From assembly GCA_949840935.1 (NCBI GenBank), contig CATKXX010000013.1, positions 1 to 64,000 of the forward strand: a DNA stretch of 64,000 nucleotides. Direction: 5' to 3'. Of the stretch, positions 1-64,000 are shown one piece after another (position 1 is the first letter of the stretch; the number at the start of each line of letters is the position of its first letter). The DNA is from an uncultured Acetatifactor sp. (GTDB taxonomy: Bacteria; Bacillota; Clostridia; Lachnospirales; Lachnospiraceae). The position numbers were made by a program, and so were the translations under genes. The notes beneath the pieces were generated by a model that was not told the DNA's origin, ran no database searches, and saw nothing but the letters and a program-made list of their open reading frames with translations.

Positions 1-54
1 TTTCCTTATAAATTGAACACAGTTTGGACACATTTAGCGGTTATTATGTATTAC

Positions 55-78
55 AGATAGTTGATGAACTCACTATCT
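55..78. repeat. Small perfect hairpin
   Basis: A 7-bp perfect inverted repeat (AGATAGT / ACTATCT) with a 10-base loop lies in the left-edge intergenic stretch. It has no T-run, so it is not an evident terminator. Its role is unknown. Nothing else coding was recognised in positions 1-235 apart from the GC-rich hairpin at 101-128. Confidence 0.4.
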
Positions 79-100
79 CCCCCCTCATAAGAGAATAGCG

Positions 101-128
101 AAGGGCCCCGGTGCAGACCGGGGCCCTT
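101..128 (+). terminator. GC-rich hairpin, probable terminator
   Basis: A 12-bp perfect stem (AAGGGCCCCGGT / ACCGGGGCCCTT) closes on a 4-base loop. It is far more GC-rich than the surrounding DNA. Only a short T stretch follows, so termination efficiency is uncertain. It probably ends a gene lying left of the window. Confidence 0.55.
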
Positions 129-235
129 TCGCCGTGGTGCCGTTGGGATGTGGAGGTTGCTATACTCCATATTTTTGTGGAAAATAGAGAATAAAAGTGA
201 TATAGTTTATGTGATAAATTTAAGGAGAAAAAGGC

Positions 236-763
236 ATGGAATATATGTTTGAAACAGAGCACTTGAGAATTAGAAAATTTGAGATAGGAGATGCCCAATG
301 CTTATATGAAAATCATTTGGAAGAAGAAGTAAAAAGGTGGATTCCAAATGAAAGCTATGTAGATATGGAAGAAACTAAAGGAGCAATCAAATTTTATGTG
401 GACTGTGTGAATGACAGGCATTTACCATATGTATTAGCTGTTGAATTGAAAGAAACAGGTGAATTGATAGGCGATACAGGGGTAAATGAGGTGGAGGGAA
501 ATTCCAATGAGGTAGAAATAGGTTATGGGATATGTAAAAGGTATAGTGGAAATGGGTACGCTACTGAATTATTAAAGGCTATGACAGAGTTTATTACAGG
601 AACTTTTGGAATCAATATTTTATATGGACGTGTTATGTGTGGAAATATTGCTTCTGTGAGAGTTCTTGAAAAGAATGGTTATGTATTTGTTAAGGAAGAA
701 TTGGGGGCGGAAGATGACCCTTATGGTAACGGAATGTTAATTTATAAAAGAATGTTAAACTGA
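236..763 (+). CDS. GNAT family N-acetyltransferase, RimJ/RimL-like
   Basis: A 175-residue protein of the usual length for ribosomal-protein-alanine-type GNAT enzymes, which transfer acetyl from acetyl-CoA to an amine. The N-terminal 'FETEHLRIRKF' start and the acetyl-CoA loop 'RYSGNGYATELL' near residues 103-114 fit the RimJ/RimL group, as does the late 'SVRVLEKNGY' helix. The substrate cannot be read from sequence. ATG at 236 follows AAGGAG with good spacing. The gene is isolated, bracketed by hairpins at 101-128 and 863-895. Its codons are strikingly A/T-rich (many AAA, GAA, TTA, ATA) compared with the GC-rich genes that follow, which suggests recent acquisition. The family call is firm; the specific role is not. 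Confidence 0.8.
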   Translation: MEYMFETEHLRIRKFEIGDAQCLYENHLEEEVKRWIPNESYVDMEETKGAIKFYVDCVNDRHLPYVLAVELKETGELIGDTGVNEVEGNSNEVEIGYGICKRYSGNGYATELLKAMTEFITGTFGINILYGRVMCGNIASVRVLEKNGYVFVKEELGAEDDPYGNGMLIYKRMLN

Positions 764-862
764 GGTTATTGGCGATTATTATGACCTCCTGTGTTGGGCG
801 ATTATTTTGAGTATGATCGTTTATAGTTAAGAACAATAAAGAATACGCCGAATAAAGATTCA

Positions 863-895
863 AAAAGAGTGTCAAGTAACCTTTGGCACTCTTTT
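863..895 (+). terminator. Terminator after the acetyltransferase gene
   Basis: An AAAAGAGTGTCAA arm pairs with TTGGCACTCTTTT (one G-U pair) around a short loop, ending in CTTTTCC. Placed 100 bases after the acetyltransferase stop, it is a typical intrinsic terminator separating that gene from murE. Confidence 0.7.
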
Positions 896-989
896 CCTTA
901 TAAAAAGCATTGCAATCCCGTAATATAAGTGATTTCCGCGGCAGCCGGAAAAAAGGGGTGGTAGAAATCCGCAAATTGGAGTAAAATAA

Positions 990-1004
990 TGTAGAATGTC
1001 TACA
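990..1004. promoter_or_regulatory. Inverted repeat upstream of murE, operator-like
   Basis: TGTAGA-ATG-TCTACA is a 6-bp perfect inverted repeat with a 3-base centre, 36 bases before murE. A TAAAAT stretch just upstream (about 983-988) could be a -10 box, which would place the repeat over the transcription start. No regulator can be named, and chance occurrence is possible. Confidence 0.3.
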
Positions 1005-1039
1005 ATCAGTAGAGACAGTCAGTAAAATGGGATGGGAGA

Positions 1040-2524
1040 ATGGGAATGAAATTATCGCAGCTATTGGAGAAGCTGGACTATGAGTGTGTGCAGGGAAGTG
1101 TGGACAGGGAGATCACGGCGGTGGTCAACGACTCCCGCAGGCCCTGTCCTCCCGGCTGTCTGTTCCTGTGCATCGTCGGGGCGAAGGACGACGGCCATGA
1201 CAGGGCGGCCCAGATGGTGGAGCAGGGAGCGGGGGCGCTTGTCACCTCCAGGCCTGTGGAGGGTATGGAGGGCCGTGATGTGACGGTGATCCGTGTGAAA
1301 GACACCCGCTACGCCATGGCCTTTATCGCCGCTGCCTGGTACGGGCATCCGGCGGAGAAGCTGAAGGTGATCGGCATCACTGGCACAAAGGGCAAGACCA
1401 CCACCACATATCTGGTAAAGTCCATCCTGGAGCATGCGGGCTTTCATGTGGGGCTGGTGGGCACGATTGAGGCCATCATCGGGGAGGAGCATCTGGCGGC
1501 GGTGAACACCACGCCGGAATCCCTTCTGCTGCAGGAGGACTTTGCGAAGATGGTGGAGGCGGGGCTGGATACGGTGGTGATGGAGGTGTCCTCCCAGGCG
1601 CTGAAGCTGCACCGCACCCAGGGCTTTGTCTTTGACTATGGCATCTTTACCAATCTGGAGCCGGATCACATCGGCCCTAACGAACATGCCAGCTTTGAGG
1701 AATATGCGGCCTGTAAGGGCCTTCTGTTCCGGCAGTGCCGGGTGGGCATCGTAAACGGCGACGACAGCCATGTGGAACAGGTGACCCAGGGACATACCTG
1801 TACCCTGGAGACCTACGGCATGGGGGAGGATTGTATGCTGCGCGCCGGGGAGCCGGAGCTGGTGCATGTCCCCGGCAGGCTGGGGGTGGATTTCCATGTG
1901 TCCGGGCTGATGGACTTCGACGCGGAGATTCCCATGCCGGGCCGGTTCAGCGTTTACAACGCGCTTTGCGCCATTGCGATATGCCGGCACTTCGGCGTGG
2001 ATGTGCCCACGATCCGGCAGGCGCTGCTGGAAGCGCAGGTAAAAGGACGGATTGAGAAGGTAAAGGTTTCCGACCGGTTTACCGTATTGATCGATTATGC
2101 CCACAATGCCATGGCGCTGGAGAGCCTTTTGGCTACTTTGAAAGAATACCGGCCGGAGCGCCTTGTGTGCATGTTTGGCTGCGGGGGGAACCGGTCAAAG
2201 CTCCGCCGCTATGAGATGGGCGAGGTCAGCGGGCGGCTGGCGGACTTTACCATTATCACCTCGGATAATCCCAGGGATGAGGAGCCCCAGGCCATTATTG
2301 ACGATATCAGGGAAGGCATAGCCCGGACAGAGGGCGAATATGTGGAGATCTGCGACCGCAGGGAAGCCATCGCCTACGCCATATCCCATGCCCGGGAGGG
2401 GGATATCATTGTCCTTGCGGGAAAGGGGCATGAGGATTATCAGGAGATCAAGGGGGAGAAATATCCCATGGACGAACGCGTGATCATACAGGAGCTCCTT
2501 GACGGCGGCCTGGCGCATATCTGA
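1040..2524 (+). CDS. murE: UDP-MurNAc-tripeptide synthetase MurE
   Basis: Cytoplasmic Mur ligase adding the third residue to UDP-MurNAc-L-Ala-D-Glu using ATP. The protein (494 aa) shows the N-terminal uridine-binding domain, the ATP loop 'GTKGKTTTT' near residue 115, the central 'NLEPDHIGPNEHASFEEYAACKG' type region and the C-terminal ligase domain. 'SDNPRDEEP' near residue 410 is the DNPR motif that selects meso-diaminopimelate rather than lysine, so the wall is A2pm-type. Start at 1040; ATG 1046 is equally placed behind GGGAG. It heads a same-strand run with priA 32 bases downstream, away from the main division cluster at 20.5 kb. No sign of damage. Confidence 0.95.
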   Translation: MGMKLSQLLEKLDYECVQGSVDREITAVVNDSRRPCPPGCLFLCIVGAKDDGHDRAAQMVEQGAGALVTSRPVEGMEGRDVTVIRVKDTRYAMAFIAAAWYGHPAEKLKVIGITGTKGKTTTTYLVKSILEHAGFHVGLVGTIEAIIGEEHLAAVNTTPESLLLQEDFAKMVEAGLDTVVMEVSSQALKLHRTQGFVFDYGIFTNLEPDHIGPNEHASFEEYAACKGLLFRQCRVGIVNGDDSHVEQVTQGHTCTLETYGMGEDCMLRAGEPELVHVPGRLGVDFHVSGLMDFDAEIPMPGRFSVYNALCAIAICRHFGVDVPTIRQALLEAQVKGRIEKVKVSDRFTVLIDYAHNAMALESLLATLKEYRPERLVCMFGCGGNRSKLRRYEMGEVSGRLADFTIITSDNPRDEEPQAIIDDIREGIARTEGEYVEICDRREAIAYAISHAREGDIIVLAGKGHEDYQEIKGEKYPMDERVIIQELLDGGLAHI

Positions 2525-2556
2525 GGGAGCCCGGAAAGAGGATACGGAGGGAAGGC

Positions 2557-4842
2557 GTGGCGGAGCTGTACGCGGATGTCATTGTGGACATCTCACATGA
2601 AAAATTGGATAAGTGTTTCCAGTACCGCGTACCGGAGAGGCTGCGGGAGACGCTGGAGACAGGGATGTGTGTCACCATTCCCTTCGGAAACGGCAACAGG
2701 CTGATCAGGGGCTATGTCACGGGCCTGGGCGGGAGCTGTAATTTCGATCCCGCCAGGATCAAGGAAATCCGGGATATCGCAAAAAACGGCGTGGGAGTGG
2801 AGGATAAGATGATTGCCCTGGCGGCCTGGCTCAGGCGCAATTATGGTTGTACCATGATTCAGGCGCTGAAGACGGTGCTCCCGGCGAAGCAGTCCGTGAG
2901 GAAGCTGGAGCACAGGACCATAGAGCGGCGGATGACCAGGGAAGAGATTCTCTCTCTGCTGGGTGAGAGCGAGAGGAAGAGCCAGAGGGCCAAGGCAAGG
3001 CTTTTGAGGGAGCTGCTGGATCAGGAGTCCATTCCCAGGGAATGGGTTACGGGAAAGCTCGGGGTGTCTCCCCAGACCATAAGCAGCCTGGAGAAGGCGG
3101 GAGTGATCCGTGTTGTCTCCTCCTCCGCTTTTCGAAACCCGGTGAAGCTTGACCGGACGGAGGAGAGCAGGAAGGCGCTGAGCGACGGCCAGCAGGAGAT
3201 CGTCAGAAAGGTCATGGAGGACTTTGACAGCGGGAAGCCGGACACTTACCTGATCCATGGGATCACCGGCAGCGGCAAGACGGAAGTGTATATGCAGCTG
3301 ATCCAGGAGATGCTTTCCAGGGGCAGGCAGGCCATCGTGCTGATCCCGGAGATCGCTCTCACTTACCAGACGCTGCTGCGTTTTTACCGGCGGTTCGGCG
3401 ACCGGGTCAGCGTGATGAATTCCACCCTTTCCCCGGGGGAAAAATACGATCAGTGCGAGCGGGCGAAAAGGGGGGAGATAGACATTATCATCGGCCCCAG
3501 GTCGGCCCTGTTTACGCCCTTTCCGGATATCGGCGTCATTGTCATGGACGAGGAGCACGAGGGCAGCTATAAAAGCGAAGCCACGCCCAAGTATCATGCC
3601 AGAGAGACGGCCCTGGAGGTGGCCAGGCTTCACGGTGCCAGCGTGGTGCTGGGGTCGGCGACCCCCTCCATGGAGGCCTATTACCGGGCAAAGAAGGGGG
3701 AATACCAGCTTTTTACCCTGAGGGAGCGTCTCACAGGGGGGCAGCTTCCGAGAGTCTGCACGGTGGATCTGCGCCGGGAGCTGAGGGAGGGGAACCGTTC
3801 CATCTTCAGCAGAAGGCTTCAGGAGCTTCTGGCCGACCGCCTGGAAAAGGGGGAGCAGGCCATCCTCTTTCTGAACCGGCGGGGATATGCCGGGTTTATC
3901 TCCTGCAGGGCCTGCGGCCATGTGATGAAATGCCCCCACTGTGACGTGTCGCTTTCGGAGCATAAGAACGGGATGCTGGTATGCCATTACTGCGGCTTCC
4001 GCGTGAAAAAGCCTGACCGCTGCCCTGAATGCGGCTCAGGGTATATCAGCGGCTTCCGGGCGGGAACCCAGCAGATCGAAGAAAAGCTGAGAGAGCTGTT
4101 CCCGACTGTCCGCACCCTGCGCATGGATGCGGACACTACCAGGACAAAGGACAGCTATGAGCAGATACTTTCTGCCTTTGCCAATGAACAGGCGGATGTA
4201 TTGATCGGCACACAGATGATCGTCAAGGGCCACGACTTCCCCAGGGTGACGCTTGTGGGGGTGCTGGCGGCGGATATCTCCCTGGGAGCGGACGATTACC
4301 GGGCGGGGGAGAAGACCTTCCAGCTGCTGACCCAGGCGGTGGGAAGGGCGGGAAGGGGGACGCTGCCGGGGGAGGCGGTGATCCAGACCTATCAGCCGGA
4401 GCATTATGCGGTGGCCTATGCGGAGAAGCAGGACTACGAGGGCTTTTACAGCGAGGAGATCCTTTATCGGGAGATGCTGGGCTATCCTCCGGCGGCCCAT
4501 ATGCTGGCGGTGCAGATCTTCTCCAGGGACGAGGAGGGCGGCCGGCGCCTGGCGGAGCACCTGGCGGCAGAGTCCGGCGTGGGAAGGGGGCCCGCCGGAA
4601 ATGGATTCTCTGCGGGAAGGCCCCCAGGCGGCGCCGGCCTGCAGGCTCCCGCGTCCCTGATCGGCCCGGCCCCTGCGTCCATCGGGAGAATTAATGATAT
4701 TTTTAGATTTGTGTTCTATGTGAAATGTGCAAGTTATGATAAACTGGTATACATAAAAGACCGGCTGGAAGATAAAATACAGTTATTATCCCTGGCGGAC
4801 GAGTCGGTGCAGTTTGATTTCGACCCTGTGAATACCATGTAG
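2557..4842 (+). CDS. priA: Primosomal helicase PriA (replication restart)
   Basis: PriA rebuilds stalled replication forks by binding branched DNA and loading the helicase. The 761-aa protein has the N-terminal 3'-binding domain, Walker A 'GITGSGKTE' near residue 240, the DEEH box near residue 332, and paired zinc-binding cysteines 'CRACGHVMKCPHC', 'CHYCG' and 'CPECG' around residues 450-495, followed by the second helicase domain ending 'QAVGRAGRG'. GTG at 2557 follows GGAGG by six bases. One oddity is a Gly/Pro/Ala-rich insertion of about 25 residues (roughly nt 4579-4655) just before the conserved 'IGPAPA' segment of the C-terminal domain. Precedes def. Confidence 0.95.
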   Translation: MAELYADVIVDISHEKLDKCFQYRVPERLRETLETGMCVTIPFGNGNRLIRGYVTGLGGSCNFDPARIKEIRDIAKNGVGVEDKMIALAAWLRRNYGCTMIQALKTVLPAKQSVRKLEHRTIERRMTREEILSLLGESERKSQRAKARLLRELLDQESIPREWVTGKLGVSPQTISSLEKAGVIRVVSSSAFRNPVKLDRTEESRKALSDGQQEIVRKVMEDFDSGKPDTYLIHGITGSGKTEVYMQLIQEMLSRGRQAIVLIPEIALTYQTLLRFYRRFGDRVSVMNSTLSPGEKYDQCERAKRGEIDIIIGPRSALFTPFPDIGVIVMDEEHEGSYKSEATPKYHARETALEVARLHGASVVLGSATPSMEAYYRAKKGEYQLFTLRERLTGGQLPRVCTVDLRRELREGNRSIFSRRLQELLADRLEKGEQAILFLNRRGYAGFISCRACGHVMKCPHCDVSLSEHKNGMLVCHYCGFRVKKPDRCPECGSGYISGFRAGTQQIEEKLRELFPTVRTLRMDADTTRTKDSYEQILSAFANEQADVLIGTQMIVKGHDFPRVTLVGVLAADISLGADDYRAGEKTFQLLTQAVGRAGRGTLPGEAVIQTYQPEHYAVAYAEKQDYEGFYSEEILYREMLGYPPAAHMLAVQIFSRDEEGGRRLAEHLAAESGVGRGPAGNGFSAGRPPGGAGLQAPASLIGPAPASIGRINDIFRFVFYVKCASYDKLVYIKDRLEDKIQLLSLADESVQFDFDPVNTM

Positions 4843-4941
4843 GACATGGGGCTTTTCGGTACGGCGGTGGTGTCCGGGCGCTGTCTGACACACAATGCTG
4901 AGAATGAATGAACAGCGCAGAAATGAGGATGAGAGGATAAA

Positions 4942-5415
4942 ATGGCGATTCGGAATATTCGCGAGATTGGTGAGGATGTATTGACGAAGAAATGCAGGGA
5001 GGTGACGGAAATGACCCCCCGCATTAAGGAATTGATAGAGGATATGCTGGAAACACTGTATGAAGCCAACGGTGTGGGGCTTGCGGCTCCCCAGGTGGGT
5101 ATACTGAAACGGATCGTGGTCATTGACGTGACGGGGGAAGACCCTTATATATTGATCAATCCCAGGATTGTGGAGAGCAGCGGGGAACAGACAGGGAATG
5201 AGGGATGCCTGAGTGTGCCGGGAAAGTGCGGCGTTGTCACCAGGCCCAATTATGTGAAGGCGGTAGCCCTGGATGTAAATATGAAGGAATTTGTACTGGA
5301 GGGCACGGAGCTTCTGGCCCGGGCCATCTGCCATGAGGTGGATCATCTGGACGGCCATCTCTATGTGGAGAAGGCGGAGGGGCCCCTTCAGGATGTGGTC
5401 AATGAGGAAGAATAA
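4942..5415 (+). CDS. def: Peptide deformylase
   Basis: Removes the N-formyl group from nascent proteins. All three deformylase motifs are present in a 157-aa protein: 'GVGLAAPQVG', 'EGCLSVPG' with metal ligand Cys89, and 'HEVDH' with His131, Glu132 and His135. Short type-1-like length. ATG at 4942 follows GAGAGGAT. It is paired with fmt downstream, the usual arrangement since Fmt adds the formyl group that Def removes. Nothing unusual seen. Confidence 0.96.
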   Translation: MAIRNIREIGEDVLTKKCREVTEMTPRIKELIEDMLETLYEANGVGLAAPQVGILKRIVVIDVTGEDPYILINPRIVESSGEQTGNEGCLSVPGKCGVVTRPNYVKAVALDVNMKEFVLEGTELLARAICHEVDHLDGHLYVEKAEGPLQDVVNEEE

Positions 5416-5514
5416 TGCTGCCGGCCGGGAAGGAACAAGTGAGAGCATCCTGCATCGGAAAAGGAGAGAAGTTTTTTGAAAACGGGGCCGGAGCTGGAAT
5501 AGGAGAGTATTGTT

Positions 5515-6459
5515 GTGAAGATATTATTTATGGGAACGCCGGACTTTGCGGCCGGCGCATTGGAGGCGCTGATCGGCGCCGGGCATGAGATCGTCGCGGT
5601 GGTGACGCAGCCCGACAAGCCCAGGGGAAGGAGCCGGGAGCTGCTGCCGCCGCCGGCGAAGCAGTGTGCAATGGAGCATCATATCCCTGTGCTGCAGCCG
5701 AGGCGCATCAAGGCCCCGGAGGCGATAGAGGAGCTGAGGCGGTATCCGGCGGAGGTCTATGTGGTGGCGGCATTCGGCCAGATCCTGTCCCAGGAGATCC
5801 TGGATATTCCCGGATACGGCAGCCTGTGCATCCATGCATCCCTGCTGCCCAGATACAGGGGAGCCTCCCCCATTCAGCACGCCATCATTGACGGAGAAAA
5901 GGTGACGGGCATTACGATCATGCAGATGGATGCAGGAATCGATACGGGGGATATCCTGTACAAGAGGGAGATTCCCATTGCCGATACGGACAATTACGAG
6001 ACCCTGGGCGATAAGCTCATGGCGCTTGGCGGGGAGGCAATCGTAGAAGCGCTGTCCCTTCTGGAGCAGGGGAAGCTTGTGCCGGAGAAACAGGAGGATT
6101 CCCTCAGCTGTTACGCGTCCATGATCGACAAGGAGATGGGCCGGATAGACTTTGCGAAAAGTGCCGTGGAGCTTGACCGGCTGATCCGCGGCCTGACGCC
6201 GTGGCCCAGCGCGTTTACCAGCTGCCGCGGCAGGCAGTTAAAAATCTGGAGGGCGGAAGCGGTAGAGGCAGAGGAGGAGGCCGCCGCGCCCGGTAAGATC
6301 CTGCGGGTGGACAGGGATTCTGTCACGGTTGCGGCGGGAAAAGGGGCCCTGAAGCTTTACGAGCTGCAGCTGGAGGGTAAAAAGAGGATGTCCGCCCATG
6401 ACTTTCTGCTGGGCGTAAAGCTGCAGCCGGGAGAAATGCTGGGCGTAAATGATTTGTAA
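5515..6459 (+). CDS. fmt: Methionyl-tRNA formyltransferase
   Basis: Transfers formyl from 10-formyl-tetrahydrofolate to Met-tRNAi. The 314-aa protein starts 'MKILFMGTPDFA', contains the folate loop 'HASLLPRYRGASPIQ' and the 'MQMDAGIDTGD' catalytic segment, and has a C-terminal tRNA-binding domain of normal size. GTG 5515 lies nine bases after AGGAG. In E. coli Fmt the catalytic triad is Asn106, His108 and Asp144. Here the histidine (His107) and aspartate are present, but the residue in the asparagine position is Cys105 (codon TGC). This may be a clade feature or an adaptive change; otherwise the enzyme looks intact. Confidence 0.94.
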   Translation: MKILFMGTPDFAAGALEALIGAGHEIVAVVTQPDKPRGRSRELLPPPAKQCAMEHHIPVLQPRRIKAPEAIEELRRYPAEVYVVAAFGQILSQEILDIPGYGSLCIHASLLPRYRGASPIQHAIIDGEKVTGITIMQMDAGIDTGDILYKREIPIADTDNYETLGDKLMALGGEAIVEALSLLEQGKLVPEKQEDSLSCYASMIDKEMGRIDFAKSAVELDRLIRGLTPWPSAFTSCRGRQLKIWRAEAVEAEEEAAAPGKILRVDRDSVTVAAGKGALKLYELQLEGKKRMSAHDFLLGVKLQPGEMLGVNDL

Positions 6460-6471
6460 AGGAGAAGGCTT

Positions 6472-7179
6472 ATGGGACTTTATGGATTTTATTTTGACCC
6501 CACTTATCTGCTGGTCATCATCGGCATGGTGCTCTGCCTGGGCGCCAGCGCGCTGGTGAACCACACCATGAATAAATACAGCAGGGTACGAAATGGGAAT
6601 GGAATGACAGGGGCGGATGCGGCCAGGCGCATCCTGAACAATGAGGGCCTGTACCAGGTGCAGATCGAATGCCTGAGCTCAGATAAGGGAGACCATTACG
6701 ACCCCCGCACGAACACGGTGAGGCTGTCCCGGCAGAATTATGAGGGTGCTTCCGTCACGGCGGTAGGGGTGGCGGCGCATGAGTGCGGGCACGCGATCCA
6801 GCACGCCAGGGGGTATGCCCCCTTAAATCTCAGGAGCGCCATGGTGCCGGTGGTGAATATAGCCGGGAATCTGGGAATGCCCATTATCCTGATCGGGGTG
6901 CTCTTAAGCTGGAACCATGTGCTGATACAGATCGGCATCTGGGCGTTCGCGCTGGCGGTGCTGTTCCAGCTGGTCACGCTGCCGGTGGAATTTAACGCCT
7001 CCGCCCGGGCGGTGGCGAAGATTGACCAGTACGGCCTGCTGACGGCCCAGGAGAACACCGGCTGTAAGAAGGTTCTGACAGCGGCGGCGTTGACCTATGT
7101 TGCGGCTGCGGCGTCTTCCATCCTGCAGCTTCTCAGGCTGGTCATGCTCTTTGGCGGCGGAAGGAGAAGGGACGATTAA
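6472..7179 (+). CDS. Zinc metallopeptidase, YugP-like, membrane-bound
   Basis: A 235-aa membrane protein of the YugP / DUF232 neutral zinc peptidase family. An N-terminal membrane segment is followed by 'HECGHAIQHA' (His103, Glu104, His107), the zinc and catalytic site, then two or three further hydrophobic segments and a C-terminal 'LQLLRLVMLFGGG' tail. The physiological substrate is not established for this family. ATG 6472 follows AAAGGAG and sits 12 bases after fmt, so it is co-transcribed with translation genes. A short polar 'GGRRRDD' tail ends the protein. Confidence 0.87.
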   Translation: MGLYGFYFDPTYLLVIIGMVLCLGASALVNHTMNKYSRVRNGNGMTGADAARRILNNEGLYQVQIECLSSDKGDHYDPRTNTVRLSRQNYEGASVTAVGVAAHECGHAIQHARGYAPLNLRSAMVPVVNIAGNLGMPIILIGVLLSWNHVLIQIGIWAFALAVLFQLVTLPVEFNASARAVAKIDQYGLLTAQENTGCKKVLTAAALTYVAAAASSILQLLRLVMLFGGGRRRDD

Positions 7180-7239
7180 GTCTGTGCGTTTCACGGCCGC
7201 CTGTGGGTTTCGGTGCAGGCGGCGTTACGGAGGGAAAAG

Positions 7240-8658
7240 GTGGCGGAAAACATCAGGGAAATTGTTCTGGATACACTGCTGGAGCTGGAGAAGGGCGGGG
7301 AGTACTCCCACCGCCTGATCCGTGCGGTGCTGGATAAGCATGATTATCTCGAGGGCAGGGATAAGGCATTTATCAAGAGGCTGGCGGAGGGTACGATCGA
7401 ACGCCGGACGGAGCTGGACTATGATCTGGATCAGGTATCAAAACTGCCGGTCAGGAAAATGAAGCCTCTGATCCGGTGCCTTTTGCGTATGAGCGCATAC
7501 CAGATACTCTATATGGATGCCGTGCCGGACAGCGCGGTCTGCAATGAGGCGGTCAGGCTGGCGGGGAAAAGGGGATTTCAGAGCCTGAAGGGCTTTGTCA
7601 ACGGCGTGCTCAGGAGCCTCTCCAGGCAGAAGGGTTCGCTGGCCCTGCCGGAGGATCCTGTGGGCTGCCTCTCGGTGAAATATTCCATGCCGGCCTGGCT
7701 GGTGGAGCTCTGGCTCTCCGAATATGGCCGGGAGGTGACGGAGGGGCTGCTGAAGGGGCTGATACAGATACATCCTGTATCGCTGCGCTTTCCCTCCACG
7801 CTTTCCGCATCGGAGCGGGAGGAGGGGATGGAACGGCTCAGGAGGGCCGGGGTGGAGCTGGCGGCCAGCCCCTATCTGCCCTATATCTGCTCTGTGAAGC
7901 GCACGGATAACCTCAGTGCGCTTCCCGGCTTTGGAGAGGGAGCCTTCACTGTCCAGGACGTGAGCTCCGCCCTGGCGGTGGAGGCGGCACAGCTCAAGGG
8001 GACGGACTTTGTCATGGATGTCTGTGCCGCTCCCGGAGGAAAGAGCCTTCTCGCGGCGGAGAAGGCGGGCAGGGTGCTTGCCAGGGATATCTCTGTTGAG
8101 AAAACGAGTGTTATTGAAGAAAATATCAGCCGTATGGGAAAGAAGAATATACAGGTGCAGGCCTTCGACGCCACCATATTCGATCAGGGATATGAGGGGA
8201 AGGCGGACGCCGTATTTTTGGATGTGCCCTGCTCCGGCCTGGGTGTCATGGGGAAGAAGCGGGATATCAAGTACCGCGTGACGCCGGAGGGGATTTGCAG
8301 CCTTACAGAGCTTCAGCGCCGGATCGTAGATAACAGCTGGCGTTATGTCAAACCGGGAGGGATTCTGATCTACAGTACCTGTACCATCCATCCCGCGGAA
8401 AATGAAGCCATGGTGAAATACATTTCCCGGGAACTGCCCTTTGAACCGGTATCCCTGGAAGGGGTGCTGCCTTCGGCCCTCTGGGAACAGAAGCGGCGGC
8501 TGGAAGGGGAGATACAGCGGGAGAGGCAGCAGGAGGCACAGCGGCGCCGGGGCACAGGGCTGACGGAAAGAGAACAGGCGTCATGTATCCAGCTCCTGCC
8601 GGGATACATGGAATGCGATGGCTTCTTTTTCGCCAGGTTCCGGCGCCGGGAAGAATGA
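7240..8658 (+). CDS. rsmB: 16S rRNA m5C967 methyltransferase RsmB
   Basis: S-adenosylmethionine-dependent RNA cytosine-5 methyltransferase with an N-terminal NusB-like RNA-binding domain. The SAM loop 'VCAAPGGKS' and the two catalytic cysteines, Cys331 in 'DVPCSGLG' and Cys381 in 'YSTCT', are present. An upstream in-frame GTG exists at 7213, but GTG 7240 is six bases after ACGGAGGG and gives the expected 'MAENIREIVLDTLLELE' beginning, so 7240 is chosen. A charged Gln/Arg/Glu-rich loop near nt 8490-8560 lies before the C-terminal strands. The spacer after it holds three 36-bp repeats. Confidence 0.93.
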   Translation: MAENIREIVLDTLLELEKGGEYSHRLIRAVLDKHDYLEGRDKAFIKRLAEGTIERRTELDYDLDQVSKLPVRKMKPLIRCLLRMSAYQILYMDAVPDSAVCNEAVRLAGKRGFQSLKGFVNGVLRSLSRQKGSLALPEDPVGCLSVKYSMPAWLVELWLSEYGREVTEGLLKGLIQIHPVSLRFPSTLSASEREEGMERLRRAGVELAASPYLPYICSVKRTDNLSALPGFGEGAFTVQDVSSALAVEAAQLKGTDFVMDVCAAPGGKSLLAAEKAGRVLARDISVEKTSVIEENISRMGKKNIQVQAFDATIFDQGYEGKADAVFLDVPCSGLGVMGKKRDIKYRVTPEGICSLTELQRRIVDNSWRYVKPGGILIYSTCTIHPAENEAMVKYISRELPFEPVSLEGVLPSALWEQKRRLEGEIQRERQQEAQRRRGTGLTEREQASCIQLLPGYMECDGFFFARFRRREE

Positions 8659-8664
8659 CGGCCG

Positions 8665-8772
8665 ACGTCCCGAAGCCTGGTCAGAGTATGCGGCAGCCCG
8701 ATGCCTCGAAGTCCGGTCAGAGTATGCGGCAGCCCGGCACCCTGAAGCCCGGGCAGAATATGCGGCAGCCTG
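8665..8772 (+). repeat. Three 36-bp tandem repeats between rsmB and rlmN
   Basis: Three consecutive 36-base units (8665-8700, 8701-8736, 8737-8772) share GTCAGAGTATGCGGCAGCC cores. As the period is a multiple of three, one plus-strand frame reads a 12-residue repeat built around 'GQSMRQPD', but that frame has no convincing ribosome site and is not the rsmB frame. Probably a minisatellite in the intergenic spacer. Confidence 0.85.
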
Positions 8773-8855
8773 ATGGGCGTTGAATCCGGCCCATACGCCG
8801 GGAAATGTGTCGTGTCAGGGGCGTGGAAGATAAGACTGATAAAGGCGGATGCACT

Positions 8856-9938
8856 ATGACAGATATGGACAGGACAGTAAAAAAGGATATTAAATCCATG
8901 ACGCTCACGGAGCTGCAGGAGGATCTGGCGGCGAGGGGGGAGAAGCCCTTCCGGGCGAAGCAGATTTATGACTGGATGCATGTGAAGCTTGCGGAGGGCT
9001 TTGAGGAGATGACGAATCTCTCAAAGGTATTGCGGAAAAACTGTGAGCTGTGGTATACTTACACATCTCTGAAAACGGTGCGGGTACAGGAATCCAGGCT
9101 GGACGGCACGAGGAAATTCCTGTTCCGGCTCCCCGACGGGAATCTGGTGGAGAGTGTCTGGATGAAATACCGGCACGGAAACAGCGTGTGCATCTCCTCC
9201 CAGGTGGGCTGCCGCATGGGATGCAGGTTCTGCGCTTCCACCCTGGACGGCTGGGAGCGCAGCCTTCTCCCCTCCGAGATGCTGGATCAGGTATACGCGG
9301 TCACAAGGCAGACCGGGGAGAGGGTTTCCAACGTGGTCGTCATGGGGACGGGGGAACCTCTGGACAATTATGATAATCTGCTGCGGTTCATACGCCTTCT
9401 GACAGATGAGAACGGGCTGAATATCAGCCAGCGCAGCGTAACGGTATCCACCTGTGGCATTGTGCCGGGGATAAGGCGTCTGGCGGAGGAGCATCTGCAG
9501 ATCACCCTTGCGCTGTCCCTCCATGCAGTCACGGACGAGAAGCGCAGGGAGCTGATGCCCATAGCGGAACGCTATTCCATAGCGGAGCTGATGGATGCGT
9601 GCCGGTATTATTTTGAACAGACCGGGCGGCGGATTACTTTCGAGTACAGCCTGGTGGCAGGAGTCAATGATTCGCCGGAGGATGCGGAGCTGCTTTCAGC
9701 GCTGGCCAGGCCCCTGGGCTGCCATGTGAACCTGATTCCGGTGAATCCCATAAAGGAGCGGGATTACGTACAGTCTGATGCCGGCAGAGTGCGGGGGTTT
9801 CAAAATAAGCTTGAAAAAAACAAAATTAATGGTACTATAAGAAGGGAAATGGGCAGGGATATCGACGGCGCCTGCGGGCAGTTAAGACGCGGATACATCG
9901 GTTCCCAGCAGGATTTGGAGGGAGAGGAACGTGCTTAA
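8856..9938 (+). CDS. rlmN: Dual-specificity RNA methyltransferase RlmN
   Basis: Radical-SAM enzyme that methylates C2 of A2503 in 23S rRNA and A37 in some tRNAs. The CxxxCxxC cluster motif is 'CRMGCRFC' (Cys119, Cys123, Cys126), followed by 'GTGEPLDNYDN' and 'LSLHA'. About 360 aa, the usual length. An in-frame ATG at 8805 would add 17 residues without a ribosome site; ATG 8856 has a modest AAAGGCGG upstream and is preferred. The stop overlaps the start of the phosphatase gene by eight bases, indicating coupling to prpC-prkC. Confidence 0.94.
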   Translation: MTDMDRTVKKDIKSMTLTELQEDLAARGEKPFRAKQIYDWMHVKLAEGFEEMTNLSKVLRKNCELWYTYTSLKTVRVQESRLDGTRKFLFRLPDGNLVESVWMKYRHGNSVCISSQVGCRMGCRFCASTLDGWERSLLPSEMLDQVYAVTRQTGERVSNVVVMGTGEPLDNYDNLLRFIRLLTDENGLNISQRSVTVSTCGIVPGIRRLAEEHLQITLALSLHAVTDEKRRELMPIAERYSIAELMDACRYYFEQTGRRITFEYSLVAGVNDSPEDAELLSALARPLGCHVNLIPVNPIKERDYVQSDAGRVRGFQNKLEKNKINGTIRREMGRDIDGACGQLRRGYIGSQQDLEGEERA

Positions 9939-10665
9939 AACGTTTTCCATAACCAATATCGGTAAGAAGAGAAAATTGAACCAGGACTTTATTTATACCT
10001 CCGAGCAGCCTGTGGGCAGGCTGCCCAATGTCTTTATAGTGGCTGACGGAATGGGAGGCCATAAGGCGGGAGACTATGCCTCCAAGGTGACGGTGGAGAC
10101 GATTGTTTCAGAAATACTGAAATCGGAGGAAACAGAGACGGTTGTCATCATGGAGCAGGCCATTCGGACTGCCAATGCGCTGATCCGCAGGCGTGCGGAG
10201 GAATCCCCCGAGCTGGAGGGCATGGGTACCACCGTGGTGGCGGCTACCTGTGACGGGGATATCCTGCAGGTGGCCAATGTGGGCGACAGCAGGCTTTATA
10301 TTGCAAATCACAGGGAGATCCGGCAGATCACCAGGGATCATTCCCTGGTGGAGGAGATGGTGCGCATGGGCGGGATCGCCAGGGAGGAAGCGCGGAACCA
10401 CCCCGATAAAAACATTATTACCAGGGCAGTGGGGGCGGATGATGCCGTGAGGCCGGATTTCTTTACGGTAAGACTGAATCAGGGTGATATTATACTGATG
10501 TGTACGGACGGCCTGACCAACATGCTGGAGGACGAGGAAATCCGCATGATCCTGGAGGAATCCAGGGACATGGTGGAGAAGGCGGAGGAACTGGTAAAGG
10601 CGGCCAATGAAAAGGGCGGCAGGGACAATATCAGCGTGATACTCATAGATCCGTTATCGGCATAA
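9931..10665 (+). CDS. prpC: PP2C-family protein phosphatase PrpC/Stp
   Basis: Metal-dependent Ser/Thr phosphatase that reverses phosphorylation by the adjacent PrkC. PP2C motifs are complete: 'VADGMGGHKAGDYAS', 'GMGTTVVAA', 'NVGDSRLY', 'CTDGLTNML' and the terminal 'GGRDNISVIL' metal site. 244 aa, no membrane segment, so cytoplasmic. GTG 9931 is preceded by GGAGGGAGAGG and overlaps rlmN. The phosphatase-kinase-rsgA order (prpC-prkC-rsgA) is conserved across Firmicutes. A second, more divergent PP2C lies at 50448. Confidence 0.94.
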   Translation: MLKTFSITNIGKKRKLNQDFIYTSEQPVGRLPNVFIVADGMGGHKAGDYASKVTVETIVSEILKSEETETVVIMEQAIRTANALIRRRAEESPELEGMGTTVVAATCDGDILQVANVGDSRLYIANHREIRQITRDHSLVEEMVRMGGIAREEARNHPDKNIITRAVGADDAVRPDFFTVRLNQGDIILMCTDGLTNMLEDEEIRMILEESRDMVEKAEELVKAANEKGGRDNISVILIDPLSA

Positions 10666-10710
10666 TGCTTTTTACGGCAGGATGCGTTTATTATAGATTG
10701 GAGAAAATGT

Positions 10711-12825
10711 ATGATTAAGATTGGAATGATGATAGGCGACCGGTACGAAATACTGGAAAAGATCGGGACCGGCGGCATGTCAGATGTGTATAAGGCCAAG
10801 GATCACAAGCTGAACCGTTATGTGGCGGTCAAGGTGTTAAAGCAGGAATTCAGCGAGAATGCCAATTTTGTATCCAAATTCCGCATAGAAGCGCAGGCAG
10901 CAGCCGGACTGATGCACCCGAACATTGTCAATGTCTATGATGTGGGTGAGGAGAACAATATTTATTATATTGTCATGGAGCTGGTGGAAGGCATCACCCT
11001 GAAGAAATATATCGAGAAGAAGGCCAGGCTCTCTTATAAGGAGGCGGTGAGTATTGCCATCCAGGTGAGCATGGGGATTGAGGCGGCACATAATAACCAC
11101 ATCATACACAGGGACATCAAGCCCCAGAACATCATCATTTCCAAGGATGGGAAAGTAAAGGTAACGGATTTCGGCATTGCGAAGGCGGCTACCAGCAATA
11201 CCATTACCTCCAACGTCATGGGATCGGTGCATTACACCTCGCCGGAGCAGGCCAGAGGCGGCTACAGCGACGAAAAGAGTGACATCTATTCCCTGGGCAT
11301 CACCATGTTTGAAATGCTCACCGGGAGAGTGCCTTTTAACGGGGAGACCACGGTGGCGATCGCTATCAAGCACATCCAGGAGGAGATGCCCTCCCCGGCG
11401 GAGTATGTGCCGGAGATACCGGGCAGTGTGGAGAGCATTGTCCTGAAATGCTGCCAGAAGTCGCCGGACCGCCGGTACCAGAGTATGCCGGAGCTTCTGG
11501 CCGACCTGAAACAGTCCCTGCTGAGCCCTGACGAGGACTTTGTCGTACAGAACGATCCCGACATTGAGGGCGGCACCCGTATGATCACGGATAACGACAT
11601 GGCGCAGATCAAACGCAGGGCCGTCTACCAGGAGCCTCCCGAGGATACCATGAGGCTTTTGTCGGATACCGAGGCCATGTACGAGGGAGACGAGATGGTG
11701 GAGGATGAGGAGGAGTACGATGAGTACGACTATAATCCCCGGGTGGACAGGATTACCACGGTGCTTGCTGTCATCGGCGGTATTGTGATCTGCGTCATCA
11801 TCGTTATCCTTGCCATAAAAGTATTTGGCGGCGAAGGGGACGAGAGGGATCCCAGCAGCCCGGTGATCATCTCGGAGCCATCAGAGACTCCCGGCCCGTC
11901 CATAGAATATGTGAAAATGCCCGATGTAAAGGGAATCAATGTGGAAGACGCCAGAAATACCCTGGTGAATCTGGGAATCCGCCCGGAGGTGCAGTATGAG
12001 GAATCCGATACCATTGACGCGGGAGTGGTGATCGGTGCCAATGTTGACACGGGGGAGGATGTGGCTCTGGGGAGCACAGTGGTGTTGACCGCCAGCGCCG
12101 GCCCCTCCGGCGTGTCTGTCCCAAATGTGGTGGACAGCCTTTTTGAGGAGGGAGAGAACAGCCTTACCGGCCTGGGATTTGCCGTGACTAAGATGGAAGC
12201 TTATTCCGATACCATAGAAAAGGGCGTGATCGTGTCCCAGTCCCCCATGGCAGGCACGAAGGCCCCTCAGGGCAGTAACATCACGGTGACGGTGAGCCTG
12301 GGGAAGGAGGAGACAAAGCTTTATGTGCCGAACCTGATCGGGATGACGGAACAGGACGGGACAGTGGAGGCGGTGGAGGCCGGCCTGGAGATTGGCAGCG
12401 TCTCCTATGTGTTCAGCTCGGAGTATCCCGAAGGGCAGATCTGTTATCAGAGCTATTCCCACGGCTCCTATGTGGATCCGGGGACGGAGCTGGAAATCCG
12501 GGTGAGCAAGGGGCCGGAGACTCATACCTACAGCTGTAATATGAACATTGCGGCGCCCACAAAGGAGGAGGCTCCCGACTATGTGTCGGGCACTTCCGTG
12601 GTGGTGACGCTGATCACGGACGATGACCAGGTGCTGCTGGAAGTCACTACGGCGTCCTTCCCTGTGCCGGCGAATTATTCCGGGATCAAATGTTCCACAG
12701 GGACAGTGACGCTCGTATACACAGTGACAGGGGAGCCCACAATTAATCCGGAGACCGGGGAGACAATCCCCGGGGCACAGGAGGAGAGAGTGGTGCACAG
12801 GGACGTACAATTTACGGTGGAGTAA
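10711..12825 (+). CDS. prkC: PASTA-domain Ser/Thr protein kinase PrkC/StkP
   Basis: Membrane kinase that senses muropeptides or lipid II and phosphorylates division and dormancy proteins. Kinase domain at residues 8-270 with 'GTGGMSDVY', 'VAVKVLK', catalytic 'HRDIKPQNI', 'DFGIAKA' and 'SPEQARGG'. An acidic linker precedes one transmembrane helix (about 346-370). Three extracellular PASTA units follow (about 395-595), then a roughly 100-residue C-terminal domain with two cysteines. ATG 10711 lies eight bases after GGAG. Paired with prpC upstream; rsgA begins three bases after the stop. All catalytic residues are present. Confidence 0.95.
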   Translation: MIKIGMMIGDRYEILEKIGTGGMSDVYKAKDHKLNRYVAVKVLKQEFSENANFVSKFRIEAQAAAGLMHPNIVNVYDVGEENNIYYIVMELVEGITLKKYIEKKARLSYKEAVSIAIQVSMGIEAAHNNHIIHRDIKPQNIIISKDGKVKVTDFGIAKAATSNTITSNVMGSVHYTSPEQARGGYSDEKSDIYSLGITMFEMLTGRVPFNGETTVAIAIKHIQEEMPSPAEYVPEIPGSVESIVLKCCQKSPDRRYQSMPELLADLKQSLLSPDEDFVVQNDPDIEGGTRMITDNDMAQIKRRAVYQEPPEDTMRLLSDTEAMYEGDEMVEDEEEYDEYDYNPRVDRITTVLAVIGGIVICVIIVILAIKVFGGEGDERDPSSPVIISEPSETPGPSIEYVKMPDVKGINVEDARNTLVNLGIRPEVQYEESDTIDAGVVIGANVDTGEDVALGSTVVLTASAGPSGVSVPNVVDSLFEEGENSLTGLGFAVTKMEAYSDTIEKGVIVSQSPMAGTKAPQGSNITVTVSLGKEETKLYVPNLIGMTEQDGTVEAVEAGLEIGSVSYVFSSEYPEGQICYQSYSHGSYVDPGTELEIRVSKGPETHTYSCNMNIAAPTKEEAPDYVSGTSVVVTLITDDDQVLLEVTTASFPVPANYSGIKCSTGTVTLVYTVTGEPTINPETGETIPGAQEERVVHRDVQFTVE

Positions 12826-12828
12826 CGG

Positions 12829-13719
12829 ATGCGAGGAAAGATCATCAGAGGGATAGCGGGATTTTACTATGTCCATGCCTTTGCGGGGAAAGCGGAGGCA
12901 GGGGTCTATGAATGCAAGGCCAGAGGAATTTTCCGCAGGGATAACAGAAAGCCTCTGGTAGGCGACAATGTGGAGCTGGATATCGTGGATGAGGGTCAGA
13001 AGCTTGGCAATATCAGGGAGCTGCTGCCCAGGCAGAATGAGCTGATACGCCCTGCAGTGGCAAATATCGACCAGGCCCTGGTAATCTTCGCCATAGCCAG
13101 CCCAAAGCCTGACTTTAACCTTTTGGACCGTTTCCTGATCATGCTGCAGCAGCAGAGGATTCCCTGTATCGTCTGCTTTAACAAGGAGGATTTGGATGAG
13201 GAGGGGGCCGGAGAGCGGTATCGGGATATCTATGAGGCCGGAGGCTTTCAGACTGTTACCGTCAGCGCCGACAGGAGGAGCGGCATAGACAGGCTGGAGA
13301 AGCTCCTGCGGGGCAGGACTACCGCGGTAGCAGGCCCCAGCGGCGTAGGGAAGTCCTCCCTTGTGAATTGTCTGCAGTCCGGTGTTATCATGGAGACAGG
13401 GCAGATCAGCAGGAAGATTGAACGGGGCAGGCATACCACCAGGCATACGGAACTGATCGCGGTGGAGGAGGACACATATATTCTGGATACCCCCGGCTTC
13501 AGCTCCCTGGGACTGTTCCGGCTGGAGAAGGAGCAGCTGGGGCTGTATTATCCGGAATTCGCCAGGTATGAGAAATTCTGTCGTTTCGGAGGCTGCTCCC
13601 ATATCAATGAGCCGGAATGCGGTGTAAAAGCGGCCCTGGCGGAGGGCGGCGTCAGCCGGCTGCGGTATGACAATTACTGCCTGCTGTATGAGGAGCTGAA
13701 AAACAGAAGGAAATACTGA
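12829..13719 (+). CDS. rsgA: Ribosome small-subunit GTPase RsgA
   Basis: Circularly permuted GTPase that assists late 30S maturation. Order of motifs: N-terminal OB fold, G4 'FNKEDLD', G1 'GPSGVGKSS', G3 'DTPGFSS', then the C-terminal zinc finger with 'CRFGGCSH' and a later 'PECGV'. 296 aa. The start is only three bases after the prkC stop, so the gene is translated from the same message. The operon ends at the terminator 13721-13754. In many Firmicutes rpe and a thiamine pyrophosphokinase gene follow; here a chemoreceptor does. Confidence 0.94.
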   Translation: MRGKIIRGIAGFYYVHAFAGKAEAGVYECKARGIFRRDNRKPLVGDNVELDIVDEGQKLGNIRELLPRQNELIRPAVANIDQALVIFAIASPKPDFNLLDRFLIMLQQQRIPCIVCFNKEDLDEEGAGERYRDIYEAGGFQTVTVSADRRSGIDRLEKLLRGRTTAVAGPSGVGKSSLVNCLQSGVIMETGQISRKIERGRHTTRHTELIAVEEDTYILDTPGFSSLGLFRLEKEQLGLYYPEFARYEKFCRFGGCSHINEPECGVKAALAEGGVSRLRYDNYCLLYEELKNRRKY

Positions 13720-13720
13720 G

Positions 13721-13754
13721 AAAAGGGATCTGGTCAGGGAATCGGATCCTTTTT
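13721..13754 (+). terminator. Terminator of the murE-rsgA run
   Basis: AAAAGG(G)ATC pairs with GGATCCTTTT with one bulged G, followed by TTTTTCGTTCTT. It starts two bases after the rsgA stop codon. Confidence 0.75.
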
Positions 13755-13931
13755 CGTTCTTCTCACCTCTTATTCCATAACAGGCGGCTTGCAATGTATG
13801 CCTGAAAAAGTGCAATTGATTCCAAATGTATTCCTTTTTTACCGGCACTGCAATATCATATGTTTCGTAAAAGATGTGGAATACACCTGTGTGGAATACA
13901 TCTGAATTGTATGGGATGGGAGTGTGAGTTT

Positions 13932-15932
13932 GTGTTAAAAACAATCAAAGGAAGGCTTACAGTCAGTGTGATCGGTATCGTGGTGGCGAGCATATTGCTG
14001 ACTATGGCAGGTATTACCGGCATTGCGGGAAAGCGTATGCTTCGGGATCAGACGGAGGCGCTGCAGCTTAACGCTGATAAATATGCGGAGGAGATCAACA
14101 CGTGGATTGAGAAGGAAAAGCTGCTCGTGGCAGGTGCCGCGGCCAGCGTCCAGGCAGGGGGGAGTACGGACACTGCGCTGGTTCAGGCCGTGGTGGACAT
14201 CCATTCGGCAGGCCGTGGCGAGATTCTGAACCTGTACTGCGGAACCAGGGACGGGATGTTTATCCAGTCCAACAGGGATGCGGCTGTTCCCCAGGGCTAT
14301 GATCCCAGGGAGCGGGGCTGGTACAGGCAGGCGGCGGAGGCGAAGTCGGTCATTGTCACGGATCCTTACTGGGATGTGATGACGGAGCAGATGTGCGCCA
14401 CTATGGCGGCCCCGGTATACATAGACGGCGAGCTGGCGGGAGTCATGGGCCTGGATGTAACTCTGGGTACGGTGACGGAGCTGACAAGAAGCATCCGTTA
14501 TGCTGACGGGGTGTACGGCTTCCTGACAGACAGTGCCGGGCATTATGTGGCGCATGAAAATAAAGCGTACGAGCCTACCGAGAGCACCGCCGTGGCGGTC
14601 ACTGATATCCTGCCGGGGCTGGCCGGAATGGTGGAAGGCACTGAGAGCGGCGTAGAAAGACTGACTGATTATGACGGAAGTATCTGTTATTTCGCCATGG
14701 CTGATATTGCAGGAAGCGGCTGGAAGCTGGGCGTAGCAGTGCCTGCTGCCAATGTTACGGAGTCCCTGACAGCCATGCTGATGGTAACGGTGGTTACGAC
14801 CCTCGTCATCATTGTGTTTGTGGCGCTGTTTATGGCGGCGCTGATCGGCAGGCTGCTGGCGCCGGTACAGATGCTGAAACAGTTTGCCTCCGGGGATTTC
14901 TCTGAAAATGCGGCCGGTGATAAGGGAATTCCGGCGAGGTATCGGAATGAGACGGAGCAGATCCGCACGGCTACGGCGGAGGTGAGACAGCAGATCAGGG
15001 AGATCATATTAAATACAAAGGAGGAAGCCGGCAGGATCAGTGCGATCGCTCAGGGGACATCGGAGAATATGACGGCTTTAAACCAGAATATAGAGGGGAT
15101 TACCAGGCTGGTGGAACGTGTCAACGGGCAGACCGCGCAGGCCAGGGAGCTTGCGGAGAGCATCAGGGATAACGGGCAGGAGCTTGGGGGTGCCATTGAG
15201 AATGTGGCGTCCAGGGCGGAGGAGGCAGCCAGACAGTCCGGAAGGATCATGGAGAGGGCGGAGGCCCAGAGGAAGACGTCCGAGAAATCTGCCGGAGAAG
15301 CGCTGGAGCTTTACCAGGAGACCAGGGAGGATCTGGAGAGTGCTATCGCGGACAGCCGCAGGGTGAAGGAGATAGACACGCTGACGGAGGAAATCCTGGC
15401 TATCAGTTCTCAGACCAATCTTTTGGCGCTGAATGCGTCTATAGAGGCGGCGCGAGCCGGAGAGGTGGGAAGGGGCTTCGCCGTGGTGGCGGACGAAATC
15501 CGGCAGCTGGCGGATAATTCCAGGCAGGCGGTGGACAAGATCCGGAAGGTTACGGAGGGTGTGGTGCACAATGTGGAATTCCTCGCAGAGAGCTCGGGCC
15601 GGCTGCTTCAGTTTATGAATGAGAAGGTAATGAAGGACTACGACAGCATGAAGGGGCTTGCGGAGGTCTATCAGAAGGATGCAGGCTTCTATAATGATAT
15701 CTCTGTGGAGCTGGGAGCTTCCTCCCAGGAGATGAGCGCCAGCATGGGAGGGATAAATGAGTCCATAGCTGCCATCACCAGGCTTGTGGGAACCGTTGCG
15801 GAGCTTATGGAGGATGTGGAGGGGGCCGCCGGGGCATCCAGTGAAAGCTCCGGGGAGGTGATGGAACAGATGGAGGAGCTGTTCCGGCTGAGCGGGCTTC
15901 TGAATCAGACGGTGGCGGCTTTCAAAATATAA
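13932..15932 (+). CDS. Methyl-accepting chemotaxis protein, dCache type
   Basis: Transmembrane chemoreceptor (about 666 aa from GTG 13932). An N-terminal helix (residues 10-30), an extracellular double-Cache-like sensor (about 40-275, with '[11 protein letters not shown]' and 'DVTLGT' typical of dCache), a second helix (about 280-305), HAMP, and a coiled-coil signalling domain with the highly conserved tip '[18 protein letters not shown]'. The frame is open to ATG 13860, but those 24 residues are Cys/His-rich and lack a ribosome site; GTG 13932 follows ATGGGAG and begins '[15 protein letters not shown]', so it is chosen. Ligand unknown (amino acids are common for dCache). No che genes are nearby. 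Confidence 0.9.
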
Positions 15933-15959
15933 GGCATCGGACAGGGGGCGTTTAAAGGC

Positions 15960-17270
15960 ATGTTAGGAGGTCAGGTATTTATAGCGTTGATCCGGTATGT
16001 GATCAGTCTGGGAGGGACGATACTGTTGTTTTCCCTGATGAGCAATTCCCGGTTTGGCAGGAGAAAGACGGCAGCGCTCTACGGCTGTTTCAGCATAGTG
16101 GTGATTGCAGCGGCCTGTGTCTGGTATGCGGTTGACTGGGCAAGCTGTGTGAGAATGTCGGCCATGGTAATGTATCTGTGCTTTGCCGTGTTTGCCTCTT
16201 GCATGAGCGCTGACTCCATTGGCCTGACCATGTACAAGCTGGCGTTGAATTTTTATCTGATGGCCCTGTTCCTGGTGGGAGGGATAGAAATTTCCATCCT
16301 GTATTTCCACAGAAATGTCTGGGCGGATATCATTGCGCGCATACTGATGATAACGGCTATGGCGCTGTTTATCGACAGGAAGGTCAAGGATCCCATCCGA
16401 AGATTCGGCAATTATATGGAGAATGAGCTGGACGGTTACAGTGTGACGATCATGATTATCAGTATCCTGTTTGGGATAGGCTTTATCTTAAATCCCAATT
16501 TAAAGGATCCTACGCCGTTTCGGCTTTTCCAGATCTTTATGAATTTTTTCCTGACAGGGGCATTACAGATGCTGGCGTACCGGCTTTACCTGCATATCGG
16601 CAGGGAAAAGGAGTACAAGAAGGAGAACCAGCTGATGAAGATGAATCAAAGGCTGTTGGAGAGGCAGCTGGAATTCCTGGAGGAGTCGGTGGAGGAGAGC
16701 AGGAGAATCCGCCACGACATAAGGCATCATAACGCAGTAGTAGCCGAATATGCCCGCCAGGGACAGACAGAGGAGCTTCTGAAATATTTATCAGAGCATG
16801 AGGAGGAGCTGGAGAAGGGCGCGCCGCAGGCTATATGTGCCAACATGGCAGTCAACAATCTCCTGACTGCTTACACCAGAAAGGCGGAGAGGGAACAGAT
16901 CAGGGTCATGCTGGACGTACGGCTGGAGAAAAACCTGAATATTGCGGCAGCGGATTTGGTGACTATTCTGGCCAACGCTTATGAAAACGCGATTTACGGG
17001 TGTATGGAGGTGAAACGAGAGAGTCCCAAACGGGAATGCTCTATCCGCCTGATGATCAAGAGGAAGGGAAATAAGCTGGTCATATACTGCAGCAATACCT
17101 GCCGGACAGAGATTGAGATGAAGAACGGGCAGCCACAGCCGGAAGCCACAGGTGGGGTAGGCGTGCTGAGTATCATTAAGACGGCGGAAAAATATGACGG
17201 AGAGTACGATTTTAAGAACGATAACGGGGTATTTATCTTCCGGCTGGTCATGAATACGCTGTCTGCCTGA
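15960..17270 (+). CDS. GHKL-family sensor histidine kinase, AgrC-like
   Basis: A 436-aa membrane kinase. Six or so hydrophobic segments fill residues 1-210, then a helix with the probable phospho-acceptor in 'RHDIRHHN' (about residue 250) and a GHKL ATPase domain with N box 'ILANAYENAIYG' and G box 'GVGVLSIIKTAEKYDGEYDF'. This is the AgrC/ComD layout, usually sensing peptides, and it pairs with the LytTR regulator 48 bases downstream. No agrB/agrD or other signal-peptide gene was found nearby, so the ligand is unknown. The ribosome site for ATG 15960 is unclear: AGGAGGT actually lies inside the first codons, with no good start at the right distance after it. Confidence 0.85.
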   Translation: MLGGQVFIALIRYVISLGGTILLFSLMSNSRFGRRKTAALYGCFSIVVIAAACVWYAVDWASCVRMSAMVMYLCFAVFASCMSADSIGLTMYKLALNFYLMALFLVGGIEISILYFHRNVWADIIARILMITAMALFIDRKVKDPIRRFGNYMENELDGYSVTIMIISILFGIGFILNPNLKDPTPFRLFQIFMNFFLTGALQMLAYRLYLHIGREKEYKKENQLMKMNQRLLERQLEFLEESVEESRRIRHDIRHHNAVVAEYARQGQTEELLKYLSEHEEELEKGAPQAICANMAVNNLLTAYTRKAEREQIRVMLDVRLEKNLNIAAADLVTILANAYENAIYGCMEVKRESPKRECSIRLMIKRKGNKLVIYCSNTCRTEIEMKNGQPQPEATGGVGVLSIIKTAEKYDGEYDFKNDNGVFIFRLVMNTLSA

Positions 17271-17318
17271 GAGTGTATTCAGCAGGCAGACGGAACAGAA
17301 ACGAAAGAGGTGCAGCTT

Positions 17319-18068
17319 ATGTATTTAATAGCGCTCTGCGATGATGAAGCGTCAGAATTAGACAAGACAGAACGGATGTTGAGCGACTATGAGAAGAAAT
17401 ATGAGAAAACGAAGTTTGAGATAGACAGGTTCGAAAGCCCGGTACAGCTTCTTGAAATGGTCAGGGAAAAGGGGTATGCGCCGGATCTGATATTGATGGA
17501 TATCTATATGCCGGAGAAGCCCGGGATTGAGGCTGCCAGGGAGCTTCGGGAGATGGGCTGCCGTGGGAAGCTTATTTTCCTTACCACCTCCAGAGATCAC
17601 GCGCTGGATGCCTTCACAGTGGATGCGGCCCAGTATCTGGTCAAGCCGGTAGCGGAGAAGCAGCTGTTTCCGGTGCTCCACAGGATGCTGGAGGATATGG
17701 AGGAGGAGCGCAGGAAATACCTGGTACTGCGGATCGAGGGCAGGACCCAGCGCGTGGCGCTGCATAATCTGGTATATTGCGAAGCCAACGGCAAGACGCA
17801 GCATATCCATATGTCGGACAGCGCCCGATATGTGCTTCGGATCACCATGACGGAGCTTTATGAGATGATATCCCGCTATCAGGAGTTTGTGAGGATTGGG
17901 GTCGCCTATATCGTAAACCTGGAACATGTGGAAAGCTTTAACGCTCAGGAGCTGCAGATGGACAACGGGAAGAAGATATATCTTCCCAGAGGTTCCTTCC
18001 AGTCCCTTCGGGAACGGTATTTTGATTTTTACTGCGGAAATGACGATGGGGGGGGGTACAAAAGCTGA
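17319..18068 (+). CDS. LytTR-family response regulator, AgrA-like
   Basis: Receiver domain (residues 1-120) with acidic pocket 'CDDE', phospho-acceptor Asp61 in 'LILMDIYMP' and switch lysine in 'LVKPV', joined to a C-terminal LytTR DNA-binding domain ('VYCEANGKTQHIH', 'FVRIGVAYIVNLEHVE', 'YLPRGSF'). ATG 17319 is placed seven bases after AAAGAGG; an in-frame GTG at 17310 is too close. Partner of the kinase just upstream. LytTR proteins bind paired repeats with a 9-bp core. No clear pair was recognised here, so targets cannot be named. Confidence 0.9.
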   Translation: MYLIALCDDEASELDKTERMLSDYEKKYEKTKFEIDRFESPVQLLEMVREKGYAPDLILMDIYMPEKPGIEAARELREMGCRGKLIFLTTSRDHALDAFTVDAAQYLVKPVAEKQLFPVLHRMLEDMEEERRKYLVLRIEGRTQRVALHNLVYCEANGKTQHIHMSDSARYVLRITMTELYEMISRYQEFVRIGVAYIVNLEHVESFNAQELQMDNGKKIYLPRGSFQSLRERYFDFYCGNDDGGGYKS

Positions 18069-18133
18069 GGAAGAATGGATGGGGAGAGGGACGCGGTGCT
18101 GGTAAAAGAAAGCCCGCGCCTTAAATTTGCTTA

Positions 18134-18162
18134 TTTTAAAACGGCGGATTCTATGGTATAAT
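18134..18162 (+). promoter_or_regulatory. Extended -10 promoter for ychF
   Basis: TGGTATAAT (18154-18162) is an extended -10 element; the -35 position (18134-18139, TTTTAA) is weak. It lies 95 bases before ychF in a spacer without other genes. Confidence 0.5.
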
Positions 18163-18256
18163 TCTCTCAATGTCTGGAAGCTGATGCACCAGGGCAGAAA
18201 ATACAGAGAAAGGCGGAGGGTTTCTGATTAAGGGCCTTCCGGGTGGTAATCATATT

Positions 18257-19354
18257 ATGAAACTAGGAATCGTCGGCCTGCCCAATGTGGGCAAGAGCAC
18301 ATTGTTTAATTCCCTGACAAAGGCGGGGGCGGAGGCCGCAAACTATCCCTTCTGTACCATCGATCCCAATGTGGGCGTTGTGGCTGTGCCCGATGAAAGG
18401 CTTGAGGCCCTGGGGAAGATGTACCAGTCCAGGAAAGTCACCCCGGCAGTAATCGAATTTGTGGATATTGCGGGACTGGTCAAAGGGGCTTCTAAGGGCG
18501 AGGGCCTTGGGAACCAGTTTCTGAGCAATATCAGGGAGGTTGACGCCATTGTCCATGTCGTGAGATGTTTTGAGGATGCCAATGTGATCCATGTGGACGG
18601 CAGCATAAACCCTCTGAGGGACATTGAGACCATCAATCTGGAGCTGATCTTCGCCGATCTGGAAGTATTGGAAAGACGCTATGCAAAAGTGTCAAAGGCA
18701 GCACGGATGGACAAAACCTACGCTAAGGAGCTGGCGCTGCTGGAGCGCATCCGGGCACATCTGGAGAGTGGCAGGCCGGTAAAGACGCTGGAGACGGAGG
18801 ATGAGGACGAGCTGGCCCTGCTGAAGGAGTACAATCTCCTGACCGGAAAACCTGTGATCTATGCGGCAAATGTGGCGGAGGACGAGCTGGCCGACGATGG
18901 CGCCTCCAATGAATATGTGGGTGAAGTCAGGAAATTTGCGGAAAAGGAAAAGAGCGAGGTGTTCGTGATCTGCGCCCAGATCGAGCAGGAGATTTCAGAG
19001 CTGGACGAGGAGGAGAAGGCCATGTTCCTGGAGGATCTGGGGCTGGCGGAGTCCGGTCTGGAGAAGCTGATCCGGGCCAGCTATTCCCTGCTGGGGCTGA
19101 TGAGCTTCCTGACGGCGGGGGAGGATGAGACAAGGGCGTGGACAATAAAGATCGGGACAAAGGCGCCCCAGGCGGCCGGCAAGATCCACTCTGATTTCGA
19201 GCGGGGCTTTATCAAGGCGGAGGTGGTCAATTATAAAGACCTGCTGGAACAGGGCTCCCTGTCCGCCGCCCGTGAGAAGGGCCTGGTAGGCATGGAAGGC
19301 AAGGACTATGTGGTGCGGGATGGGGATGTGATCCTGTTTCGGTTTAATGTCTGA
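18257..19354 (+). CDS. ychF: YchF/OLA1-type P-loop ATPase
   Basis: Universally conserved Obg-family ATPase that associates with ribosomes and affects the oxidative stress response. P-loop 'GLPNVGKST' at residues 6-14, 'DIAGLVKGASKGEGLGN' G3 region, a coiled-coil insert (about 130-165 and 200-215), and a C-terminal TGS domain ending 'YVVRDGDVILFRFNV'. 365 aa, the normal length. It is followed within 30 bases by lgt. No oddity. Confidence 0.95.
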   Translation: MKLGIVGLPNVGKSTLFNSLTKAGAEAANYPFCTIDPNVGVVAVPDERLEALGKMYQSRKVTPAVIEFVDIAGLVKGASKGEGLGNQFLSNIREVDAIVHVVRCFEDANVIHVDGSINPLRDIETINLELIFADLEVLERRYAKVSKAARMDKTYAKELALLERIRAHLESGRPVKTLETEDEDELALLKEYNLLTGKPVIYAANVAEDELADDGASNEYVGEVRKFAEKEKSEVFVICAQIEQEISELDEEEKAMFLEDLGLAESGLEKLIRASYSLLGLMSFLTAGEDETRAWTIKIGTKAPQAAGKIHSDFERGFIKAEVVNYKDLLEQGSLSAAREKGLVGMEGKDYVVRDGDVILFRFNV

Positions 19355-19379
19355 GCGGCTGTGGCAAAGGAGAGTATTT

Positions 19380-20243
19380 ATGAACGCAGGTGATATTGCT
19401 TTTCCAGGGCTGGGGATCTATCTGGAGGATGTGCCAAGGCATTTTACCGTCTTTGGCTTTGAGATTGCCTTTTATGGGCTGATCATAGGGATCGGTATTA
19501 TTGCCGGGATCCTTACGGCGGCAGTCCTGGCGAAACGGACGGGGCTGGATCCGGAGGTGATATGGGATTTTGCCATCTATGCGGTGATCTTTTCCATTAT
19601 CGGAGCCAGGATTTATTATGTTATCTTCGCGTGGGATTTTTATAAGGATAATCTGTTGGGCATCTTTAACATCCGCAAGGGCGGGCTGGCGATTTACGGC
19701 GGCGTCATTGCCGCATTTATCACTCTTTTCGTCTATGCGGGGCTGAAGAAGCAGAATCCCCTCCGCATAGGGGATGTGGCTGTGCCGGGGCTTATCCTGG
19801 GGCAGGCCATCGGACGTTGGGGCAACTTTATGAACAGAGAGGTCTTCGGCGAGTATTATGACGGATTGTTTTCCATGCAGCTTCCCGTGGAAGCCGTGCG
19901 GGCCAGGGATATCTCGGAGAATATTGCGTCCCATATGCCGGAGGGCGCGAATTATATCCAGGTGCATCCCACATTCCTCTATGAGAGCGTCTGGTGTCTG
20001 GCTGTGCTGGCAGTGATGCTGCTTTATATGAGGCATAAGAAATTTGACGGCGAGATCTGCCTCCTCTACTTTGGCGGATACGGCCTGGGAAGGTTTATCA
20101 TCGAGGGTATCAGGACGGACACCCTGTTCCTTCCCGGAACCACCGTTGCCGTGTCCCAGGTGCTGTCACTTCTGATGGTTCTGTTCGCTGTGGTGACGGA
20201 TGTTATTGTACGGGTGAGGATGAAAGGCAGAAAGGGAGAATAG
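19380..20243 (+). CDS. lgt: Prolipoprotein diacylglyceryl transferase
   Basis: Inner-membrane enzyme that moves diacylglycerol from phosphatidylglycerol to the lipobox cysteine of lipoprotein precursors. Seven hydrophobic segments, the Lgt signature 'GRWGNFMNREVFG' near residue 142, 'HPTFLYES' and 'GRFIIEGIRTD'. The frame is open from 19347, but ATG 19380 follows AAAGGAGAG and gives a standard N terminus 'MNAGDIAFPGLGI'. 287 aa. The terminator at 20354 ends this transcript. Confidence 0.95.
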   Translation: MNAGDIAFPGLGIYLEDVPRHFTVFGFEIAFYGLIIGIGIIAGILTAAVLAKRTGLDPEVIWDFAIYAVIFSIIGARIYYVIFAWDFYKDNLLGIFNIRKGGLAIYGGVIAAFITLFVYAGLKKQNPLRIGDVAVPGLILGQAIGRWGNFMNREVFGEYYDGLFSMQLPVEAVRARDISENIASHMPEGANYIQVHPTFLYESVWCLAVLAVMLLYMRHKKFDGEICLLYFGGYGLGRFIIEGIRTDTLFLPGTTVAVSQVLSLLMVLFAVVTDVIVRVRMKGRKGE

Positions 20244-20353
20244 AGAAGCAGGTGATATTGTTTATAAAAAAATAGAGAATACCTTAAAATTTTTTTAAGG
20301 ACAGATATGGAAAAGAGTTGCCCGTAATCATACCATATCTTGTGGTTTTCACA

Positions 20354-20392
20354 GAAAAAGCGTTCCGCAGATTTTTTGCGGGGCGCTTTTTT
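20354..20392 (+). terminator. Terminator before the division cluster
   Basis: A 15-bp stem (AAAAAGCGTTCCGCA with TGCGGGGCGCTTTTT, two G-U pairs) and a T-run. A smaller CCTTAAAA/TTTTAAGG hairpin lies 54 bases earlier at 20282-20301. Together they fill the spacer between lgt and the mraZ promoter. Confidence 0.85.
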
Positions 20393-20410
20393 GAATGCCG
20401 TGCGTCAAAA

Positions 20411-20438
20411 TTGAGGGTTGTAAAAATCCGGTTAATAT
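20411..20438 (+). promoter_or_regulatory. Promoter of the mraZ-ftsZ cluster
   Basis: TTGAGG (20411-20416), a 16-base spacer and TAATAT (20433-20438) about 115 bases before mraZ. The spacer contains TTGTAAAAAT, also present in the spacers of the tad and LysM-gene promoters. Confidence 0.5.
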
Positions 20439-20454
20439 ATTAAAATCAATCATA

Positions 20455-20510
20455 CAGTGGGATGAAGATGGCAACAAAACCCAAAAAGTGGGATGTAGTG
20501 CCATGGGATA
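20455..20510 (+). promoter_or_regulatory. MraZ-box-like direct repeats
   Basis: AGTGGGATG occurs twice (from 20456 and from 20487), each followed ten bases later by a degraded AGATGG or AGTGCC half-copy, and a further ATGGGAT ends the array. MraZ autoregulates by binding AGTGG-type direct repeats spaced ten bases apart upstream of its own gene, so this is the likely operator. Spacing is imperfect. Confidence 0.5.
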
Positions 20511-20554
20511 AGACGCTGCGTACGGCAGCCCCGCTCTGACTGGTGGTGATTGCT

Positions 20555-20986
20555 ATGTTCATGGGCAGATACAATCATACAATTGATCCGAAAGGCAGGT
20601 TAAGCATCCCTTCAAAGTATCGTGAAATCCTGGGTGATGAATTTGTGGTTTCCAGAGGGATGGACGGCTGTCTGTTTGTGTATGCGAATGATGATTGGAA
20701 AGCCTTTGAGGAAAAGCTGGTATCACTGCCGCTGATCAACCAGGAGGCGAGGCAGTTTGCGAGATACTTTCTGTCGGGGGCACAGTATGTCACCGTGGAC
20801 AAGCAGGGACGCATTCTGATGCCCCAGGATCTGAGGGATTTTGCAGGCCTGGAGAAGGATGTGGTTCTCGCCGGGATGGGAGGGCGCATCGAGATCTGGA
20901 GCCTCGAAAAGTGGAATGCCAACAGTGAACAGGTGGATATCAACAAGATATCCGAGGGGATGATCAGCCTCGGGCTTACGATATAA
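20555..20986 (+). CDS. mraZ: Transcriptional regulator MraZ
   Basis: Ring-forming AbrB-fold repressor of the division and cell-wall cluster. Two SpoVT/AbrB-like halves are visible: 'GRYNHTIDPKGRLSIPSKYRE' at the N terminus and 'YVTVDKQGRILMPQDLR' at residues 84-100. 143 aa. ATG 20555 is preceded by GGTGG and gives the standard 'MFMGRYNHTID' opening; the frame is open to a GTG at 20543. First gene of the dcw cluster; the AGTGGG repeats upstream are its probable binding site. Confidence 0.94.
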   Translation: MFMGRYNHTIDPKGRLSIPSKYREILGDEFVVSRGMDGCLFVYANDDWKAFEEKLVSLPLINQEARQFARYFLSGAQYVTVDKQGRILMPQDLRDFAGLEKDVVLAGMGGRIEIWSLEKWNANSEQVDINKISEGMISLGLTI

Positions 20987-21045
20987 AACACCTGTTATGA
21001 TAAGGCCAACGGCTAAAAAACCGTATGAGAAAGGGAGTCTTCGGT

Positions 21046-21981
21046 ATGGAATTCAGTCATTATTCCGTGCTTCTGGCGGAAACTATTGAACAGCTTCATG
21101 TCCGGCCCGAAGGCACCTATGTGGACGGTACATTGGGCGGCGGAGGACATGCATATGAGGTGTGCAGACGGCTTACCACCGGCCATTTCTTCGGAATCGA
21201 CCAGGATGCCTCGGCCATGGAGGCTGCGGGAAAACGTTTGGAACCTTTCGGGAATAAAGTGACTCTGATAAGGGATAACTACTGTAATTTAAAACCCGTC
21301 CTGGCAGGGAGAGGGGTTACGGGAGTGGACGGCATCGTCCTCGACCTGGGCGTATCCTCCTACCAGTTTGACGAATCGGAGAGAGGCTTTTCCTATCGTT
21401 TCGACGCTCCACTGGACATGCGTATGGACCGCAGGCAGAGGATTACGGCGAGGGATATCGTGAATGGATATTCCGAGAGTGATTTGATCCGGATCCTTCG
21501 GGATTACGGCGAGGAGCGCTTTGCCCAAAATATTGCCAGGAACATCGTGCGGGCGCGGGCGGTGAAGCCTGTGGAAACTACCTTTGAGCTGAACGAGCTT
21601 ATTAAGGCGGCCATCCCCGCCAGGATGAGAAGGGACGGGCATCCCTCCAGGCAGACTTTCCAGGCTGTCAGGATCGAGTGTAACAGGGAGCTGGAGGTTC
21701 TGAGCGCTTCGCTGGACGATTTTATTGAGCTGTTGAACCCGGGAGGAAGGCTGTGCATCATTACCTTTCATTCCCTGGAGGACAGGATCGTCAAGACGAT
21801 TTTTAAGAAAAATGAGAATCCATGTACCTGCCCGCCGGAATTCCCGGTCTGTGTATGTGGAAAAGTACCAAAGGGAAGAGTGGTGACAAGAAAACCGATT
21901 TTACCAGGAGAAAAGGAGCTGGCGGAGAACAGCCGCTCCAGGAGTGCCAGGCTTCGTGTGTTTGAAGCAGGAGGCAATTAA
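21046..21981 (+). CDS. rsmH: 16S rRNA m4C1402 methyltransferase RsmH (MraW)
   Basis: Methylates N4 of C1402 in the 30S P site. The SAM-binding motif '[11 protein letters not shown]', the '[20 protein letters not shown]' region, and the C-terminal '[13 protein letters not shown]' and '[11 protein letters not shown]' blocks are all present. 311 aa. ATG 21046 follows GGGAG; the open frame reaches ATG 21025 but without a ribosome site. The Cys-rich loop '[13 protein letters not shown]' is normal for Firmicute RsmH. Follows mraZ as in most bacteria. Confidence 0.95.
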
Positions 21982-22001
21982 ACAGAAAGCAGGACAACAA
22001 C

Positions 22002-22562
22002 ATGGGCCATACTGGAAATCACAGCACGAGAGGTTCATACGGACAGAGGACAGGCATACCTGCCGGCGGGAGCCGCAGCGGATATGTGTATGGAAATACG
22101 GCACGCAAAACTGAATATGGAAATGCCGCCCGCAGGCCGGAGTACACAGGTGCGGTGCGGGGGACAGAGCTCCAGAGACAGCTGCAGGAACCGCCCAGGA
22201 AGCCGGTTCAGAATGAAGTGCGCAAGAACCGTGAGAAGGCACACCATATGAGCATGGGATATGTGATGTTCCTGGCGGCGGCACTGATCGCGGCGGCGCT
22301 GATCCTGGTAAATTATGTACAGCTCCAGGCGGAGCTGACCAACCTGACAAAGCTGAACGCGACAAAGCTGAGTGAACTCAGCAACCTGAAGCAGGCCAAT
22401 GATGAGGCGTATAACCGCGTCCTGAACAGCATCGACCTGGAGGAAGTAAAGAGGATCGCCATAGGGGAGCTTGGTATGGTGTATGCGCAGGAGGGCCAGA
22501 TCTATAACTACAGCAGTGAGGGAAACGACTATATGCGCAAGATCACGGAAGGTGCGAACTAG
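22002..22562 (+). CDS. ftsL: FtsL-like division protein
   Basis: A bitopic membrane protein at the FtsL position of the cluster. Residues 1-80 are a long basic, Gly/Tyr/Arg-rich cytoplasmic tail, residues 86-106 a transmembrane helix, and residues 107-165 a leucine-zipper-like coiled coil ('LQAELTNLTKLNATKLSELSNLK'-type heptads) followed by 'IGELGMVYA', the usual FtsL/DivIC ending. It should form the DivIB-DivIC-FtsL complex that activates septal PBP/FtsW. The cytoplasmic tail is much longer than in E. coli or B. subtilis FtsL. The identification rests on topology and position. Confidence 0.8.
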   Translation: MGHTGNHSTRGSYGQRTGIPAGGSRSGYVYGNTARKTEYGNAARRPEYTGAVRGTELQRQLQEPPRKPVQNEVRKNREKAHHMSMGYVMFLAAALIAAALILVNYVQLQAELTNLTKLNATKLSELSNLKQANDEAYNRVLNSIDLEEVKRIAIGELGMVYAQEGQIYNYSSEGNDYMRKITEGAN

Positions 22563-22571
22563 AGGTGCGGA

Positions 22572-24830
22572 GTGAAGAACAGGGATAAAATCAAATTTTC
22601 AATTAAAATGCAAAAGAAGCTGGTAGTATTGTTTGCTTTCGTACTGCTGGCTTTTGCCTGTTTAAGTGTGAGGCTGGTGCTGATTGCCAAGGAAAACGGC
22701 ACCCAGTACCAGAAACAGATCCTTTCGCAGCAGAGATACGATTCTACCATCATCCCCTACCGGAGGGGCGATATCGTGGATTCCAGGGGGACGGTTCTCG
22801 CCACCAGCGAGAAGGTCTATAATCTGGTGATAGACGCTAAGGTAATGAATACGGAGCTGAACGGCAAGAAGCCGTACCTGGAGCCTACGCTGAAGGCACT
22901 GGAGCAGTATTTTGACCTGGATATGCAGGAGATCAGGGAGTATGTCACCACCAATACGACCTCCTCCTGGTATGTGCCCCTGAAGCAGCTGACCTATGAG
23001 GAAATCAGCGGTTTCCAGGAGGCGCTGGTCCCGAAGGAGGAGGAGACCAAGGAGGAGGCGCAGAACAGGCGCAATATCCAGGGCGTCTGGTTCGAGGAGG
23101 AATACAGGAGAGTGTATCCTTACGGTTCCCTGGCGGCGGACATGATCGGCTTTACCACCTCGGACGGGCAGGGCAAGTACGGCCTGGAGGAGTATTATGA
23201 TTCTGTGCTGTGCGGCGTCAACGGCAGGGAGTACGGATATCTGAATGACGACCTGAACCTGGAGCGTACCATCCAGCCGCCTATGGACGGATATACCCTG
23301 CATACCACCTCGAATGCCAATGTACAGATGATCGTGGAGAAATATCTGAAGAAATTCAACGATGAGCACAAGGACGAATTTGTGCAGGGGGCAAACGGGG
23401 CCCAGAATATCGGCTGTATCATGATGAGGGTGAATACGGGGGAGATCATTGCCATGGCAAGCTATCCCACCTACGACCTGAATGATACCAGGAATACCTC
23501 CAATCTCATCGGTTCCATGGAGGTGGAGCAGATCACCAACGCCAACGGCTATTTTGAAATCCACAAGACAGGGAATTATATCAGCGAGGCCAGGCTGGCG
23601 GAGATGGACAGCGACCAGATTTACCTGAACCTGAACAACCTCTGGAAGAATTACTGCATCACCAACACCTATGAGCCCGGTTCCACAGCGAAGCCCTTTA
23701 CTGTGGCAGCGGCACTTGAGACAGCGGTGATCTCGCCCAACGCTACCTTTGAATGTACCAGGTACATGGAGATAGGGGGGCATAAGATCCGATGCCATAA
23801 CAATTATGACGGGACAGTGACTTTGGAACAGGCGGTGGCCAAATCCTGTAATGTGGCCATGATGAAGATTGCTCAGGTGCTTGGAAAGGAATTGTTTACA
23901 GAATATCAACAGATATTTAATTTTGGCCTAAAGACCAATGTAGACCTGGCGGGGGAAGCGCGTACGGCGAGCCTGATCTATACGGCGGATCAGATGGGCC
24001 CGGCAGACCTGGCCACCAATTCCTTCGGCCAGAATTTCAATGTGACCATGATACAGATGATAACCGGCTTCTGCGCCCTGATCAATGGGGGCTATTATTA
24101 TGAGCCCCATGCAGTGGACAAGATCACGAATTCCAACGGTGCCACTGTGGCCAATATTGAGCCCAGGGTGTTAAAGCAGGTCATCTCCGAATCTACCTCC
24201 GAGCTGATACGGCAATACTGCATAGCGGTAGTCAGGGACGGCACCGGCCATACGGCACGTCCCGCGGGCTATATGATCGGCGGGAAGACCGGGACGGCGG
24301 AGACTATTGATGAAAACACTCATCTCCGCTCCGAGACGGAGCATGTGGTTTCCTTCATAGGCTTTGCCCCTGCCGATGATCCCCAGATCGCAATCTATGT
24401 GGTGGTGGACAGGCCCAATGTGTCCCATCAGGGCGACGCCAAGTATGCCACGGAGATTGTGAGGAATATTCTGACAGAGGCGCTGCCCTACCTGAATATC
24501 TTTATGACGGAGGCGTTGTCCGAGGAGGAGATTGCGGAGCTGGACGCACTGCAGCTGGAGATTACCACCCAGTATACACAGAAACCGGAGGACGAGGCCC
24601 TGGAGGAGGAAGACCCCGGGGATGACGAGAGCAAATATCTGAACCCCGACGGCACCCGTCCTGCCTGGATGGACTTTCCCATTGACCCTGCCACAGGCTA
24701 CCGGGTCGATCCTGCCACCGGGGATAAGTATGACGCCAAAGCGGGCTTCCTGGTGGAGGGCGGGAGCAGTTCCGTCTTTGACCCCGATATGCCGGTGAAC
24801 AATAACCTGGTATACCCTCAGACGGAATAA
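22572..24830 (+). CDS. Class B penicillin-binding protein (FtsI/PBP2B-like)
   Basis: Septal D,D-transpeptidase. N-terminal transmembrane helix (residues 14-34), dimerisation domain, then the transpeptidase domain with Ser371-x-x-Lys374 ('GSTAK'), Ser425-Cys-Asn and Lys572-Thr-Gly ('GGKTGTAE'). After the catalytic domain comes an acidic tail of about 100 residues, rich in Glu/Asp/Pro, in place of PASTA domains. 752 aa. GTG 22572 is nine bases after ftsL and follows GAGGTG. Most likely the vegetative FtsI partner of FtsW. Confidence 0.92.
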   Translation: MKNRDKIKFSIKMQKKLVVLFAFVLLAFACLSVRLVLIAKENGTQYQKQILSQQRYDSTIIPYRRGDIVDSRGTVLATSEKVYNLVIDAKVMNTELNGKKPYLEPTLKALEQYFDLDMQEIREYVTTNTTSSWYVPLKQLTYEEISGFQEALVPKEEETKEEAQNRRNIQGVWFEEEYRRVYPYGSLAADMIGFTTSDGQGKYGLEEYYDSVLCGVNGREYGYLNDDLNLERTIQPPMDGYTLHTTSNANVQMIVEKYLKKFNDEHKDEFVQGANGAQNIGCIMMRVNTGEIIAMASYPTYDLNDTRNTSNLIGSMEVEQITNANGYFEIHKTGNYISEARLAEMDSDQIYLNLNNLWKNYCITNTYEPGSTAKPFTVAAALETAVISPNATFECTRYMEIGGHKIRCHNNYDGTVTLEQAVAKSCNVAMMKIAQVLGKELFTEYQQIFNFGLKTNVDLAGEARTASLIYTADQMGPADLATNSFGQNFNVTMIQMITGFCALINGGYYYEPHAVDKITNSNGATVANIEPRVLKQVISESTSELIRQYCIAVVRDGTGHTARPAGYMIGGKTGTAETIDENTHLRSETEHVVSFIGFAPADDPQIAIYVVVDRPNVSHQGDAKYATEIVRNILTEALPYLNIFMTEALSEEEIAELDALQLEITTQYTQKPEDEALEEEDPGDDESKYLNPDGTRPAWMDFPIDPATGYRVDPATGDKYDAKAGFLVEGGSSSVFDPDMPVNNNLVYPQTE

Positions 24831-24891
24831 AAGAGGCATAACCTGGAGGAAGGCTGAATAAAGTATAGTAATCCTTTTTCTGAGGTCATGC

Positions 24892-26628
24892 ATGTTATCC
24901 GATAATAATAAAATATTTCACCGGAAGAAGATCCTTGTGATCTTTCTGGGCTGCGTGGCGCTGCTGCTCTTTCTGTTTGGCAGGCTGGTCTATCTTATGA
25001 TCTGGCGGGCAGAGCATTATTCGCAGCTTGCCACGGAGCTCCACGAGCGGGAGCGAAGCATCAAGGCTGCCAGAGGGCGGATACTGGACTGTAATGGGAC
25101 GGTTCTGGCGGATAATAAGACTGTCTGCACCATCTCCGTCATACATAATCAGATTGAGGATCCGGAGGAGATCATCCGCATCCTGTGCGAAGAATTGGAG
25201 CTGTCCGAGGAATATGTCAGGCAGCGGGTGGAGAAATATTCCTCCATGGAACGCATTAAGAGTAATGTGGATAAGTCCATTGGCGACAGAATCAGGGAGT
25301 ACGATCTTGCGGGTGTCAAGGTAGATGAGGATTATAAGCGATATTACCCTTATAATGAGCTGGCCAGCAAGGTTCTCGGCTTTACCGGAGGGGATAACCA
25401 GGGAATCATAGGGCTGGAGGTGATCTATGAGGAATATCTGCAGGGGGAGCCGGGAAAAATCCTCACCATGACGGACGCCAAGGGTATCGAGGTGGAGGCT
25501 GCGGGAGAACGGCGCATTGAGCCGGTCAACGGCAGAGACCTGTGTATCAGCATGGATCTGAACATCCAGACTTATGCCACCCAGCTTGCCGCTCAGGCTT
25601 GCGCTACCAAACAGGCGGACAGCGTTTCCATCATTGTGATGAACCCGAAGAACGGCGAAATCCAGGCCATGGTCAACGTGCCGGAATTTAATCTGAACGA
25701 TCCCTATGCCCTGCCGGAGGGGACGCCGGAGACGCTCAGCGCGGAGGAAAAGCAGGATCTGCTCAACGGTATCTGGAGGAACGGATGTATTAACGATACC
25801 TATGAGCCCGGCTCCACTTTCAAGATCATCACTGCTGCTGCGGGCCTGGAGGCGGGTGCGGTGACAAAGGAGAGTACTTTTAACTGTCCCGGCTTTATCG
25901 TGGTGGATGACAGGAAGATACGCTGTCATAAGACTGCGGGGCATGGCACCCAGGATTTCACCCATGCCATGATGAATTCCTGCAATCCCGCGCTGATCAC
26001 CCTGGGGCTGCGCCTGGGACTGGATTCCTATTATGATTACTTTGAGAGATTCGGTCTGAAGACAAGAACGGGTATCGACCTTCCCGGTGAGGCGGGCACC
26101 ATTATGCACCAGAAGGAAAATATGGGGAATGTGGAGCTGGCCACCGTCTCCTTTGGCCAGTCCTTCCAGATCACGCCTATACAGCTGCTCACCACAGCGT
26201 CCTCCATCATAAACGGCGGGAACCGCATCACGCCGCACTTTGGGGTAAAAGCCCTGGACGGGGAGGGAAATGTGGTGGAGACCTTTGACTATCCCATCAA
26301 GACAGGGATTGTGTCGGAGAAGACCAGTGAGACCATGCGGGAAATCCTGGAGATGGTGGTGTCGGAGGGCTCCGGGAAGAACGGCGCAGTGGAGGGCTTC
26401 CGGATCGGAGGAAAGACGGCTACCAGCCAGACCCTTCCCAGGGGGAGCGGGCGTTATATTGCGTCCTTCGTGGCTTTTGCGCCGGCGGATGACCCTCAGG
26501 TCATAGCCATAGCAATCATCAATAATCCCCAGGGAACTTATTATGGCGGACAGGTGGCCGCCCCGATCCTGCGTCAGCTGTTTGAAAATATTCTACCGTA
26601 TATGGGAATCATGGAGAATGATCAATGA
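24892..26628 (+). CDS. Class B penicillin-binding protein, SpoVD-like
   Basis: Second class B transpeptidase in the cluster, 578 aa. Transmembrane helix at residues 13-35, dimerisation domain, catalytic Ser308-x-x-Lys311 ('GSTFK') and Ser363-Cys-Asn. The third motif, normally Lys-Thr-Gly, reads Lys508-Thr509-Ala510 ('GGKTATSQ'). There is no PASTA domain and no acidic tail. In Bacillus the second PBP of this cluster is SpoVD, for spore cortex; position suggests the same here, but the lack of PASTA makes this a guess. ATG 24892 follows TGAGGT. The stop overlaps mraY (ATGA). Confidence 0.87.
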   Translation: MLSDNNKIFHRKKILVIFLGCVALLLFLFGRLVYLMIWRAEHYSQLATELHERERSIKAARGRILDCNGTVLADNKTVCTISVIHNQIEDPEEIIRILCEELELSEEYVRQRVEKYSSMERIKSNVDKSIGDRIREYDLAGVKVDEDYKRYYPYNELASKVLGFTGGDNQGIIGLEVIYEEYLQGEPGKILTMTDAKGIEVEAAGERRIEPVNGRDLCISMDLNIQTYATQLAAQACATKQADSVSIIVMNPKNGEIQAMVNVPEFNLNDPYALPEGTPETLSAEEKQDLLNGIWRNGCINDTYEPGSTFKIITAAAGLEAGAVTKESTFNCPGFIVVDDRKIRCHKTAGHGTQDFTHAMMNSCNPALITLGLRLGLDSYYDYFERFGLKTRTGIDLPGEAGTIMHQKENMGNVELATVSFGQSFQITPIQLLTTASSIINGGNRITPHFGVKALDGEGNVVETFDYPIKTGIVSEKTSETMREILEMVVSEGSGKNGAVEGFRIGGKTATSQTLPRGSGRYIASFVAFAPADDPQVIAIAIINNPQGTYYGGQVAAPILRQLFENILPYMGIMENDQ

Positions 26629-27581
26629 GAAATGTTAGCGTATTGGCAGCTTCCATATCCTTTATCCTCAGTGCGGTGCTCGGCCCCGTGATCATCCCCT
26701 TTCTGAGGAGCATTAAATGCGGGCAGACCGTGAGGGAGGACGGCCCTTCCACCCATCTGGGGAAAACAGGGACGCCTACCATGGGAGGAATACTGATCCT
26801 GGCCAGCGTAGTCGTTACCACACTGCTGTTTTTGGAGGAATATCCCCATACGGCGCCCATCCTGTTCCTCACTGTGGGCTTCGGGATGATCGGTTTCCTG
26901 GACGATTACATAAAGGTGGTATGCAGGCGTTCCATGGGCCTGCGGGCATGGCAGAAGCTCCTGGGCCAGCTGGTGGTGACGGCGGGATTTGCATATTTCC
27001 TGCTGCATTATACGGATGTCAGTCTTGCCATGAGGATTCCCTTCCTGCCGGGACAGTATCTGGATTTTGGGTCATGGAACCTGCCCATCCTGTTCTTTAT
27101 CGTGCTGGGGACGGCAAACGGCACGAACTTTACGGACGGCCTGGACGGACTGGCGGGAAGCGTGACCGTCATGGTGGCAGTCTTTTTCACGGTGGTCGCT
27201 GTGGGAAGCAGGAGCGGCATCGAGCCGGTGACCTGTGCCGTGGCCGGGGCCCTGCTGGGCTTTTTGCTGTTCAATGCCCATCCGGCGGCAGTTTTCATGG
27301 GGGATACCGGCTCGCTGGCACTGGGAGGCTTTGTGGCGGCCTGCGCGTATATGATGCAGATGCCGCTGTATATAGCGATTGTGGGGATCGTTTATCTGGC
27401 GGAGGTGGTCTCCGTTATCCTGCAGGTGCTCTGGTTTAAGATCAGCGGCGGAAAGAGGCTCTTTCGCATGGCGCCCCTCCACCATCACTTTGAGCTGGGG
27501 GGCTGGCCGGAGACGAGGATCACAGCGGCATTCACCATTGTCACGGCCCTCATGTGCCTGATAGGGCTGATGGGACTGTGA
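26625..27581 (+). CDS. mraY: Phospho-MurNAc-pentapeptide transferase MraY
   Basis: Integral membrane enzyme making lipid I from UDP-MurNAc-pentapeptide and undecaprenyl phosphate. About ten hydrophobic segments; the catalytic Asp pair in 'GFLDDYIKV', the 'NGTNFTDGLDGLAGS' loop, 'FMGDTGSLALGG' and the His motif 'APLHHHFELGG'. 318 aa. The start codon overlaps the preceding stop as ATGA, a translational coupling signal. Confidence 0.96.
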   Translation: MRNVSVLAASISFILSAVLGPVIIPFLRSIKCGQTVREDGPSTHLGKTGTPTMGGILILASVVVTTLLFLEEYPHTAPILFLTVGFGMIGFLDDYIKVVCRRSMGLRAWQKLLGQLVVTAGFAYFLLHYTDVSLAMRIPFLPGQYLDFGSWNLPILFFIVLGTANGTNFTDGLDGLAGSVTVMVAVFFTVVAVGSRSGIEPVTCAVAGALLGFLLFNAHPAAVFMGDTGSLALGGFVAACAYMMQMPLYIAIVGIVYLAEVVSVILQVLWFKISGGKRLFRMAPLHHHFELGGWPETRITAAFTIVTALMCLIGLMGL

Positions 27582-27620
27582 TACCGTTACATTATTATAT
27601 AAGGAAGAAACGCAACAGGA

Positions 27621-29063
27621 ATGGCAACAGGAATAGAAGGTCGGGAAAGGACGGAACGGATACAGAGTATGTGGAAGGGAAGAAAGTGTTTGGTAATTGG
27701 ATCCGGAATCAGCGGAACAGGTTCCGTGAAGCTTCTGGAGCATATGGGTGCGGAGGTCGTGCTTTACGACAGTAATGGGGAGCTGACACAGGAGACGCTG
27801 CGGTCAAAGCTTCCGCAGGGGAGCAGGGCGGCCTGCATAGCGGGGGAGCTGCCGGAGGAGACGCTGAAGGCGGCGGAAACTGTGGTGCTGAGCCCCGGCG
27901 TGCCCACGGATCTCCCTCTCGTCAACGCGCTGCGGGACAATGGGGCTTCCATTATCGGGGAGATCGAGCTGGGTTATCAGGAGGAAAGGGGGAGGGTAGC
28001 CGCCATCACCGGGACCAACGGCAAGACCACCACCACCACCCTTGTGGGCGAGATCATGAAAGCTCACCTGGGGGCGGATAAGACCTTTGTAATTGGCAAT
28101 ATCGGGAACCCTTATACCTCAGAATGCCTGAAGACCGGGCCGGATACGGTGACTGTGGGAGAGATCAGCTCGTTCCAGCTGGAGACAATCCGGGACTTCC
28201 ACCCGTCGGTTTCCGCGATCTTAAATATCACGCCGGATCATCTGAACCGCCATCACACCATGGAGGCTTACGTTGCGGCCAAGGAAAATATTACCCTGAA
28301 CCAGACAAAGGAAGATGTGTGCGTCCTGAATTACGAGAATGAGTACACGAGGGACTTCGGAGAGAGATGCCCCGCCAGAGTCATTTATTTCTCCTCTGTC
28401 CGTGAGCTCCCGGAGGGCTATTGCCTGAGAGGGGATAAGATCCTGAGGAACACTTCGGGCGTAAGCCGGGAGCTTCTGGATATCCATAAAGATATGAACC
28501 TGGTGGGAATCTGCAATGTGGAGAATGTCATGGCTGCGATTGCCATTGCGGAGAGCATGGGAGTCCCCATGGAGACGATCCTTGCCGTGATCCGGCAGTT
28601 TCACGCGGTGGAGCATCGCATTGAATTCGTTGCGGCCAGGGGCGGGGTGGATTATTACAATGATTCCAAGGGCACGAATCCCGACGCTGCCATACAGGGG
28701 ATCCGCGCGATGTCGAAGCCGACGATCCTCATCGGCGGCGGATACGATAAGCAGAGTGAGTACGACGAGTGGATCGAAAGCTTTGGGGGTAAGGTCAAGT
28801 ACCTTGTCCTCATCGGGCAGACCAGGGAAAAGATTGCGGAATGCGCCAAGGCCCATGGATTTGACAGGATCCGCTTTGCGGATACCTTTGAGGAGTGCCT
28901 GAAGCTCTGCACGGAGCTGGCGGAGAGCGGGGATGCGGTTCTTCTGTCCCCGGCATGTGCCAGCTGGGGAATGTTTCCCAATTATGAGGTGAGGGGCCGG
29001 CTCTTTAAGGAGTATGTGTATCAGCTGGGACAGGAGGGGGTATCCCCGCAGGAGGGTGGCTGA
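27621..29063 (+). CDS. murD: UDP-MurNAc-L-alanine:D-glutamate ligase MurD
   Basis: Cytoplasmic Mur ligase adding D-Glu. Rossmann start 'CLVIGSGISGTGSVKLL', ATP loop 'GTNGKTTTT' near residue 131, 'NITPDHLNRHHTMEAYVAAK' and 'YNDSKGTNPDA'. With ATG 27621 the protein has 480 aa, with a 16-residue leader before the conserved core. ATG 27669 ('MWKGRKCLVIG') matches the family start better but has only a weak GGAACGGA upstream, so the exact start is open. Sits between mraY and ftsW as expected. Confidence 0.94.
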   Translation: MATGIEGRERTERIQSMWKGRKCLVIGSGISGTGSVKLLEHMGAEVVLYDSNGELTQETLRSKLPQGSRAACIAGELPEETLKAAETVVLSPGVPTDLPLVNALRDNGASIIGEIELGYQEERGRVAAITGTNGKTTTTTLVGEIMKAHLGADKTFVIGNIGNPYTSECLKTGPDTVTVGEISSFQLETIRDFHPSVSAILNITPDHLNRHHTMEAYVAAKENITLNQTKEDVCVLNYENEYTRDFGERCPARVIYFSSVRELPEGYCLRGDKILRNTSGVSRELLDIHKDMNLVGICNVENVMAAIAIAESMGVPMETILAVIRQFHAVEHRIEFVAARGGVDYYNDSKGTNPDAAIQGIRAMSKPTILIGGGYDKQSEYDEWIESFGGKVKYLVLIGQTREKIAECAKAHGFDRIRFADTFEECLKLCTELAESGDAVLLSPACASWGMFPNYEVRGRLFKEYVYQLGQEGVSPQEGG

Positions 29064-29118
29064 GGCCCTGGGCGACCGGAAGACAGTGGGCATTGGGCCG
29101 TGGATGTAAGGAGTGCTT

Positions 29119-30288
29119 ATGGCGACAGAGAGAACCGCAAGGCGGAAGAGAAAAGAACAATCTGAATATTTTTTTGATTACAGCCTGCTGTTCATCGTGC
29201 TTTTCCTGTTGGGCTTCGGACTTGTAATGATCTACTCGGCCAGCTCCTACGAGGCGTTCCAGGATTTCGAGGATGCCGCTTACTATCTGAAGAAGCAGCT
29301 GGTGGCTATCATCATCGGGCTGGCGCTGATGATCGTTGTGGCGAATATCCCCTATCATTTCTGGGAGAGGTTTGCCATGCTGGGATATGTGGTGTCCATG
29401 GCGCTGGTTCCCCTGGTAAAGACTCCCCTGGGAGTGGAATCCCACGGGGCGAAGCGCTGGATCAGGATTCCCGGTATCGGCCTGAACCTGCAGCCCGCGG
29501 AGGTGGCGAAGCTGTGTATGGTGCTGTTTCTGGCGGTCATGGTCTGTAAGATGGGAAAGAGTGTGCGTACCATGAAGGGGTTTTTCATCATGCTGGCAAT
29601 GCCCCTTCCGGTGGTGGCGGAGGTTTACCTCATCACCAAGAATTTAAGCTCCGCCATTATCATTATGGGAATCTCCGTGCTGATGGTGTTTGTAGCCAGT
29701 CCCGACTACAAGAAATTCGTCATTATGGGCCTCTCCGCCGTGGCGGTTGTGGCGGTGCTGGTCTTTGCAATCGTCTCCACCTCGGCGGAAGGGGGCGGTT
29801 TCAGAAGCGAACGTATCCTGGCATGGCTTGACCCGGAGGGCCACTCCCAGGGGAAGGGCTTCCAGACCCTGCAGGCGCTGTACGCCATCGGCAGCGGCGG
29901 CATCTGGGGAAAGGGCCTGGGGCAGAGTATGCAGAAGCTGAGCTTTGTCCCGGAGGCCCAGAATGACATGATCTTCTCCATCATCTGTGAGGAGCTGGGG
30001 CTGTTCGGGGCCATCGCCGTGATCCTGATGTTCACCATGCTGCTATGGAGGATGATGGTCATAGCCAATAACGCCACAGACCTCTTCGGTGCCATGCTTG
30101 TGGTGGGGGTGATGGGACATATAGCCATCCAGGCTGTGCTGAACATTGCGGTAGTGACCAACACCATTCCAAACACGGGGATCTCCCTTCCCTTTATCAG
30201 CTACGGAGGCTCCTCCGTTATGTTCCTGCTGATAGAGATCGGGCTGGTGCTGAGCGTGGCAAAGCGGATACAGCTGAAGGAGCTGTAG
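29119..30288 (+). CDS. ftsW: Lipid II polymerase FtsW (SEDS)
   Basis: SEDS-family peptidoglycan glycosyltransferase of the septum, about ten transmembrane segments, 389 aa. Diagnostic stretches: 'MIYSASSYEA', 'GAKRWIRIPGIGLNLQPAE', 'SFVPEAQNDMIF' and the C-terminal 'GISLPFISYGGSS'. ATG 29119 follows TAAGGAG; an in-frame GTG at 29113 lies within that ribosome site. It would work with one of the two upstream PBPs. murG, which often follows here, is not found; murA follows instead after a 135-base spacer. Confidence 0.94.
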   Translation: MATERTARRKRKEQSEYFFDYSLLFIVLFLLGFGLVMIYSASSYEAFQDFEDAAYYLKKQLVAIIIGLALMIVVANIPYHFWERFAMLGYVVSMALVPLVKTPLGVESHGAKRWIRIPGIGLNLQPAEVAKLCMVLFLAVMVCKMGKSVRTMKGFFIMLAMPLPVVAEVYLITKNLSSAIIIMGISVLMVFVASPDYKKFVIMGLSAVAVVAVLVFAIVSTSAEGGGFRSERILAWLDPEGHSQGKGFQTLQALYAIGSGGIWGKGLGQSMQKLSFVPEAQNDMIFSIICEELGLFGAIAVILMFTMLLWRMMVIANNATDLFGAMLVVGVMGHIAIQAVLNIAVVTNTIPNTGISLPFISYGGSSVMFLLIEIGLVLSVAKRIQLKEL

Positions 30289-30423
30289 GTAAGGTAACGC
30301 CGGGACTGGTTCCGGCGCCCGTCCTGCAGCCGCCGCACCGCCAACCGGGGAGGGACAAGGTACATAAGGAGAGGATTTACATAGGATAGAATAGGTCTTT
30401 AATTTGAAACCGGATGGTGAGGT

Positions 30424-31677
30424 ATGGACTCTATTCATATTCAAGGCGGGATAGCACTTCAGGGACAAGTGCGCATTCAGGGCTCGAAAAATGCGGCGCT
30501 GCCTGTTTTAGCGGCTACGCTGCTCACAATGGAACGATCCTATATCAGAAATTGTCCAAGGATTGCCGATGTACACGCGATGGTCAGTCTCCTGAGAAGT
30601 CTGGGCTGTCTTGTGACCTGGTGTGGGGACGGCCTGCAGGTGGACAGCTCGCAGGTCAGCCGTGGTGCCATGCAGGGGGAGGCGGTGAAAGGTATGCGTT
30701 CCTCCCTCTGTCTCCTGGGGGCGCTTTTGGGCCGCTGCGGTGAGGCGGTTCTGGAGCATCCCGGCGGCTGCGTCATCGGGGAACGCCCCATAGACCTGCA
30801 TCTGTGGGCACTGGAGCAGATGGGCGTTGTATTCTCGGAAGAAAACGGGATGATCCAGGGGACTACCCGGGGCCTTCACGGTGCCCGGATCGTACTTCCC
30901 ATACCCAGTGTGGGAGCTACCGAGAATATCATACTGGCAGGAACCATGGCGGAGGGGGATACCCGCATAGAGGGAGCGGCGAAGGAACCGGAAATCACGG
31001 CGCTCTGCCGTTATCTGCAGGGCTGCGGGGCGGTCATGGAGGGCGTGGGTACGGACCGGCTGTTGATCCATGGCGGAAACAAGCTGTATGGCACAGAATT
31101 CGCGGTGCCCTCCGACCGGATTGTGGCGGGGACTTATCTCATGGCGTGTATCGGCACAGGCGGCAGTGTCCTTCTGGAGAAGGCTCCCGCGGACGAGATG
31201 GAGGCGGTGCTGGATACGGCGTCCCGGATGGGGGCTTCCTTCTGGGTGTCGGAGGAGGGGATTTATGTCCAGGCTTCCGGGCACCCCAGAGCTGTGGAAC
31301 GGCTGGTGACCCTGCCTTATCCGGGCTTTCCTACAGATCTGCAGTCGGCAGCGCTGGCTGTGCTGGCGGCGGCGGAGGGTCGGAGCATTGTGGAGGAGAG
31401 GATCTTTGAGAACCGCTTCCGGGTTGCCGTGGAATTGAACCGGATGGGAGCCTGTATTGAACAGGTGAACGCCCATATGGCAGTGGCCCGCGGCATCGGG
31501 CAGCTGCGGGGGGCCCGGGTGGAGGCAAGGGAGCTTCGGGGCGGCGCAGCGCTGGTGATAGCAGGCCTGATGGCGCAGGGGGAGACAGTGGTCACAGGGT
31601 GTCCGTATATATACCGCGGATATGAGAATATCTGCAGGGATTTCAGAGAGTTGGGAGCACGGATTGCAAGTGTATAA
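30424..31677 (+). CDS. murA: UDP-GlcNAc 1-carboxyvinyltransferase MurA
   Basis: First committed step of peptidoglycan synthesis: adds enolpyruvate from PEP to UDP-GlcNAc; target of fosfomycin. 'GSKNAALPVLAATLL' at residues 20-34, the active-site cysteine Cys116 in 'GGCVIGERPIDLH', and 'SVGATENIILAG'. 417 aa. Cys at this position predicts fosfomycin sensitivity rather than the Asp-type resistance. Its location between ftsW and ftsQ is less usual than murG or murB. Coding end overlaps ftsQ by 14 bases. Confidence 0.93.
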   Translation: MDSIHIQGGIALQGQVRIQGSKNAALPVLAATLLTMERSYIRNCPRIADVHAMVSLLRSLGCLVTWCGDGLQVDSSQVSRGAMQGEAVKGMRSSLCLLGALLGRCGEAVLEHPGGCVIGERPIDLHLWALEQMGVVFSEENGMIQGTTRGLHGARIVLPIPSVGATENIILAGTMAEGDTRIEGAAKEPEITALCRYLQGCGAVMEGVGTDRLLIHGGNKLYGTEFAVPSDRIVAGTYLMACIGTGGSVLLEKAPADEMEAVLDTASRMGASFWVSEEGIYVQASGHPRAVERLVTLPYPGFPTDLQSAALAVLAAAEGRSIVEERIFENRFRVAVELNRMGACIEQVNAHMAVARGIGQLRGARVEARELRGGAALVIAGLMAQGETVVTGCPYIYRGYENICRDFRELGARIASV

Positions 31678-32401
31678 GAGCAGAAGAAAAATCTTTATCA
31701 TCATGGCGGCAGCGGCCGTGCTTCTGACCGCGCTGGCAGGCGCGGCGTATTATGTCCGGGAGAATTATACCATCCACACAGTTTATGTGGAAGGAAATGT
31801 CCATTATACGGAGGAGGAGATCAGGGAGATTGTCATGGAGGGGCCTCTGGGTGACAATTCCCTGTATCTGTCCATGAAATACAAAAACCGCGGTATCGAG
31901 GGAGTCCCCTTTGTGGATGTGATGGACGTGTCCATCCTGGCTCCCGATACCATTAAGATCACAGTATACGAGAAGGCGGTCATCGGCTATATCCAGTACC
32001 TGGACTCTTATATGTACTTTGACAAGGACGGTTATGTGGTGGAATGCTCCAGCGTCAGGACGATGGGCATTCCCCAGATCACGGGCCTTGTGTTCGACCA
32101 TCTGGTGGTGGGGGAGGCGCTGCCGGTGGAAAACCCGGAGGTGTTCGAGAACATTCTGAATGTGACCAAGCTGTTAAAGAAATATGAGCTGCTCTCCGAT
32201 AAGATTTATTTCCATAATTCGGGGGAGGTTACACTGTATTTCGGTAATGTGAAGGTGGCATTGGGAAATGAGCCTGCGCGCCTGGAGGACAAGCTTATGC
32301 TGCTTCCGGAGTTTTTGCCGAACCTGGCGGAAAAGAGCGGGACGCTTCAAATGCAGAAATATGACGAGGATACGGGAAAATACACCTTTCAGCCGGAGTG
32401 A
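31664..32401 (+). CDS. ftsQ: Division protein FtsQ/DivIB
   Basis: Bitopic divisome scaffold. A short cytoplasmic tail, one transmembrane helix (about residues 10-32), then a POTRA domain beginning 'HTVYVEGNVHYTEEEIREIV' and a beta domain. About 245 aa. The frame is open from ATG 31622 inside murA, but TTG 31664 (six bases after GGGAG) or GTG 31670 is more likely. Located directly before ftsZ, as in Firmicutes. It would bind FtsL/DivIC outside the membrane. Confidence 0.88.
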   Translation: MQVYKSRRKIFIIMAAAAVLLTALAGAAYYVRENYTIHTVYVEGNVHYTEEEIREIVMEGPLGDNSLYLSMKYKNRGIEGVPFVDVMDVSILAPDTIKITVYEKAVIGYIQYLDSYMYFDKDGYVVECSSVRTMGIPQITGLVFDHLVVGEALPVENPEVFENILNVTKLLKKYELLSDKIYFHNSGEVTLYFGNVKVALGNEPARLEDKLMLLPEFLPNLAEKSGTLQMQKYDEDTGKYTFQPE

Positions 32402-32433
32402 GCGGCGCGCGCGACATTTTAATGAAAAAACAG

Positions 32434-32462
32434 TTGCTAAATTATGAAAATAATTATATGAT
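32434..32462 (+). promoter_or_regulatory. Promoter of ftsZ
   Basis: TTGCTA (32434-32439), a 17-base spacer and TATGAT (32457-32462), 42 bases before the ftsZ start. The AT-rich spacer stands out from the GC-rich flanks. It suggests ftsZ has its own transcript in addition to read-through. Confidence 0.7.
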
Positions 32463-32503
32463 AGTCTATATGGAGTTTAGACGGTAAGAAGGAGGAGATA
32501 CCT

Positions 32504-33688
32504 TTGCTTGAGATTAAGACGAATGATGCTGAATCTGCAGCCAGGATTATTGTGGTCGGTGTAGGCGGTGCAGGTAATAATGCTGTTAATAGAATGATAG
32601 ATGAACAGATTGACGGTGTGGACTTTATTGGCGTGAATACGGATAAGCAGGCGCTGCAGCTCTGTAAGGCCTCAAAGCTTCTGCAGATCGGAGAGAAGCT
32701 GACAAAGGGACTGGGGGCAGGCGCAAAGCCTGAGATTGGTGAGAAAGCGGCGGAAGAAAGCATTGAGGAGATCCGGGAATCCATACAGGGCGCAGACATG
32801 GTGTTTGTCACCTGCGGCATGGGAGGCGGTACCGGTACGGGGGCGGCCCCTGTGGTGGCCAAGGCGGCGAAGGATATGGGAATCCTGACGGTGGGCGTTG
32901 TGACCAAGCCCTTCCGCTTTGAAGCCAAGGCAAGGATGGTGAACGCCCTGAACGGTATCGAGAGGATTAAGGAAAATGTGGATACTCTGATCGTGATACC
33001 CAATGACAAGCTCCTGGAAATCGTGGACAGGCGTACCACCATGCCCGAGGCGCTCAAGAAGGCGGATGAGGTGCTGCAGCAGGCAGTCCAGGGTATTACG
33101 GATCTGATCAATGTGCCCGCGGTCATCAACCTGGATTTCGCGGATGTACAGACGGTCATGAAGGACAAGGGCATCGCCCATATCGGTATCGGCGAGGGAA
33201 AGGGCGACGAGAAGGCGCTGGAGGCGGTGAAGATGGCTGTGGAGTCCCCGCTGCTTGAGACGACTATTACAGGAGCCTCCCATGTGATCATCAATGTGTC
33301 CGGGGATATCACCCTGGCGGATGCCAGCGATGCGGCAAGCTATGTGCAGGAGATGGCGGGCGATGAAGTAAATATCATCTTCGGTGCGATGTATGACGCC
33401 TCCAAGTCCGACAGCTGTACCATCACTGTGATCGCCACGGGGCTTGAGGATGTGTCGGGAGGTATTCCTGTCCAGACAAGGCTTGGGGCGGGACAGGCTT
33501 ACAGGCAGCCCGGAGTGCACATGGCTCCCAATCCCATGAGGGGGAATCCCATGCAGCAGGGCGTTCCGCAGGGAGTACCCATGCAGCCCGATCCCAGGGC
33601 GGTGCAGGGGATTCAGAAGCCTGTGGACATCAGAAGCAACGTAGTGGAAAAGAGCCTTAAGATTCCTGATTTCCTGCAGAGAAAGTGA
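32504..33688 (+). CDS. ftsZ: Cell division GTPase FtsZ
   Basis: Tubulin-like ring-forming GTPase. '[13 protein letters not shown]' at the N terminus, tubulin signature '[10 protein letters not shown]' near residue 107, T7 loop '[12 protein letters not shown]', a Pro/Gln/Met-rich linker (about 330-375) and the C-terminal peptide 'IPDFLQRK', which recruits FtsA/SepF-type anchors. 394 aa. The start is TTG 32504, six bases after GGAGGAG; no better ATG is available. Last gene of the cluster, followed by a long terminator. Confidence 0.97.
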
Positions 33689-33709
33689 TGAAATCCTGCG
33701 GGGCGGACG

Positions 33710-33788
33710 GCGCCGGAGGGGCAGTATTTTATGGGATATGAGTGAGATATCCCGTAAAATATTGTCCTCTCCGGCGCTTTTTTTTGTT
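33710..33788 (+). terminator. Very long hairpin terminator after ftsZ
   Basis: Arms GCGCCGGAG...TTTATGGGATAT and GATATCCCGTAAA...CTCCGGCGC pair for about 30 bp around a short loop, followed by nine or more T. It cleanly separates ftsZ from spoIIGA. Confidence 0.9.
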
Positions 33789-33824
33789 CCCTGTCTACAG
33801 GCATGTCTTGATTTCTTTCTTCGG

Positions 33825-33890
33825 TGTCGAAAAAAAACATTCTTTCCGGTATCGTTTTTGACAAATTCTATAGGCGCTTCCCCTTATAAT
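33825..33890 (+). promoter_or_regulatory. Spo0A-type promoter of spoIIGA-sigE
   Basis: A perfect 0A box TGTCGAA lies at 33825-33831. Downstream are TTGACA (33858-33863) and TATAAT (33885-33890), separated by 21 bases instead of 17. TTTGACAAA over the -35 is also close to a reversed 0A box. The Bacillus subtilis spoIIG promoter has the same layout: near-perfect sigma-A boxes too far apart, activated by Spo0A at boxes including one overlapping the -35. Confidence 0.8.
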
Positions 33891-33912
33891 CATTGTGAAA
33901 AGGATGATGCTA

Positions 33913-34797
33913 ATGCGCTATGAACTGTATGCGGACAGCCTGCTGCTGCTCAATTTTGTGATGAATCTTTATCTGCTGATCCTGGTAGACAGAAGTACCC
34001 TTCGTACTGCCACAGGTAAAAGACTTCTGCTGGGAGCGGCTTTTGGAGCTGTCTGTTATTTCCTGCCTTTTATATGGAGTGCGCCGCCGGTCCTGAAGCT
34101 GTTTACAGGCTTTCTGGCCGGGACGGCCGGGATGCTGCTGCTGGCCTTTCCGGTGAAGGGGTTCAGAATGCTTCTGAAGCTGTTAAAGCACCTGATGCTG
34201 TATTCCCTCGGGATGGGGGGCGGGATGCTGCTTTTGCTCAGGGTGCTGGGGCGGCTGGGAATCCCTGTTGACGGTGTTCTCCTGCTGATGGGTGCAGGGG
34301 GCATTTTGTTTCTGTTCCTGAGGCGCTTTTCCGTGGGCGGCAGCCGGGACAACGGCATGTGCCGGGCCACGCTGGTCTGTGGAGGAAACAGGATGACGGT
34401 GAATGCCCTGCTGGACTCCGGCAACAGCCTGATCGAGCCCGTCAGCGGGAAACCGGTATCTGTGGTGGATGAAAAGGTATTCCGGGGCCTGTGGCATAAC
34501 GAGACTCCCGGGTACCGCGCCATCCCCTACCACAGCATCGGCAGAAGTCATGGAATCCTGCAGGGATACCTGCTGCCGGAGCTGCAGCTGGAGATTGACG
34601 GCATGACCAGGCGCTTTTTTGAGACATATATCGCGGTGGGCGCAGAGCAGATATCGGACAGTGCAGAGGCGGATTCCGTAAAAATGATAATAAATCCCCT
34701 CCTCCTGAAAGCCAAGGGGAAGAGGAGGCCGGAGAAGCGGCAGAATGAGAGGAGATATGATACTGAAGGTGGCAATACCGGGAAAGATGCAATTTAA
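33913..34797 (+). CDS. spoIIGA: Sigma-E processing peptidase SpoIIGA
   Basis: Membrane aspartic protease that removes the pro-sequence of sigma-E in the mother cell after asymmetric division. Five hydrophobic segments fill residues 1-145, then a soluble protease domain with 'LLDSGN', the retroviral-type aspartate motif. About 294 aa. Reading is open from GTG 33895, but ATG 33913 gives the family start '[15 protein letters not shown]' and lies behind AAAAGG. It overlaps sigE by 53 bases, so product ratios are probably set by coupling. Confidence 0.93.
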
Positions 34798-35494
34798 GAT
34801 GATCCACAGGGAGAACCTGCTGCTGGGAAAGCTGGGAGAAATCCATTATATAGGCGGGGCTGAAGTGCTTCCGCCGCCTCTGGAGCTGGAAAGGGAGAAC
34901 CAGGTCATCTCGGATCTGGGGACGGAATATGAGGAGGAGGCGAAGGCCATCCTGATCGAGCATAATCTTCGGCTGGTGGTGTACATAGCAAAGAAATTTG
35001 ACAATACGGGCGTGGGGGTGGAGGATCTTATCTCCATCGGTACCATAGGGCTGATAAAGTCCATCAATACCTTCAAGCCGGATAAGAATATCAAGCTGGC
35101 CACTTACGCCTCCAGATGCATTGAAAATGAAATACTGATGTATCTGCGGCGGAACAATAAGACCAGGCTGGAGGTATCCATAGACGAGCCGCTGAATGTG
35201 GACTGGGACGGGAACGAGCTGCTCCTGTCGGATATCCTCGGAACGGACGAGGATATCATTTACCGCGACCTGGAGAATGAGGTGGAACGCAAGCTGTTGA
35301 TGCGCGCCATCAATAAGCTGTCGGATCGGGAAAGGACGATCATCAAGCTGCGGTTTGGCCTGGGAACCCGGGACGGACAGGAGATGACGCAGAAGGAGGT
35401 GGCTTCCCTTCTGGGCATTTCCCAGTCCTATATATCCAGGCTGGAGAAAAAGATCATGCGCCAGCTGAAGAAGGAGATCAGTAATGATATCTGA
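34745..35494 (+). CDS. sigE: Sporulation sigma factor sigma-E (pro-form)
   Basis: Early mother-cell sigma factor. Region 2 is '[12 protein letters not shown]', '[13 protein letters not shown]' and '[19 protein letters not shown]', nearly identical to Bacillus SigE; region 4 ends '[23 protein letters not shown]'. A pro-sequence of roughly 35-40 residues precedes '[13 protein letters not shown]', the region where SpoIIGA cuts. The start could be 34745, 34757 or 34784; none has an ideally spaced ribosome site, consistent with coupling to spoIIGA, within whose 3' end it begins. sigG, normally next, is absent here and lies at 61517. Confidence 0.95.
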
Positions 35495-35584
35495 ATTTCC
35501 GCTTTCCAAAGCAGGGGTTATAGTATATACTTATTTTATGGGTATAATAGTACATATGAAAATAACTGCGTGGAGTTTGCAAAA

Positions 35585-35890
35585 ATGATTCAACGTGATG
35601 ATATACTATCTATGGAGTATCTGAAGAAGACGGAGTTTACCGGATGCCATTGCGGGATGCGGTACCGCCTGGAGAAGGCGGAAGGCGCAGACGGCGAAAA
35701 GAAGCTGAAATGTACCGTCTGGCCGGAGCCTTTTAATTACTTTAAGACGCCTGAGGATAAGAAGGAGAGCGAGCTGTTTATCTTTGGGGAGGATGGCGTT
35801 GTGGACGCTGTTGCGTGGATGAATGACAGACTGTTCCAGGAGAAGGAAAAGTGGGATAATGCCCCCAGGGACTGGGACAGCTATGAGTGA
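35585..35890 (+). CDS. Small soluble protein of unknown function
   Basis: About 101 aa, acidic, no membrane segment or signal peptide. It begins 'MIQRDDILSMEYLKK', has a Cys-x-Cys pair in 'GCHCGMRYRLE' and aromatic residues ('WPEPFNYF', 'VAWMNDRLF', 'DNAPRDWDSYE'). ATG 35585 lies nine bases after TGGAG; an in-frame GTG at 35570 is an alternative. A TATAAT at 35543-35548 could be its -10 box, with no clear -35. The compact size and good codon use suggest a real gene. I do not recognise a domain. Confidence 0.65.
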   Translation: MIQRDDILSMEYLKKTEFTGCHCGMRYRLEKAEGADGEKKLKCTVWPEPFNYFKTPEDKKESELFIFGEDGVVDAVAWMNDRLFQEKEKWDNAPRDWDSYE

Positions 35891-36113
35891 CTTATTCAGG
35901 ATAAACCGCCGTGGGACAGATTGTGGAAATATTTGAGAACATGTGTGAGGTGTTGGCCGTCCCGGGAAAGTTTTGGCGGTTTGGTGTACATGTATACTGT
36001 ATCACTGCTTTCGGCAATGCAGCGCGGGAGCATACGGAAATGGGGTTTGCCGTGTATGCGGATATGGCTGTGGAAGCTTTCGGGATACAGTGTGCCGGAT
36101 TTGGAGGAATAGA

Positions 36114-36656
36114 ATGTTTTACTATATATGCAGAGATCTGACGAACGCCCTGAGGTTTCTGCCCTTTGGGATTGGCGCCGGAGCCCTTTTCTTTTTTGCG
36201 CTCACAGCATGGAATATGGAGCGGAAAAAGAAAGCGAAGACGTGTATTCCGGTGGCGGCGAGAGCCCTTTTTTTAACGTATCTGGCGTTGATCCTTACCA
36301 TCACCTTCTTCTCCAGGGAGAGCGGGAAGAGCAAGGGCCTGGATTTGGAGCTGTTTTCCACATGGGGGATCAATGACAGGAATAATGCTTATGTGATAGA
36401 AAATATCCTGCTCTTTGTTCCCTACGGGGCAGTTTGTCCGCTGGCATTTGCGCGAATGCGGAAATTCCGGAGCATTCTGGCGGTGGGGGCGGTGACAAGC
36501 CTCGGCGTGGAACTGCTCCAGCTTGTCACTGGCAGGGGATTTTTCCAGATTGATGATATTTTGACGAATATACTGGGGACGGCCGTGGGATATCTGATTT
36601 ATTTCCTGATCTGGGGCATATGGCACAAGAAGGGAGGACAGCCGCCTGACCGGTAA
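36114..36656 (+). CDS. VanZ-like membrane protein
   Basis: 180 aa with four or five hydrophobic helices and the VanZ pattern: 'TYLALILTITFFSR', an internal 'NILLFVPYGAVCPLAF', 'GVELLQLVTGRGFFQIDDILTNILGTAVGY'. VanZ of Tn1546 gives low-level teicoplanin resistance; most chromosomal relatives have no assigned role. ATG 36114 follows GGAGG seven bases upstream. The 223 bases before it (35891-36113) hold no gene I can support. Confidence 0.85.
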   Translation: MFYYICRDLTNALRFLPFGIGAGALFFFALTAWNMERKKKAKTCIPVAARALFLTYLALILTITFFSRESGKSKGLDLELFSTWGINDRNNAYVIENILLFVPYGAVCPLAFARMRKFRSILAVGAVTSLGVELLQLVTGRGFFQIDDILTNILGTAVGYLIYFLIWGIWHKKGGQPPDR

Positions 36657-36699
36657 GTTTCCTGATGAAGCATTAACGGACGCCGCAACATGTCTTCGT

Positions 36700-37035
36700 T
36701 CAGTCCTTCTGAGAGTCCAGCAGGCCTTCCGCATAGGAGACCAGCCGGGCTTTATTTTTTGTGCCCAGCCGGCGGTAACAGCGCAGGAGATAATCGCGCT
36801 GTTCGTCGATGGCGTAGCTTCCGGGATTATCCTGCTGCTCTGTGGGGGAAAGCCCCATAATATAATCCATGCTTGTATGAAATATTTCGCTCATCTTGAT
36901 CAAAGCAGCCAGACTGGGCAGATGTTTGCCATGTTCATAGGCGCTGATCGTCTCCTGGGTGACACCCAGTTCTATGCTGAGCTGGAGCTGAGTGATTCTT
37001 TTTTTCTTGCGTAATTCCCTGATCCTGTTTGGCAA
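36700..37035 (-). CDS. XRE-family transcriptional regulator
   Basis: 111 aa. Residues 4-60 form a helix-turn-helix of the Cro/CI type ('RKKKRITQLQLSIELGVTQETISAYEHGKHLPSLAALIKM'-class pattern), followed by a short helical C-terminal part. Start TTG 37035 is preceded by AAAGGAG on the minus strand. It is convergent with the VanZ gene and divergent from the pilus operon, and the spacer between it and tadZ carries TAAAGAATA-type repeats, so it may regulate itself and the pilus genes. Confidence 0.88.
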   Translation of the reverse strand: MPNRIRELRKKKRITQLQLSIELGVTQETISAYEHGKHLPSLAALIKMSEIFHTSMDYIMGLSPTEQQDNPGSYAIDEQRDYLLRCYRRLGTKNKARLVSYAEGLLDSQKD

Positions 37036-37162
37036 ATTTTACTCCTTTTTATGATATAGCCTCTCGAAGCCTCCTCTGCACCTGCCTTTTCGTCCAAAAG
37101 AGATTTCGGAGTCTATTGATAAACCGCTTCTTACCATTTCTGTGTGCCATGCTTAGAAGTTG

Positions 37163-37229
37163 TTCTTTATTATAAGGGATAGAGGTATAAAGAATACAGC
37201 TTATATCTATGTTTATACAAAGAATATAG
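37163..37229. promoter_or_regulatory. Candidate XRE operator repeats
   Basis: TTCTTTAT (37163-37170) and ATAAAGAA (37187-37194) form an 8-bp inverted repeat. The sequence TATAAAGAATACAG (37186-37199) recurs as TATACAAAGAATATAG (37214-37229). These lie in the 386-base spacer 37036-37421 between the XRE gene and tadZ; the rest of that spacer is AT-rich and holds the tad promoter. Low-complexity AT sequence makes chance repeats possible. Confidence 0.4.
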
Positions 37230-37309
37230 GATTAAGACATATTGGGCTTTGTCTTGCTTTCCATACCTGCGTCGTGGCAGGGAATTTCTGATAAAGGATA
37301 AAAATAATG

Positions 37310-37338
37310 TTGAAAATTGCAAAAATATAATATATAAT
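37310..37338 (+). promoter_or_regulatory. Promoter of the tad pilus operon
   Basis: TTGAAA (37310-37315), 17 bases, TATAAT (37333-37338), 84 bases before tadZ. The spacer start ATTGCAAAAATAT is shared, with one change, by the promoter of the LysM gene at 56840. Confidence 0.7.
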
Positions 37339-37421
37339 TATAAAAATACAAGATAAAACTGTATAAATTAATTATGGAATGCTGTCAGTGGAATTTTTGA
37401 GCAGGACGGGAGGATTGCAGG

Positions 37422-38462
37422 ATGATCAGGATAGCTGTTGCAGATGAGGATCAGGAATATCTGGATCGTTTAGCCGGTGTACTGGAGGAATATAAGGATT
37501 TGTCATTGGCTGTCTATACAGACAGAAGCAGCCTGGAGACTGCGTTGAATTCCAGGCCCTTTGACATATTGCTGTTTGACGCTTGCTTATATGACGGGCA
37601 GCACGTTTTGAAGAAAAATACTCTTGCGGTGATGCTTTTTGACGAGGAGAAGGCTGTGTCGGCGTCCTTTCAGGATTTCCCTAAGATCAACAAATTCCAG
37701 CGGATCGGTAATATTTATAAACAGATGCTGGAGCTGTATTCTGAAATCTGCCAGGATGCAGGGGAGATTATGGGGCGGAGACCAGTGGTATCGGTGGCGT
37801 TTTATTCCCCGGCGGGGGGAAGCGGTAAGACGACACTGGCGCTGGTGGCGGCTTCCAGGCTTGCAATGAGGGGACACAAGACTTTCTATCTTAACTTTGA
37901 AGACATCGCTTCGGAGGAATGTTACCTGCCCCAGAGCGGGGAGAAGGGCGTCAGCGAGCTGATAGGATTCCTCGGTTCTGAGATTAATTTTCCCATGAAG
38001 CTTCAGAGCCTTCTGCAGGCCAGGTCGGATAACCTGTATTATTTAAAGCATTTCGACAGCCCTAATGACATCTACGAGATGACGGCTCAGGAGGTGGGCG
38101 AGCTTCTCACGGAGATCGGCCGATCCGGACTTTTTGAATACATCATTGTGGATATGGGGGTGGCGCTGGACAGTAAGGCGCTGAGCATTTTTGAGCAGAT
38201 GCAGAAGATTGTCCTGGTGGAAAAACCGGACACCATTGCCATACATAAAATGAAATGTTTTACAGGTCAGACACATATTATGAATATGCATGGCCAGAAG
38301 ATGGTAAGGGTATTGAATTTTGATAATGGCCGGCGGATGGAGGACGGCGGCCAGATTCCCCTGGCGGGAAGAGTGGGAGCGGTACAGAACCCGGATTCCG
38401 CGCAGCTGATCACCATGCTGGCGGGAAATGCGGGTGTCAACTTTGTGGATGCGTTAGTGTGA
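37422..38462 (+). CDS. tadZ: Pilus assembly ATPase TadZ/CpaE-like
   Basis: ParA/MinD-related protein that localises the Tad secretion machine. Residues 1-110 resemble a degenerate receiver domain ('VADEDQEYLDRLAGVL', 'FDILLFDACLYDG'); a P-loop ATPase follows with 'SPAGGSGKTTLAL' near residue 131, lacking the signature lysine at the start of the ParA loop (Ala instead). 346 aa, soluble. First gene of the operon; the stop codon overlaps the next GTG start. Confidence 0.87.
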   Translation: MIRIAVADEDQEYLDRLAGVLEEYKDLSLAVYTDRSSLETALNSRPFDILLFDACLYDGQHVLKKNTLAVMLFDEEKAVSASFQDFPKINKFQRIGNIYKQMLELYSEICQDAGEIMGRRPVVSVAFYSPAGGSGKTTLALVAASRLAMRGHKTFYLNFEDIASEECYLPQSGEKGVSELIGFLGSEINFPMKLQSLLQARSDNLYYLKHFDSPNDIYEMTAQEVGELLTEIGRSGLFEYIIVDMGVALDSKALSIFEQMQKIVLVEKPDTIAIHKMKCFTGQTHIMNMHGQKMVRVLNFDNGRRMEDGGQIPLAGRVGAVQNPDSAQLITMLAGNAGVNFVDALV

Positions 38463-39793
38463 AGAAAAACGGCAAAGTGAGGCATTGTGAGATTCCGCGG
38501 AGCGGGATCGTGGGGGTTGACATGAAAGACTATTTTACAGAAGAAACAGTCAGGATCCGCGGGATGATCAGCAGGGATCCTTCCTATACGGAGCTGGAGG
38601 ATTTCGAGCTGAAGGAACGGGCCGAGAAGATGATGGAGCTTCGCATCAGGCAGGCGGAGGAGGCGGAGCCTGATGTGGCGGCATATTATTCCTCCCTGTC
38701 CTTCCGTACGCGAAAGAGCCTGGTGGAAAATGTGTTTGAATCCATCAGGGGATTGGGAATCCTGGGAAAGATCATTTCAGATAAAAGTATCACAGAAGTC
38801 ATGATCAATGGGTATGATACCATTTTCGTGGAGCGGAACGGTAAGCTGGAGCAGATTCCGGAGAAGTTTGAAAGCCAGGAGCGTCTTCGGAACATTATCA
38901 CAAAATTTGTGCAGGATATGGGCCGTTCGGTGACTGAGAGCAATCCCATTGTAGACACCCGCCTGGAGGATGGCTCCCGCGTAAATGTAGTCCTGGATCC
39001 CATTGCCTTAAACGGGCCCATTGTCACAATCCGAAGGTTTCCGGAGGAGGGGATGACGATTCAGAAGCTGATCGGCTATGGTTCCATCACTTCTGAGGCG
39101 GCAGCCTTTCTACAGAAGCTGGTACGGGCGAAATATAACATCTTTATCAGCGGAGGAACCGGTTCCGGGAAGACTACTTTCCTGAATGCCCTTTCCAACT
39201 ATATCCCTCAGACGGAGCGCGTCATTACCATCGAGGATTCCGCAGAGCTGCAGATCCGCCACATACCGAATCTGGTAAGGCTGGAGACGCGTAATGCCAA
39301 CTCATCGGGGGAGGGAGGGATTTCCATGAGGGATCTGATCAAGTCCTCCCTCCGTATGAGGCCGGAGCGCATTGTGGTGGGCGAGGTCAGAGGTGAGGAG
39401 GCGCTGGACATGCTTCAGGCTATGAATACCGGACACGATGGCTCCATCTCCACCGGCCACGCCAATTCGGCGGAGGATATGATAAGCCGTCTGGAGACCA
39501 TGGTGCTGAGCGGTGCGGCGGGGCTTCCTCTGGAGGCCATCAGGCAGCAGATTGCTTCCGCGGTGGACATCATCATACATCTATCCCGTATGAGGGACAG
39601 CTCCCGTAAGACCATGTCCATATCGGAAGTGGTGGGGCTGGAGGGAGGAAAGGTTATCATGAATCCCCTGTTTGAATTTCAGGAGGATGAGAAGACTACG
39701 GTCCGCAGGGTGTCAGGATCTCTGAACCGGACGGGGAATAAAATGGTTCATCCCGATAAGTTTATTGCCAGCGGGATATACGACTATTTATAG
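38459..39793 (+). CDS. cpaF: Pilus assembly/secretion ATPase CpaF/TadA
   Basis: Type II/IV secretion-family hexameric ATPase that powers Flp pilus extension. N-terminal domain, then Walker A 'GGTGSGKTTF' (about residue 233), the 'ITIEDSAELQI' Asp box, 'EVRGEEALDMLQAMNTGHDGS' Walker B region and the His box 'STGHANSAEDMISRLETMV'. GTG 38459 overlaps the tadZ stop as GTGA; ATG 38521 behind GGGGG is an alternative start giving about 424 aa. All motifs intact. Confidence 0.93.
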   Translation: MKKNGKVRHCEIPRSGIVGVDMKDYFTEETVRIRGMISRDPSYTELEDFELKERAEKMMELRIRQAEEAEPDVAAYYSSLSFRTRKSLVENVFESIRGLGILGKIISDKSITEVMINGYDTIFVERNGKLEQIPEKFESQERLRNIITKFVQDMGRSVTESNPIVDTRLEDGSRVNVVLDPIALNGPIVTIRRFPEEGMTIQKLIGYGSITSEAAAFLQKLVRAKYNIFISGGTGSGKTTFLNALSNYIPQTERVITIEDSAELQIRHIPNLVRLETRNANSSGEGGISMRDLIKSSLRMRPERIVVGEVRGEEALDMLQAMNTGHDGSISTGHANSAEDMISRLETMVLSGAAGLPLEAIRQQIASAVDIIIHLSRMRDSSRKTMSISEVVGLEGGKVIMNPLFEFQEDEKTTVRRVSGSLNRTGNKMVHPDKFIASGIYDYL

Positions 39794-39817
39794 GGAAACG
39801 ATGTGAAAGCGTTTCCA
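39794..39817 (+). promoter_or_regulatory. cre-like site within a hairpin, cpaF-tadB spacer
   Basis: TGAAAGCGTTTCCA (39804-39817) fits the CcpA cre consensus TGWAARCGYTWNCW at every position. It overlaps a 7-bp hairpin GGAAACG/CGTTTCC (39794-39816) just after the cpaF stop. It could be a carbon-control roadblock site or simply an RNA hairpin between genes. Confidence 0.4.
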
Positions 39818-39856
39818 TAGCATTGAATTACGCGGAAGCACACGGGAGGTATGGAA

Positions 39857-40615
39857 ATGAATCCAAATATGCCTGTATATTACAGATGCAATATGAAAAA
39901 GGGAGAGCATGTCCTGGCGTATCTGATCTGCAGCCTGATCATTACCGGGATTGCCTATCTCTTTTATCATATTGTCCCTGTCTCGGCTGTAATAGGGCTT
40001 GGGGCGGGATTTTATCTGGAGAAGATTTATGCAGACTCCACGGTGAAAAAGAGGATGGCGGCGCTCCGGCTGCAGTTTCGGGATTTCCTGGAATCCATGA
40101 GCGTGGCGGCAAGGGCGGGGAATGTGGAGGTCAAGGCGCTGGAATCGGCTCTGAAAGACCTGAAGATATCCTATAGTGAGAAAGCGGATATTGTGAAAGA
40201 GGTGGATAATATCCTGAAACAGTATAAGCAGGGCGGGATTGAATTAAAGCTGCTGTTTGAGGATTTTGCGGACAGGAGCAACCTGGAGGATATCCGAAGC
40301 TTTGCCACCATCTACAGCGTCATCGAGGGCAAGAATGACCGCTTTGGGGAGATCGTCAGCCAGACCTCGGAGATCATCGGGGACAAGGTTGAGATTGAGC
40401 AGGAAATCCATACTGTGATCTCCGCGGCGAAATCGGAGACAACTATGATGCTGCTGATGCCCATTGTCATTGTGGTAGCCATGTCGCTTATGGGCTCCGG
40501 GTTTATGGATGCGCTGTTTACCACCTTTGCGGGACATGCGGCGGCGACAGTGGCCCTTGCGTTCTTTGGGATTTCCTACGCGCTGGCCACCAAGGCAAGC
40601 GATATCAAGGTATAA
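39857..40615 (+). CDS. tadB: Pilus platform protein TadB-like
   Basis: Type II secretion F-domain inner-membrane protein. Two N-terminal hydrophobic segments (about 15-50), a cytoplasmic helical T2SF domain ('FRDFLESMSVAARAGNVEVKALESALKDL' region, about 70-185) and two C-terminal helices (about 195-245). 252 aa from ATG 39857, seven bases after GGGAGG; ATG 39851 is too close. It forms the platform with TadC and CpaF. Confidence 0.85.
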   Translation: MNPNMPVYYRCNMKKGEHVLAYLICSLIITGIAYLFYHIVPVSAVIGLGAGFYLEKIYADSTVKKRMAALRLQFRDFLESMSVAARAGNVEVKALESALKDLKISYSEKADIVKEVDNILKQYKQGGIELKLLFEDFADRSNLEDIRSFATIYSVIEGKNDRFGEIVSQTSEIIGDKVEIEQEIHTVISAAKSETTMMLLMPIVIVVAMSLMGSGFMDALFTTFAGHAAATVALAFFGISYALATKASDIKV

Positions 40616-40617
40616 GG

Positions 40618-40636
40618 AAGCGCTCAGAGGGCGCTT
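40618..40636 (+). repeat. Small hairpin after tadB
   Basis: AAGCGC / GCGCTT hairpin three bases after the tadB stop, without a T-run. Part of the 131-base tadB-tadC spacer, which also holds two copies of a short dispersed repeat. Confidence 0.45.
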
Positions 40637-40675
40637 ACGTAAGGTGGAAGGTCACAAAGCGGGGTGTGTAGACCA

Positions 40676-40729
40676 GGGAAATGATTTTTCAAACGCGCTC
40701 TGGGGAATGATTTTCAGACACGCTCTGGG
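40676..40729 (-). repeat. Two adjacent copies of a dispersed ~26-bp repeat
   Basis: Copy A (40676-40703) and copy B (40704-40729) are tandem with a 26-base period. On the minus strand they read AGAGCGYGTYTGAAAAATCATTYCC, B having one A fewer. A third copy with the sequence AGAACGTGTTTGAAAAATGC lies at 60540-60564, 20 kb away in the other orientation. They sit between tadB and tadC, immediately before the tadC ribosome site. Confidence 0.75.
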
Positions 40730-40746
40730 AGAGGTATGGTATCGGG

Positions 40747-41793
40747 ATGATCATATGTATGATATTGGCTACAGCGGGGTTTGCTTTTTTTGCGTTTCTG
40801 TTCCTGTCGGCAGGCAGCAATGTGACAGGGGCGATTCTCACCTGCCGTAAGGAGACAGAGATCGAGAATATTAAGAAGACGCAGATTGAGCTGAACCTCA
40901 TCGTGGATTATATGAAGCGCACCAGGGATCTTAAGGATAAGGAGAGGGTGAAGCGCGCCAGGGAGCTGAACCGGAAGCTGGAACAGGCGAAAAAGAAGCT
41001 GGAGCGCCTGGAGAAGGGGAAGGCCGGGATGACGGAGATCATTCCCATCGCAGGTTACCGGATGATGCAGCTCCTGCACTGGGACGCTGCCAATGACACG
41101 GTGAAGAAGCTCTATAACCAGTGCATCCAGTTTAAGGAGAAACGGGAGGCAATGAATTATACCTATTATATCCTGGGCTCCCTGATCGGGTATGTTGTGC
41201 TGGGGGTGGTCTGCGGCCTGACAGCACTGGGGCTTACGCTTGCCATGGGGCTGGGGATTAAGGCGGTTGTTTTCTCCGCGGCGGTTCTGATCCTTCTGAT
41301 CCTGGCGGGCTATGTGCCCTATGACAATGTGAATATCACAGTCAGGAACCGGAAGGAAGAAATCGAGAACCAGTTTCCGCAGGTCGTGTCCAAGCTGACG
41401 CTTCTCACGGTGGCGGGCATGGAAGTAAACCAGGCATGGAAGCTTACCAGCGGAAGCGGGGTGGGCATCCTGTATCAGGAGATGGACAGGGTGCTGGTGG
41501 AGCTGGACAATAATGTGCCGCCTGTGGAGGCGTACAGCAAGTTTATTACCCGCTGTAATAACCCTTATACGACAAAGCTTGCCACCGCGATCATCCAGAA
41601 TGCATCCAAGGGGAATGCGGAGATCGTAAATCTGTTCCGCCGTCTGAACAGCGAGAGCTGGCTGGAGCATAAGCACAGCGCCAGACGCCGGGGGGAACAG
41701 ATTTCCTCCAAGCTGCTGGTGCCGACGCTTTTGATGTTCGTGGGTATTATCATCCTGGTTATTGTTCCGGTGATGACGGGCTTCAGTTTTTAA
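40747..41793 (+). CDS. tadC: Pilus platform protein TadC-like
   Basis: Second T2SF platform subunit, about 348 aa. N-terminal helix (about residues 5-25), a highly charged coiled coil (residues 35-95, Lys/Arg/Glu-rich), two central helices (about 135-190), a soluble T2SF part ('FPQVVSKLTLLTVAGMEVNQAWKL') and a C-terminal helix ending 'IVPVMTGFSF'. The ribosome site GGGAGAGG is 11 bases from ATG 40747, so ATG 40759 remains possible. Same operon. Confidence 0.85.
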   Translation: MIICMILATAGFAFFAFLFLSAGSNVTGAILTCRKETEIENIKKTQIELNLIVDYMKRTRDLKDKERVKRARELNRKLEQAKKKLERLEKGKAGMTEIIPIAGYRMMQLLHWDAANDTVKKLYNQCIQFKEKREAMNYTYYILGSLIGYVVLGVVCGLTALGLTLAMGLGIKAVVFSAAVLILLILAGYVPYDNVNITVRNRKEEIENQFPQVVSKLTLLTVAGMEVNQAWKLTSGSGVGILYQEMDRVLVELDNNVPPVEAYSKFITRCNNPYTTKLATAIIQNASKGNAEIVNLFRRLNSESWLEHKHSARRRGEQISSKLLVPTLLMFVGIIILVIVPVMTGFSF

Positions 41794-41856
41794 TGTTCAT
41801 GTCCGCCGGATTGATAATAGATTACTGATTTTCAGGTGAGTGAGGAGGTGAGATAA

Positions 41857-42102
41857 ATGAGGAACAGGTTAGACCGTCTTTACATAGGGGCGCAGATCCA
41901 TAAGAGGAATTTTGTCGAGAGCTTCAAACAGGATGAGAGCGGCGTGTCAAACTTTGTGGCTACCGTACTGCTGATCCTGATGGTAGTGCTGATCGGCGGC
42001 GCCGTATGGGGATTCCTGAGCGGGTACTTTACGGAATTGTTTGAGAAGATCAAATCAGGATCTACATCCATGGGAACAGGAGATATCACTACAGGATTTT
42101 AA
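41857..42102 (+). CDS. Type IVb pilin precursor (Flp1-like)
   Basis: Probable major pilin: 81 aa, a charged leader of about 30 residues, then 'DESG|VSNFVATVLLIL' followed by a long hydrophobic helix and a short polar tail ending 'SMGTGDITTGF'. The glycine before the helix is the expected cleavage point for the A24 peptidase. The +5 glutamate of classical Flp and type IV pilins is absent (Phe/Val instead), and the core is closer to the archaeal-type 'VSxxxATVLLI' pattern. GTGAGGAGGTG precedes ATG 41857. Small pilins are normally followed, as here, by TadE-like pseudopilins. Confidence 0.82.
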   Translation: MRNRLDRLYIGAQIHKRNFVESFKQDESGVSNFVATVLLILMVVLIGGAVWGFLSGYFTELFEKIKSGSTSMGTGDITTGF

Positions 42103-42157
42103 CTGAGAAGGAAGAATTGTTGTTATGGCGGGAGAAACGAACAGAGGAGGCATAGGG

Positions 42158-42832
42158 ATGCAGACATTCCGAAAAAGTGAACAGGGTACAGCAATGCTTG
42201 AAGCCACATTGATGCTGCCTTTTTGCATGATCATGATCGTCGGCGTACTCTATGCCGCCCTGTATCTCTGCCAGAAGGCGAATATCCAGTCCAATCTGGA
42301 GACTGCGCTGATCTATTACAAGGCGGCTGAGTCGGACACTTACGTACACGCCAGGGCGCAGATGGAATACGGTGGCGGCGGTCTGGAAGCGGTGGGGAGT
42401 AATATGGGAGAGATCAAATACTTAAATCCCTATCGCTTCTTTTTCATGGAATTTAAGGAAGGGAATTATACTAATTTCTTTCGGAGCATATGCGGGCATA
42501 TGTTCTTTGACACGGGAGATAATGTGGAAATCCATGCTGAAAAGCATAATTATGTGTTCTATAAGACGATAGAGGCGGAGGCAAGGCAGACCGTGAAGCC
42601 TCCCATCAATCTTTCCCTGGTAGGCGGGCCGGACGAAATGACGATCATAGTCACCGGGGAGGTCGTTGTCAATGACGGGGATGATTTTATCCGCAATGTG
42701 GATTTTGCGATAGATATGCTGGCCGATACGAAAGTGGGCGAGATGGTGCAGGGTATCGGAGAAGCGGCAAAGAACCTTTATGAAAAGTTTAAAGGGGCGC
42801 TGCCTGTGGGGGGTGGAGAGAAAGATGCTTAA
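42158..42832 (+). CDS. TadE-like pseudopilin
   Basis: 224 aa. 'SEQGTAMLEATLMLPFCMIMIVGVLYAALYL' contains the prepilin-type Gly before a hydrophobic helix with Glu at +5 (GTAMLE), as in TadE. The rest is a soluble extracellular domain. ATG 42158 follows AGAGGAGG by seven bases; the reading frame is open from 42125. The stop overlaps the next gene by eight bases. Minor pilins of this type help initiate or stabilise Flp fibres. Confidence 0.85.
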   Translation: MQTFRKSEQGTAMLEATLMLPFCMIMIVGVLYAALYLCQKANIQSNLETALIYYKAAESDTYVHARAQMEYGGGGLEAVGSNMGEIKYLNPYRFFFMEFKEGNYTNFFRSICGHMFFDTGDNVEIHAEKHNYVFYKTIEAEARQTVKPPINLSLVGGPDEMTIIVTGEVVVNDGDDFIRNVDFAIDMLADTKVGEMVQGIGEAAKNLYEKFKGALPVGGGEKDA

Positions 42833-45497
42833 ACTGTTTTTGAAAAGAGGAAAGGGCTCCATATCGGTCTTTGTCACAGTGATCATGGTTCCGGTGGTCT
42901 TCTTTATCGGTTTTCTGGTGGATCTGTCCAGGATCAAATTCTGCGGCAATCAGGCAGCCATGGCGGCGGATAATTACGGGGAAGCCATATTGACGGATTA
43001 TGACAACCTGTTGAAGGAGCTGTACGGGCTTTTTGCCCTGACGCAGAACCAGGCGGGCACGGAGGCGCTGGACCGCCTGGATGAATATGTGCGGGAAAGC
43101 AATTATTACAAAACTCCTTTCTGTCCTAACGAGAGCATCATCAGCTTCGGGCATATAAAGGAATTGACTGCCACAAGGCCCTATGAAGGCTGGATGCCCT
43201 ATCAGAATGCCAATGTAAATTTTGAAGTCTCCCCTGTGGAGGGAGCTACTTTGGATGACCCGAGGGTGTTTAACACGCAGATCGGTGATTTCATGAAATT
43301 CCGGATCGTACAGACCATAGGAGACGATGAGGAGGGAATCCTGAAGGCTATCGCGTCTGTGCAGGAGATGGACAATAATATCGAGGCGGTGAAAAAGAGG
43401 GACGAGATCACGGATAAGGCCGCCGAAGCGCTGGAGGCGGCCCAGGATTATTATGCCCTGCTGGAGTCTTTGTGGCAGTATCCCGACTATATTGAGAAGA
43501 TCAATACGGTTTATCAGGAGGAAACCCAGGCCATAGAGAGTGTACTTGACAGTAAATATTCTTACTATAAAGCGTATGCGGACGAAGACCCCCAGGCCAT
43601 AGAGGATGCCCTGGAGCATCGGCAGGAAATCCAGGAGGCGGAGGAGGAGAAGGCCGCCCTGGAGGCGGAGGGGAAGAAGGAGGAGGCCGCGAAGATAACC
43701 GTGGAGGAGCTCAGCGCAGAGGAGGAAAGACTGTGCCAGATCGATGACAACTATCAGGAATATCTGGGGCACAGCCCCCAGGAGCTGAAGGATGCATTTG
43801 CCGAAGCCGTGGAAAGGGTGACGGAGCGGAAAGAGTGGGAAAAGCCCCTGACTACGGAATACGGAGGCGGGAACACCGTGCTGGATCATGACGGGGACGA
43901 TTCCGTCACCGTCAATTTTCATAATTTTGATCAGAAGGTACAGGCGCTGCAGGACGCTGCGGATAAGGTGGAGAAAAAGCTGGAGAGCGTGGAAAAATTA
44001 AGGGCTGAATTGGAGGCCACGCTGCAGGGCGGAAATATCACCCCGGAATTGAAGGCCGGGATCGAGGAAGAGATGGAGGAGCTGGATAAGCTCTTTCAGG
44101 ACGGGAGCGCGGCAAATTACAGGGAATTGGCCGACCACATCGCAGCCTACAGCGGACTTAACAGCTCGTACAGGCAGCAGACAGAAGAAATGATCGCGAG
44201 TATACAGGCCAGGGGAAGCGAATGCATCGAGTCCCATCCGGATCAGTCGGCGCTGCCGGATTATGAGGATTCGTTGGATTACAGTCAGCTGGGTGCTTAT
44301 GGAGCTCATTTTTCCTTCCTCCGGGATGCCCTCTATGAAAGCTTTGGAAATAATGACGCAAACAGCACAAAGAAGGAGGCTGAGAAGAAGCAGGATGAGG
44401 CCCAGGGGCTGCTGGACGATATCGGGGATGCCCTGAAGGAGGACGAGGAAGGAGATTTCAAGAGAGATATCCCTTCCGGGGCTGATTTCGCCGGCATGGG
44501 TGACTCTGAGAGCGTGGGCGGGTTTCATATTGCCGACATGCTGGGGGATGCGGCGGACAGCTTTAAGAGCTCCAGCCTGGAGGATCTGCCTAATATGCTG
44601 TTGACGAAGCTGTATCTGGTGCAGTATGATTTCGGGATGTTTACCAGCCGGGTGACGAATGTGGAGGATGCGGAAGGCGGGGAGCAGGGCGCGCAGGAGG
44701 AGAGCGTGCAGCTGTCTCTCACAGGCTATCCCATGGCCCCCAATTACAACTATCTGTACCAGTCGGAGATCGAATACCTTCTGGGCGGGCATAATTCCTC
44801 CCAGGCGAATCTGAACCATACACGGAATACCATACTGGGCTTCCGCGCTGTGATGAATTTTGTGTCCACTTATACGGTGAAACCTGTGGACAGTGCCATA
44901 AAGGCGGTTTCCAGTGCGGCTGCGGCGGTGCCCGTGGTGGGCCCTGTGCTGAAGATCGTGGTGGCGGGGGCACTGCGGCTGGCTGTGGCGGGAGTGGAGA
45001 CGTACGGCGACTGGGTGATGCTGACCAAGGGGGAAGCGGTCTGCGTCCTGAAACAGGATATCAATGACCTGTCGGTCATGGCCCTGCCGGGATTTTCAGA
45101 CAAGCTGAAGGGCCTTCTGAAAAACGATAAGGTCGATGTAGACTTCAGCAAGAAAGGGGACGGGGGCGGCGAATTTAAGCTGGATTATGAGCAGTACTGC
45201 TTTATCATGCTGCTCTTTCTGACCCGGTCGGAGGTCTTGAGCCAACGGTCGGCGGATCTGATCACCCTCAATGTGAATACGGTGAAGAAAAAGATCGGTT
45301 CCGGCGGGGTGCTGAACAGCCTGGAATTTAGAATGGAAGATACGGTCACAGCCGTGGATGTGACCTGTGCGGTGCAGCTGGATATGGTAGTCATGCCAAA
45401 GGGATTTGCCAGGAGCACGCTGGACAGCAGTACTTACGCGGCCGTAGAGGAATTTGAGCAGAATACCTATAAATTTACGGTCACCAGGGGGTATTGA
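42825..45497 (+). CDS. Large TadG-like DUF5702 protein
   Basis: About 890 aa. N-terminal 'KRGKGSISVFVTVIMVPVVFFIGFLVDLSRIKF' is a TadG/pseudopilin-type segment anchoring the protein. The bulk is extracellular and highly acidic: long Glu/Ala/Lys coiled coils (roughly residues 180-330 and 370-450), then a mixed domain with 'SYTVKPVDSAIKAVSSAAAAVPVVGPVLK', a hydrophobic stretch that may insert in a membrane, and a C-terminal strand-rich part. The family (DUF5702) is found in clostridial tad loci; function unproven. ATG 42825 is four bases after GGAGAG, overlapping the TadE stop. Confidence 0.82.
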   Translation: MLKLFLKRGKGSISVFVTVIMVPVVFFIGFLVDLSRIKFCGNQAAMAADNYGEAILTDYDNLLKELYGLFALTQNQAGTEALDRLDEYVRESNYYKTPFCPNESIISFGHIKELTATRPYEGWMPYQNANVNFEVSPVEGATLDDPRVFNTQIGDFMKFRIVQTIGDDEEGILKAIASVQEMDNNIEAVKKRDEITDKAAEALEAAQDYYALLESLWQYPDYIEKINTVYQEETQAIESVLDSKYSYYKAYADEDPQAIEDALEHRQEIQEAEEEKAALEAEGKKEEAAKITVEELSAEEERLCQIDDNYQEYLGHSPQELKDAFAEAVERVTERKEWEKPLTTEYGGGNTVLDHDGDDSVTVNFHNFDQKVQALQDAADKVEKKLESVEKLRAELEATLQGGNITPELKAGIEEEMEELDKLFQDGSAANYRELADHIAAYSGLNSSYRQQTEEMIASIQARGSECIESHPDQSALPDYEDSLDYSQLGAYGAHFSFLRDALYESFGNNDANSTKKEAEKKQDEAQGLLDDIGDALKEDEEGDFKRDIPSGADFAGMGDSESVGGFHIADMLGDAADSFKSSSLEDLPNMLLTKLYLVQYDFGMFTSRVTNVEDAEGGEQGAQEESVQLSLTGYPMAPNYNYLYQSEIEYLLGGHNSSQANLNHTRNTILGFRAVMNFVSTYTVKPVDSAIKAVSSAAAAVPVVGPVLKIVVAGALRLAVAGVETYGDWVMLTKGEAVCVLKQDINDLSVMALPGFSDKLKGLLKNDKVDVDFSKKGDGGGEFKLDYEQYCFIMLLFLTRSEVLSQRSADLITLNVNTVKKKIGSGGVLNSLEFRMEDTVTAVDVTCAVQLDMVVMPKGFARSTLDSSTYAAVEEFEQNTYKFTVTRGY

Positions 45498-45530
45498 CGG
45501 GAATCGCGGCGGAGCGAGGGAGGCGGTAAT

Positions 45531-46535
45531 TTGAGCGGCAATTTCATACAGGGCTTTGCCGGGAGATCATGTCCCGGCGGAGGAACGGAATATGCGGAAC
45601 GGAATCGGTCTGCGGAGGGGCGGATGCAGTCTGTGGGATGGAAGCGGCTTGCGGGCCGAAGGGAAAGCGGGATGATTGTGGTGGAGACGGTAATCTCCTT
45701 TACGGTGTTCCTGGTCACCATTTTTTCCATTGCATACTTTATTAACATGCTGATCCTGCACAATAAGATTCAGTTTGCCATCAACTCGGCGGCCCATGAG
45801 CTGGCCAGCTATACTTATCTGTACGCGGCCTTTGGAGGGCGGAGCGCGGAAATAGCCATCCGAAATGACGGGGCGGCGAATACGGGGATGATTGACAATG
45901 CGGTCAGCTCCGGGTACAGCAGCTATCAGAAGGTGATACAGGCCAAGGGAAGCGTGGAATCTGCGGCAGGAGAGGTCGTGGGTGTCCTGGGCGGGCTCCA
46001 GGGCTTTGACCAGGGAGACGTTGATACCGGAGGTATGGATCTGGAAGGGCTGTCACAGCAGCTGGAAAGCATGGCAGGTGCCGTGGAAAATGCCGGACAG
46101 GATGTGAAGGACGCCTATGGACAGATTAAGGATACGGCCAGCCAGATCAAGGGCCTGATGCAGAATAAGGAAGGCGTGATCAGCGGCATGGCGTATATCG
46201 CCCTGGAAGGGGCGGAGTATGGGACGAAAAACCTGCTGGGCACGGGAGCCGCGTGGCTGATGACAAAGGGGTATCTGAAACAGGGAAATCTCAGCGCGGA
46301 TGCTTATTTACAAAGCTACGGCGTGGTGAAAGGCTATGGGGGGCTGGATTTTTCCGGCACAACTATTTTCTGTGACGATGATTTCCGCATGATAGATATT
46401 GTGGTGGAGTATGATGTGGAGCCGGGGTTCGTCCGCCTCATTCTCCCGAAAGACGTAAAGCTCCATATGGTAAACAGGGTGACGATACCGGCATGGCTTG
46501 ACGGCGACGGGGTCAAACCAGAGCCCGGGAAATAG
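45531..46535 (+). CDS. Second TadE-like pilus protein
   Basis: 334 aa from TTG 45531 (GGGAGGCGG upstream) or about 303 aa from ATG 45624 (GGAGGGG three bases upstream, rather tight). After a basic leader comes 'RRESGMIVVETVISFTVFLVTIFSIAYFI', again Gly + hydrophobic helix with Glu, then an Ala/Gly/Gln-rich helical middle and a beta-rich C-terminal part. Probably another surface pseudopilin. The stop codon runs into the first copy of the hairpin element at 46534-46608. Confidence 0.75.
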   Translation: MSGNFIQGFAGRSCPGGGTEYAERNRSAEGRMQSVGWKRLAGRRESGMIVVETVISFTVFLVTIFSIAYFINMLILHNKIQFAINSAAHELASYTYLYAAFGGRSAEIAIRNDGAANTGMIDNAVSSGYSSYQKVIQAKGSVESAAGEVVGVLGGLQGFDQGDVDTGGMDLEGLSQQLESMAGAVENAGQDVKDAYGQIKDTASQIKGLMQNKEGVISGMAYIALEGAEYGTKNLLGTGAAWLMTKGYLKQGNLSADAYLQSYGVVKGYGGLDFSGTTIFCDDDFRMIDIVVEYDVEPGFVRLILPKDVKLHMVNRVTIPAWLDGDGVKPEPGK

Positions 46536-46608
46536 TGTGAAAAAGAGCATTTCACAATCCTGATTTGAGTGCCCGCCAAAGCGGGCATATGGGAGTTAGT
46601 GTGAAAAG
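46534..46608 (+). ncRNA. Structured intergenic element, copy 1
   Basis: From the upstream stop codon: TGTGAAA-loop-TTTCACA hairpin, the conserved string ATCCTGATTTGAGT, a GCCCGC-CAAA-GCGGGC hairpin, then ATATGGGAGTTAGTGTGAAA. The last TGTGAAA can also pair with the earlier TTTCACA, so two folds exclude each other. GGGAG just before GTG 46601 looks like a ribosome site. A second copy with a different GC hairpin but matching loops is at 50391-50455. Could be a regulatory RNA or a mobile intergenic repeat. Confidence 0.55.
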
Positions 46609-46636
46609 AAGTGGGATGCAGGAGGTATCCTCATGA
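46601..46636 (+). CDS. Possible 11-residue leader peptide
   Basis: GTG 46601, five bases after GGGAG, opens a frame of 11 codons ending TGA at 46634-46636, which overlaps the ATG of the prepilin peptidase as ATGA. The product would read MKRSGMQEVSS. Such an overlap would couple peptidase translation to the leader. It may equally be incidental, since the peptidase has its own AGGAGGT at 46620-46626. Confidence 0.35.
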   Translation: MKRSGMQEVSS

Positions 46637-47301
46637 ATATGATCAGTGGAGTGTTGGGGGCATTCATCCTTTTCATTCTGTATTATGCGGCGGCGGGGCT
46701 GCTGGAAAAGAAACTGTCCCTGCAATTACCCGGGCGAAAGGTGCTCTTTCTGGAAAAATGCATTACGGATCCCTTTGTCCTGGGCGTGGGGATTCTGACC
46801 TTTGCAGCCTGGTGTTACCTGGGAAGCAGGGAGGGCGCTTATCAGAATATCTTTGAGACGCTGCAGAGTATGATCCTCCTCCTGGCAGTGAGCCTCTTTG
46901 CGGTTACGGACGCAAAGGCGAAACGGATCCCCAACTTCCTGGTGCTGTTGTTCCTGGCGCTGTGGCCTGTGGTGAGCGTGGGGGCCATGCTGCGCGATTT
47001 CGGGGAAGGGCTGGCCCTGACCGGCCAGTCCCTGATTGGCGGTGCGGCAGGAGGGCTTATTTTCCTTATGTGCTACCTCCTGTCCAGAGGGCAGCTGGGG
47101 GCCGGGGATGTGAAGCTTGCCTTTGTGATGGGGCTGTATCTCACGGGGCAGAGGATCGTGGGGGCCATAGCATACGGTGTGTTGTTATGTTGTGTCTATT
47201 CTTTGATACAGATGGCCCGGAAAAAGCTGACGATGAGAGACGGCGTCCCTCTGGCACCTTTCCTGTATCTGGGGACGCTGATCACTTTTCTGCTGTTATA
47301 A
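46633..47301 (+). CDS. A24 prepilin peptidase (TadV/CpaA type)
   Basis: Membrane aspartic protease that would cut the Flp pilin and TadE-like leaders. 222 aa, six or more hydrophobic helices, with the two catalytic aspartates in 'VTDAKAKRIPN' (about residue 93) and 'GAGDVKLAF' (about residue 157). The cysteine-rich N-terminal domain of full-length PilD-type enzymes is missing; a protein consisting of such a domain is encoded separately at 51168-51641. ATG 46633 follows AGGAGGT by six bases. Confidence 0.9.
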   Translation: MNMISGVLGAFILFILYYAAAGLLEKKLSLQLPGRKVLFLEKCITDPFVLGVGILTFAAWCYLGSREGAYQNIFETLQSMILLLAVSLFAVTDAKAKRIPNFLVLLFLALWPVVSVGAMLRDFGEGLALTGQSLIGGAAGGLIFLMCYLLSRGQLGAGDVKLAFVMGLYLTGQRIVGAIAYGVLLCCVYSLIQMARKKLTMRDGVPLAPFLYLGTLITFLLL

Positions 47302-47320
47302 GGGAGGATGGAGACGAAAA

Positions 47321-48646
47321 ATGAGTGGAGTGAAAACGAAGCAATGGATGGTGGTCATTGTACTGCTGCTGCTGATCGGCACAGGATGGTATCTGTCCGT
47401 CAGGGCAGCCAGCGGCGTTGACAACCGGAATGCACAGGAAGAACTGGTGCGGCGGGCGGACGCCTTTGCGGGAAAGGAATTGTATGTCCGGGCGGTTCCG
47501 CTTTACAGGGAGGCGCTGGGATATCGCACGGAGGAAGTCCCCCGGATCGAGGAGAAGCTGCTGCAGGTCTATCTGGCCCAGGAGGATACGGATTCTTACC
47601 TGGCGCTTGTGGAGAAAAGGAGCGCTGACAGGACGGCGTCGGAGCAGGAATATCTCCGGGCGGCGGAAATCTATCTGGCTCAGAACGACCTTGCGGAAGC
47701 TATGGCATTGCTGAAAAAAGGCATGGAAGCGTATCCCGGCGGCCCTGTGGGCGAGCTGTATGAAGACAACCGCTACGGATATTCCATGCGCGTCACGAAA
47801 GCGGTGGAGATCATGCCCACGCCGGAAAACAGCCTGATGCCCGCCTTTGACGGCAGCAAGTGGGGATACATAAATGCTGTCGGGAAGTTTGTCCTCCCCG
47901 CAGCCTATGATACGGCGGTGCCCTTTAACAGCAGAGGTTATACGGTGGTCTCCATGGATGGCACTTATTATACCCTTCTGAAAACAGGTGAAAAATACGG
48001 GGTGGATGAGACCCATGTGACGGATGTCCGTGGGATCAATAATGCATATATCATTGCTCAGCATAACGGGAAGTATGGCTTTTATACCGGGGATTTCGTG
48101 TGTGCGCTTCCGGAAATGCAGTTTGACGAAGTGACCATGAATTCCTGCGGGGTCTTCGCGGCGAAAAACGGCGGCCGCTGGGCTGTGATCCGTGAGAACG
48201 GGGAGGCGGCCACGGATTATATTTACGAGGATGTGGCGGTCAATTCCCTGCGCCAGGCGTTCGCGGGCAACCTGGCCATGATGAAAAGCGACGGGCTGTG
48301 GTATCTCGTCGATGTGGAGGGGAACAGGGTATGTGACACCGGGTTTTCGGACGCCAGGGCGCCGGAGTCCGGCAATTACATTGCGGTGGCAAATGAGAAA
48401 GGGAAATGGGGCTTTATTGACAGGAGCGGCCAGCTGGTCATTGACTATCAGTATGACGACGCATGGTCCTTTTCCAATCATCTGGCGGCTGTCAGGATCG
48501 TGGATACCTGGGGGTATATCAGCGAGAGGAACGAGCTGGTGATCGCGGAGCCTCTGGAGAACGCCATGCCTTTTCACAATTATTCCGCCCAGGCTTCGTT
48601 CCAGGGCAATGGGGCGCTGATCACGTTGGAATACAAGGTGGAGTAA
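47321..48646 (+). CDS. Membrane-anchored WG-repeat protein
   Basis: 441 aa. One N-terminal transmembrane helix (residues 7-25), a helical tetratricopeptide-like segment (about 35-150, 'VPLYREALGY', 'YLRAAEIYLAQNDLAEAM'), then six WG-type beta repeats: 'WGYINAVGKFVLP', 'YGFYTGDFV', 'WAVIRENGEAA', 'WYLVDVEGNRV', 'WGFIDRSGQLVI', 'WGYISERNELVI'. Faces outward. WG repeats have no fixed function; binding is inferred. Located 20 bases after the prepilin peptidase and before the FHA protein, so part of the same unit. Confidence 0.85.
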   Translation: MSGVKTKQWMVVIVLLLLIGTGWYLSVRAASGVDNRNAQEELVRRADAFAGKELYVRAVPLYREALGYRTEEVPRIEEKLLQVYLAQEDTDSYLALVEKRSADRTASEQEYLRAAEIYLAQNDLAEAMALLKKGMEAYPGGPVGELYEDNRYGYSMRVTKAVEIMPTPENSLMPAFDGSKWGYINAVGKFVLPAAYDTAVPFNSRGYTVVSMDGTYYTLLKTGEKYGVDETHVTDVRGINNAYIIAQHNGKYGFYTGDFVCALPEMQFDEVTMNSCGVFAAKNGGRWAVIRENGEAATDYIYEDVAVNSLRQAFAGNLAMMKSDGLWYLVDVEGNRVCDTGFSDARAPESGNYIAVANEKGKWGFIDRSGQLVIDYQYDDAWSFSNHLAAVRIVDTWGYISERNELVIAEPLENAMPFHNYSAQASFQGNGALITLEYKVE

Positions 48647-48688
48647 GGCCGTATGGCCCAGGAATTTCCATTACGAGGAGAATGAGAG

Positions 48689-50395
48689 ATGAACAGCGAA
48701 AAATTTGTGTTGCAGAATTCTTTGGAAGCGAATTATCTGAACATCCGGCTGGAAGCGGATGACAGGCTGGATGAGACTGCGGTGAAGGTGATCCGGCAGG
48801 ACTGTCCTGATTTTCTGATTCCCTTCCGCATAGTGTCGGTCAATGAGGAGACAGACCTGAAGTACAGGCTGATCAATACGGTGGCGTTGGAATATGCGGA
48901 GATGACGCTGCCAAAAGTCTTGTTTGTACAATTGTATCTGAATCTGCTGGAGCCCTTTGTAAAGGGAAAGGACTGGTTCCTGGATTATCACAACTTCTGT
49001 GTGGACACCCGGTATGTATATGTGGACAAGCATACCTATCAGGTATTCTATCTCTATGTGCCTGTACATTCCTTTCGCAGCACGGATCAGGAAATACTGG
49101 ATTTCTTTCAAAATGTGTTCATGAATATCATGATCAGCGACGACAAGGATTTCCAGGTCAGGCTGTTCCGCTTCTTTGGGGGCGGCCATGTCACGCTGGC
49201 AGGGCTGTACCGGCTGATGATGGAGGAAAAGGAATCTTCGGCGTCCCGGGTACAGCCTGGGATGCCGCAGCTTTCGGAGCCCCGGCCTGGGCCGCAGTCT
49301 GTGTTCCAGCAGCCTGTGGCATCGCCGACTGGGCCTCAGTCCATGCTCCAACAGCCTGTGCCATCGCCGACTGGGCCTCAGTCCATGTTCCAACAGCCTG
49401 TGGCATCGCCGACTGGGCCCCAGCCTGCTTTTCAACAGCCTGTGCCATCGCCGACCGGGCCCCAGCCTGCTTTCCAACAGCCTGTGCCATCGCCGACCGG
49501 GCCCCAGTCTGCTTTTCAACAGCCTGTGCCATCGCCGACTGCGTCTCAGTCCATGTTCCGGCAGCCGGCGGAGCCCTGGCCCGTAAAGCCTGGGGAAGAG
49601 AAAGCCGGGGTGCAGGGCAGGAAGAAGGAAAAGAAGCAGGCCCAGGAGAAGGCCCCGGTGCCCATGCCGCCGACGGGGGCCGCTTACGGAGAAGATAACA
49701 GCGACGATGAGGTAGTGCAGGCGCTGTTTGGCAGCAATAAGAAAGGCAGGAAGGAAAAGCCCTCGGCAGAGAGCAAAAAGGCGGAAAAGGAACAAAACAG
49801 GAAAAGGCAGGATGAGAAAGGCCACGGCGGCCTGGGAGGGCTGTTTGGCGGTAAAAAGAAGCAGAAGAACGATCCGGCGGGGGGACAGGGCCCCGAGCAG
49901 GGTGCGCAGCTTATCGGCTCCGCTCCTTTCCCTGCCGGACAGTCCCAGGTGCCCTATGGGAACAATCCGCCTGCAGCGGTGGATTATGCCTCCCTGTATG
50001 GCAGGGGCGGTTTTGGCGCGGATGAGACGGAGGTACTTGCTGAAGATGATGTGGCGGCAGGTGTTCCCTGGCTGGAGCTGATTGATTATTCCCAGCCGGG
50101 TGCGCCGCAGAAAATTGAGTTAAACTTTGCAAAGCCCTATATTACGATCGGGCGCATGTCTTCGGACGAGAAGATTCCTGATGTGGCCTTTCCGGGAGAA
50201 TTCAAGCGTATTGGAAGGCAGCATGCGCGCATAGAGCGCAGGGGCAGTGATTTCTTTGTAATCGACCTGGGCTCCGCGAACCATACGATGGTGAACGGGC
50301 AGGTGCTGGCACCGAACCAGCCGTACCGGCTTCAGGACGGGATGGAGCTTGCTTTTACCGTCAGCAGGCCTGTGCGCTACAGGGTACATATGTGA
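48689..50395 (+). CDS. DUF6382-FHA domain protein
   Basis: 568 aa, no membrane helix. Residues 1-180 match the DUF6382 type domain found in clostridial FHA proteins ('KYRLINTVALEYAEM', 'FYLYVPVHSF'). Residues 207-290 are six exact-length 14-residue repeats of the 'QQPVPSPTGPQSMF' kind, then a Lys-rich linker. The C-terminal FHA domain (about 480-565) has 'ITIGRMSS', 'IGRQHARIE' and 'SANHTMVNG', the Gly-Arg, Ser/His and Asn residues that bind phosphothreonine. It is a likely reader of the nearby kinase. The stop codon runs into the second hairpin element. Confidence 0.9.
   Translation: MNSEKFVLQNSLEANYLNIRLEADDRLDETAVKVIRQDCPDFLIPFRIVSVNEETDLKYRLINTVALEYAEMTLPKVLFVQLYLNLLEPFVKGKDWFLDYHNFCVDTRYVYVDKHTYQVFYLYVPVHSFRSTDQEILDFFQNVFMNIMISDDKDFQVRLFRFFGGGHVTLAGLYRLMMEEKESSASRVQPGMPQLSEPRPGPQSVFQQPVASPTGPQSMLQQPVPSPTGPQSMFQQPVASPTGPQPAFQQPVPSPTGPQPAFQQPVPSPTGPQSAFQQPVPSPTASQSMFRQPAEPWPVKPGEEKAGVQGRKKEKKQAQEKAPVPMPPTGAAYGEDNSDDEVVQALFGSNKKGRKEKPSAESKKAEKEQNRKRQDEKGHGGLGGLFGGKKKQKNDPAGGQGPEQGAQLIGSAPFPAGQSQVPYGNNPPAAVDYASLYGRGGFGADETEVLAEDDVAAGVPWLELIDYSQPGAPQKIELNFAKPYITIGRMSSDEKIPDVAFPGEFKRIGRQHARIERRGSDFFVIDLGSANHTMVNGQVLAPNQPYRLQDGMELAFTVSRPVRYRVHM
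49307..49558 (+). repeat. Six 42-bp in-frame repeats in the FHA gene
   Basis: Six consecutive 42-base units encode a Pro/Gln/Ser-rich 14-residue motif. Units 4 and 5 are nearly identical in DNA, pointing to recent duplication. The period keeps the frame, so unit number could vary between strains and change linker length. Confidence 0.9.
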
Positions 50396-50455
50396 AAAGG
50401 GTTTCATCCTGATTTGAGTTGCGGCAGGCCGCGACATGGGGGTAAGTGTGAAGAT
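50391..50455 (+). ncRNA. Structured intergenic element, copy 2
   Basis: Homologous to 46534-46608: TGAAA-AGGG-TTTCA, then ATCCTGATTTGAGT, a GCGGC/GCCGC hairpin, then ACATGGGGGTAAGTGTGAAG. Loop strings are conserved while the GC hairpin is replaced by a different but still pairing one, the pattern expected for a structured RNA. It spans from the FHA stop to GTG 50448, the phosphatase start. Confidence 0.55.
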
Positions 50456-51176
50456 AAGGGGCGGCAGTGCGTCGGATATTGGCAGTGTCAGGGAGGTCAA
50501 TCAGGACGCGGTATGTTATCGGTATTTTAAGCAGGGAAAAGAGGCGCTTGCGCTGTGCGCCGTATGCGATGGCGTCGGAGGGCTGGAGCATGGTGAAATG
50601 GCTTCCACGTTCCTCGTACAGCGTATGGAAGAATGGTTTGAGGAAGTGATATCATGGCTCGTCATCTTGGAGACGGATACGGAGATTTTGTTTTCCCACC
50701 TGAAGGACGCCGTTGAGTGCTGGAATGAGGAATTGTGCCAATATTGCCGGAGGGAAAATCTGAAAACAGGCTCTACCTTGTCGTTGCTGCTCCTGGTAAG
50801 GCACAGATCGTATATTGTTCATGTAGGCGACAGCAGAGTCTACCGGTATCGGGGAGGCGTGCTGGAACAATTGACCGTGGATGACAGTGTGGCGCGGCTG
50901 AAGACGGGACAGATGAGAAGCTATCTCAACAATTATATGGGAAAACAGACGCCGCTGTGGTTTCAGGCGCTGGAGGGGACTGCGGATAAGGGGGATGTAT
51001 TCGTGGTCTGCTCGGACGGGTTCTATCATCATCTGACAGGGCCTGACCTGGAGGCTGTCCGAGGGAAACACTGGAAAAGAAATCCTGACGAGATCTGCGG
51101 CAGGATGATCCGGGCCATGATGGAACGGGGGGAGAGGGATAATATCTCTGTCTGCGCGGTTGAGGTGTCAGACTAG
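50448..51176 (+). CDS. PP2C-family phosphatase, second copy
   Basis: About 242 aa. Divergent PP2C with 'SVREVNQDA', 'AVCDGVGGLEHGEMAS', 'VHVGDSRVYRYRGG', 'CSDGFYHHLTG' and 'RGERDNISVCAVEV'. The metal-binding aspartates (DGVGG, SDG, RDN) are all present, so activity is expected. Start: GTG 50448 is four bases after GGGGGT, a layout shared with the other hairpin element; ATG 50436 in the same frame lacks a ribosome site. It should reverse the action of the kinase at 52237. Convergent with, and overlapping by nine bases, the minus-strand gene at 51168. Confidence 0.9.
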   Translation: MKIRGGSASDIGSVREVNQDAVCYRYFKQGKEALALCAVCDGVGGLEHGEMASTFLVQRMEEWFEEVISWLVILETDTEILFSHLKDAVECWNEELCQYCRRENLKTGSTLSLLLLVRHRSYIVHVGDSRVYRYRGGVLEQLTVDDSVARLKTGQMRSYLNNYMGKQTPLWFQALEGTADKGDVFVVCSDGFYHHLTGPDLEAVRGKHWKRNPDEICGRMIRAMMERGERDNISVCAVEVSD

Positions 51177-51641
51177 GGTGTGGAAGTAAAAGAGGACGCC
51201 CACCAGCGAAAAATTCACCGTATTCCCCAGGAAGGAAAACAGCAGGCCCTTTGCCAGCTCACGCCCCCGCTTTCCGCGGTGCAGGACACATCCCAGCTTT
51301 ACGGACTCATAGAAAATCACACAGAGGATCCAGATAAACGGCCGGAAATCCGTTATGGCGGCGGCCAGGATAAAGACGGTGGTGAAAAGGAGCTCCAGGA
51401 TAAAGTTGCCCGGGGCAATGGCGTGCCCGCAGCTTCTGCATCTGCCGCGGCTGAACAGATAGGAGAAAATGGGAATCTGCTGGCGCAGGGTCAATTTACA
51501 GCCGCAGGATTCGCAGAAACAGTCGCTGTTTCCCACGGAGACCGGATGACCCTTCAACAGCCGGAGTATATCTGTGGTTGCGTATGCGCCGACGACGTAA
51601 AAGGCCATACATATCACGATTTCTATTGATGATTGCAACAT
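51168..51641 (-). CDS. Stand-alone A24 N-terminal cysteine domain protein
   Basis: About 157 aa with three or four hydrophobic helices and the motif 'CESCGCKLTLRQQIPIFSYLFSRGRCRSCG', the two CxxC pairs of the DiS_P_DiS N-terminal domain of type IV prepilin peptidases. The catalytic aspartates and the rest of the peptidase are absent, so it is not a protease by itself. ATG 51641 follows GGGGGG on the minus strand; the frame is open to 51701. It may complement the domain-less TadV-type peptidase at 46633, or be a relic. The only minus-strand gene within this block. Confidence 0.8.
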   Translation of the reverse strand: MLQSSIEIVICMAFYVVGAYATTDILRLLKGHPVSVGNSDCFCESCGCKLTLRQQIPIFSYLFSRGRCRSCGHAIAPGNFILELLFTTVFILAAAITDFRPFIWILCVIFYESVKLGCVLHRGKRGRELAKGLLFSFLGNTVNFSLVGVLFYFHTLV

Positions 51642-51839
51642 AGGAAATCCCCCCAGGCTTTTGATTTCCACGGGCATGAGCAAAGCGGATGCGGCCAGCA
51701 TCCATTTGACAAATGCCGCGAGGCTGTTGCCTTATTATATCTGAGCCAGGACAGAAAGTAAAGGATTATCTCCTGTTGAACAAAAATGCGTGCTCGACAG
51801 GATACAGGAATGCGCGTCGCGGCGCCGGAGGACAGAAAG

Positions 51840-52004
51840 ATGAATTTATCGGTCAGTGAATGGCTGTTGTACGGAGGGATTGGGATTATGGCGGCTGCCG
51901 CCGTCATTGTGGCGGCAGGTGTCGCAGCCTTTACGCTTACAGGGCGGAAGCTCGGGAGGAAGCTGGAGGAAGAATATGGAAAGCCTTCCATCGGCCGGAA
52001 TTGA
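51840..52004 (+). CDS. 54-residue single-pass membrane protein
   Basis: ATG 51840 lies eight bases after GGAGG. The product has a short 'MNLSVSEWLLY' lead, one transmembrane helix (about residues 12-33, Ala/Gly/Ile/Val-rich) and a basic then polar tail. Unrecognised family. Position between the PP2C/FHA genes and the membrane kinase suggests an accessory or regulatory peptide of that module. Its last codons lie within the first unit of a tandem repeat array. Confidence 0.6.
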   Translation: MNLSVSEWLLYGGIGIMAAAAVIVAAGVAAFTLTGRKLGRKLEEEYGKPSIGRN

Positions 52005-52122
52005 CGTGTCTGCCCGGAAGGATATGGAAAGCTTTCTGCCGGTTGAAAATGGCGGGTCTGCCCGTGAAGGGTTATGGGAAGCTTTCCGCCGATTGAAAAT
52101 GGCGTGTCTGCCCGTGAAGATC
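51976..52122 (+). repeat. Three imperfect ~50-bp tandem repeats
   Basis: Units starting at 51976, 52024 and 52074 share ATGGRAAGCTTTC.GCCG, TTGAAAATGGCG and GTCTGCCCGTGAAG. Spacings are 48 and 50, so no single frame is kept. The array overlaps the end of the 54-residue gene and fills the spacer before the kinase gene. Confidence 0.8.
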
Positions 52123-52236
52123 CGGCAGAGGGAGATTTTGCAGGAAGAATAGTATAGACTTTCGGAATCCCTGCCGAAAGGGCAGGCGCAGGGGAGATTT
52201 CGGAAGGCTGTTATTATGACAGGGAGGAAACGGAAG

Positions 52237-55200
52237 ATGTCGCAGATTGTTGCGGGGATGTATGAAATAGACCGGCAGATTGGAGCCGGGGGCGGCGGGG
52301 TCGTGTACCTGGGGCGCCACATCAGGCTGGAGAAACAGGTGGTGCTCAAGGCGGATAAGCGGAGGCTTTCCACGGCCAGGGAGGCTCTGCGCCGTGAAGT
52401 GGATCTGCTCAAAGGGCTGAGCCAGACTTATATTCCCCAGGTCTATGATTTTGTCCAGGAAGACGGCGTTGTCTACACGGTTATGGACTATATCGACGGG
52501 GAAAGCCTGGATAAGCTGTTGGCCAGGGGACAGCGGCCTGCTCAGCCGCAGGTCATAAGGTGGGCCTGCCAGCTTCTGGAGGCGCTCTGCTATCTTCATG
52601 GCACGCCGCCCCACGGGATCCTGCATGGTGATATCAAGCCTGCAAATATCATGTTGCGGACAAACGGGGATATCTGTCTGATTGATTACAATATCGCGCT
52701 GGCGCTGGGGGAGGACGGGGCTGTTAAGGTGGGCTTCAGCCGGGGATATGCCTCACCGGAGCACTATGGGGCGGACTATATCAGCGCCAACAGGCCTGCC
52801 GCAGTGGGAACGCTCACAGGGATAAGGACGGCGGGGCTGCCCAGGCGGGGAAAGACACAGGATGAACCGGACAGCCGCGATAAGGAGGGTGTAAGAAGAA
52901 AGCAGGCGGAATCGGAAGCCACTCAGGTGGAATCGGAAGCCACCCAGGTGGAACCGGATGTGTTCCGGGCAGAATCGGAAGCTACCCGGGTGGAACCGGA
53001 TGTGTTCCGGGCAGAATCGGAAGCTACCCGGGCGGAATCGGAAGCCACCCAGACGGAATCGGATGCGCCTCAGGGGAATCCTGATGCTACTCAGGTGGAT
53101 CCGGAGGTGACGCTGGCGGATGTGAACGGGGAGATGAGCCGCGGGAATAAGACATCGGCGGATTCTTCCGCTTCCACGTCGGGCCGCAGCCAGAGGGGGA
53201 TCCTACTGGATGCCCGCTCCGATATTTACAGCCTGGGCGCTACCCTTTACCATCTGTTGTCGGGAAGGAAGCCGGCCCAGGACGCCCGTGAGGTCATACC
53301 CCTGGGGCCGGATGTGTGCAGCCCGGCGGTGGCGGATATCGTTAAAAAGGCTATGGCTCCCGAGCCGGAGATGCGCTATCAGACAGCGGAAGACATGCTG
53401 GCTGATTTTCTGATGCTGCATAAAAGGGACAGGAGAATCCTGCGCCATAAGAGACGGGAAATGATATTTGCGGCGTCCATGGCGGCTGCCTTTCTGGCGG
53501 GAGGGGCCAGCGCCTTTACGGGGCTGAAGCAGCTGGAACAGCGGCAGACGGCGCTTGCCTGTGCGGAATATTCCGCCAATGCTCTGGCGGAGGGAAATGT
53601 CTCGGAGGCCCTGCGTCAGGCGCTTCTGGCAATTCCTGCCGGAAACAGTATATTCAATGCCCCGGTGACAGCGCAGGCGCAGAGAGCGCTGACGGACGCC
53701 CTGGGGGTCTATGACCTGTCGGGGGGCTTCGAGGCGGTGGATGCAGTGGAAATCCCTGGTGCCCCTTTTAAGATCGTAATGTCCCCGGAGGGAACCTGTT
53801 TTGCCGTTGTGTATGCATATGAAGCCGCTGTGTATGATGCCGGGACGCTGGAGAGAAGGGCGGTGCTTCCTGTTCTGGAATCTGCCCTTTCGGATGTGGT
53901 GTTCCCGGAGGAAGGAATCCTTGTCTTTGCCGGAGAAGAAGGGGTATCCGCTTATGACCTGGATAAGGAACAGTTCCTCTGGAAGAAGGACAGGGCTACC
54001 TTTCTGACGCTTTCCGGGGACGGTAAATGTGTTGCCGCGGTGAACCGGGATGAGGACAGGGCGGTGGTCTACAGGGTGTCGGACGGGGAAATATTGTATG
54101 AGCGTTCCTTTGAGGGAGAGCATATGCGGGTGGCGGCCAACGATATCTTTGCGGATCCCGGGGACAACATCTTTGCCTTGAATGAAGACGGAAGCCTGCT
54201 GGCAGTGAGCTTTTCCGACGGAGGGCTCATCATCCATGATCTGGAAGATCCGGCGGAGGATCTGATCGTTTATGACGCTTCCGATTATGCCCATTTTGAG
54301 GGCGGTTTCTGTGGGAAATATTTTGCCTATGCCGCCAGCGCGGGTTCCGGTTCTGTGTTTGGCATTGTGGATACCAGAGAAGGGAGCCTGGCAGGGGAGG
54401 CTCTGTCGCAAAGCCCTTGCCTGCTGAAGGCCGGCAGGGAGGGCTTTTATCTGGCCAATGAAAATCTGCTGGTGAGAGTGAATCCGGAGACGCTGGAACA
54501 GATGGAGCTGGCTTATACGGACAGCGTGAACATCACGGGCTTTGCAGTGGACGGGGACTATGTCCTTTTGGCCACAGAGGACAATGGCTTTTCCTTTTAT
54601 GATGGAGGGGCGCACCGGATGTCCTCGGAGCAGTGCCGGGAAAACTGTGATTTTACGGAGCTCTCCCAGGGGCTGGCCGTGATCGGGAATCGGAATGAGC
54701 CGTCCTTAAGGGTGATGAGGCTGGAGGATCACAGGGAGTCGCTGCTTGCCTCCTACGATCCCAGGTACGTCCATGACGAGGCGCGGATCAGTGCGGACGG
54801 GAAGACGGCCATGCTGTTTGGATATCAGGATTTTGCCATTTATGATATGGCAGGCACATTGATCAAAAGCTGCGAGCTGCCGGATGCGGACAGGATTTAC
54901 GATCAGCAGTTTCGGAAAAGCGGGGAAGAATCCTTTCTGGAGGTCATCTGGTATGACGGGACAGTGCGCTGTTACAGCGCTTCTGACGGCACTATGATCT
55001 CAGAGACAAAGGGGGAGGCCCCGGCAAAGGACTTGTATGAGGAATTTTACACCGACAGATACCGCGTTGTCTCATCCCTGCACAGCGCCCCGGAGGTATA
55101 TGACCTGCAGTCGGGGAAGCTGGTGGCTGTGCTGGAGGAGGACTCCTATCTGACTTATGTGACGCAGCTGGAGGGGAATCTTCTGACGGAATATGTCAGC

Positions 55201-55380
55201 GCGTCGGGGGACAGGTACGGGCTGCTTCTGGATGAAGATTTCGGGACGACGGCGTATCTGCCCGGGCTCTGTGACGTGACGGAGGGCGGCTTTGTGTTTG
55301 ACGACGGCGCGGGAAAGCTGCGATACTGCAGGAGATATTCGCTGCAGGAGCTGGTTGGGATGGCGGAGGCAGGGCTGTAG
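52237..55380 (+). CDS. Membrane Ser/Thr kinase with propeller-like sensor
   Basis: 1047 aa. Kinase lobes in residues 5-180 and 320-395: 'GAGGGGVVYLG', Lys in 'VVLKADKRR', 'HGDIKPANIML' (HGD instead of HRD), Asp in 'LIDYNIA' (DYN instead of DFG), 'GYASPEHYG' and 'DARSDIYSLGATLYHLLSG'. Between the last two lies a 140-residue insertion holding ten 7-residue repeats (residues 225-294). A transmembrane helix (about 408-430) leads to an outer region of about 600 residues made of WD40/PQQ-like strands, probably a beta-propeller sensor. ATG 52237 follows GGGAGG; ATG 52216 is less likely. Key catalytic residues are present, so it is probably active. Distinct from PrkC; no PASTA. Confidence 0.9.
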   Translation: MSQIVAGMYEIDRQIGAGGGGVVYLGRHIRLEKQVVLKADKRRLSTAREALRREVDLLKGLSQTYIPQVYDFVQEDGVVYTVMDYIDGESLDKLLARGQRPAQPQVIRWACQLLEALCYLHGTPPHGILHGDIKPANIMLRTNGDICLIDYNIALALGEDGAVKVGFSRGYASPEHYGADYISANRPAAVGTLTGIRTAGLPRRGKTQDEPDSRDKEGVRRKQAESEATQVESEATQVEPDVFRAESEATRVEPDVFRAESEATRAESEATQTESDAPQGNPDATQVDPEVTLADVNGEMSRGNKTSADSSASTSGRSQRGILLDARSDIYSLGATLYHLLSGRKPAQDAREVIPLGPDVCSPAVADIVKKAMAPEPEMRYQTAEDMLADFLMLHKRDRRILRHKRREMIFAASMAAAFLAGGASAFTGLKQLEQRQTALACAEYSANALAEGNVSEALRQALLAIPAGNSIFNAPVTAQAQRALTDALGVYDLSGGFEAVDAVEIPGAPFKIVMSPEGTCFAVVYAYEAAVYDAGTLERRAVLPVLESALSDVVFPEEGILVFAGEEGVSAYDLDKEQFLWKKDRATFLTLSGDGKCVAAVNRDEDRAVVYRVSDGEILYERSFEGEHMRVAANDIFADPGDNIFALNEDGSLLAVSFSDGGLIIHDLEDPAEDLIVYDASDYAHFEGGFCGKYFAYAASAGSGSVFGIVDTREGSLAGEALSQSPCLLKAGREGFYLANENLLVRVNPETLEQMELAYTDSVNITGFAVDGDYVLLATEDNGFSFYDGGAHRMSSEQCRENCDFTELSQGLAVIGNRNEPSLRVMRLEDHRESLLASYDPRYVHDEARISADGKTAMLFGYQDFAIYDMAGTLIKSCELPDADRIYDQQFRKSGEESFLEVIWYDGTVRCYSASDGTMISETKGEAPAKDLYEEFYTDRYRVVSSLHSAPEVYDLQSGKLVAVLEEDSYLTYVTQLEGNLLTEYVSASGDRYGLLLDEDFGTTAYLPGLCDVTEGGFVFDDGAGKLRYCRRYSLQELVGMAEAGL
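52909..53118 (+). repeat. Ten 21-bp in-frame repeats inside the kinase domain
   Basis: Ten consecutive 21-base units encode heptapeptides of the forms ESEATQV, EPDVFRA, ESEATRA and degenerate relatives. They lie in the insertion after the kinase 'SPE' motif. Several units are identical in DNA, suggesting recent expansion. Confidence 0.9.
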
Positions 55381-55502
55381 CTGCAGAGATTGTGGGAATT
55401 TTACGTAGAATACCGTAAATCCGGATAAAAACCAGAATTTCAACACACTTAACTCCAACATGGAACGGGAATAAAAAGGCATCCTAAAATAGCAAAAAAC
55501 AC

Positions 55503-55531
55503 TTTTCAACTACATATTTTCAGGCTATAAT
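55503..55531 (+). promoter_or_regulatory. Promoter of the Rpn-type gene
   Basis: TTTTCA (55503-55508), 17 bases, TATAAT (55526-55531), 72 bases before ATG 55604. Confidence 0.55.
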
Positions 55532-55603
55532 ACCTACATAGCCTTGATATACTATTTACATGCTCTTGATATAGGAATAGGACTCAGAAATAACATATAC
55601 AGA

Positions 55604-56410
55604 ATGGAATCGAATATTTTGCAGACAAGTACAGAACAGCAGTTACTTATTCAACAGATGAATGTTATAGATGATATGTTTTTCCAAAAAATTGCAGAAG
55701 ACAAAGATGTCTGTGAAGAAATATTACGAATTATCCTCCAAAAACCAAAGCTGAGAGTAATTGAGTCACAGACACAGCGTTTCCTCCGTAATATTGGAGC
55801 ACATTCCGTGATACTTGATTTGCTTTGCGAGGATGAGAATGGTGCCAGGATTAATGTGGAGATGCAAAAGTCTGATGATGATGACCATGTACGGCGTGTC
55901 CGATTCAACAGTTCTAACATCGACACGACTTTTACAGAAAAAGGACTGGATTATAAAGACTTCCCTGATATCTATGTGATATTTATCTCCAAGTTTGATA
56001 TGTTTCAGGAAAACAAAACAATCTACCATTTGGAAACTATCATTAAGGAGACCGGGACATCTGTTGAAGATGGAATACATCGGATATTTGTAAACTGCAC
56101 TGTAGATGACGGATCCGATATTGCTGAATTGATGCAATATTTCAAAAACAGCACAGGCCAAAACAGTAAGTTTCCCAAACTGTCAAACCGGGTGAAATAT
56201 TTCAAGGAATCAAAGGAAGGAGCTGACGCCATGACACAGATTGTTGAAGAATATGCAAGCAAAAAGGTTCTTGAGCGGGATAAAGAAACCGCAAAATCAC
56301 TTTTACAGAACGGAGTACCTGCAGATGTGGTAATAAAATCCATCCCGACTATTTCAATAGAGTTTATCGAAAAATTACACAGACAGCTCGCAACAGTAGA
56401 AAAGCAATAA
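55604..56410 (+). CDS. Rpn/PD-(D/E)XK nuclease family putative transposase
   Basis: 268 aa from ATG 55604. N-terminal 'DDMFFQKIAEDKDVCEEILRIIL' and core 'ILDLLCEDENGARINVEMQKSD' carry the D...ExQ pattern of the PD-(D/E)XK fold; then 'YVIFISKFDMF', and a C-terminal helix set ending 'SIEFIEKLHRQLA'. The family (Rpn / PDDEXK transposase) includes RecA-independent recombination-promoting nucleases and is often multicopy. Codons are A/T-rich compared with flanking genes, indicating transfer. The ribosome site is weak. It may be an active mobile gene; no terminal inverted repeats were recognised. Confidence 0.83.
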   Translation: MESNILQTSTEQQLLIQQMNVIDDMFFQKIAEDKDVCEEILRIILQKPKLRVIESQTQRFLRNIGAHSVILDLLCEDENGARINVEMQKSDDDDHVRRVRFNSSNIDTTFTEKGLDYKDFPDIYVIFISKFDMFQENKTIYHLETIIKETGTSVEDGIHRIFVNCTVDDGSDIAELMQYFKNSTGQNSKFPKLSNRVKYFKESKEGADAMTQIVEEYASKKVLERDKETAKSLLQNGVPADVVIKSIPTISIEFIEKLHRQLATVEKQ

Positions 56411-56452
56411 AATTCCTGCATTTTAAGAATTCAATCTTCTTTTCATTAATAC

Positions 56453-56490
56453 AAAAAGGAACCAGCTTGTTTATGCCAGTTCCTTTTTTG
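56453..56490 (+). terminator. Terminator after the Rpn-type gene
   Basis: AAAAAGGAAC / GTTCCTTTTTT stem with a 16-base loop and T-run, 43 bases after the stop codon. The symmetric A- and T-runs could also let it work on the minus strand. Confidence 0.8.
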
Positions 56491-56504
56491 TTGTTTTCAA
56501 TCCC

Positions 56505-56715
56505 CCACTACCCTCAGCTTTTACTTCGCCGTTTTCAAGATCACATCCGCCGCATCCTCTGACTTAATCTTATGTTTCCATGTCCTGCATACTCCAGAAA
56601 TTCCTCCGTCTCCGCCTTCAGCCGGGAAACTGCAATAAAGCGTGTCCGATCGGTTAAAAGCGACAAACGGGTTTGCTCAACTTACTCATATTTCTCATAC
56701 CTCCTCATATGTTGA
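56505..56715 (-). pseudogene. Decayed minus-strand gene remnant
   Basis: On the minus strand AGGAGG and ATG near 56700 begin a short frame that stops after about 14 codons. Further on, coding-like stretches appear in different frames: 'AVSRLKAETEEFLEYAG', then 'KHKIKSEDAADVILKTAK' followed by TAA near 56530. This looks like the tail of a protein broken by a frameshift and a stop. Family not recognised. It lies in the 529-base gap 56411-56939, whose other contents are the terminator at 56453 and the LysM-gene promoter. Confidence 0.35.
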
Positions 56716-56839
56716 TTCATTACTTGAACGGAGTTATAACATTTTCCCTCTTTGAAAGTACCTGGATACGAGAGGTGTGATGTGGAGGGTGAAAGGTTAA
56801 CATCTGGTGCCAATGAGTGGCAGTATTTGAATAATATAG

Positions 56840-56868
56840 TTGAAAATTGTAAAAATATGGGTTATACT
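56840..56868 (+). promoter_or_regulatory. Promoter of the LysM surface-protein gene
   Basis: TTGAAA (56840-56845), 17 bases, TATACT (56863-56868), 71 bases before the start codon. Its spacer begins ATTGTAAAAATAT, matching the tad promoter at 37310 at 12 of 13 positions. Confidence 0.7.
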
Positions 56869-56939
56869 TGTAAAATGTAAGAAATATTGTAACTATATGG
56901 TTTTAAATTGTATTCACAGTAGAAAGGAGATTGAAACAA

Positions 56940-59900
56940 ATGAAATGGAAACCGATGAAAAGCGGGTTGGCGCTGATACTGGCAGCAGTATTGGCAATCC
57001 CAACCCTGCCGGCGAGAGCGGAGGAGGCGGCTTCTGCAGATGCTTCTCCCATGGCCGGAGTATCGGAGACTTCCGCTGAGGAGGTAATCTTCAACACAGG
57101 AAACGGAAATGTGACTGTTGCTGACGGAAGCGTATCTGGAAATGATGCTGCAGATGTTTACTTTGAGTCAGATGGAAGCTACACGATCCCTACAGGGCTG
57201 GTTGGGTTGAACGCTTTTTTCCCTTATGAAGTGCAGTTTACCTGTAATGGGGAGACCACGAAAGAGTGGTTCCTGACTCCCGATGATTCCGTGGAGGTGG
57301 GAGGGCATACCTTCTATGTGGAGGCTGTCGCTGACGGCAGTGCGGTGACGCAAATCAGCCTTGAGGTAGGCGGCGATACCGTGGCAGTGTACCCGGAGGA
57401 GAAAGAATTTGCGGATCAGAAGCTTGATATGGCGTCTCCCCTTACCCTTCTTCCCATCAAAGAGGTGAGGCTTGGTTCTGTCGATCTGACTTCCTATACG
57501 CCGGTGGAATTGACCCAGGTGTCTGTAAAAGCGCTTTTGGGAGACAAAGTGGCGGACGGGGACACGATCGCATGGAGGAACAGGTATACCGATGGTGACT
57601 ATGAGGTCAGCCAGGCGGGGGATAAGGTGAATCTGAGTGTGAACACCTATTATGGGTCTTCTCAGGAGCTGGAGATGATCGTGGGCTCCGGTAATCAGCT
57701 GGATGCCGATGCAGTCCGCTATCTGATGTCCTTGAGGATAAAGGAATCCAGAAAGTGGCTGCTTCCCGCTATTTATATGCAGGATGGGCAGGGTATCCGC
57801 ACAGCGCTTCCCACGGTGGAAAGTTCCACGCGTTATTCTGATTACCGTGCAGAGAGGGAGATGGCTGTCTGCGCAGGTTCCAGTACGGTAGGTACCGTTA
57901 CAGAGGCATACGTCAGCCTGAAGGTAAATCCTGATGTATTCCCGGGAAGTTATCAGCTGAGGGCATTTGAGGGCAATTATACGTCGGCGGAGGAAGCCAT
58001 GGCGGCTGCGGAGATTACGGACAGGATTTTCTGTACGGATATGACACAGGCCAATGCAGGATATTTGCTGCCGCGCCATACCAGCGGCACACCGGATAAA
58101 TGGATCACAGTGGTGTCCTTTGACGGAAGTGGGAATGTAACGGGCTGTCTGTCCTTTTTGTTGGAACTCAGCACCAGCGGAATTTCAATGTATCCTGAGT
58201 ATGCGTTGAGATATAAGACGGAATCCGGTACAATGTCTCCGGATGTAACGCGGGGCAGAAGTACCAGTTACAACTCCGAGGAAAATTGCAACTATTATAC
58301 TTATACCCTGGCGTCAGGCAATGCGGCGGATAAGGTATATTATCAGAGGTTTTTATTTAGCGTAGACGGAACCAGCAGCCCTGATTCCATCACAGGGGCA
58401 TATGTGGGACTTTATGATTCCATTGCGGAAGCTGCGGCAGCAGGTGCGGCGGATATCAAGGGAGACCTTTTTGGCACGAGCGGCTATGGGGCTGATTACA
58501 GTCAGGGCGTCTGCTTTACGATTTTCTATGGTGCGGATGGTGCTCCGGATCAGAGGGTATGGAGGTATGGCATCAAGACGGTAGAGGCGTCAGTGCCCTC
58601 AACACCTACACCTCTGAACAGCGGTGTACAGTTGTTTATTAACGGGTTCCAGAAAGAAGATAAGACATCTGTTAACTATTATCAAGTAAGACAGTCGGAG
58701 GATTCCTATGGGGAATACAATTTCCTGACCTTTATCGTGGACAAGGATGTTACCGATGAAGAATTAAAGAACCTGGCTCCTGTGTTCACTGTTTCTGCCG
58801 GGGCTAAGCTTTATACCGCAGGTGGCAGCGCGGAGGAAATCAGTGGGGAAAGCTATCATGATTTCACCAGCCCCGTACTGTATACGGTATCCGCTGAAAA
58901 CGGGGAAAATGCTAAGAATTACTGGATTCAGGTGCTGCGTGCCACAGAAGGTGCCGGACAGTTATTCATTAACAGCCTGGTGGATCCCAACGCAGAAACC
59001 CATGTGGGCGAAGACGGCGTGATCTATTCCACCAGAGAGGTGATGCTGGACAGCTACCATGATGATATCCATGATATCCTGCTTGCCAATATGGGTACGG
59101 AAGCGATAGAGAAACTGTCCGTGGAGCTGGAGTCCGATACGGTGGAGCTTCATGGATACTGGACATTGGACGGGCAGGAAGATATGCTGGGATTTGTGGA
59201 TCTTATGGGCTATCAACCCGCCGGAGACGGATCCATATCCGGGGCGGGAGGTTCCCATGGTTCCTATGCCAGCTATGGAGAATTATGGAACCTGGCAAAG
59301 GTACGCCTGATCGCCAAAGAGGGAGTGGCTGCCGGTACGGATGTAAACGGTACCCTGACGATCAAGTCGGGGGATAAAGTACTGATCGTACTGACACTGA
59401 CCGGTACGGTGGGCGACCCGACCATTATCACACAGGAGATTCCTGAGACGGTGCTGTATGTCCCTTATGGCACCATGATTCAGAACAGCAATAAGTACAG
59501 CTGGAATAAAGTAAGCTATACGTTGGAGAGCGGCACGCTGCCTTCGGGCATGGTTGTAAAGCCCAATGGCGAGATTTACGGCGTGCCCAGGGAAATGGGA
59601 GAATTTACCCTTACGGTGCGCATGGACAACAGCTATGCAGGTTTTGACAGCAGTTCCAAGACATATACGCTGGTCATCAATGAAAATACGGATGCCAATG
59701 TAGATGCGGCTACGGATACGGGATATGAGCTTTCCCAGCGTGTACAGAATATTGATATGGGGTCGTTTACTTCTGGCCCCTCTCCTTCCCAGATGTTGGT
59801 GTCACAGGGAGTTCTTGACGAGTTTGTGGATATCTATCTGGATGGTGTGAAATTGACGGAGGGTCAGGATTATGAGGCTGAATCCGGAAGCACCAGGATT

Positions 59901-60458
59901 ACAATCAGGAGTATCACGCTTGCGTCTGCCGGGGAGGGAGCCCATACGCTGGGAATGGAATTCCGTACCGGAAGCGATATTTTAAAGCGTGCGGCACAGA
60001 ACTACCAGGTCAGCCCGCGCGGTCAGGAGCCGGGCGTTGACAACAATGACGGCAGTCATGGCAACGGCGGGGATAATGACGATGAGGAAAATGTGACGCA
60101 GACGGGAGCAACGGTTGGTGAAACCATGGCTTATACCGTGGTAAAAGGCGACAACCTGAGCAAGATCGCCAGAAGGATCGGTGTCAGCCTCGCACAGCTG
60201 CTGTCATGGAATCCCCAGATCAAGAATCCCAATCTGATCTTCCCGGGCCAGGTGCTGATCGTAGGTTACAGGCAGGGCAGTGCGGTGGCAGAGGCGCTGA
60301 ACCTGGAAGGGGCGGCCTATTATGAGGTAAAGAAGGGCGACTGCCTGTACAGGATCGCAGGGAGGAACGGTTTATCCCTCAATGCGCTTGTGGCAATGAA
60401 CCCTGAGATTGCTAAACAGAAATATATTTATCCCGGGCAGAAGATCCGGATCAAGTAA
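56940..60458 (+). CDS. Large secreted LysM-domain surface protein
   Basis: 1172 aa. Signal peptide at residues 1-28 ('KSGLALILAAVLAIPTLPARA'-type ending ARA-EEA). The middle is beta-rich: several related repeats with 'QLFING...' and 'GQLFINSL' starts, a segment near residue 850 with 'VPYGTMIQ...GTLPSGMVVKPNGEIYGVP' typical of putative-Ig domains, a Gly/Asn/Asp linker (about 1035-1050), and two C-terminal LysM units ('YTVVKGDNLSKIARRIGVS', 'YEVKKGDCLYRIAGRNGLS'), which bind peptidoglycan. ATG 56940 lies nine bases after AAAGGAG. No catalytic domain recognised. Likely wall-attached adhesin or coat-like protein. Confidence 0.85.
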   Translation: MKWKPMKSGLALILAAVLAIPTLPARAEEAASADASPMAGVSETSAEEVIFNTGNGNVTVADGSVSGNDAADVYFESDGSYTIPTGLVGLNAFFPYEVQFTCNGETTKEWFLTPDDSVEVGGHTFYVEAVADGSAVTQISLEVGGDTVAVYPEEKEFADQKLDMASPLTLLPIKEVRLGSVDLTSYTPVELTQVSVKALLGDKVADGDTIAWRNRYTDGDYEVSQAGDKVNLSVNTYYGSSQELEMIVGSGNQLDADAVRYLMSLRIKESRKWLLPAIYMQDGQGIRTALPTVESSTRYSDYRAEREMAVCAGSSTVGTVTEAYVSLKVNPDVFPGSYQLRAFEGNYTSAEEAMAAAEITDRIFCTDMTQANAGYLLPRHTSGTPDKWITVVSFDGSGNVTGCLSFLLELSTSGISMYPEYALRYKTESGTMSPDVTRGRSTSYNSEENCNYYTYTLASGNAADKVYYQRFLFSVDGTSSPDSITGAYVGLYDSIAEAAAAGAADIKGDLFGTSGYGADYSQGVCFTIFYGADGAPDQRVWRYGIKTVEASVPSTPTPLNSGVQLFINGFQKEDKTSVNYYQVRQSEDSYGEYNFLTFIVDKDVTDEELKNLAPVFTVSAGAKLYTAGGSAEEISGESYHDFTSPVLYTVSAENGENAKNYWIQVLRATEGAGQLFINSLVDPNAETHVGEDGVIYSTREVMLDSYHDDIHDILLANMGTEAIEKLSVELESDTVELHGYWTLDGQEDMLGFVDLMGYQPAGDGSISGAGGSHGSYASYGELWNLAKVRLIAKEGVAAGTDVNGTLTIKSGDKVLIVLTLTGTVGDPTIITQEIPETVLYVPYGTMIQNSNKYSWNKVSYTLESGTLPSGMVVKPNGEIYGVPREMGEFTLTVRMDNSYAGFDSSSKTYTLVINENTDANVDAATDTGYELSQRVQNIDMGSFTSGPSPSQMLVSQGVLDEFVDIYLDGVKLTEGQDYEAESGSTRITIRSITLASAGEGAHTLGMEFRTGSDILKRAAQNYQVSPRGQEPGVDNNDGSHGNGGDNDDEENVTQTGATVGETMAYTVVKGDNLSKIARRIGVSLAQLLSWNPQIKNPNLIFPGQVLIVGYRQGSAVAEALNLEGAAYYEVKKGDCLYRIAGRNGLSLNALVAMNPEIAKQKYIYPGQKIRIK

Positions 60459-60504
60459 GAAGAAAGTAAGATATAGAATAGAAAAGAATAGAATAAGAAA
60501 AAAC

Positions 60505-60539
60505 AGGAAGCCGGCTGTGACATCCACAGTCGGCTTCCT
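60505..60539 (-). terminator. Terminator of the minus-strand nrdR operon
   Basis: A 15-bp stem (AGGAAGCCGRCTGTG, one G-U pair) with a 5-base loop. On the minus strand it is followed by GTTTTTTCTTATTC, so it ends the sigG-ylmC-nrdR side. On the plus strand there is no T-run, but the hairpin may also protect the LysM-gene message. Confidence 0.75.
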
Positions 60540-60564
60540 AGAACGTGTTTGAAAAATGCTTTCC
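60540..60564 (+). repeat. Dispersed ~26-bp repeat, copy C
   Basis: AGAACGTGTTTGAAAAATGC followed by TTTCC matches the minus strand of the pair at 40676-40729. It sits immediately beside the nrdR terminator and 30 bases from the nrdR stop. Confidence 0.7.
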
Positions 60565-60593
60565 TTGGGCTGCCGCAGGCTTCCAACGGTATC

Positions 60594-61043
60594 TTATTCC
60601 AACATCTTTTTTAATTCGTCCATAAAGGTGTTGACGTCCTTGAATTCCCTGTACACGGACGCAAAGCGTACGTATGCCACAGGATCCAGCTCCATCAGCT
60701 TATTCATGAGCATCTCGCCGATGACCTGGCTGGAAATCTCCTTTTCCTCGCGGCTGGAAATTTCGTTTTCCACTTCGTCCACAAGGCTGGTGATCTGCTG
60801 TGCGCTGACAGGGCGTTTATGGCAGGCCCGGAGCACCCCGGCCTCTATCTTGGAGCGGTCATAGGTCTCCCTGTTGTTATCCTTCTTGATGATGATCAGG
60901 GGGATCGTCTCAATCTTCTCATATGTGGTAAAACGTTTACCGCAATCATCACACACACGGCGGCGGCGAATGGAATTGTTATCATCCGCCGGTCTGGAGT
61001 CTATAACTCTTGTATTTTCGTGACTGCAAAAAGGGCATTTCAT
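60594..61043 (-). CDS. nrdR: Ribonucleotide reductase repressor NrdR
   Basis: 149 aa. N-terminal zinc ribbon 'MKCPFCSHENTRVIDSR' with 'CDDCGKRFTTYE', then an ATP-cone domain ('IIIKKDNNRETYDRSKIEAGVLRAC', 'VDEVENEI'). It senses ATP/dATP and represses nrd genes. ATG 61043 follows GGAGG on the minus strand; a further upstream in-frame ATG overlaps that ribosome site. Last gene of the minus-strand set after sigG and ylmC, a common clostridial arrangement. Confidence 0.95.
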   Translation of the reverse strand: MKCPFCSHENTRVIDSRPADDNNSIRRRRVCDDCGKRFTTYEKIETIPLIIIKKDNNRETYDRSKIEAGVLRACHKRPVSAQQITSLVDEVENEISSREEKEISSQVIGEMLMNKLMELDPVAYVRFASVYREFKDVNTFMDELKKMLE

Positions 61044-61195
61044 GTACTTTTCCTCCATCAGGCGTATTCATTTCGATATTGTCCGGCTTCTTGCCAGAAC
61101 ATAACGATATTTACTATTAATTTATCATTTTTGACCCTTAATGTCAATCAAAAATGCCTGGTTATGAAAGTGATTGCGGAAGGCTGCAGTAACGG

Positions 61196-61429
61196 TTACG
61201 TCCTTACATCTACCAGGATGATATCCGGGCCGATCTGGCAGATATCTTTAAAGGGAATCACGATGTCCGGTTCACAGTTCAGGAATCCCAGGAATTTATT
61301 GCTGCCGGGTACAATGATCTTCTTGATGCAGCCCGTGCACTGGTCAAATTCCAGATCCGAGACCCTGCCCAGCTTTTTACAGTCCTTTGTATTGATAACG
61401 TCCTTACATTTTAACTCCGAATACAGCAT
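61196..61429 (-). CDS. YlmC/YmxH-family PRC-barrel sporulation protein
   Basis: 77 aa. PRC-barrel-type fold: 'KDVINTKDCKKLGRVSDLEFDQ', two more strands with 'IIVPGSNKFLGFLNCEPDIVIPF', ending 'IGPDIILVDV'. The YlmC/YmxH family is associated with endospore formers and often lies next to sigG or nrdR; biochemical role unknown. Start ATG 61429 behind AAGAGGCG on the minus strand. Intact and of normal length. Confidence 0.88.
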   Translation of the reverse strand: MLYSELKCKDVINTKDCKKLGRVSDLEFDQCTGCIKKIIVPGSNKFLGFLNCEPDIVIPFKDICQIGPDIILVDVRT

Positions 61430-61486
61430 ATGGCGCCTCTTTTTGGCCGTTGTTTTTAATATATGTATGAAGGTACCGCTTTAGTA

Positions 61487-61528
61487 TTAAAAAAGCAAAG
61501 GCCTGCCTGCCGGCTGTTACGCCGACAG
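61487..61528 (-). terminator. Terminator overlapping the sigG stop codon
   Basis: On the minus strand CTGTCGGC / GCCGGCAG (one G-U pair) closes a 6-base loop that contains the sigG TAA stop, followed by CAGGCCTTTGCTTTTTT. It may attenuate read-through from sigG into ylmC. Confidence 0.65.
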
Positions 61529-62299
61529 GTAGGTCCGCATGGTGCGCAGTGCGTTTTTCTCCAGCCTGGAGACCTGCGCCTGGGAGATGCCGATGGCTTC
61601 CGCTACCTCCATCTGTGTCTTTCCTTCAAAGAACCGGAGGGAAATGATCTCATGCTCCCTGGGATTGAGCTTTTTCATGGCCTCGCTGAGGGAGAGGTTT
61701 TCAATCCAGGTTTCCTCCTTATTTTTCTTGTCGCTGATCTGATCCATGACATAGAGCGTGTCTCCGCCGTCCGTAAAGACGGGCTCATACAGGCTCATGG
61801 GATTCTGGATGGCATCCAGTGCATAAACAATGTCTTCCTTGGAGATTCCTACCTCCGATGCAATCTCCTCAATGGTGGGCTCCTTCAGGTTCTTTCGGGT
61901 CAGGGCCTCCTTGGTATAGATTGCCTTGTAGGCGGTATCCTTTAAAGAGCGCGACACCCGGATACTGCTGCTGTTGTCTCGGAGGAAGCGTCTGATCTCA
62001 CCGATGATCATGGGGACTGCATAGGTGGAGAATTTGACATTGAGTGAAGAATCAAAATTGTCGATGGCCTTGATCAGGCCGATGCACCCGATCTGGAACA
62101 GGTCATCCACATTTTCATTGCTGGAAGAAAAGCGCTTTATCACACTGAGTACCAGGCGAAGGTTGCCTTCTATATATGTCTCTCTCGCTTCCTTGTCGCC
62201 TTCCTCGATCTGGCGGAACAGGGCTTCCTTTTCCGCCGCCTTTAAAAGAGGAAGCTTCGCGGTGTTTACACCGCATATTTCTACTTTTCCCAGTGCCAT
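61517..62299 (-). CDS. sigG: Forespore sigma factor sigma-G
   Basis: Late forespore sigma factor. The N terminus 'KVEICGVNTAKLPLL' and the core 'NLRLVLSVIKRF', 'VDDLFQIGCIGLIKAIDNFD', 'KFSTYAVPMIIGEIRRFLRDN' and 'ISQAQVSRLEKNALRTM' closely follow Bacillus SigG. 260 aa. Start ATG 62299 lies eight bases after GGGAGG on the minus strand; the frame is open further to 62341. A sigma-F/G-like promoter is visible 40-70 bases upstream. In Bacillus and many clostridia sigG directly follows sigE; here it is 26 kb away and inverted. Confidence 0.96.
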   Translation of the reverse strand: MALGKVEICGVNTAKLPLLKAAEKEALFRQIEEGDKEARETYIEGNLRLVLSVIKRFSSSNENVDDLFQIGCIGLIKAIDNFDSSLNVKFSTYAVPMIIGEIRRFLRDNSSSIRVSRSLKDTAYKAIYTKEALTRKNLKEPTIEEIASEVGISKEDIVYALDAIQNPMSLYEPVFTDGGDTLYVMDQISDKKNKEETWIENLSLSEAMKKLNPREHEIISLRFFEGKTQMEVAEAIGISQAQVSRLEKNALRTMRTYLSA

Positions 62300-62339
62300 T
62301 TTCGGTTCCTCCCTGTACTGTTTTCTTTTCTGTGTTAAC

Positions 62340-62369
62340 AAGTATGTACAGGGAATACTTACAATATTC
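62340..62369 (-). promoter_or_regulatory. Sigma-F/sigma-G-type promoter of sigG
   Basis: On the minus strand GAATA (62369-62365), 18 bases, CATACTT (62346-62340). The Bacillus forespore consensus is GHATR - 17/18 - CATnHTA; only the last base differs. Position and spacing fit the known forespore expression of sigG. Confidence 0.65.
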
Positions 62370-62416
62370 TTGGTAAAATTTGAAAAACAGAATCTTCTCC
62401 ATGGCGGGAAAGCACG

Positions 62417-63739
62417 TTATTTTGCCTTTCGGAGAAACCGGCGCAGGCACAGCAGATACAACAGGGTCTGAACCAGCTGGCTGGCCAGGATTCCCCAGAG
62501 GTACCCGGTAATCCCGTAGACGGGAATGGCCAGGAGCACGAAGCCCAGCCGGATCAGCAGGCTGAGCACATTCATCACAAAGATATGGCCTGCCATTCCC
62601 AGCCCCTGGAGGATGCTTGACAGGGTGGTATCCAGGTACAGAAAGGGACAGATGAATCCCAGGGTGGTGATGAAATGTCCTGCCAGGGTGCTGTCGAACA
62701 GAAAGCTCCCCATCCATCGTCCCAGGAGCACGAAGCCCATCATACAGACAGTTCCCATCATACCGCAGTATTTCACGGTGCGCAGAGTGGCGGAGCGCAC
62801 TTTCCCGATGTCGCCAAGGGCATAGCTCTCAGAGATAATGGGCAGGAGCATGACCGCCACAGATCCTGTCAGGGCATTGGGGAAGAAGATCAGAGGCATG
62901 GCCATACCGGTGAGGACTCCGTAAACGCTCAGCGCAGAGGCATTGTCGTAGCCGTACAGGCGCAGCTTTGCGGGGATGGATACGGATTCCACACTCTGCA
63001 GAAGATTCAGGACAATGCGGTTGGCAGTCAGGGGAAGCGCCATCTGCAGCAGAGGGCGGTAAACAGCGGATGGCAGCGTGTTATGTACGGAGGACACAGG
63101 ATCCCGGCACAGAGCGATGGCGGATATGGATACCAGCATAGAGAAGAATTCCCCCACTGTGAGGCCCAGCACCGCCACGCCGATGGCGGGCTCCCTCCCG
63201 ATGGAAAAGCAATATGCTGTCACCAGCCAGACGCTGGCAACCCGGACGAGCTGTTCCACCAGCTGGGAGGCGGCCGGGATCCCGGCTTTTTTTATGCCGT
63301 AGAAATAACCGTTGATGCAGGAGTGGACGGCGCTTAAGGGGATGGAAAAAGAGAGGATCCGCAGCATCATTGCAGTCCTGGGCTCCCCCAACAGCTTTCC
63401 GGCAATCGGATCCGCAAAGAAGTAGATGATCCCGTTACACAGCAGGGACAGGGGCAGGGAGATGCTTAGGCCCGCGTACATGGGCTGGAATGAGCGGGAG
63501 CGGTCAATAGCCGTGCGCTCCGCTACCAGCTTGGAAATAGCGGTCTGGTAGCCCGCGGCGGTCAGGGAGAAAGAAAGGGCGAGCACAGGATTTAACAGCT
63601 GGTAGATACCCATTCCCTCCTCGCCGAAAAGCCGTGAGAGGTAGATACGGTAGAAAAATCCAATGATACGGCTTACAAAGCCGGTTGCCGTCAGAATCAG
63701 GGTTCCGACGATAAGAGGATGGTGATTGCCTTTTTTCAT
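62417..63739 (-). CDS. spoVB: SpoVB-like polysaccharide flippase (MOP superfamily)
   Basis: 440 aa, about 12-14 transmembrane helices. 'LILTATGFVSRIIGFFYRIYLSRLFGEEGMGIYQL' at the N terminus and 'GIKKAGIPAASQLVEQLVRV' mid-protein are typical of stage V sporulation protein B, related to MurJ lipid II flippases and needed for spore cortex in Bacillus. Ribosome site at the ATG is weak. It lies upstream of sigG on the same strand with 117 bases between, and is divergent from the cysteine desulfurase gene. Confidence 0.88.
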   Translation of the reverse strand: MKKGNHHPLIVGTLILTATGFVSRIIGFFYRIYLSRLFGEEGMGIYQLLNPVLALSFSLTAAGYQTAISKLVAERTAIDRSRSFQPMYAGLSISLPLSLLCNGIIYFFADPIAGKLLGEPRTAMMLRILSFSIPLSAVHSCINGYFYGIKKAGIPAASQLVEQLVRVASVWLVTAYCFSIGREPAIGVAVLGLTVGEFFSMLVSISAIALCRDPVSSVHNTLPSAVYRPLLQMALPLTANRIVLNLLQSVESVSIPAKLRLYGYDNASALSVYGVLTGMAMPLIFFPNALTGSVAVMLLPIISESYALGDIGKVRSATLRTVKYCGMMGTVCMMGFVLLGRWMGSFLFDSTLAGHFITTLGFICPFLYLDTTLSSILQGLGMAGHIFVMNVLSLLIRLGFVLLAIPVYGITGYLWGILASQLVQTLLYLLCLRRFLRKAK

Positions 63740-63789
63740 TCAATAAATGCCTGTTACTGCTTTTTCACCATTATATTCCTTTTTGGATG

Positions 63790-63818
63790 TTGACAGAACA
63801 TGGGGGCGGTGCTAATAT
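63790..63818 (+). promoter_or_regulatory. Sigma-A promoter of the cysteine desulfurase gene
   Basis: Perfect TTGACA (63790-63795), 17 bases, TAATAT (63813-63818), 97 bases before ATG 63916. It is in the divergent spacer with spoVB. Confidence 0.75.
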
Positions 63819-63915
63819 GAGAATGATATAATTCCCAGTAAAATAATATGAATTAAAACCGTCCCCAGGCACGGTCATTCGGGAAGCCTGAACGGCAGGA
63901 TTGCGGAGGAGTGGC

Positions 63916-64000
63916 ATGATTTATATGGACAATGCGGCAACCACCAGGACAGCGCCGGAGGCAGTGGAAGCTATGCTGCCTTATTTTTCGGAGTATTACG
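63916..64000 (+). CDS. Cysteine desulfurase, 5' end only
   Basis: The first 28 codons are visible; the gene runs off the window. 'MIYMDNAATTRTAPEAVEAMLPYF' is the N-terminal signature of NifS/IscS-type pyridoxal phosphate enzymes that supply sulfur for Fe-S clusters and tRNA thiolation. GGAGGAGTGG precedes ATG 63916. In many Firmicutes a thiI gene follows, which cannot be checked here. Confidence 0.88.
   Translation, partial: MIYMDNAATTRTAPEAVEAMLPYFSEYY

Follow-up and report, generated by a model that had tools for sequence, protein, structure and literature searches.

The DNA analysed here, a window of 64,000 nucleotides from an uncultured Acetatifactor sp., rather probably carries a Tad pilus locus of a second lineage, one equipped with a kinase, in which a portable sensor-kinase cassette lies next to the DUF6382-FHA adaptor and the PP2C phosphatase of the machine; this assessment includes the switch mechanism proposed below. 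The cassette comprises three genes, encoding a one-helix protein, a propeller Ser/Thr kinase and a wall-anchored Ig-like protein. It is not specific for Tad: in the trees of related loci, the FHA and PP2C genes follow the machine, and the machine label of the kinases is scattered about as much as in shuffles.

The kinase-linked Tad locus

The features of the locus are listed below with their profile matches and E-values.

37422..38462, +, TadZ-like protein (atypical receiver domain and P-loop); TadZ-like_ARD, E 7.9e-09
38459..39793, +, CpaF/TadA ATPase of the kinase-linked Tad clade; T2SSE, E 1.2e-58
39851-40615 (TadB) and 40747-41793 (TadC), +, platform proteins; weak T2SSF matches slightly below the Pfam cut-off
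41857-42102, +, Flp-like pilin; archaellin/type IV pilin N-terminus, E 1.7e-05, above the NCBIfam archaellin-type cut-off and under that of Flp1
42125-42832 and 45531-46535, +, TadE-like proteins, assigned by position and local HMM, without Pfam match
42780-45497, +, TadG/DUF5702; DUF5702, E 2.8e-20
46633-47301, +, prepilin peptidase, catalytic domain alone; Peptidase_A24, E 1.4e-10; A24_N unmatched
47321-48646, +, TPR and WG-repeat protein; WG_beta_rep, E 1.4e-28
48689-50395, +, DUF6382-FHA adaptor; FHA, E 4.6e-15; DUF6382, E 5.4e-10
50436-51176, +, PP2C phosphatase; PP2C_2, E 3.3e-15; Stp1-like, E 3.3e-36, under that model's cut-off
51168-51701, -, stand-alone A24_N protein (prepilin peptidase N-domain); A24_N, E 3.7e-16
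51786-52004, +, cassette gene 1, one-helix membrane protein with C-terminal EYG motif; without family match above cut-off
51968..52119, +, 50-bp tandem repeat that runs from the last part of the one-helix gene into the gap ahead of the kinase gene
52216-55380, +, cassette gene 2, membrane Ser/Thr kinase; Pkinase, E 3.5e-33
55544-56410, PD-(D/E)XK transposase-family gene, after the kinase and before the LysM protein
56931-60458, +, cassette gene 3, secreted Ig-like protein with LysM wall anchor; LysM, E 2.4e-29; He_PIG, E 3.2e-06; a CBM_X2 match lies under cut-off

The Tad locus spans 37422-47301 (37422-46535 for the gene set upstream of the prepilin peptidase); CpaF, TadZ, TadB/TadC, TadE/TadG, pilin and prepilin peptidase, the combination by which a Tad/Flp locus is recognized, are found together in the window. 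From the prepilin peptidase to the PP2C gene the intergenic gaps are short (19, 42 and 40 bases). The WG-repeat protein, the FHA protein, the PP2C, the mini membrane protein and the kinase, which the first-pass annotation had read directly after the prepilin peptidase, are all five in place. The gene order recurs in other genomes of the family and in the relatives described below and is thus beyond chance, which rules out a chance adjacency of the gene set. Local HMMs for EssC and WXG100 matched none of the window ORFs, and no WXG100 gene was detected in the genome assembly of the window (64% complete), which holds one DUF6382 match and one close CpaF; the other two CpaF matches are 28-29% identical.

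Three elements had been missed by the first-pass annotation: the A24_N gene (51168-51701, -), a Thr-rich loop of the kinase and the secreted partner (56931-60458), a conserved gene beyond the range given there. The A24_N gene is located between the PP2C and one-helix genes on the opposite strand, and an antisense A24_N gene is found less than 1 kb upstream of the kinase in eight more loci. Judging by eye from its N-terminal hydrophobic stretch, the WG/TPR protein is probably exported; homologues are present in L056, L067 and L120. A PASTA kinase of the window (10711-12825) is a separate gene and lies, with a second PP2C, elsewhere (region 9931-12825).

The adaptor consists of DUF6382 (48716-49147), a repeat-rich linker with 42-bp repeats (49287-49566) and the FHA domain (50141-50356). 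Thr447 of the linker (codon at 50027), within DETEVL, is a candidate phosphorylatable Thr N-terminal to the FHA domain, in the manner of GarA/OdhI. Adaptor linkers are rich in the pattern T-x-hydrophobic-hydrophobic, which occurs in 70 of 96 adaptors of ordinary, kinase-free Tad loci (20.2 in shuffles), in 7 of 9 kinase-linked adaptors (2.0 in shuffles, maximum 6) and in 4 of 4 T7SS-type adaptors (1.2 in shuffles, maximum 4). In the FHA pocket of the window protein, the Arg of GR and the Asn of NG are present and Gly replaces the Ser of S-R-x-H. Among 40 kinase-linked Tad adaptors, Arg is found in 31, Asn in 37 and Ser in 17, with Gly in place of Ser in 23; the pocket does not look canonical in this clade, which speaks against the switch proposed below. 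Viral contigs carrying the FHA protein were also considered: five pattern matches were obtained, and tblastn gave no relative.

The outer part of the kinase (approximately 53725-55335) is propeller-like in an AlphaFold2 model and in a Foldseek comparison with the PDB, which bears out the propeller-like domain of the first-pass annotation; the model suggests two propellers. Lys45, Glu61, Asp139, Asn144 and Asp157 are invariant in 10 kinases and likewise in 25, and DFG is changed to D[YF]N, with Asn replacing Gly; by these residues, the protein is predicted to be an active Ser/Thr protein kinase. No PASTA repeats were matched in it (52216-55380), and it is not of the PASTA (PrkC/Stk1) type. Inside the kinase domain a repeat-built, Thr-rich loop is inserted (52771-53208, residues 186-331), which is disordered in the AlphaFold2 model. 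In 78 kinases (6 of 84 were dropped with their flanking motifs unmatched), Thr makes up 11.6% of the loop versus 5.0% elsewhere, in acidic surroundings; an acidic-Thr pattern, picked after reading the sequences, occurs in 63 of the 78 loops versus 39.8 in shuffles (maximum 49). The T-x-hydrophobic-hydrophobic pattern is unconvincing in the loop (25 of 78 versus 18.9 in shuffles, maximum 29).

The two flanking genes accompany the kinase in most of the best 79 loci of at least 536 relatives. The one-helix gene precedes it in 67 of the 74 loci with room, and all 68 one-helix homologues above 40 bits keep [YF]G in their tail. An Ig-like homologue follows within 2.5 kb in 55 of the 69 loci with room (34 of 40 Tad, 8 of 13 T7SS); in the seven loci L139-L145, TPR-kinase loci among them, this partner was not detected. 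The fold evidence for the Ig-like protein (VIA rows) clusters on residues 828-918, a small part of the protein. The wall anchors of the partner change between loci.

Distribution of the cassette in the family and among relatives

DUF6382 is present in 146 of 150 family genomes (149 genera). Around DUF6382 matches, among the matches listed, 100 stretches of up to 20 kb were fetched and searched with local HMMs built from the window proteins. Four are window-type loci (L044, L056, L067 and L120) and 96 are ordinary. The ordinary loci contain CpaF (90 of 96), TadC by HMM (91 of 96) and TadG (95 of 96); the one without Tad genes, L106, lies on a contig that ends just upstream of the FHA gene. Neither a kinase nor a PP2C was detected within the 96 ordinary stretches, also with the PASTA kinase of the window and its PP2C as queries. 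Since ordinary Tad loci thus hold the FHA protein without kinase or PP2C, the adaptor is a normal Tad gene and the kinase-phosphatase pair an addition. In the CpaF tree, the kinase-linked proteins make up one side of a branch (7 versus 85, SH-aLRT 99). A Thr at the aligned linker column is kept in 85 of the 96 ordinary adaptors, and this conservation in Tad loci that lack the kinase suggests that control of Tad by phosphorylation may be general across the family.

A full-length kinase match (at least 1246 bits) is found in 10 of the 150 genomes and a cut match in G092; the other listed kinase matches reach at most 300 bits, save fragments in G105. In these 11 kinase genomes, the kinase lies beside Tad in seven (the window, L056, L067, L120, L134, L135 and L136) and beside T7SS in two (G105 with L162, G070 with L191), and in two (G058, G092) the contig end is too near. 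The co-occurrence survey asked for by the first-pass annotation therefore did not find the set mostly without tad genes. Three further loci are among those with lower-scoring kinases. In L140 the kinase has C-terminal TPRs, and the locus also encodes WXG100 and an FHA-bearing FtsK-type ATPase; L144 has a lower-scoring kinase and WXG100. In L143, Tad genes come with WG, FHA and PP2C, and the kinase has C-terminal TPRs instead of the propeller; its FHA protein is the nearest to that of the window in the FHA tree and the Ig-like partner was undetected, so that L143 looks like a swap of the outer domain.

A scan of genome contigs yielded at least 536 kinase relatives; the 80 best of them, in 79 loci, were retained. 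Most of these loci are MAG contigs; they come from Lachnospiraceae, Oscillospiraceae and other Clostridia, with one MAG labelled Alistipes. Tad was called from at least two of CpaF, TadB, TadC, TadG and TadE, and T7SS from an EssC or WXG match. By this measure 44 of the 79 loci are Tad, 14 T7SS, none both and 21 neither, where Tad may be over-represented because these are the best-scoring of at least 536 relatives; among the 57 whose upstream sequence reaches 8 kb or more, 37 are Tad, 10 T7SS and 10 neither. The T7SS label stems from WXG alone in 3 of 14 (L187, L191, L210) and from EssC without WXG in 4 of 14 (L171, L176, L206, L211). Some of the loci with neither machine are probably cut or reordered Tad loci, as L221 (CpaF and TadZ), L160 (A24, TadE) and L186 (A24) indicate, and a scan by eye of the ORFs of 10 of the 21 gave no obvious recurrent set that would point to a third machine. 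In the 66 loci with 5 kb upstream, the search detected an FHA gene within 6 kb of the cassette in 52 and a PP2C gene within 5 kb in 43; with no FHA gene detected in 14 and no PP2C in 23, some cassettes may stand alone. Examples in which FHA or PP2C went undetected are L222, L174 and L158.

Cassette exchange between the two machines

The kinase tree comprises 83 kinases, 63 of them labelled by machine (49 Tad, 14 T7SS), with the broken L212 excluded by length. It needs 13 label changes versus 12.8 in shuffles, 364-372 of 500 shuffles being as low, and its starred branches force at least 11 changes. A single clade of T7SS kinases was rejected (p-AU 4e-55, 46 loci). The genes nearest to the kinase were treated in the same manner, for those of the 58 labelled loci in which such a gene of set length was detected (PP2C 44, FHA 48, Ig-like 46), in quick runs without mixture model and with SH-aLRT as sole support; branches are long for L138 in the FHA tree and for several rows of the FHA, PP2C and Ig-like sets. 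The FHA tree requires 3 changes versus 8.5 in shuffles and the PP2C tree 3 versus 8.3-8.4, with 0 of 500 shuffles as low in both, and the kinases of the FHA and PP2C loci require 7 versus 8.3-8.4 (53-76 of 500 as low). For the Ig-like tree there are 9 changes versus 10 in shuffles (139-159 of 500 as low), and for the kinases of the Ig-like loci 8 versus 10 (34-36 of 500). This weak clustering on the subsets indicates that exchange is frequent, but that the independence of the cassette from the machine is incomplete.

A pair of MAG loci, L210 and L219, appears to catch such an exchange at the level of DNA. Starting at the one-helix ATG, their DNA is 95% identical across the kinase and Ig-like genes, and similarity resumes beyond the Ig-like gene after a short unaligned stretch. 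Upstream of the ATG nothing aligns, with WXG genes in L210, which has less than 6 kb upstream of the cassette, versus Tad genes in L219. Each genome has one cassette. That of L219 has a CpaF 66% identical to the one of the window on the same contig as the cassette, and no WXG100 was found in it; that of L210 has five WXG100 genes, all on the cassette contig, whereas its two CpaF fragments lie on different contigs from the cassette.

Proposed switch and comparison with known systems

These observations could be accommodated in the following manner: On the outside, the propeller would read the state of the wall-anchored partner, which may report contact or the tension of wall or pilus. On the inside, the kinase would autophosphorylate its own Thr-rich loop, on which the FHA domain of the neighbouring machine may dock. 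As in GarA/OdhI, phosphorylation of the linker Thr would follow, and an FHA domain would capture it, starting or stopping the ATPase of the machine; the PP2C would reset the switch. More tentatively, propeller kinase and wall partner may form a machine-agnostic, transferable, contact-sensing plug-in that licenses the export machine, Tad pilus or T7SS, from which the FHA adaptor comes. The coupling would then reside in the acidic phospho-Thr motifs of the kinase-domain insertion, an array that evolves fast, and recombination at the one-helix start codon could thereby connect the cassette to a new machine. We consider this broader reading possible, at somewhat less than even confidence.

A phospho-switch of the Flp pilus had been suggested in the first-pass annotation, with TadZ or CpaF as candidate phosphorylated partners. 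The conserved link to Tad (7 of 11 kinase genomes), the invariant catalytic residues and the conserved linker Thr are consistent with such a switch; its dedication to Tad is not supported, as the FHA protein is found in ordinary loci without a kinase (0 of 96) and the kinase beside T7SS in 14 of the best 79 of at least 536 relatives. It is accordingly unlikely that kinase, FHA protein and PP2C co-evolved with the pilus and act on the pilus alone. Tad does exceed T7SS (44 versus 14 of those 79 loci, and 7 versus 2 of 11 in the family-wide sample), the kinase-linked CpaFs form one clade and the machine label is weakly clustered on the kinase subsets, but the kinase lineage largely ignores the machine, and a Tad-only reading is weakened by the trees.

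Whether the machines matter to the kinase at all may also be asked. It could be an envelope-stress or wall-contact kinase with many targets, which acts on envelope genes or transcription and not via FHA, the machines being passengers of a hot spot. The wall anchors of the partner would fit, as would cassettes such as L222, L174 and L158 without detected FHA or PP2C and the 10 loci, among the 57 with 8 kb upstream, that lie beside neither machine; we nevertheless regard this as doubtful, given that 47 of the 57 adjoin a machine and that FHA (52 of 66) and PP2C (43 of 66) are mostly close by. Quite improbable, in our estimate, is a kinase that serves as a scaffold, with the FHA domain docking constitutively and phosphorylation being minor. 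The change of Ser to Gly in the FHA pocket and D[YF]N in place of DFG point in this direction, as does a precedent in T7SSb, where according to the pertinent parts of PMC11217815 the FHA domain of EssC docks on the pseudokinase EssB; however, all five catalytic residues are invariant in both sets of 10 and 25 kinases, a PP2C gene is linked and Thr is enriched in the kinase loop.

Should the preferred reading of a kinase-equipped Tad lineage with an exchangeable cassette hold, a single exchangeable sensor kinase serves two unrelated surface machines in gut Clostridia, and one outside cue may act on both Tad pili and T7SS of gut anaerobes. This would offer a concrete handle on the switching of Gram-positive Tad pili and T7SSe, and close relatives that share the cassette but differ in their machine would be a natural experiment for the coupling code between FHA domain and kinase.

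Parts of this arrangement have counterparts elsewhere. In the T6SS, the membrane kinase PpkA, the PP2C PppA and the FHA adaptor Fha1 control a machine; the machine, the cell envelope and the outer domain of the kinase are different there. GarA and OdhI, with PknB/PknG, are small metabolic regulators with a Thr motif N-terminal to the FHA domain, which docks on the activation loop of the kinase, whereas the FHA protein of the window carries DUF6382 and forms part of a surface machine. The Kil system of Myxococcus (PMC8460266) is contact-dependent and Tad-like and includes several FHA proteins; neither "kinase" nor "phosphatase" appears as a word in the main text of that paper.

The closest relative is T7SSe (Garrett et al. 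2024, PMC11217815), for which the relevant parts of that paper give the kinase TseD, the phosphatase TseF, the DUF6382-FHA protein TseJ, the one-helix proteins TseH and TseK, and TseI, whose relative TsdI contains Ig-like domains. By domain content the window matches this set (kinase, PPM phosphatase, DUF6382-FHA, one-helix and large Ig-like envelope protein), its kinase family also occurs beside T7SS genes, and the claim of the first-pass annotation that no system of this composition had been described has to be given up. The machine of the window is different, however: it is a Tad pilus, and neither EssC/TseC nor WXG100 was found among the window ORFs. The same source, in the parts at hand, draws a T6SS analogy, assigns a TPR kinase to T7SSj and places T7SSg and T7SSh next to Tad genes, raising shared regulation as a possibility for T7SSg. 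There T7SS and Tad lie side by side, whereas here, by the calling rule above, both occur together within the stretch in none of the best 79 loci of at least 536 relatives; moreover, those parts describe T7SSg without a kinase and T7SSh with at most the possibly kinase-like TshM, naming no phosphatase or DUF6382-FHA. In the literature searched, which largely went without subscription papers and supplements, neither an account of the gene set on Tad nor machine exchange, the split between the cassette and a machine-bound adaptor or the Thr-rich kinase loop was found; machine exchange, the loop and the changing wall anchors are likewise absent from the parts of PMC11217815 on T7SSe. As T7SSe has the same composition, the composition is known for T7SS, and what appears new against the literature searched is the set on Tad.

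Prepilin peptidase genes and pilin

Two genes of the window encode prepilin peptidase domains:

46633-47301, + strand: prepilin peptidase, catalytic domain, within the Tad operon
51168-51701, - strand: stand-alone A24_N gene, antisense, between the PP2C gene and the one-helix gene

The prepilin peptidase looks divided over two genes, with the catalytic domain and A24_N apart. An A24_N homologue lies antisense and less than 1 kb 5' of the kinase in eight further loci (L146, L147, L148, L155, L163, L167, L170 and L182), and on the + strand ahead of the kinase in two (L160 and L180). The Flp-like pilin (41857-42102) scores above the cut-off of the archaellin/type IV pilin N-terminal model, and does not reach that of the Flp1 model.

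Surroundings of the kinase gene and tandem repeats

Downstream of the kinase, one gene separates it from the gene of its Ig-like partner:

55544-56410: PD-(D/E)XK transposase-family gene

In the close relative L147, only 77 bases lie between the kinase and Ig-like genes. A second pair of PP2C and kinase genes is found 3' of the cassette, past the Ig-like gene, in L208, L219 and L210.

Three tandem repeats of the window may vary in copy number from strain to strain:

49287-49566: 42-bp repeat, in the adaptor linker
51968-52119: 50-bp repeat, ahead of the kinase
52903-53105: 21-bp repeat, in the kinase loop

Pocket residues of the FHA domains

In the ordinary Tad loci, which have no kinase within the stretch (96 FHA domains, from stretches L032-L131), Lys replaces the usual Arg of the FHA pocket in 66 domains, and Ser is retained in 77. 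Among the 40 kinase-linked Tad adaptors, Arg is present in 31, and Ser, found in 17, is rarer than in the ordinary loci.
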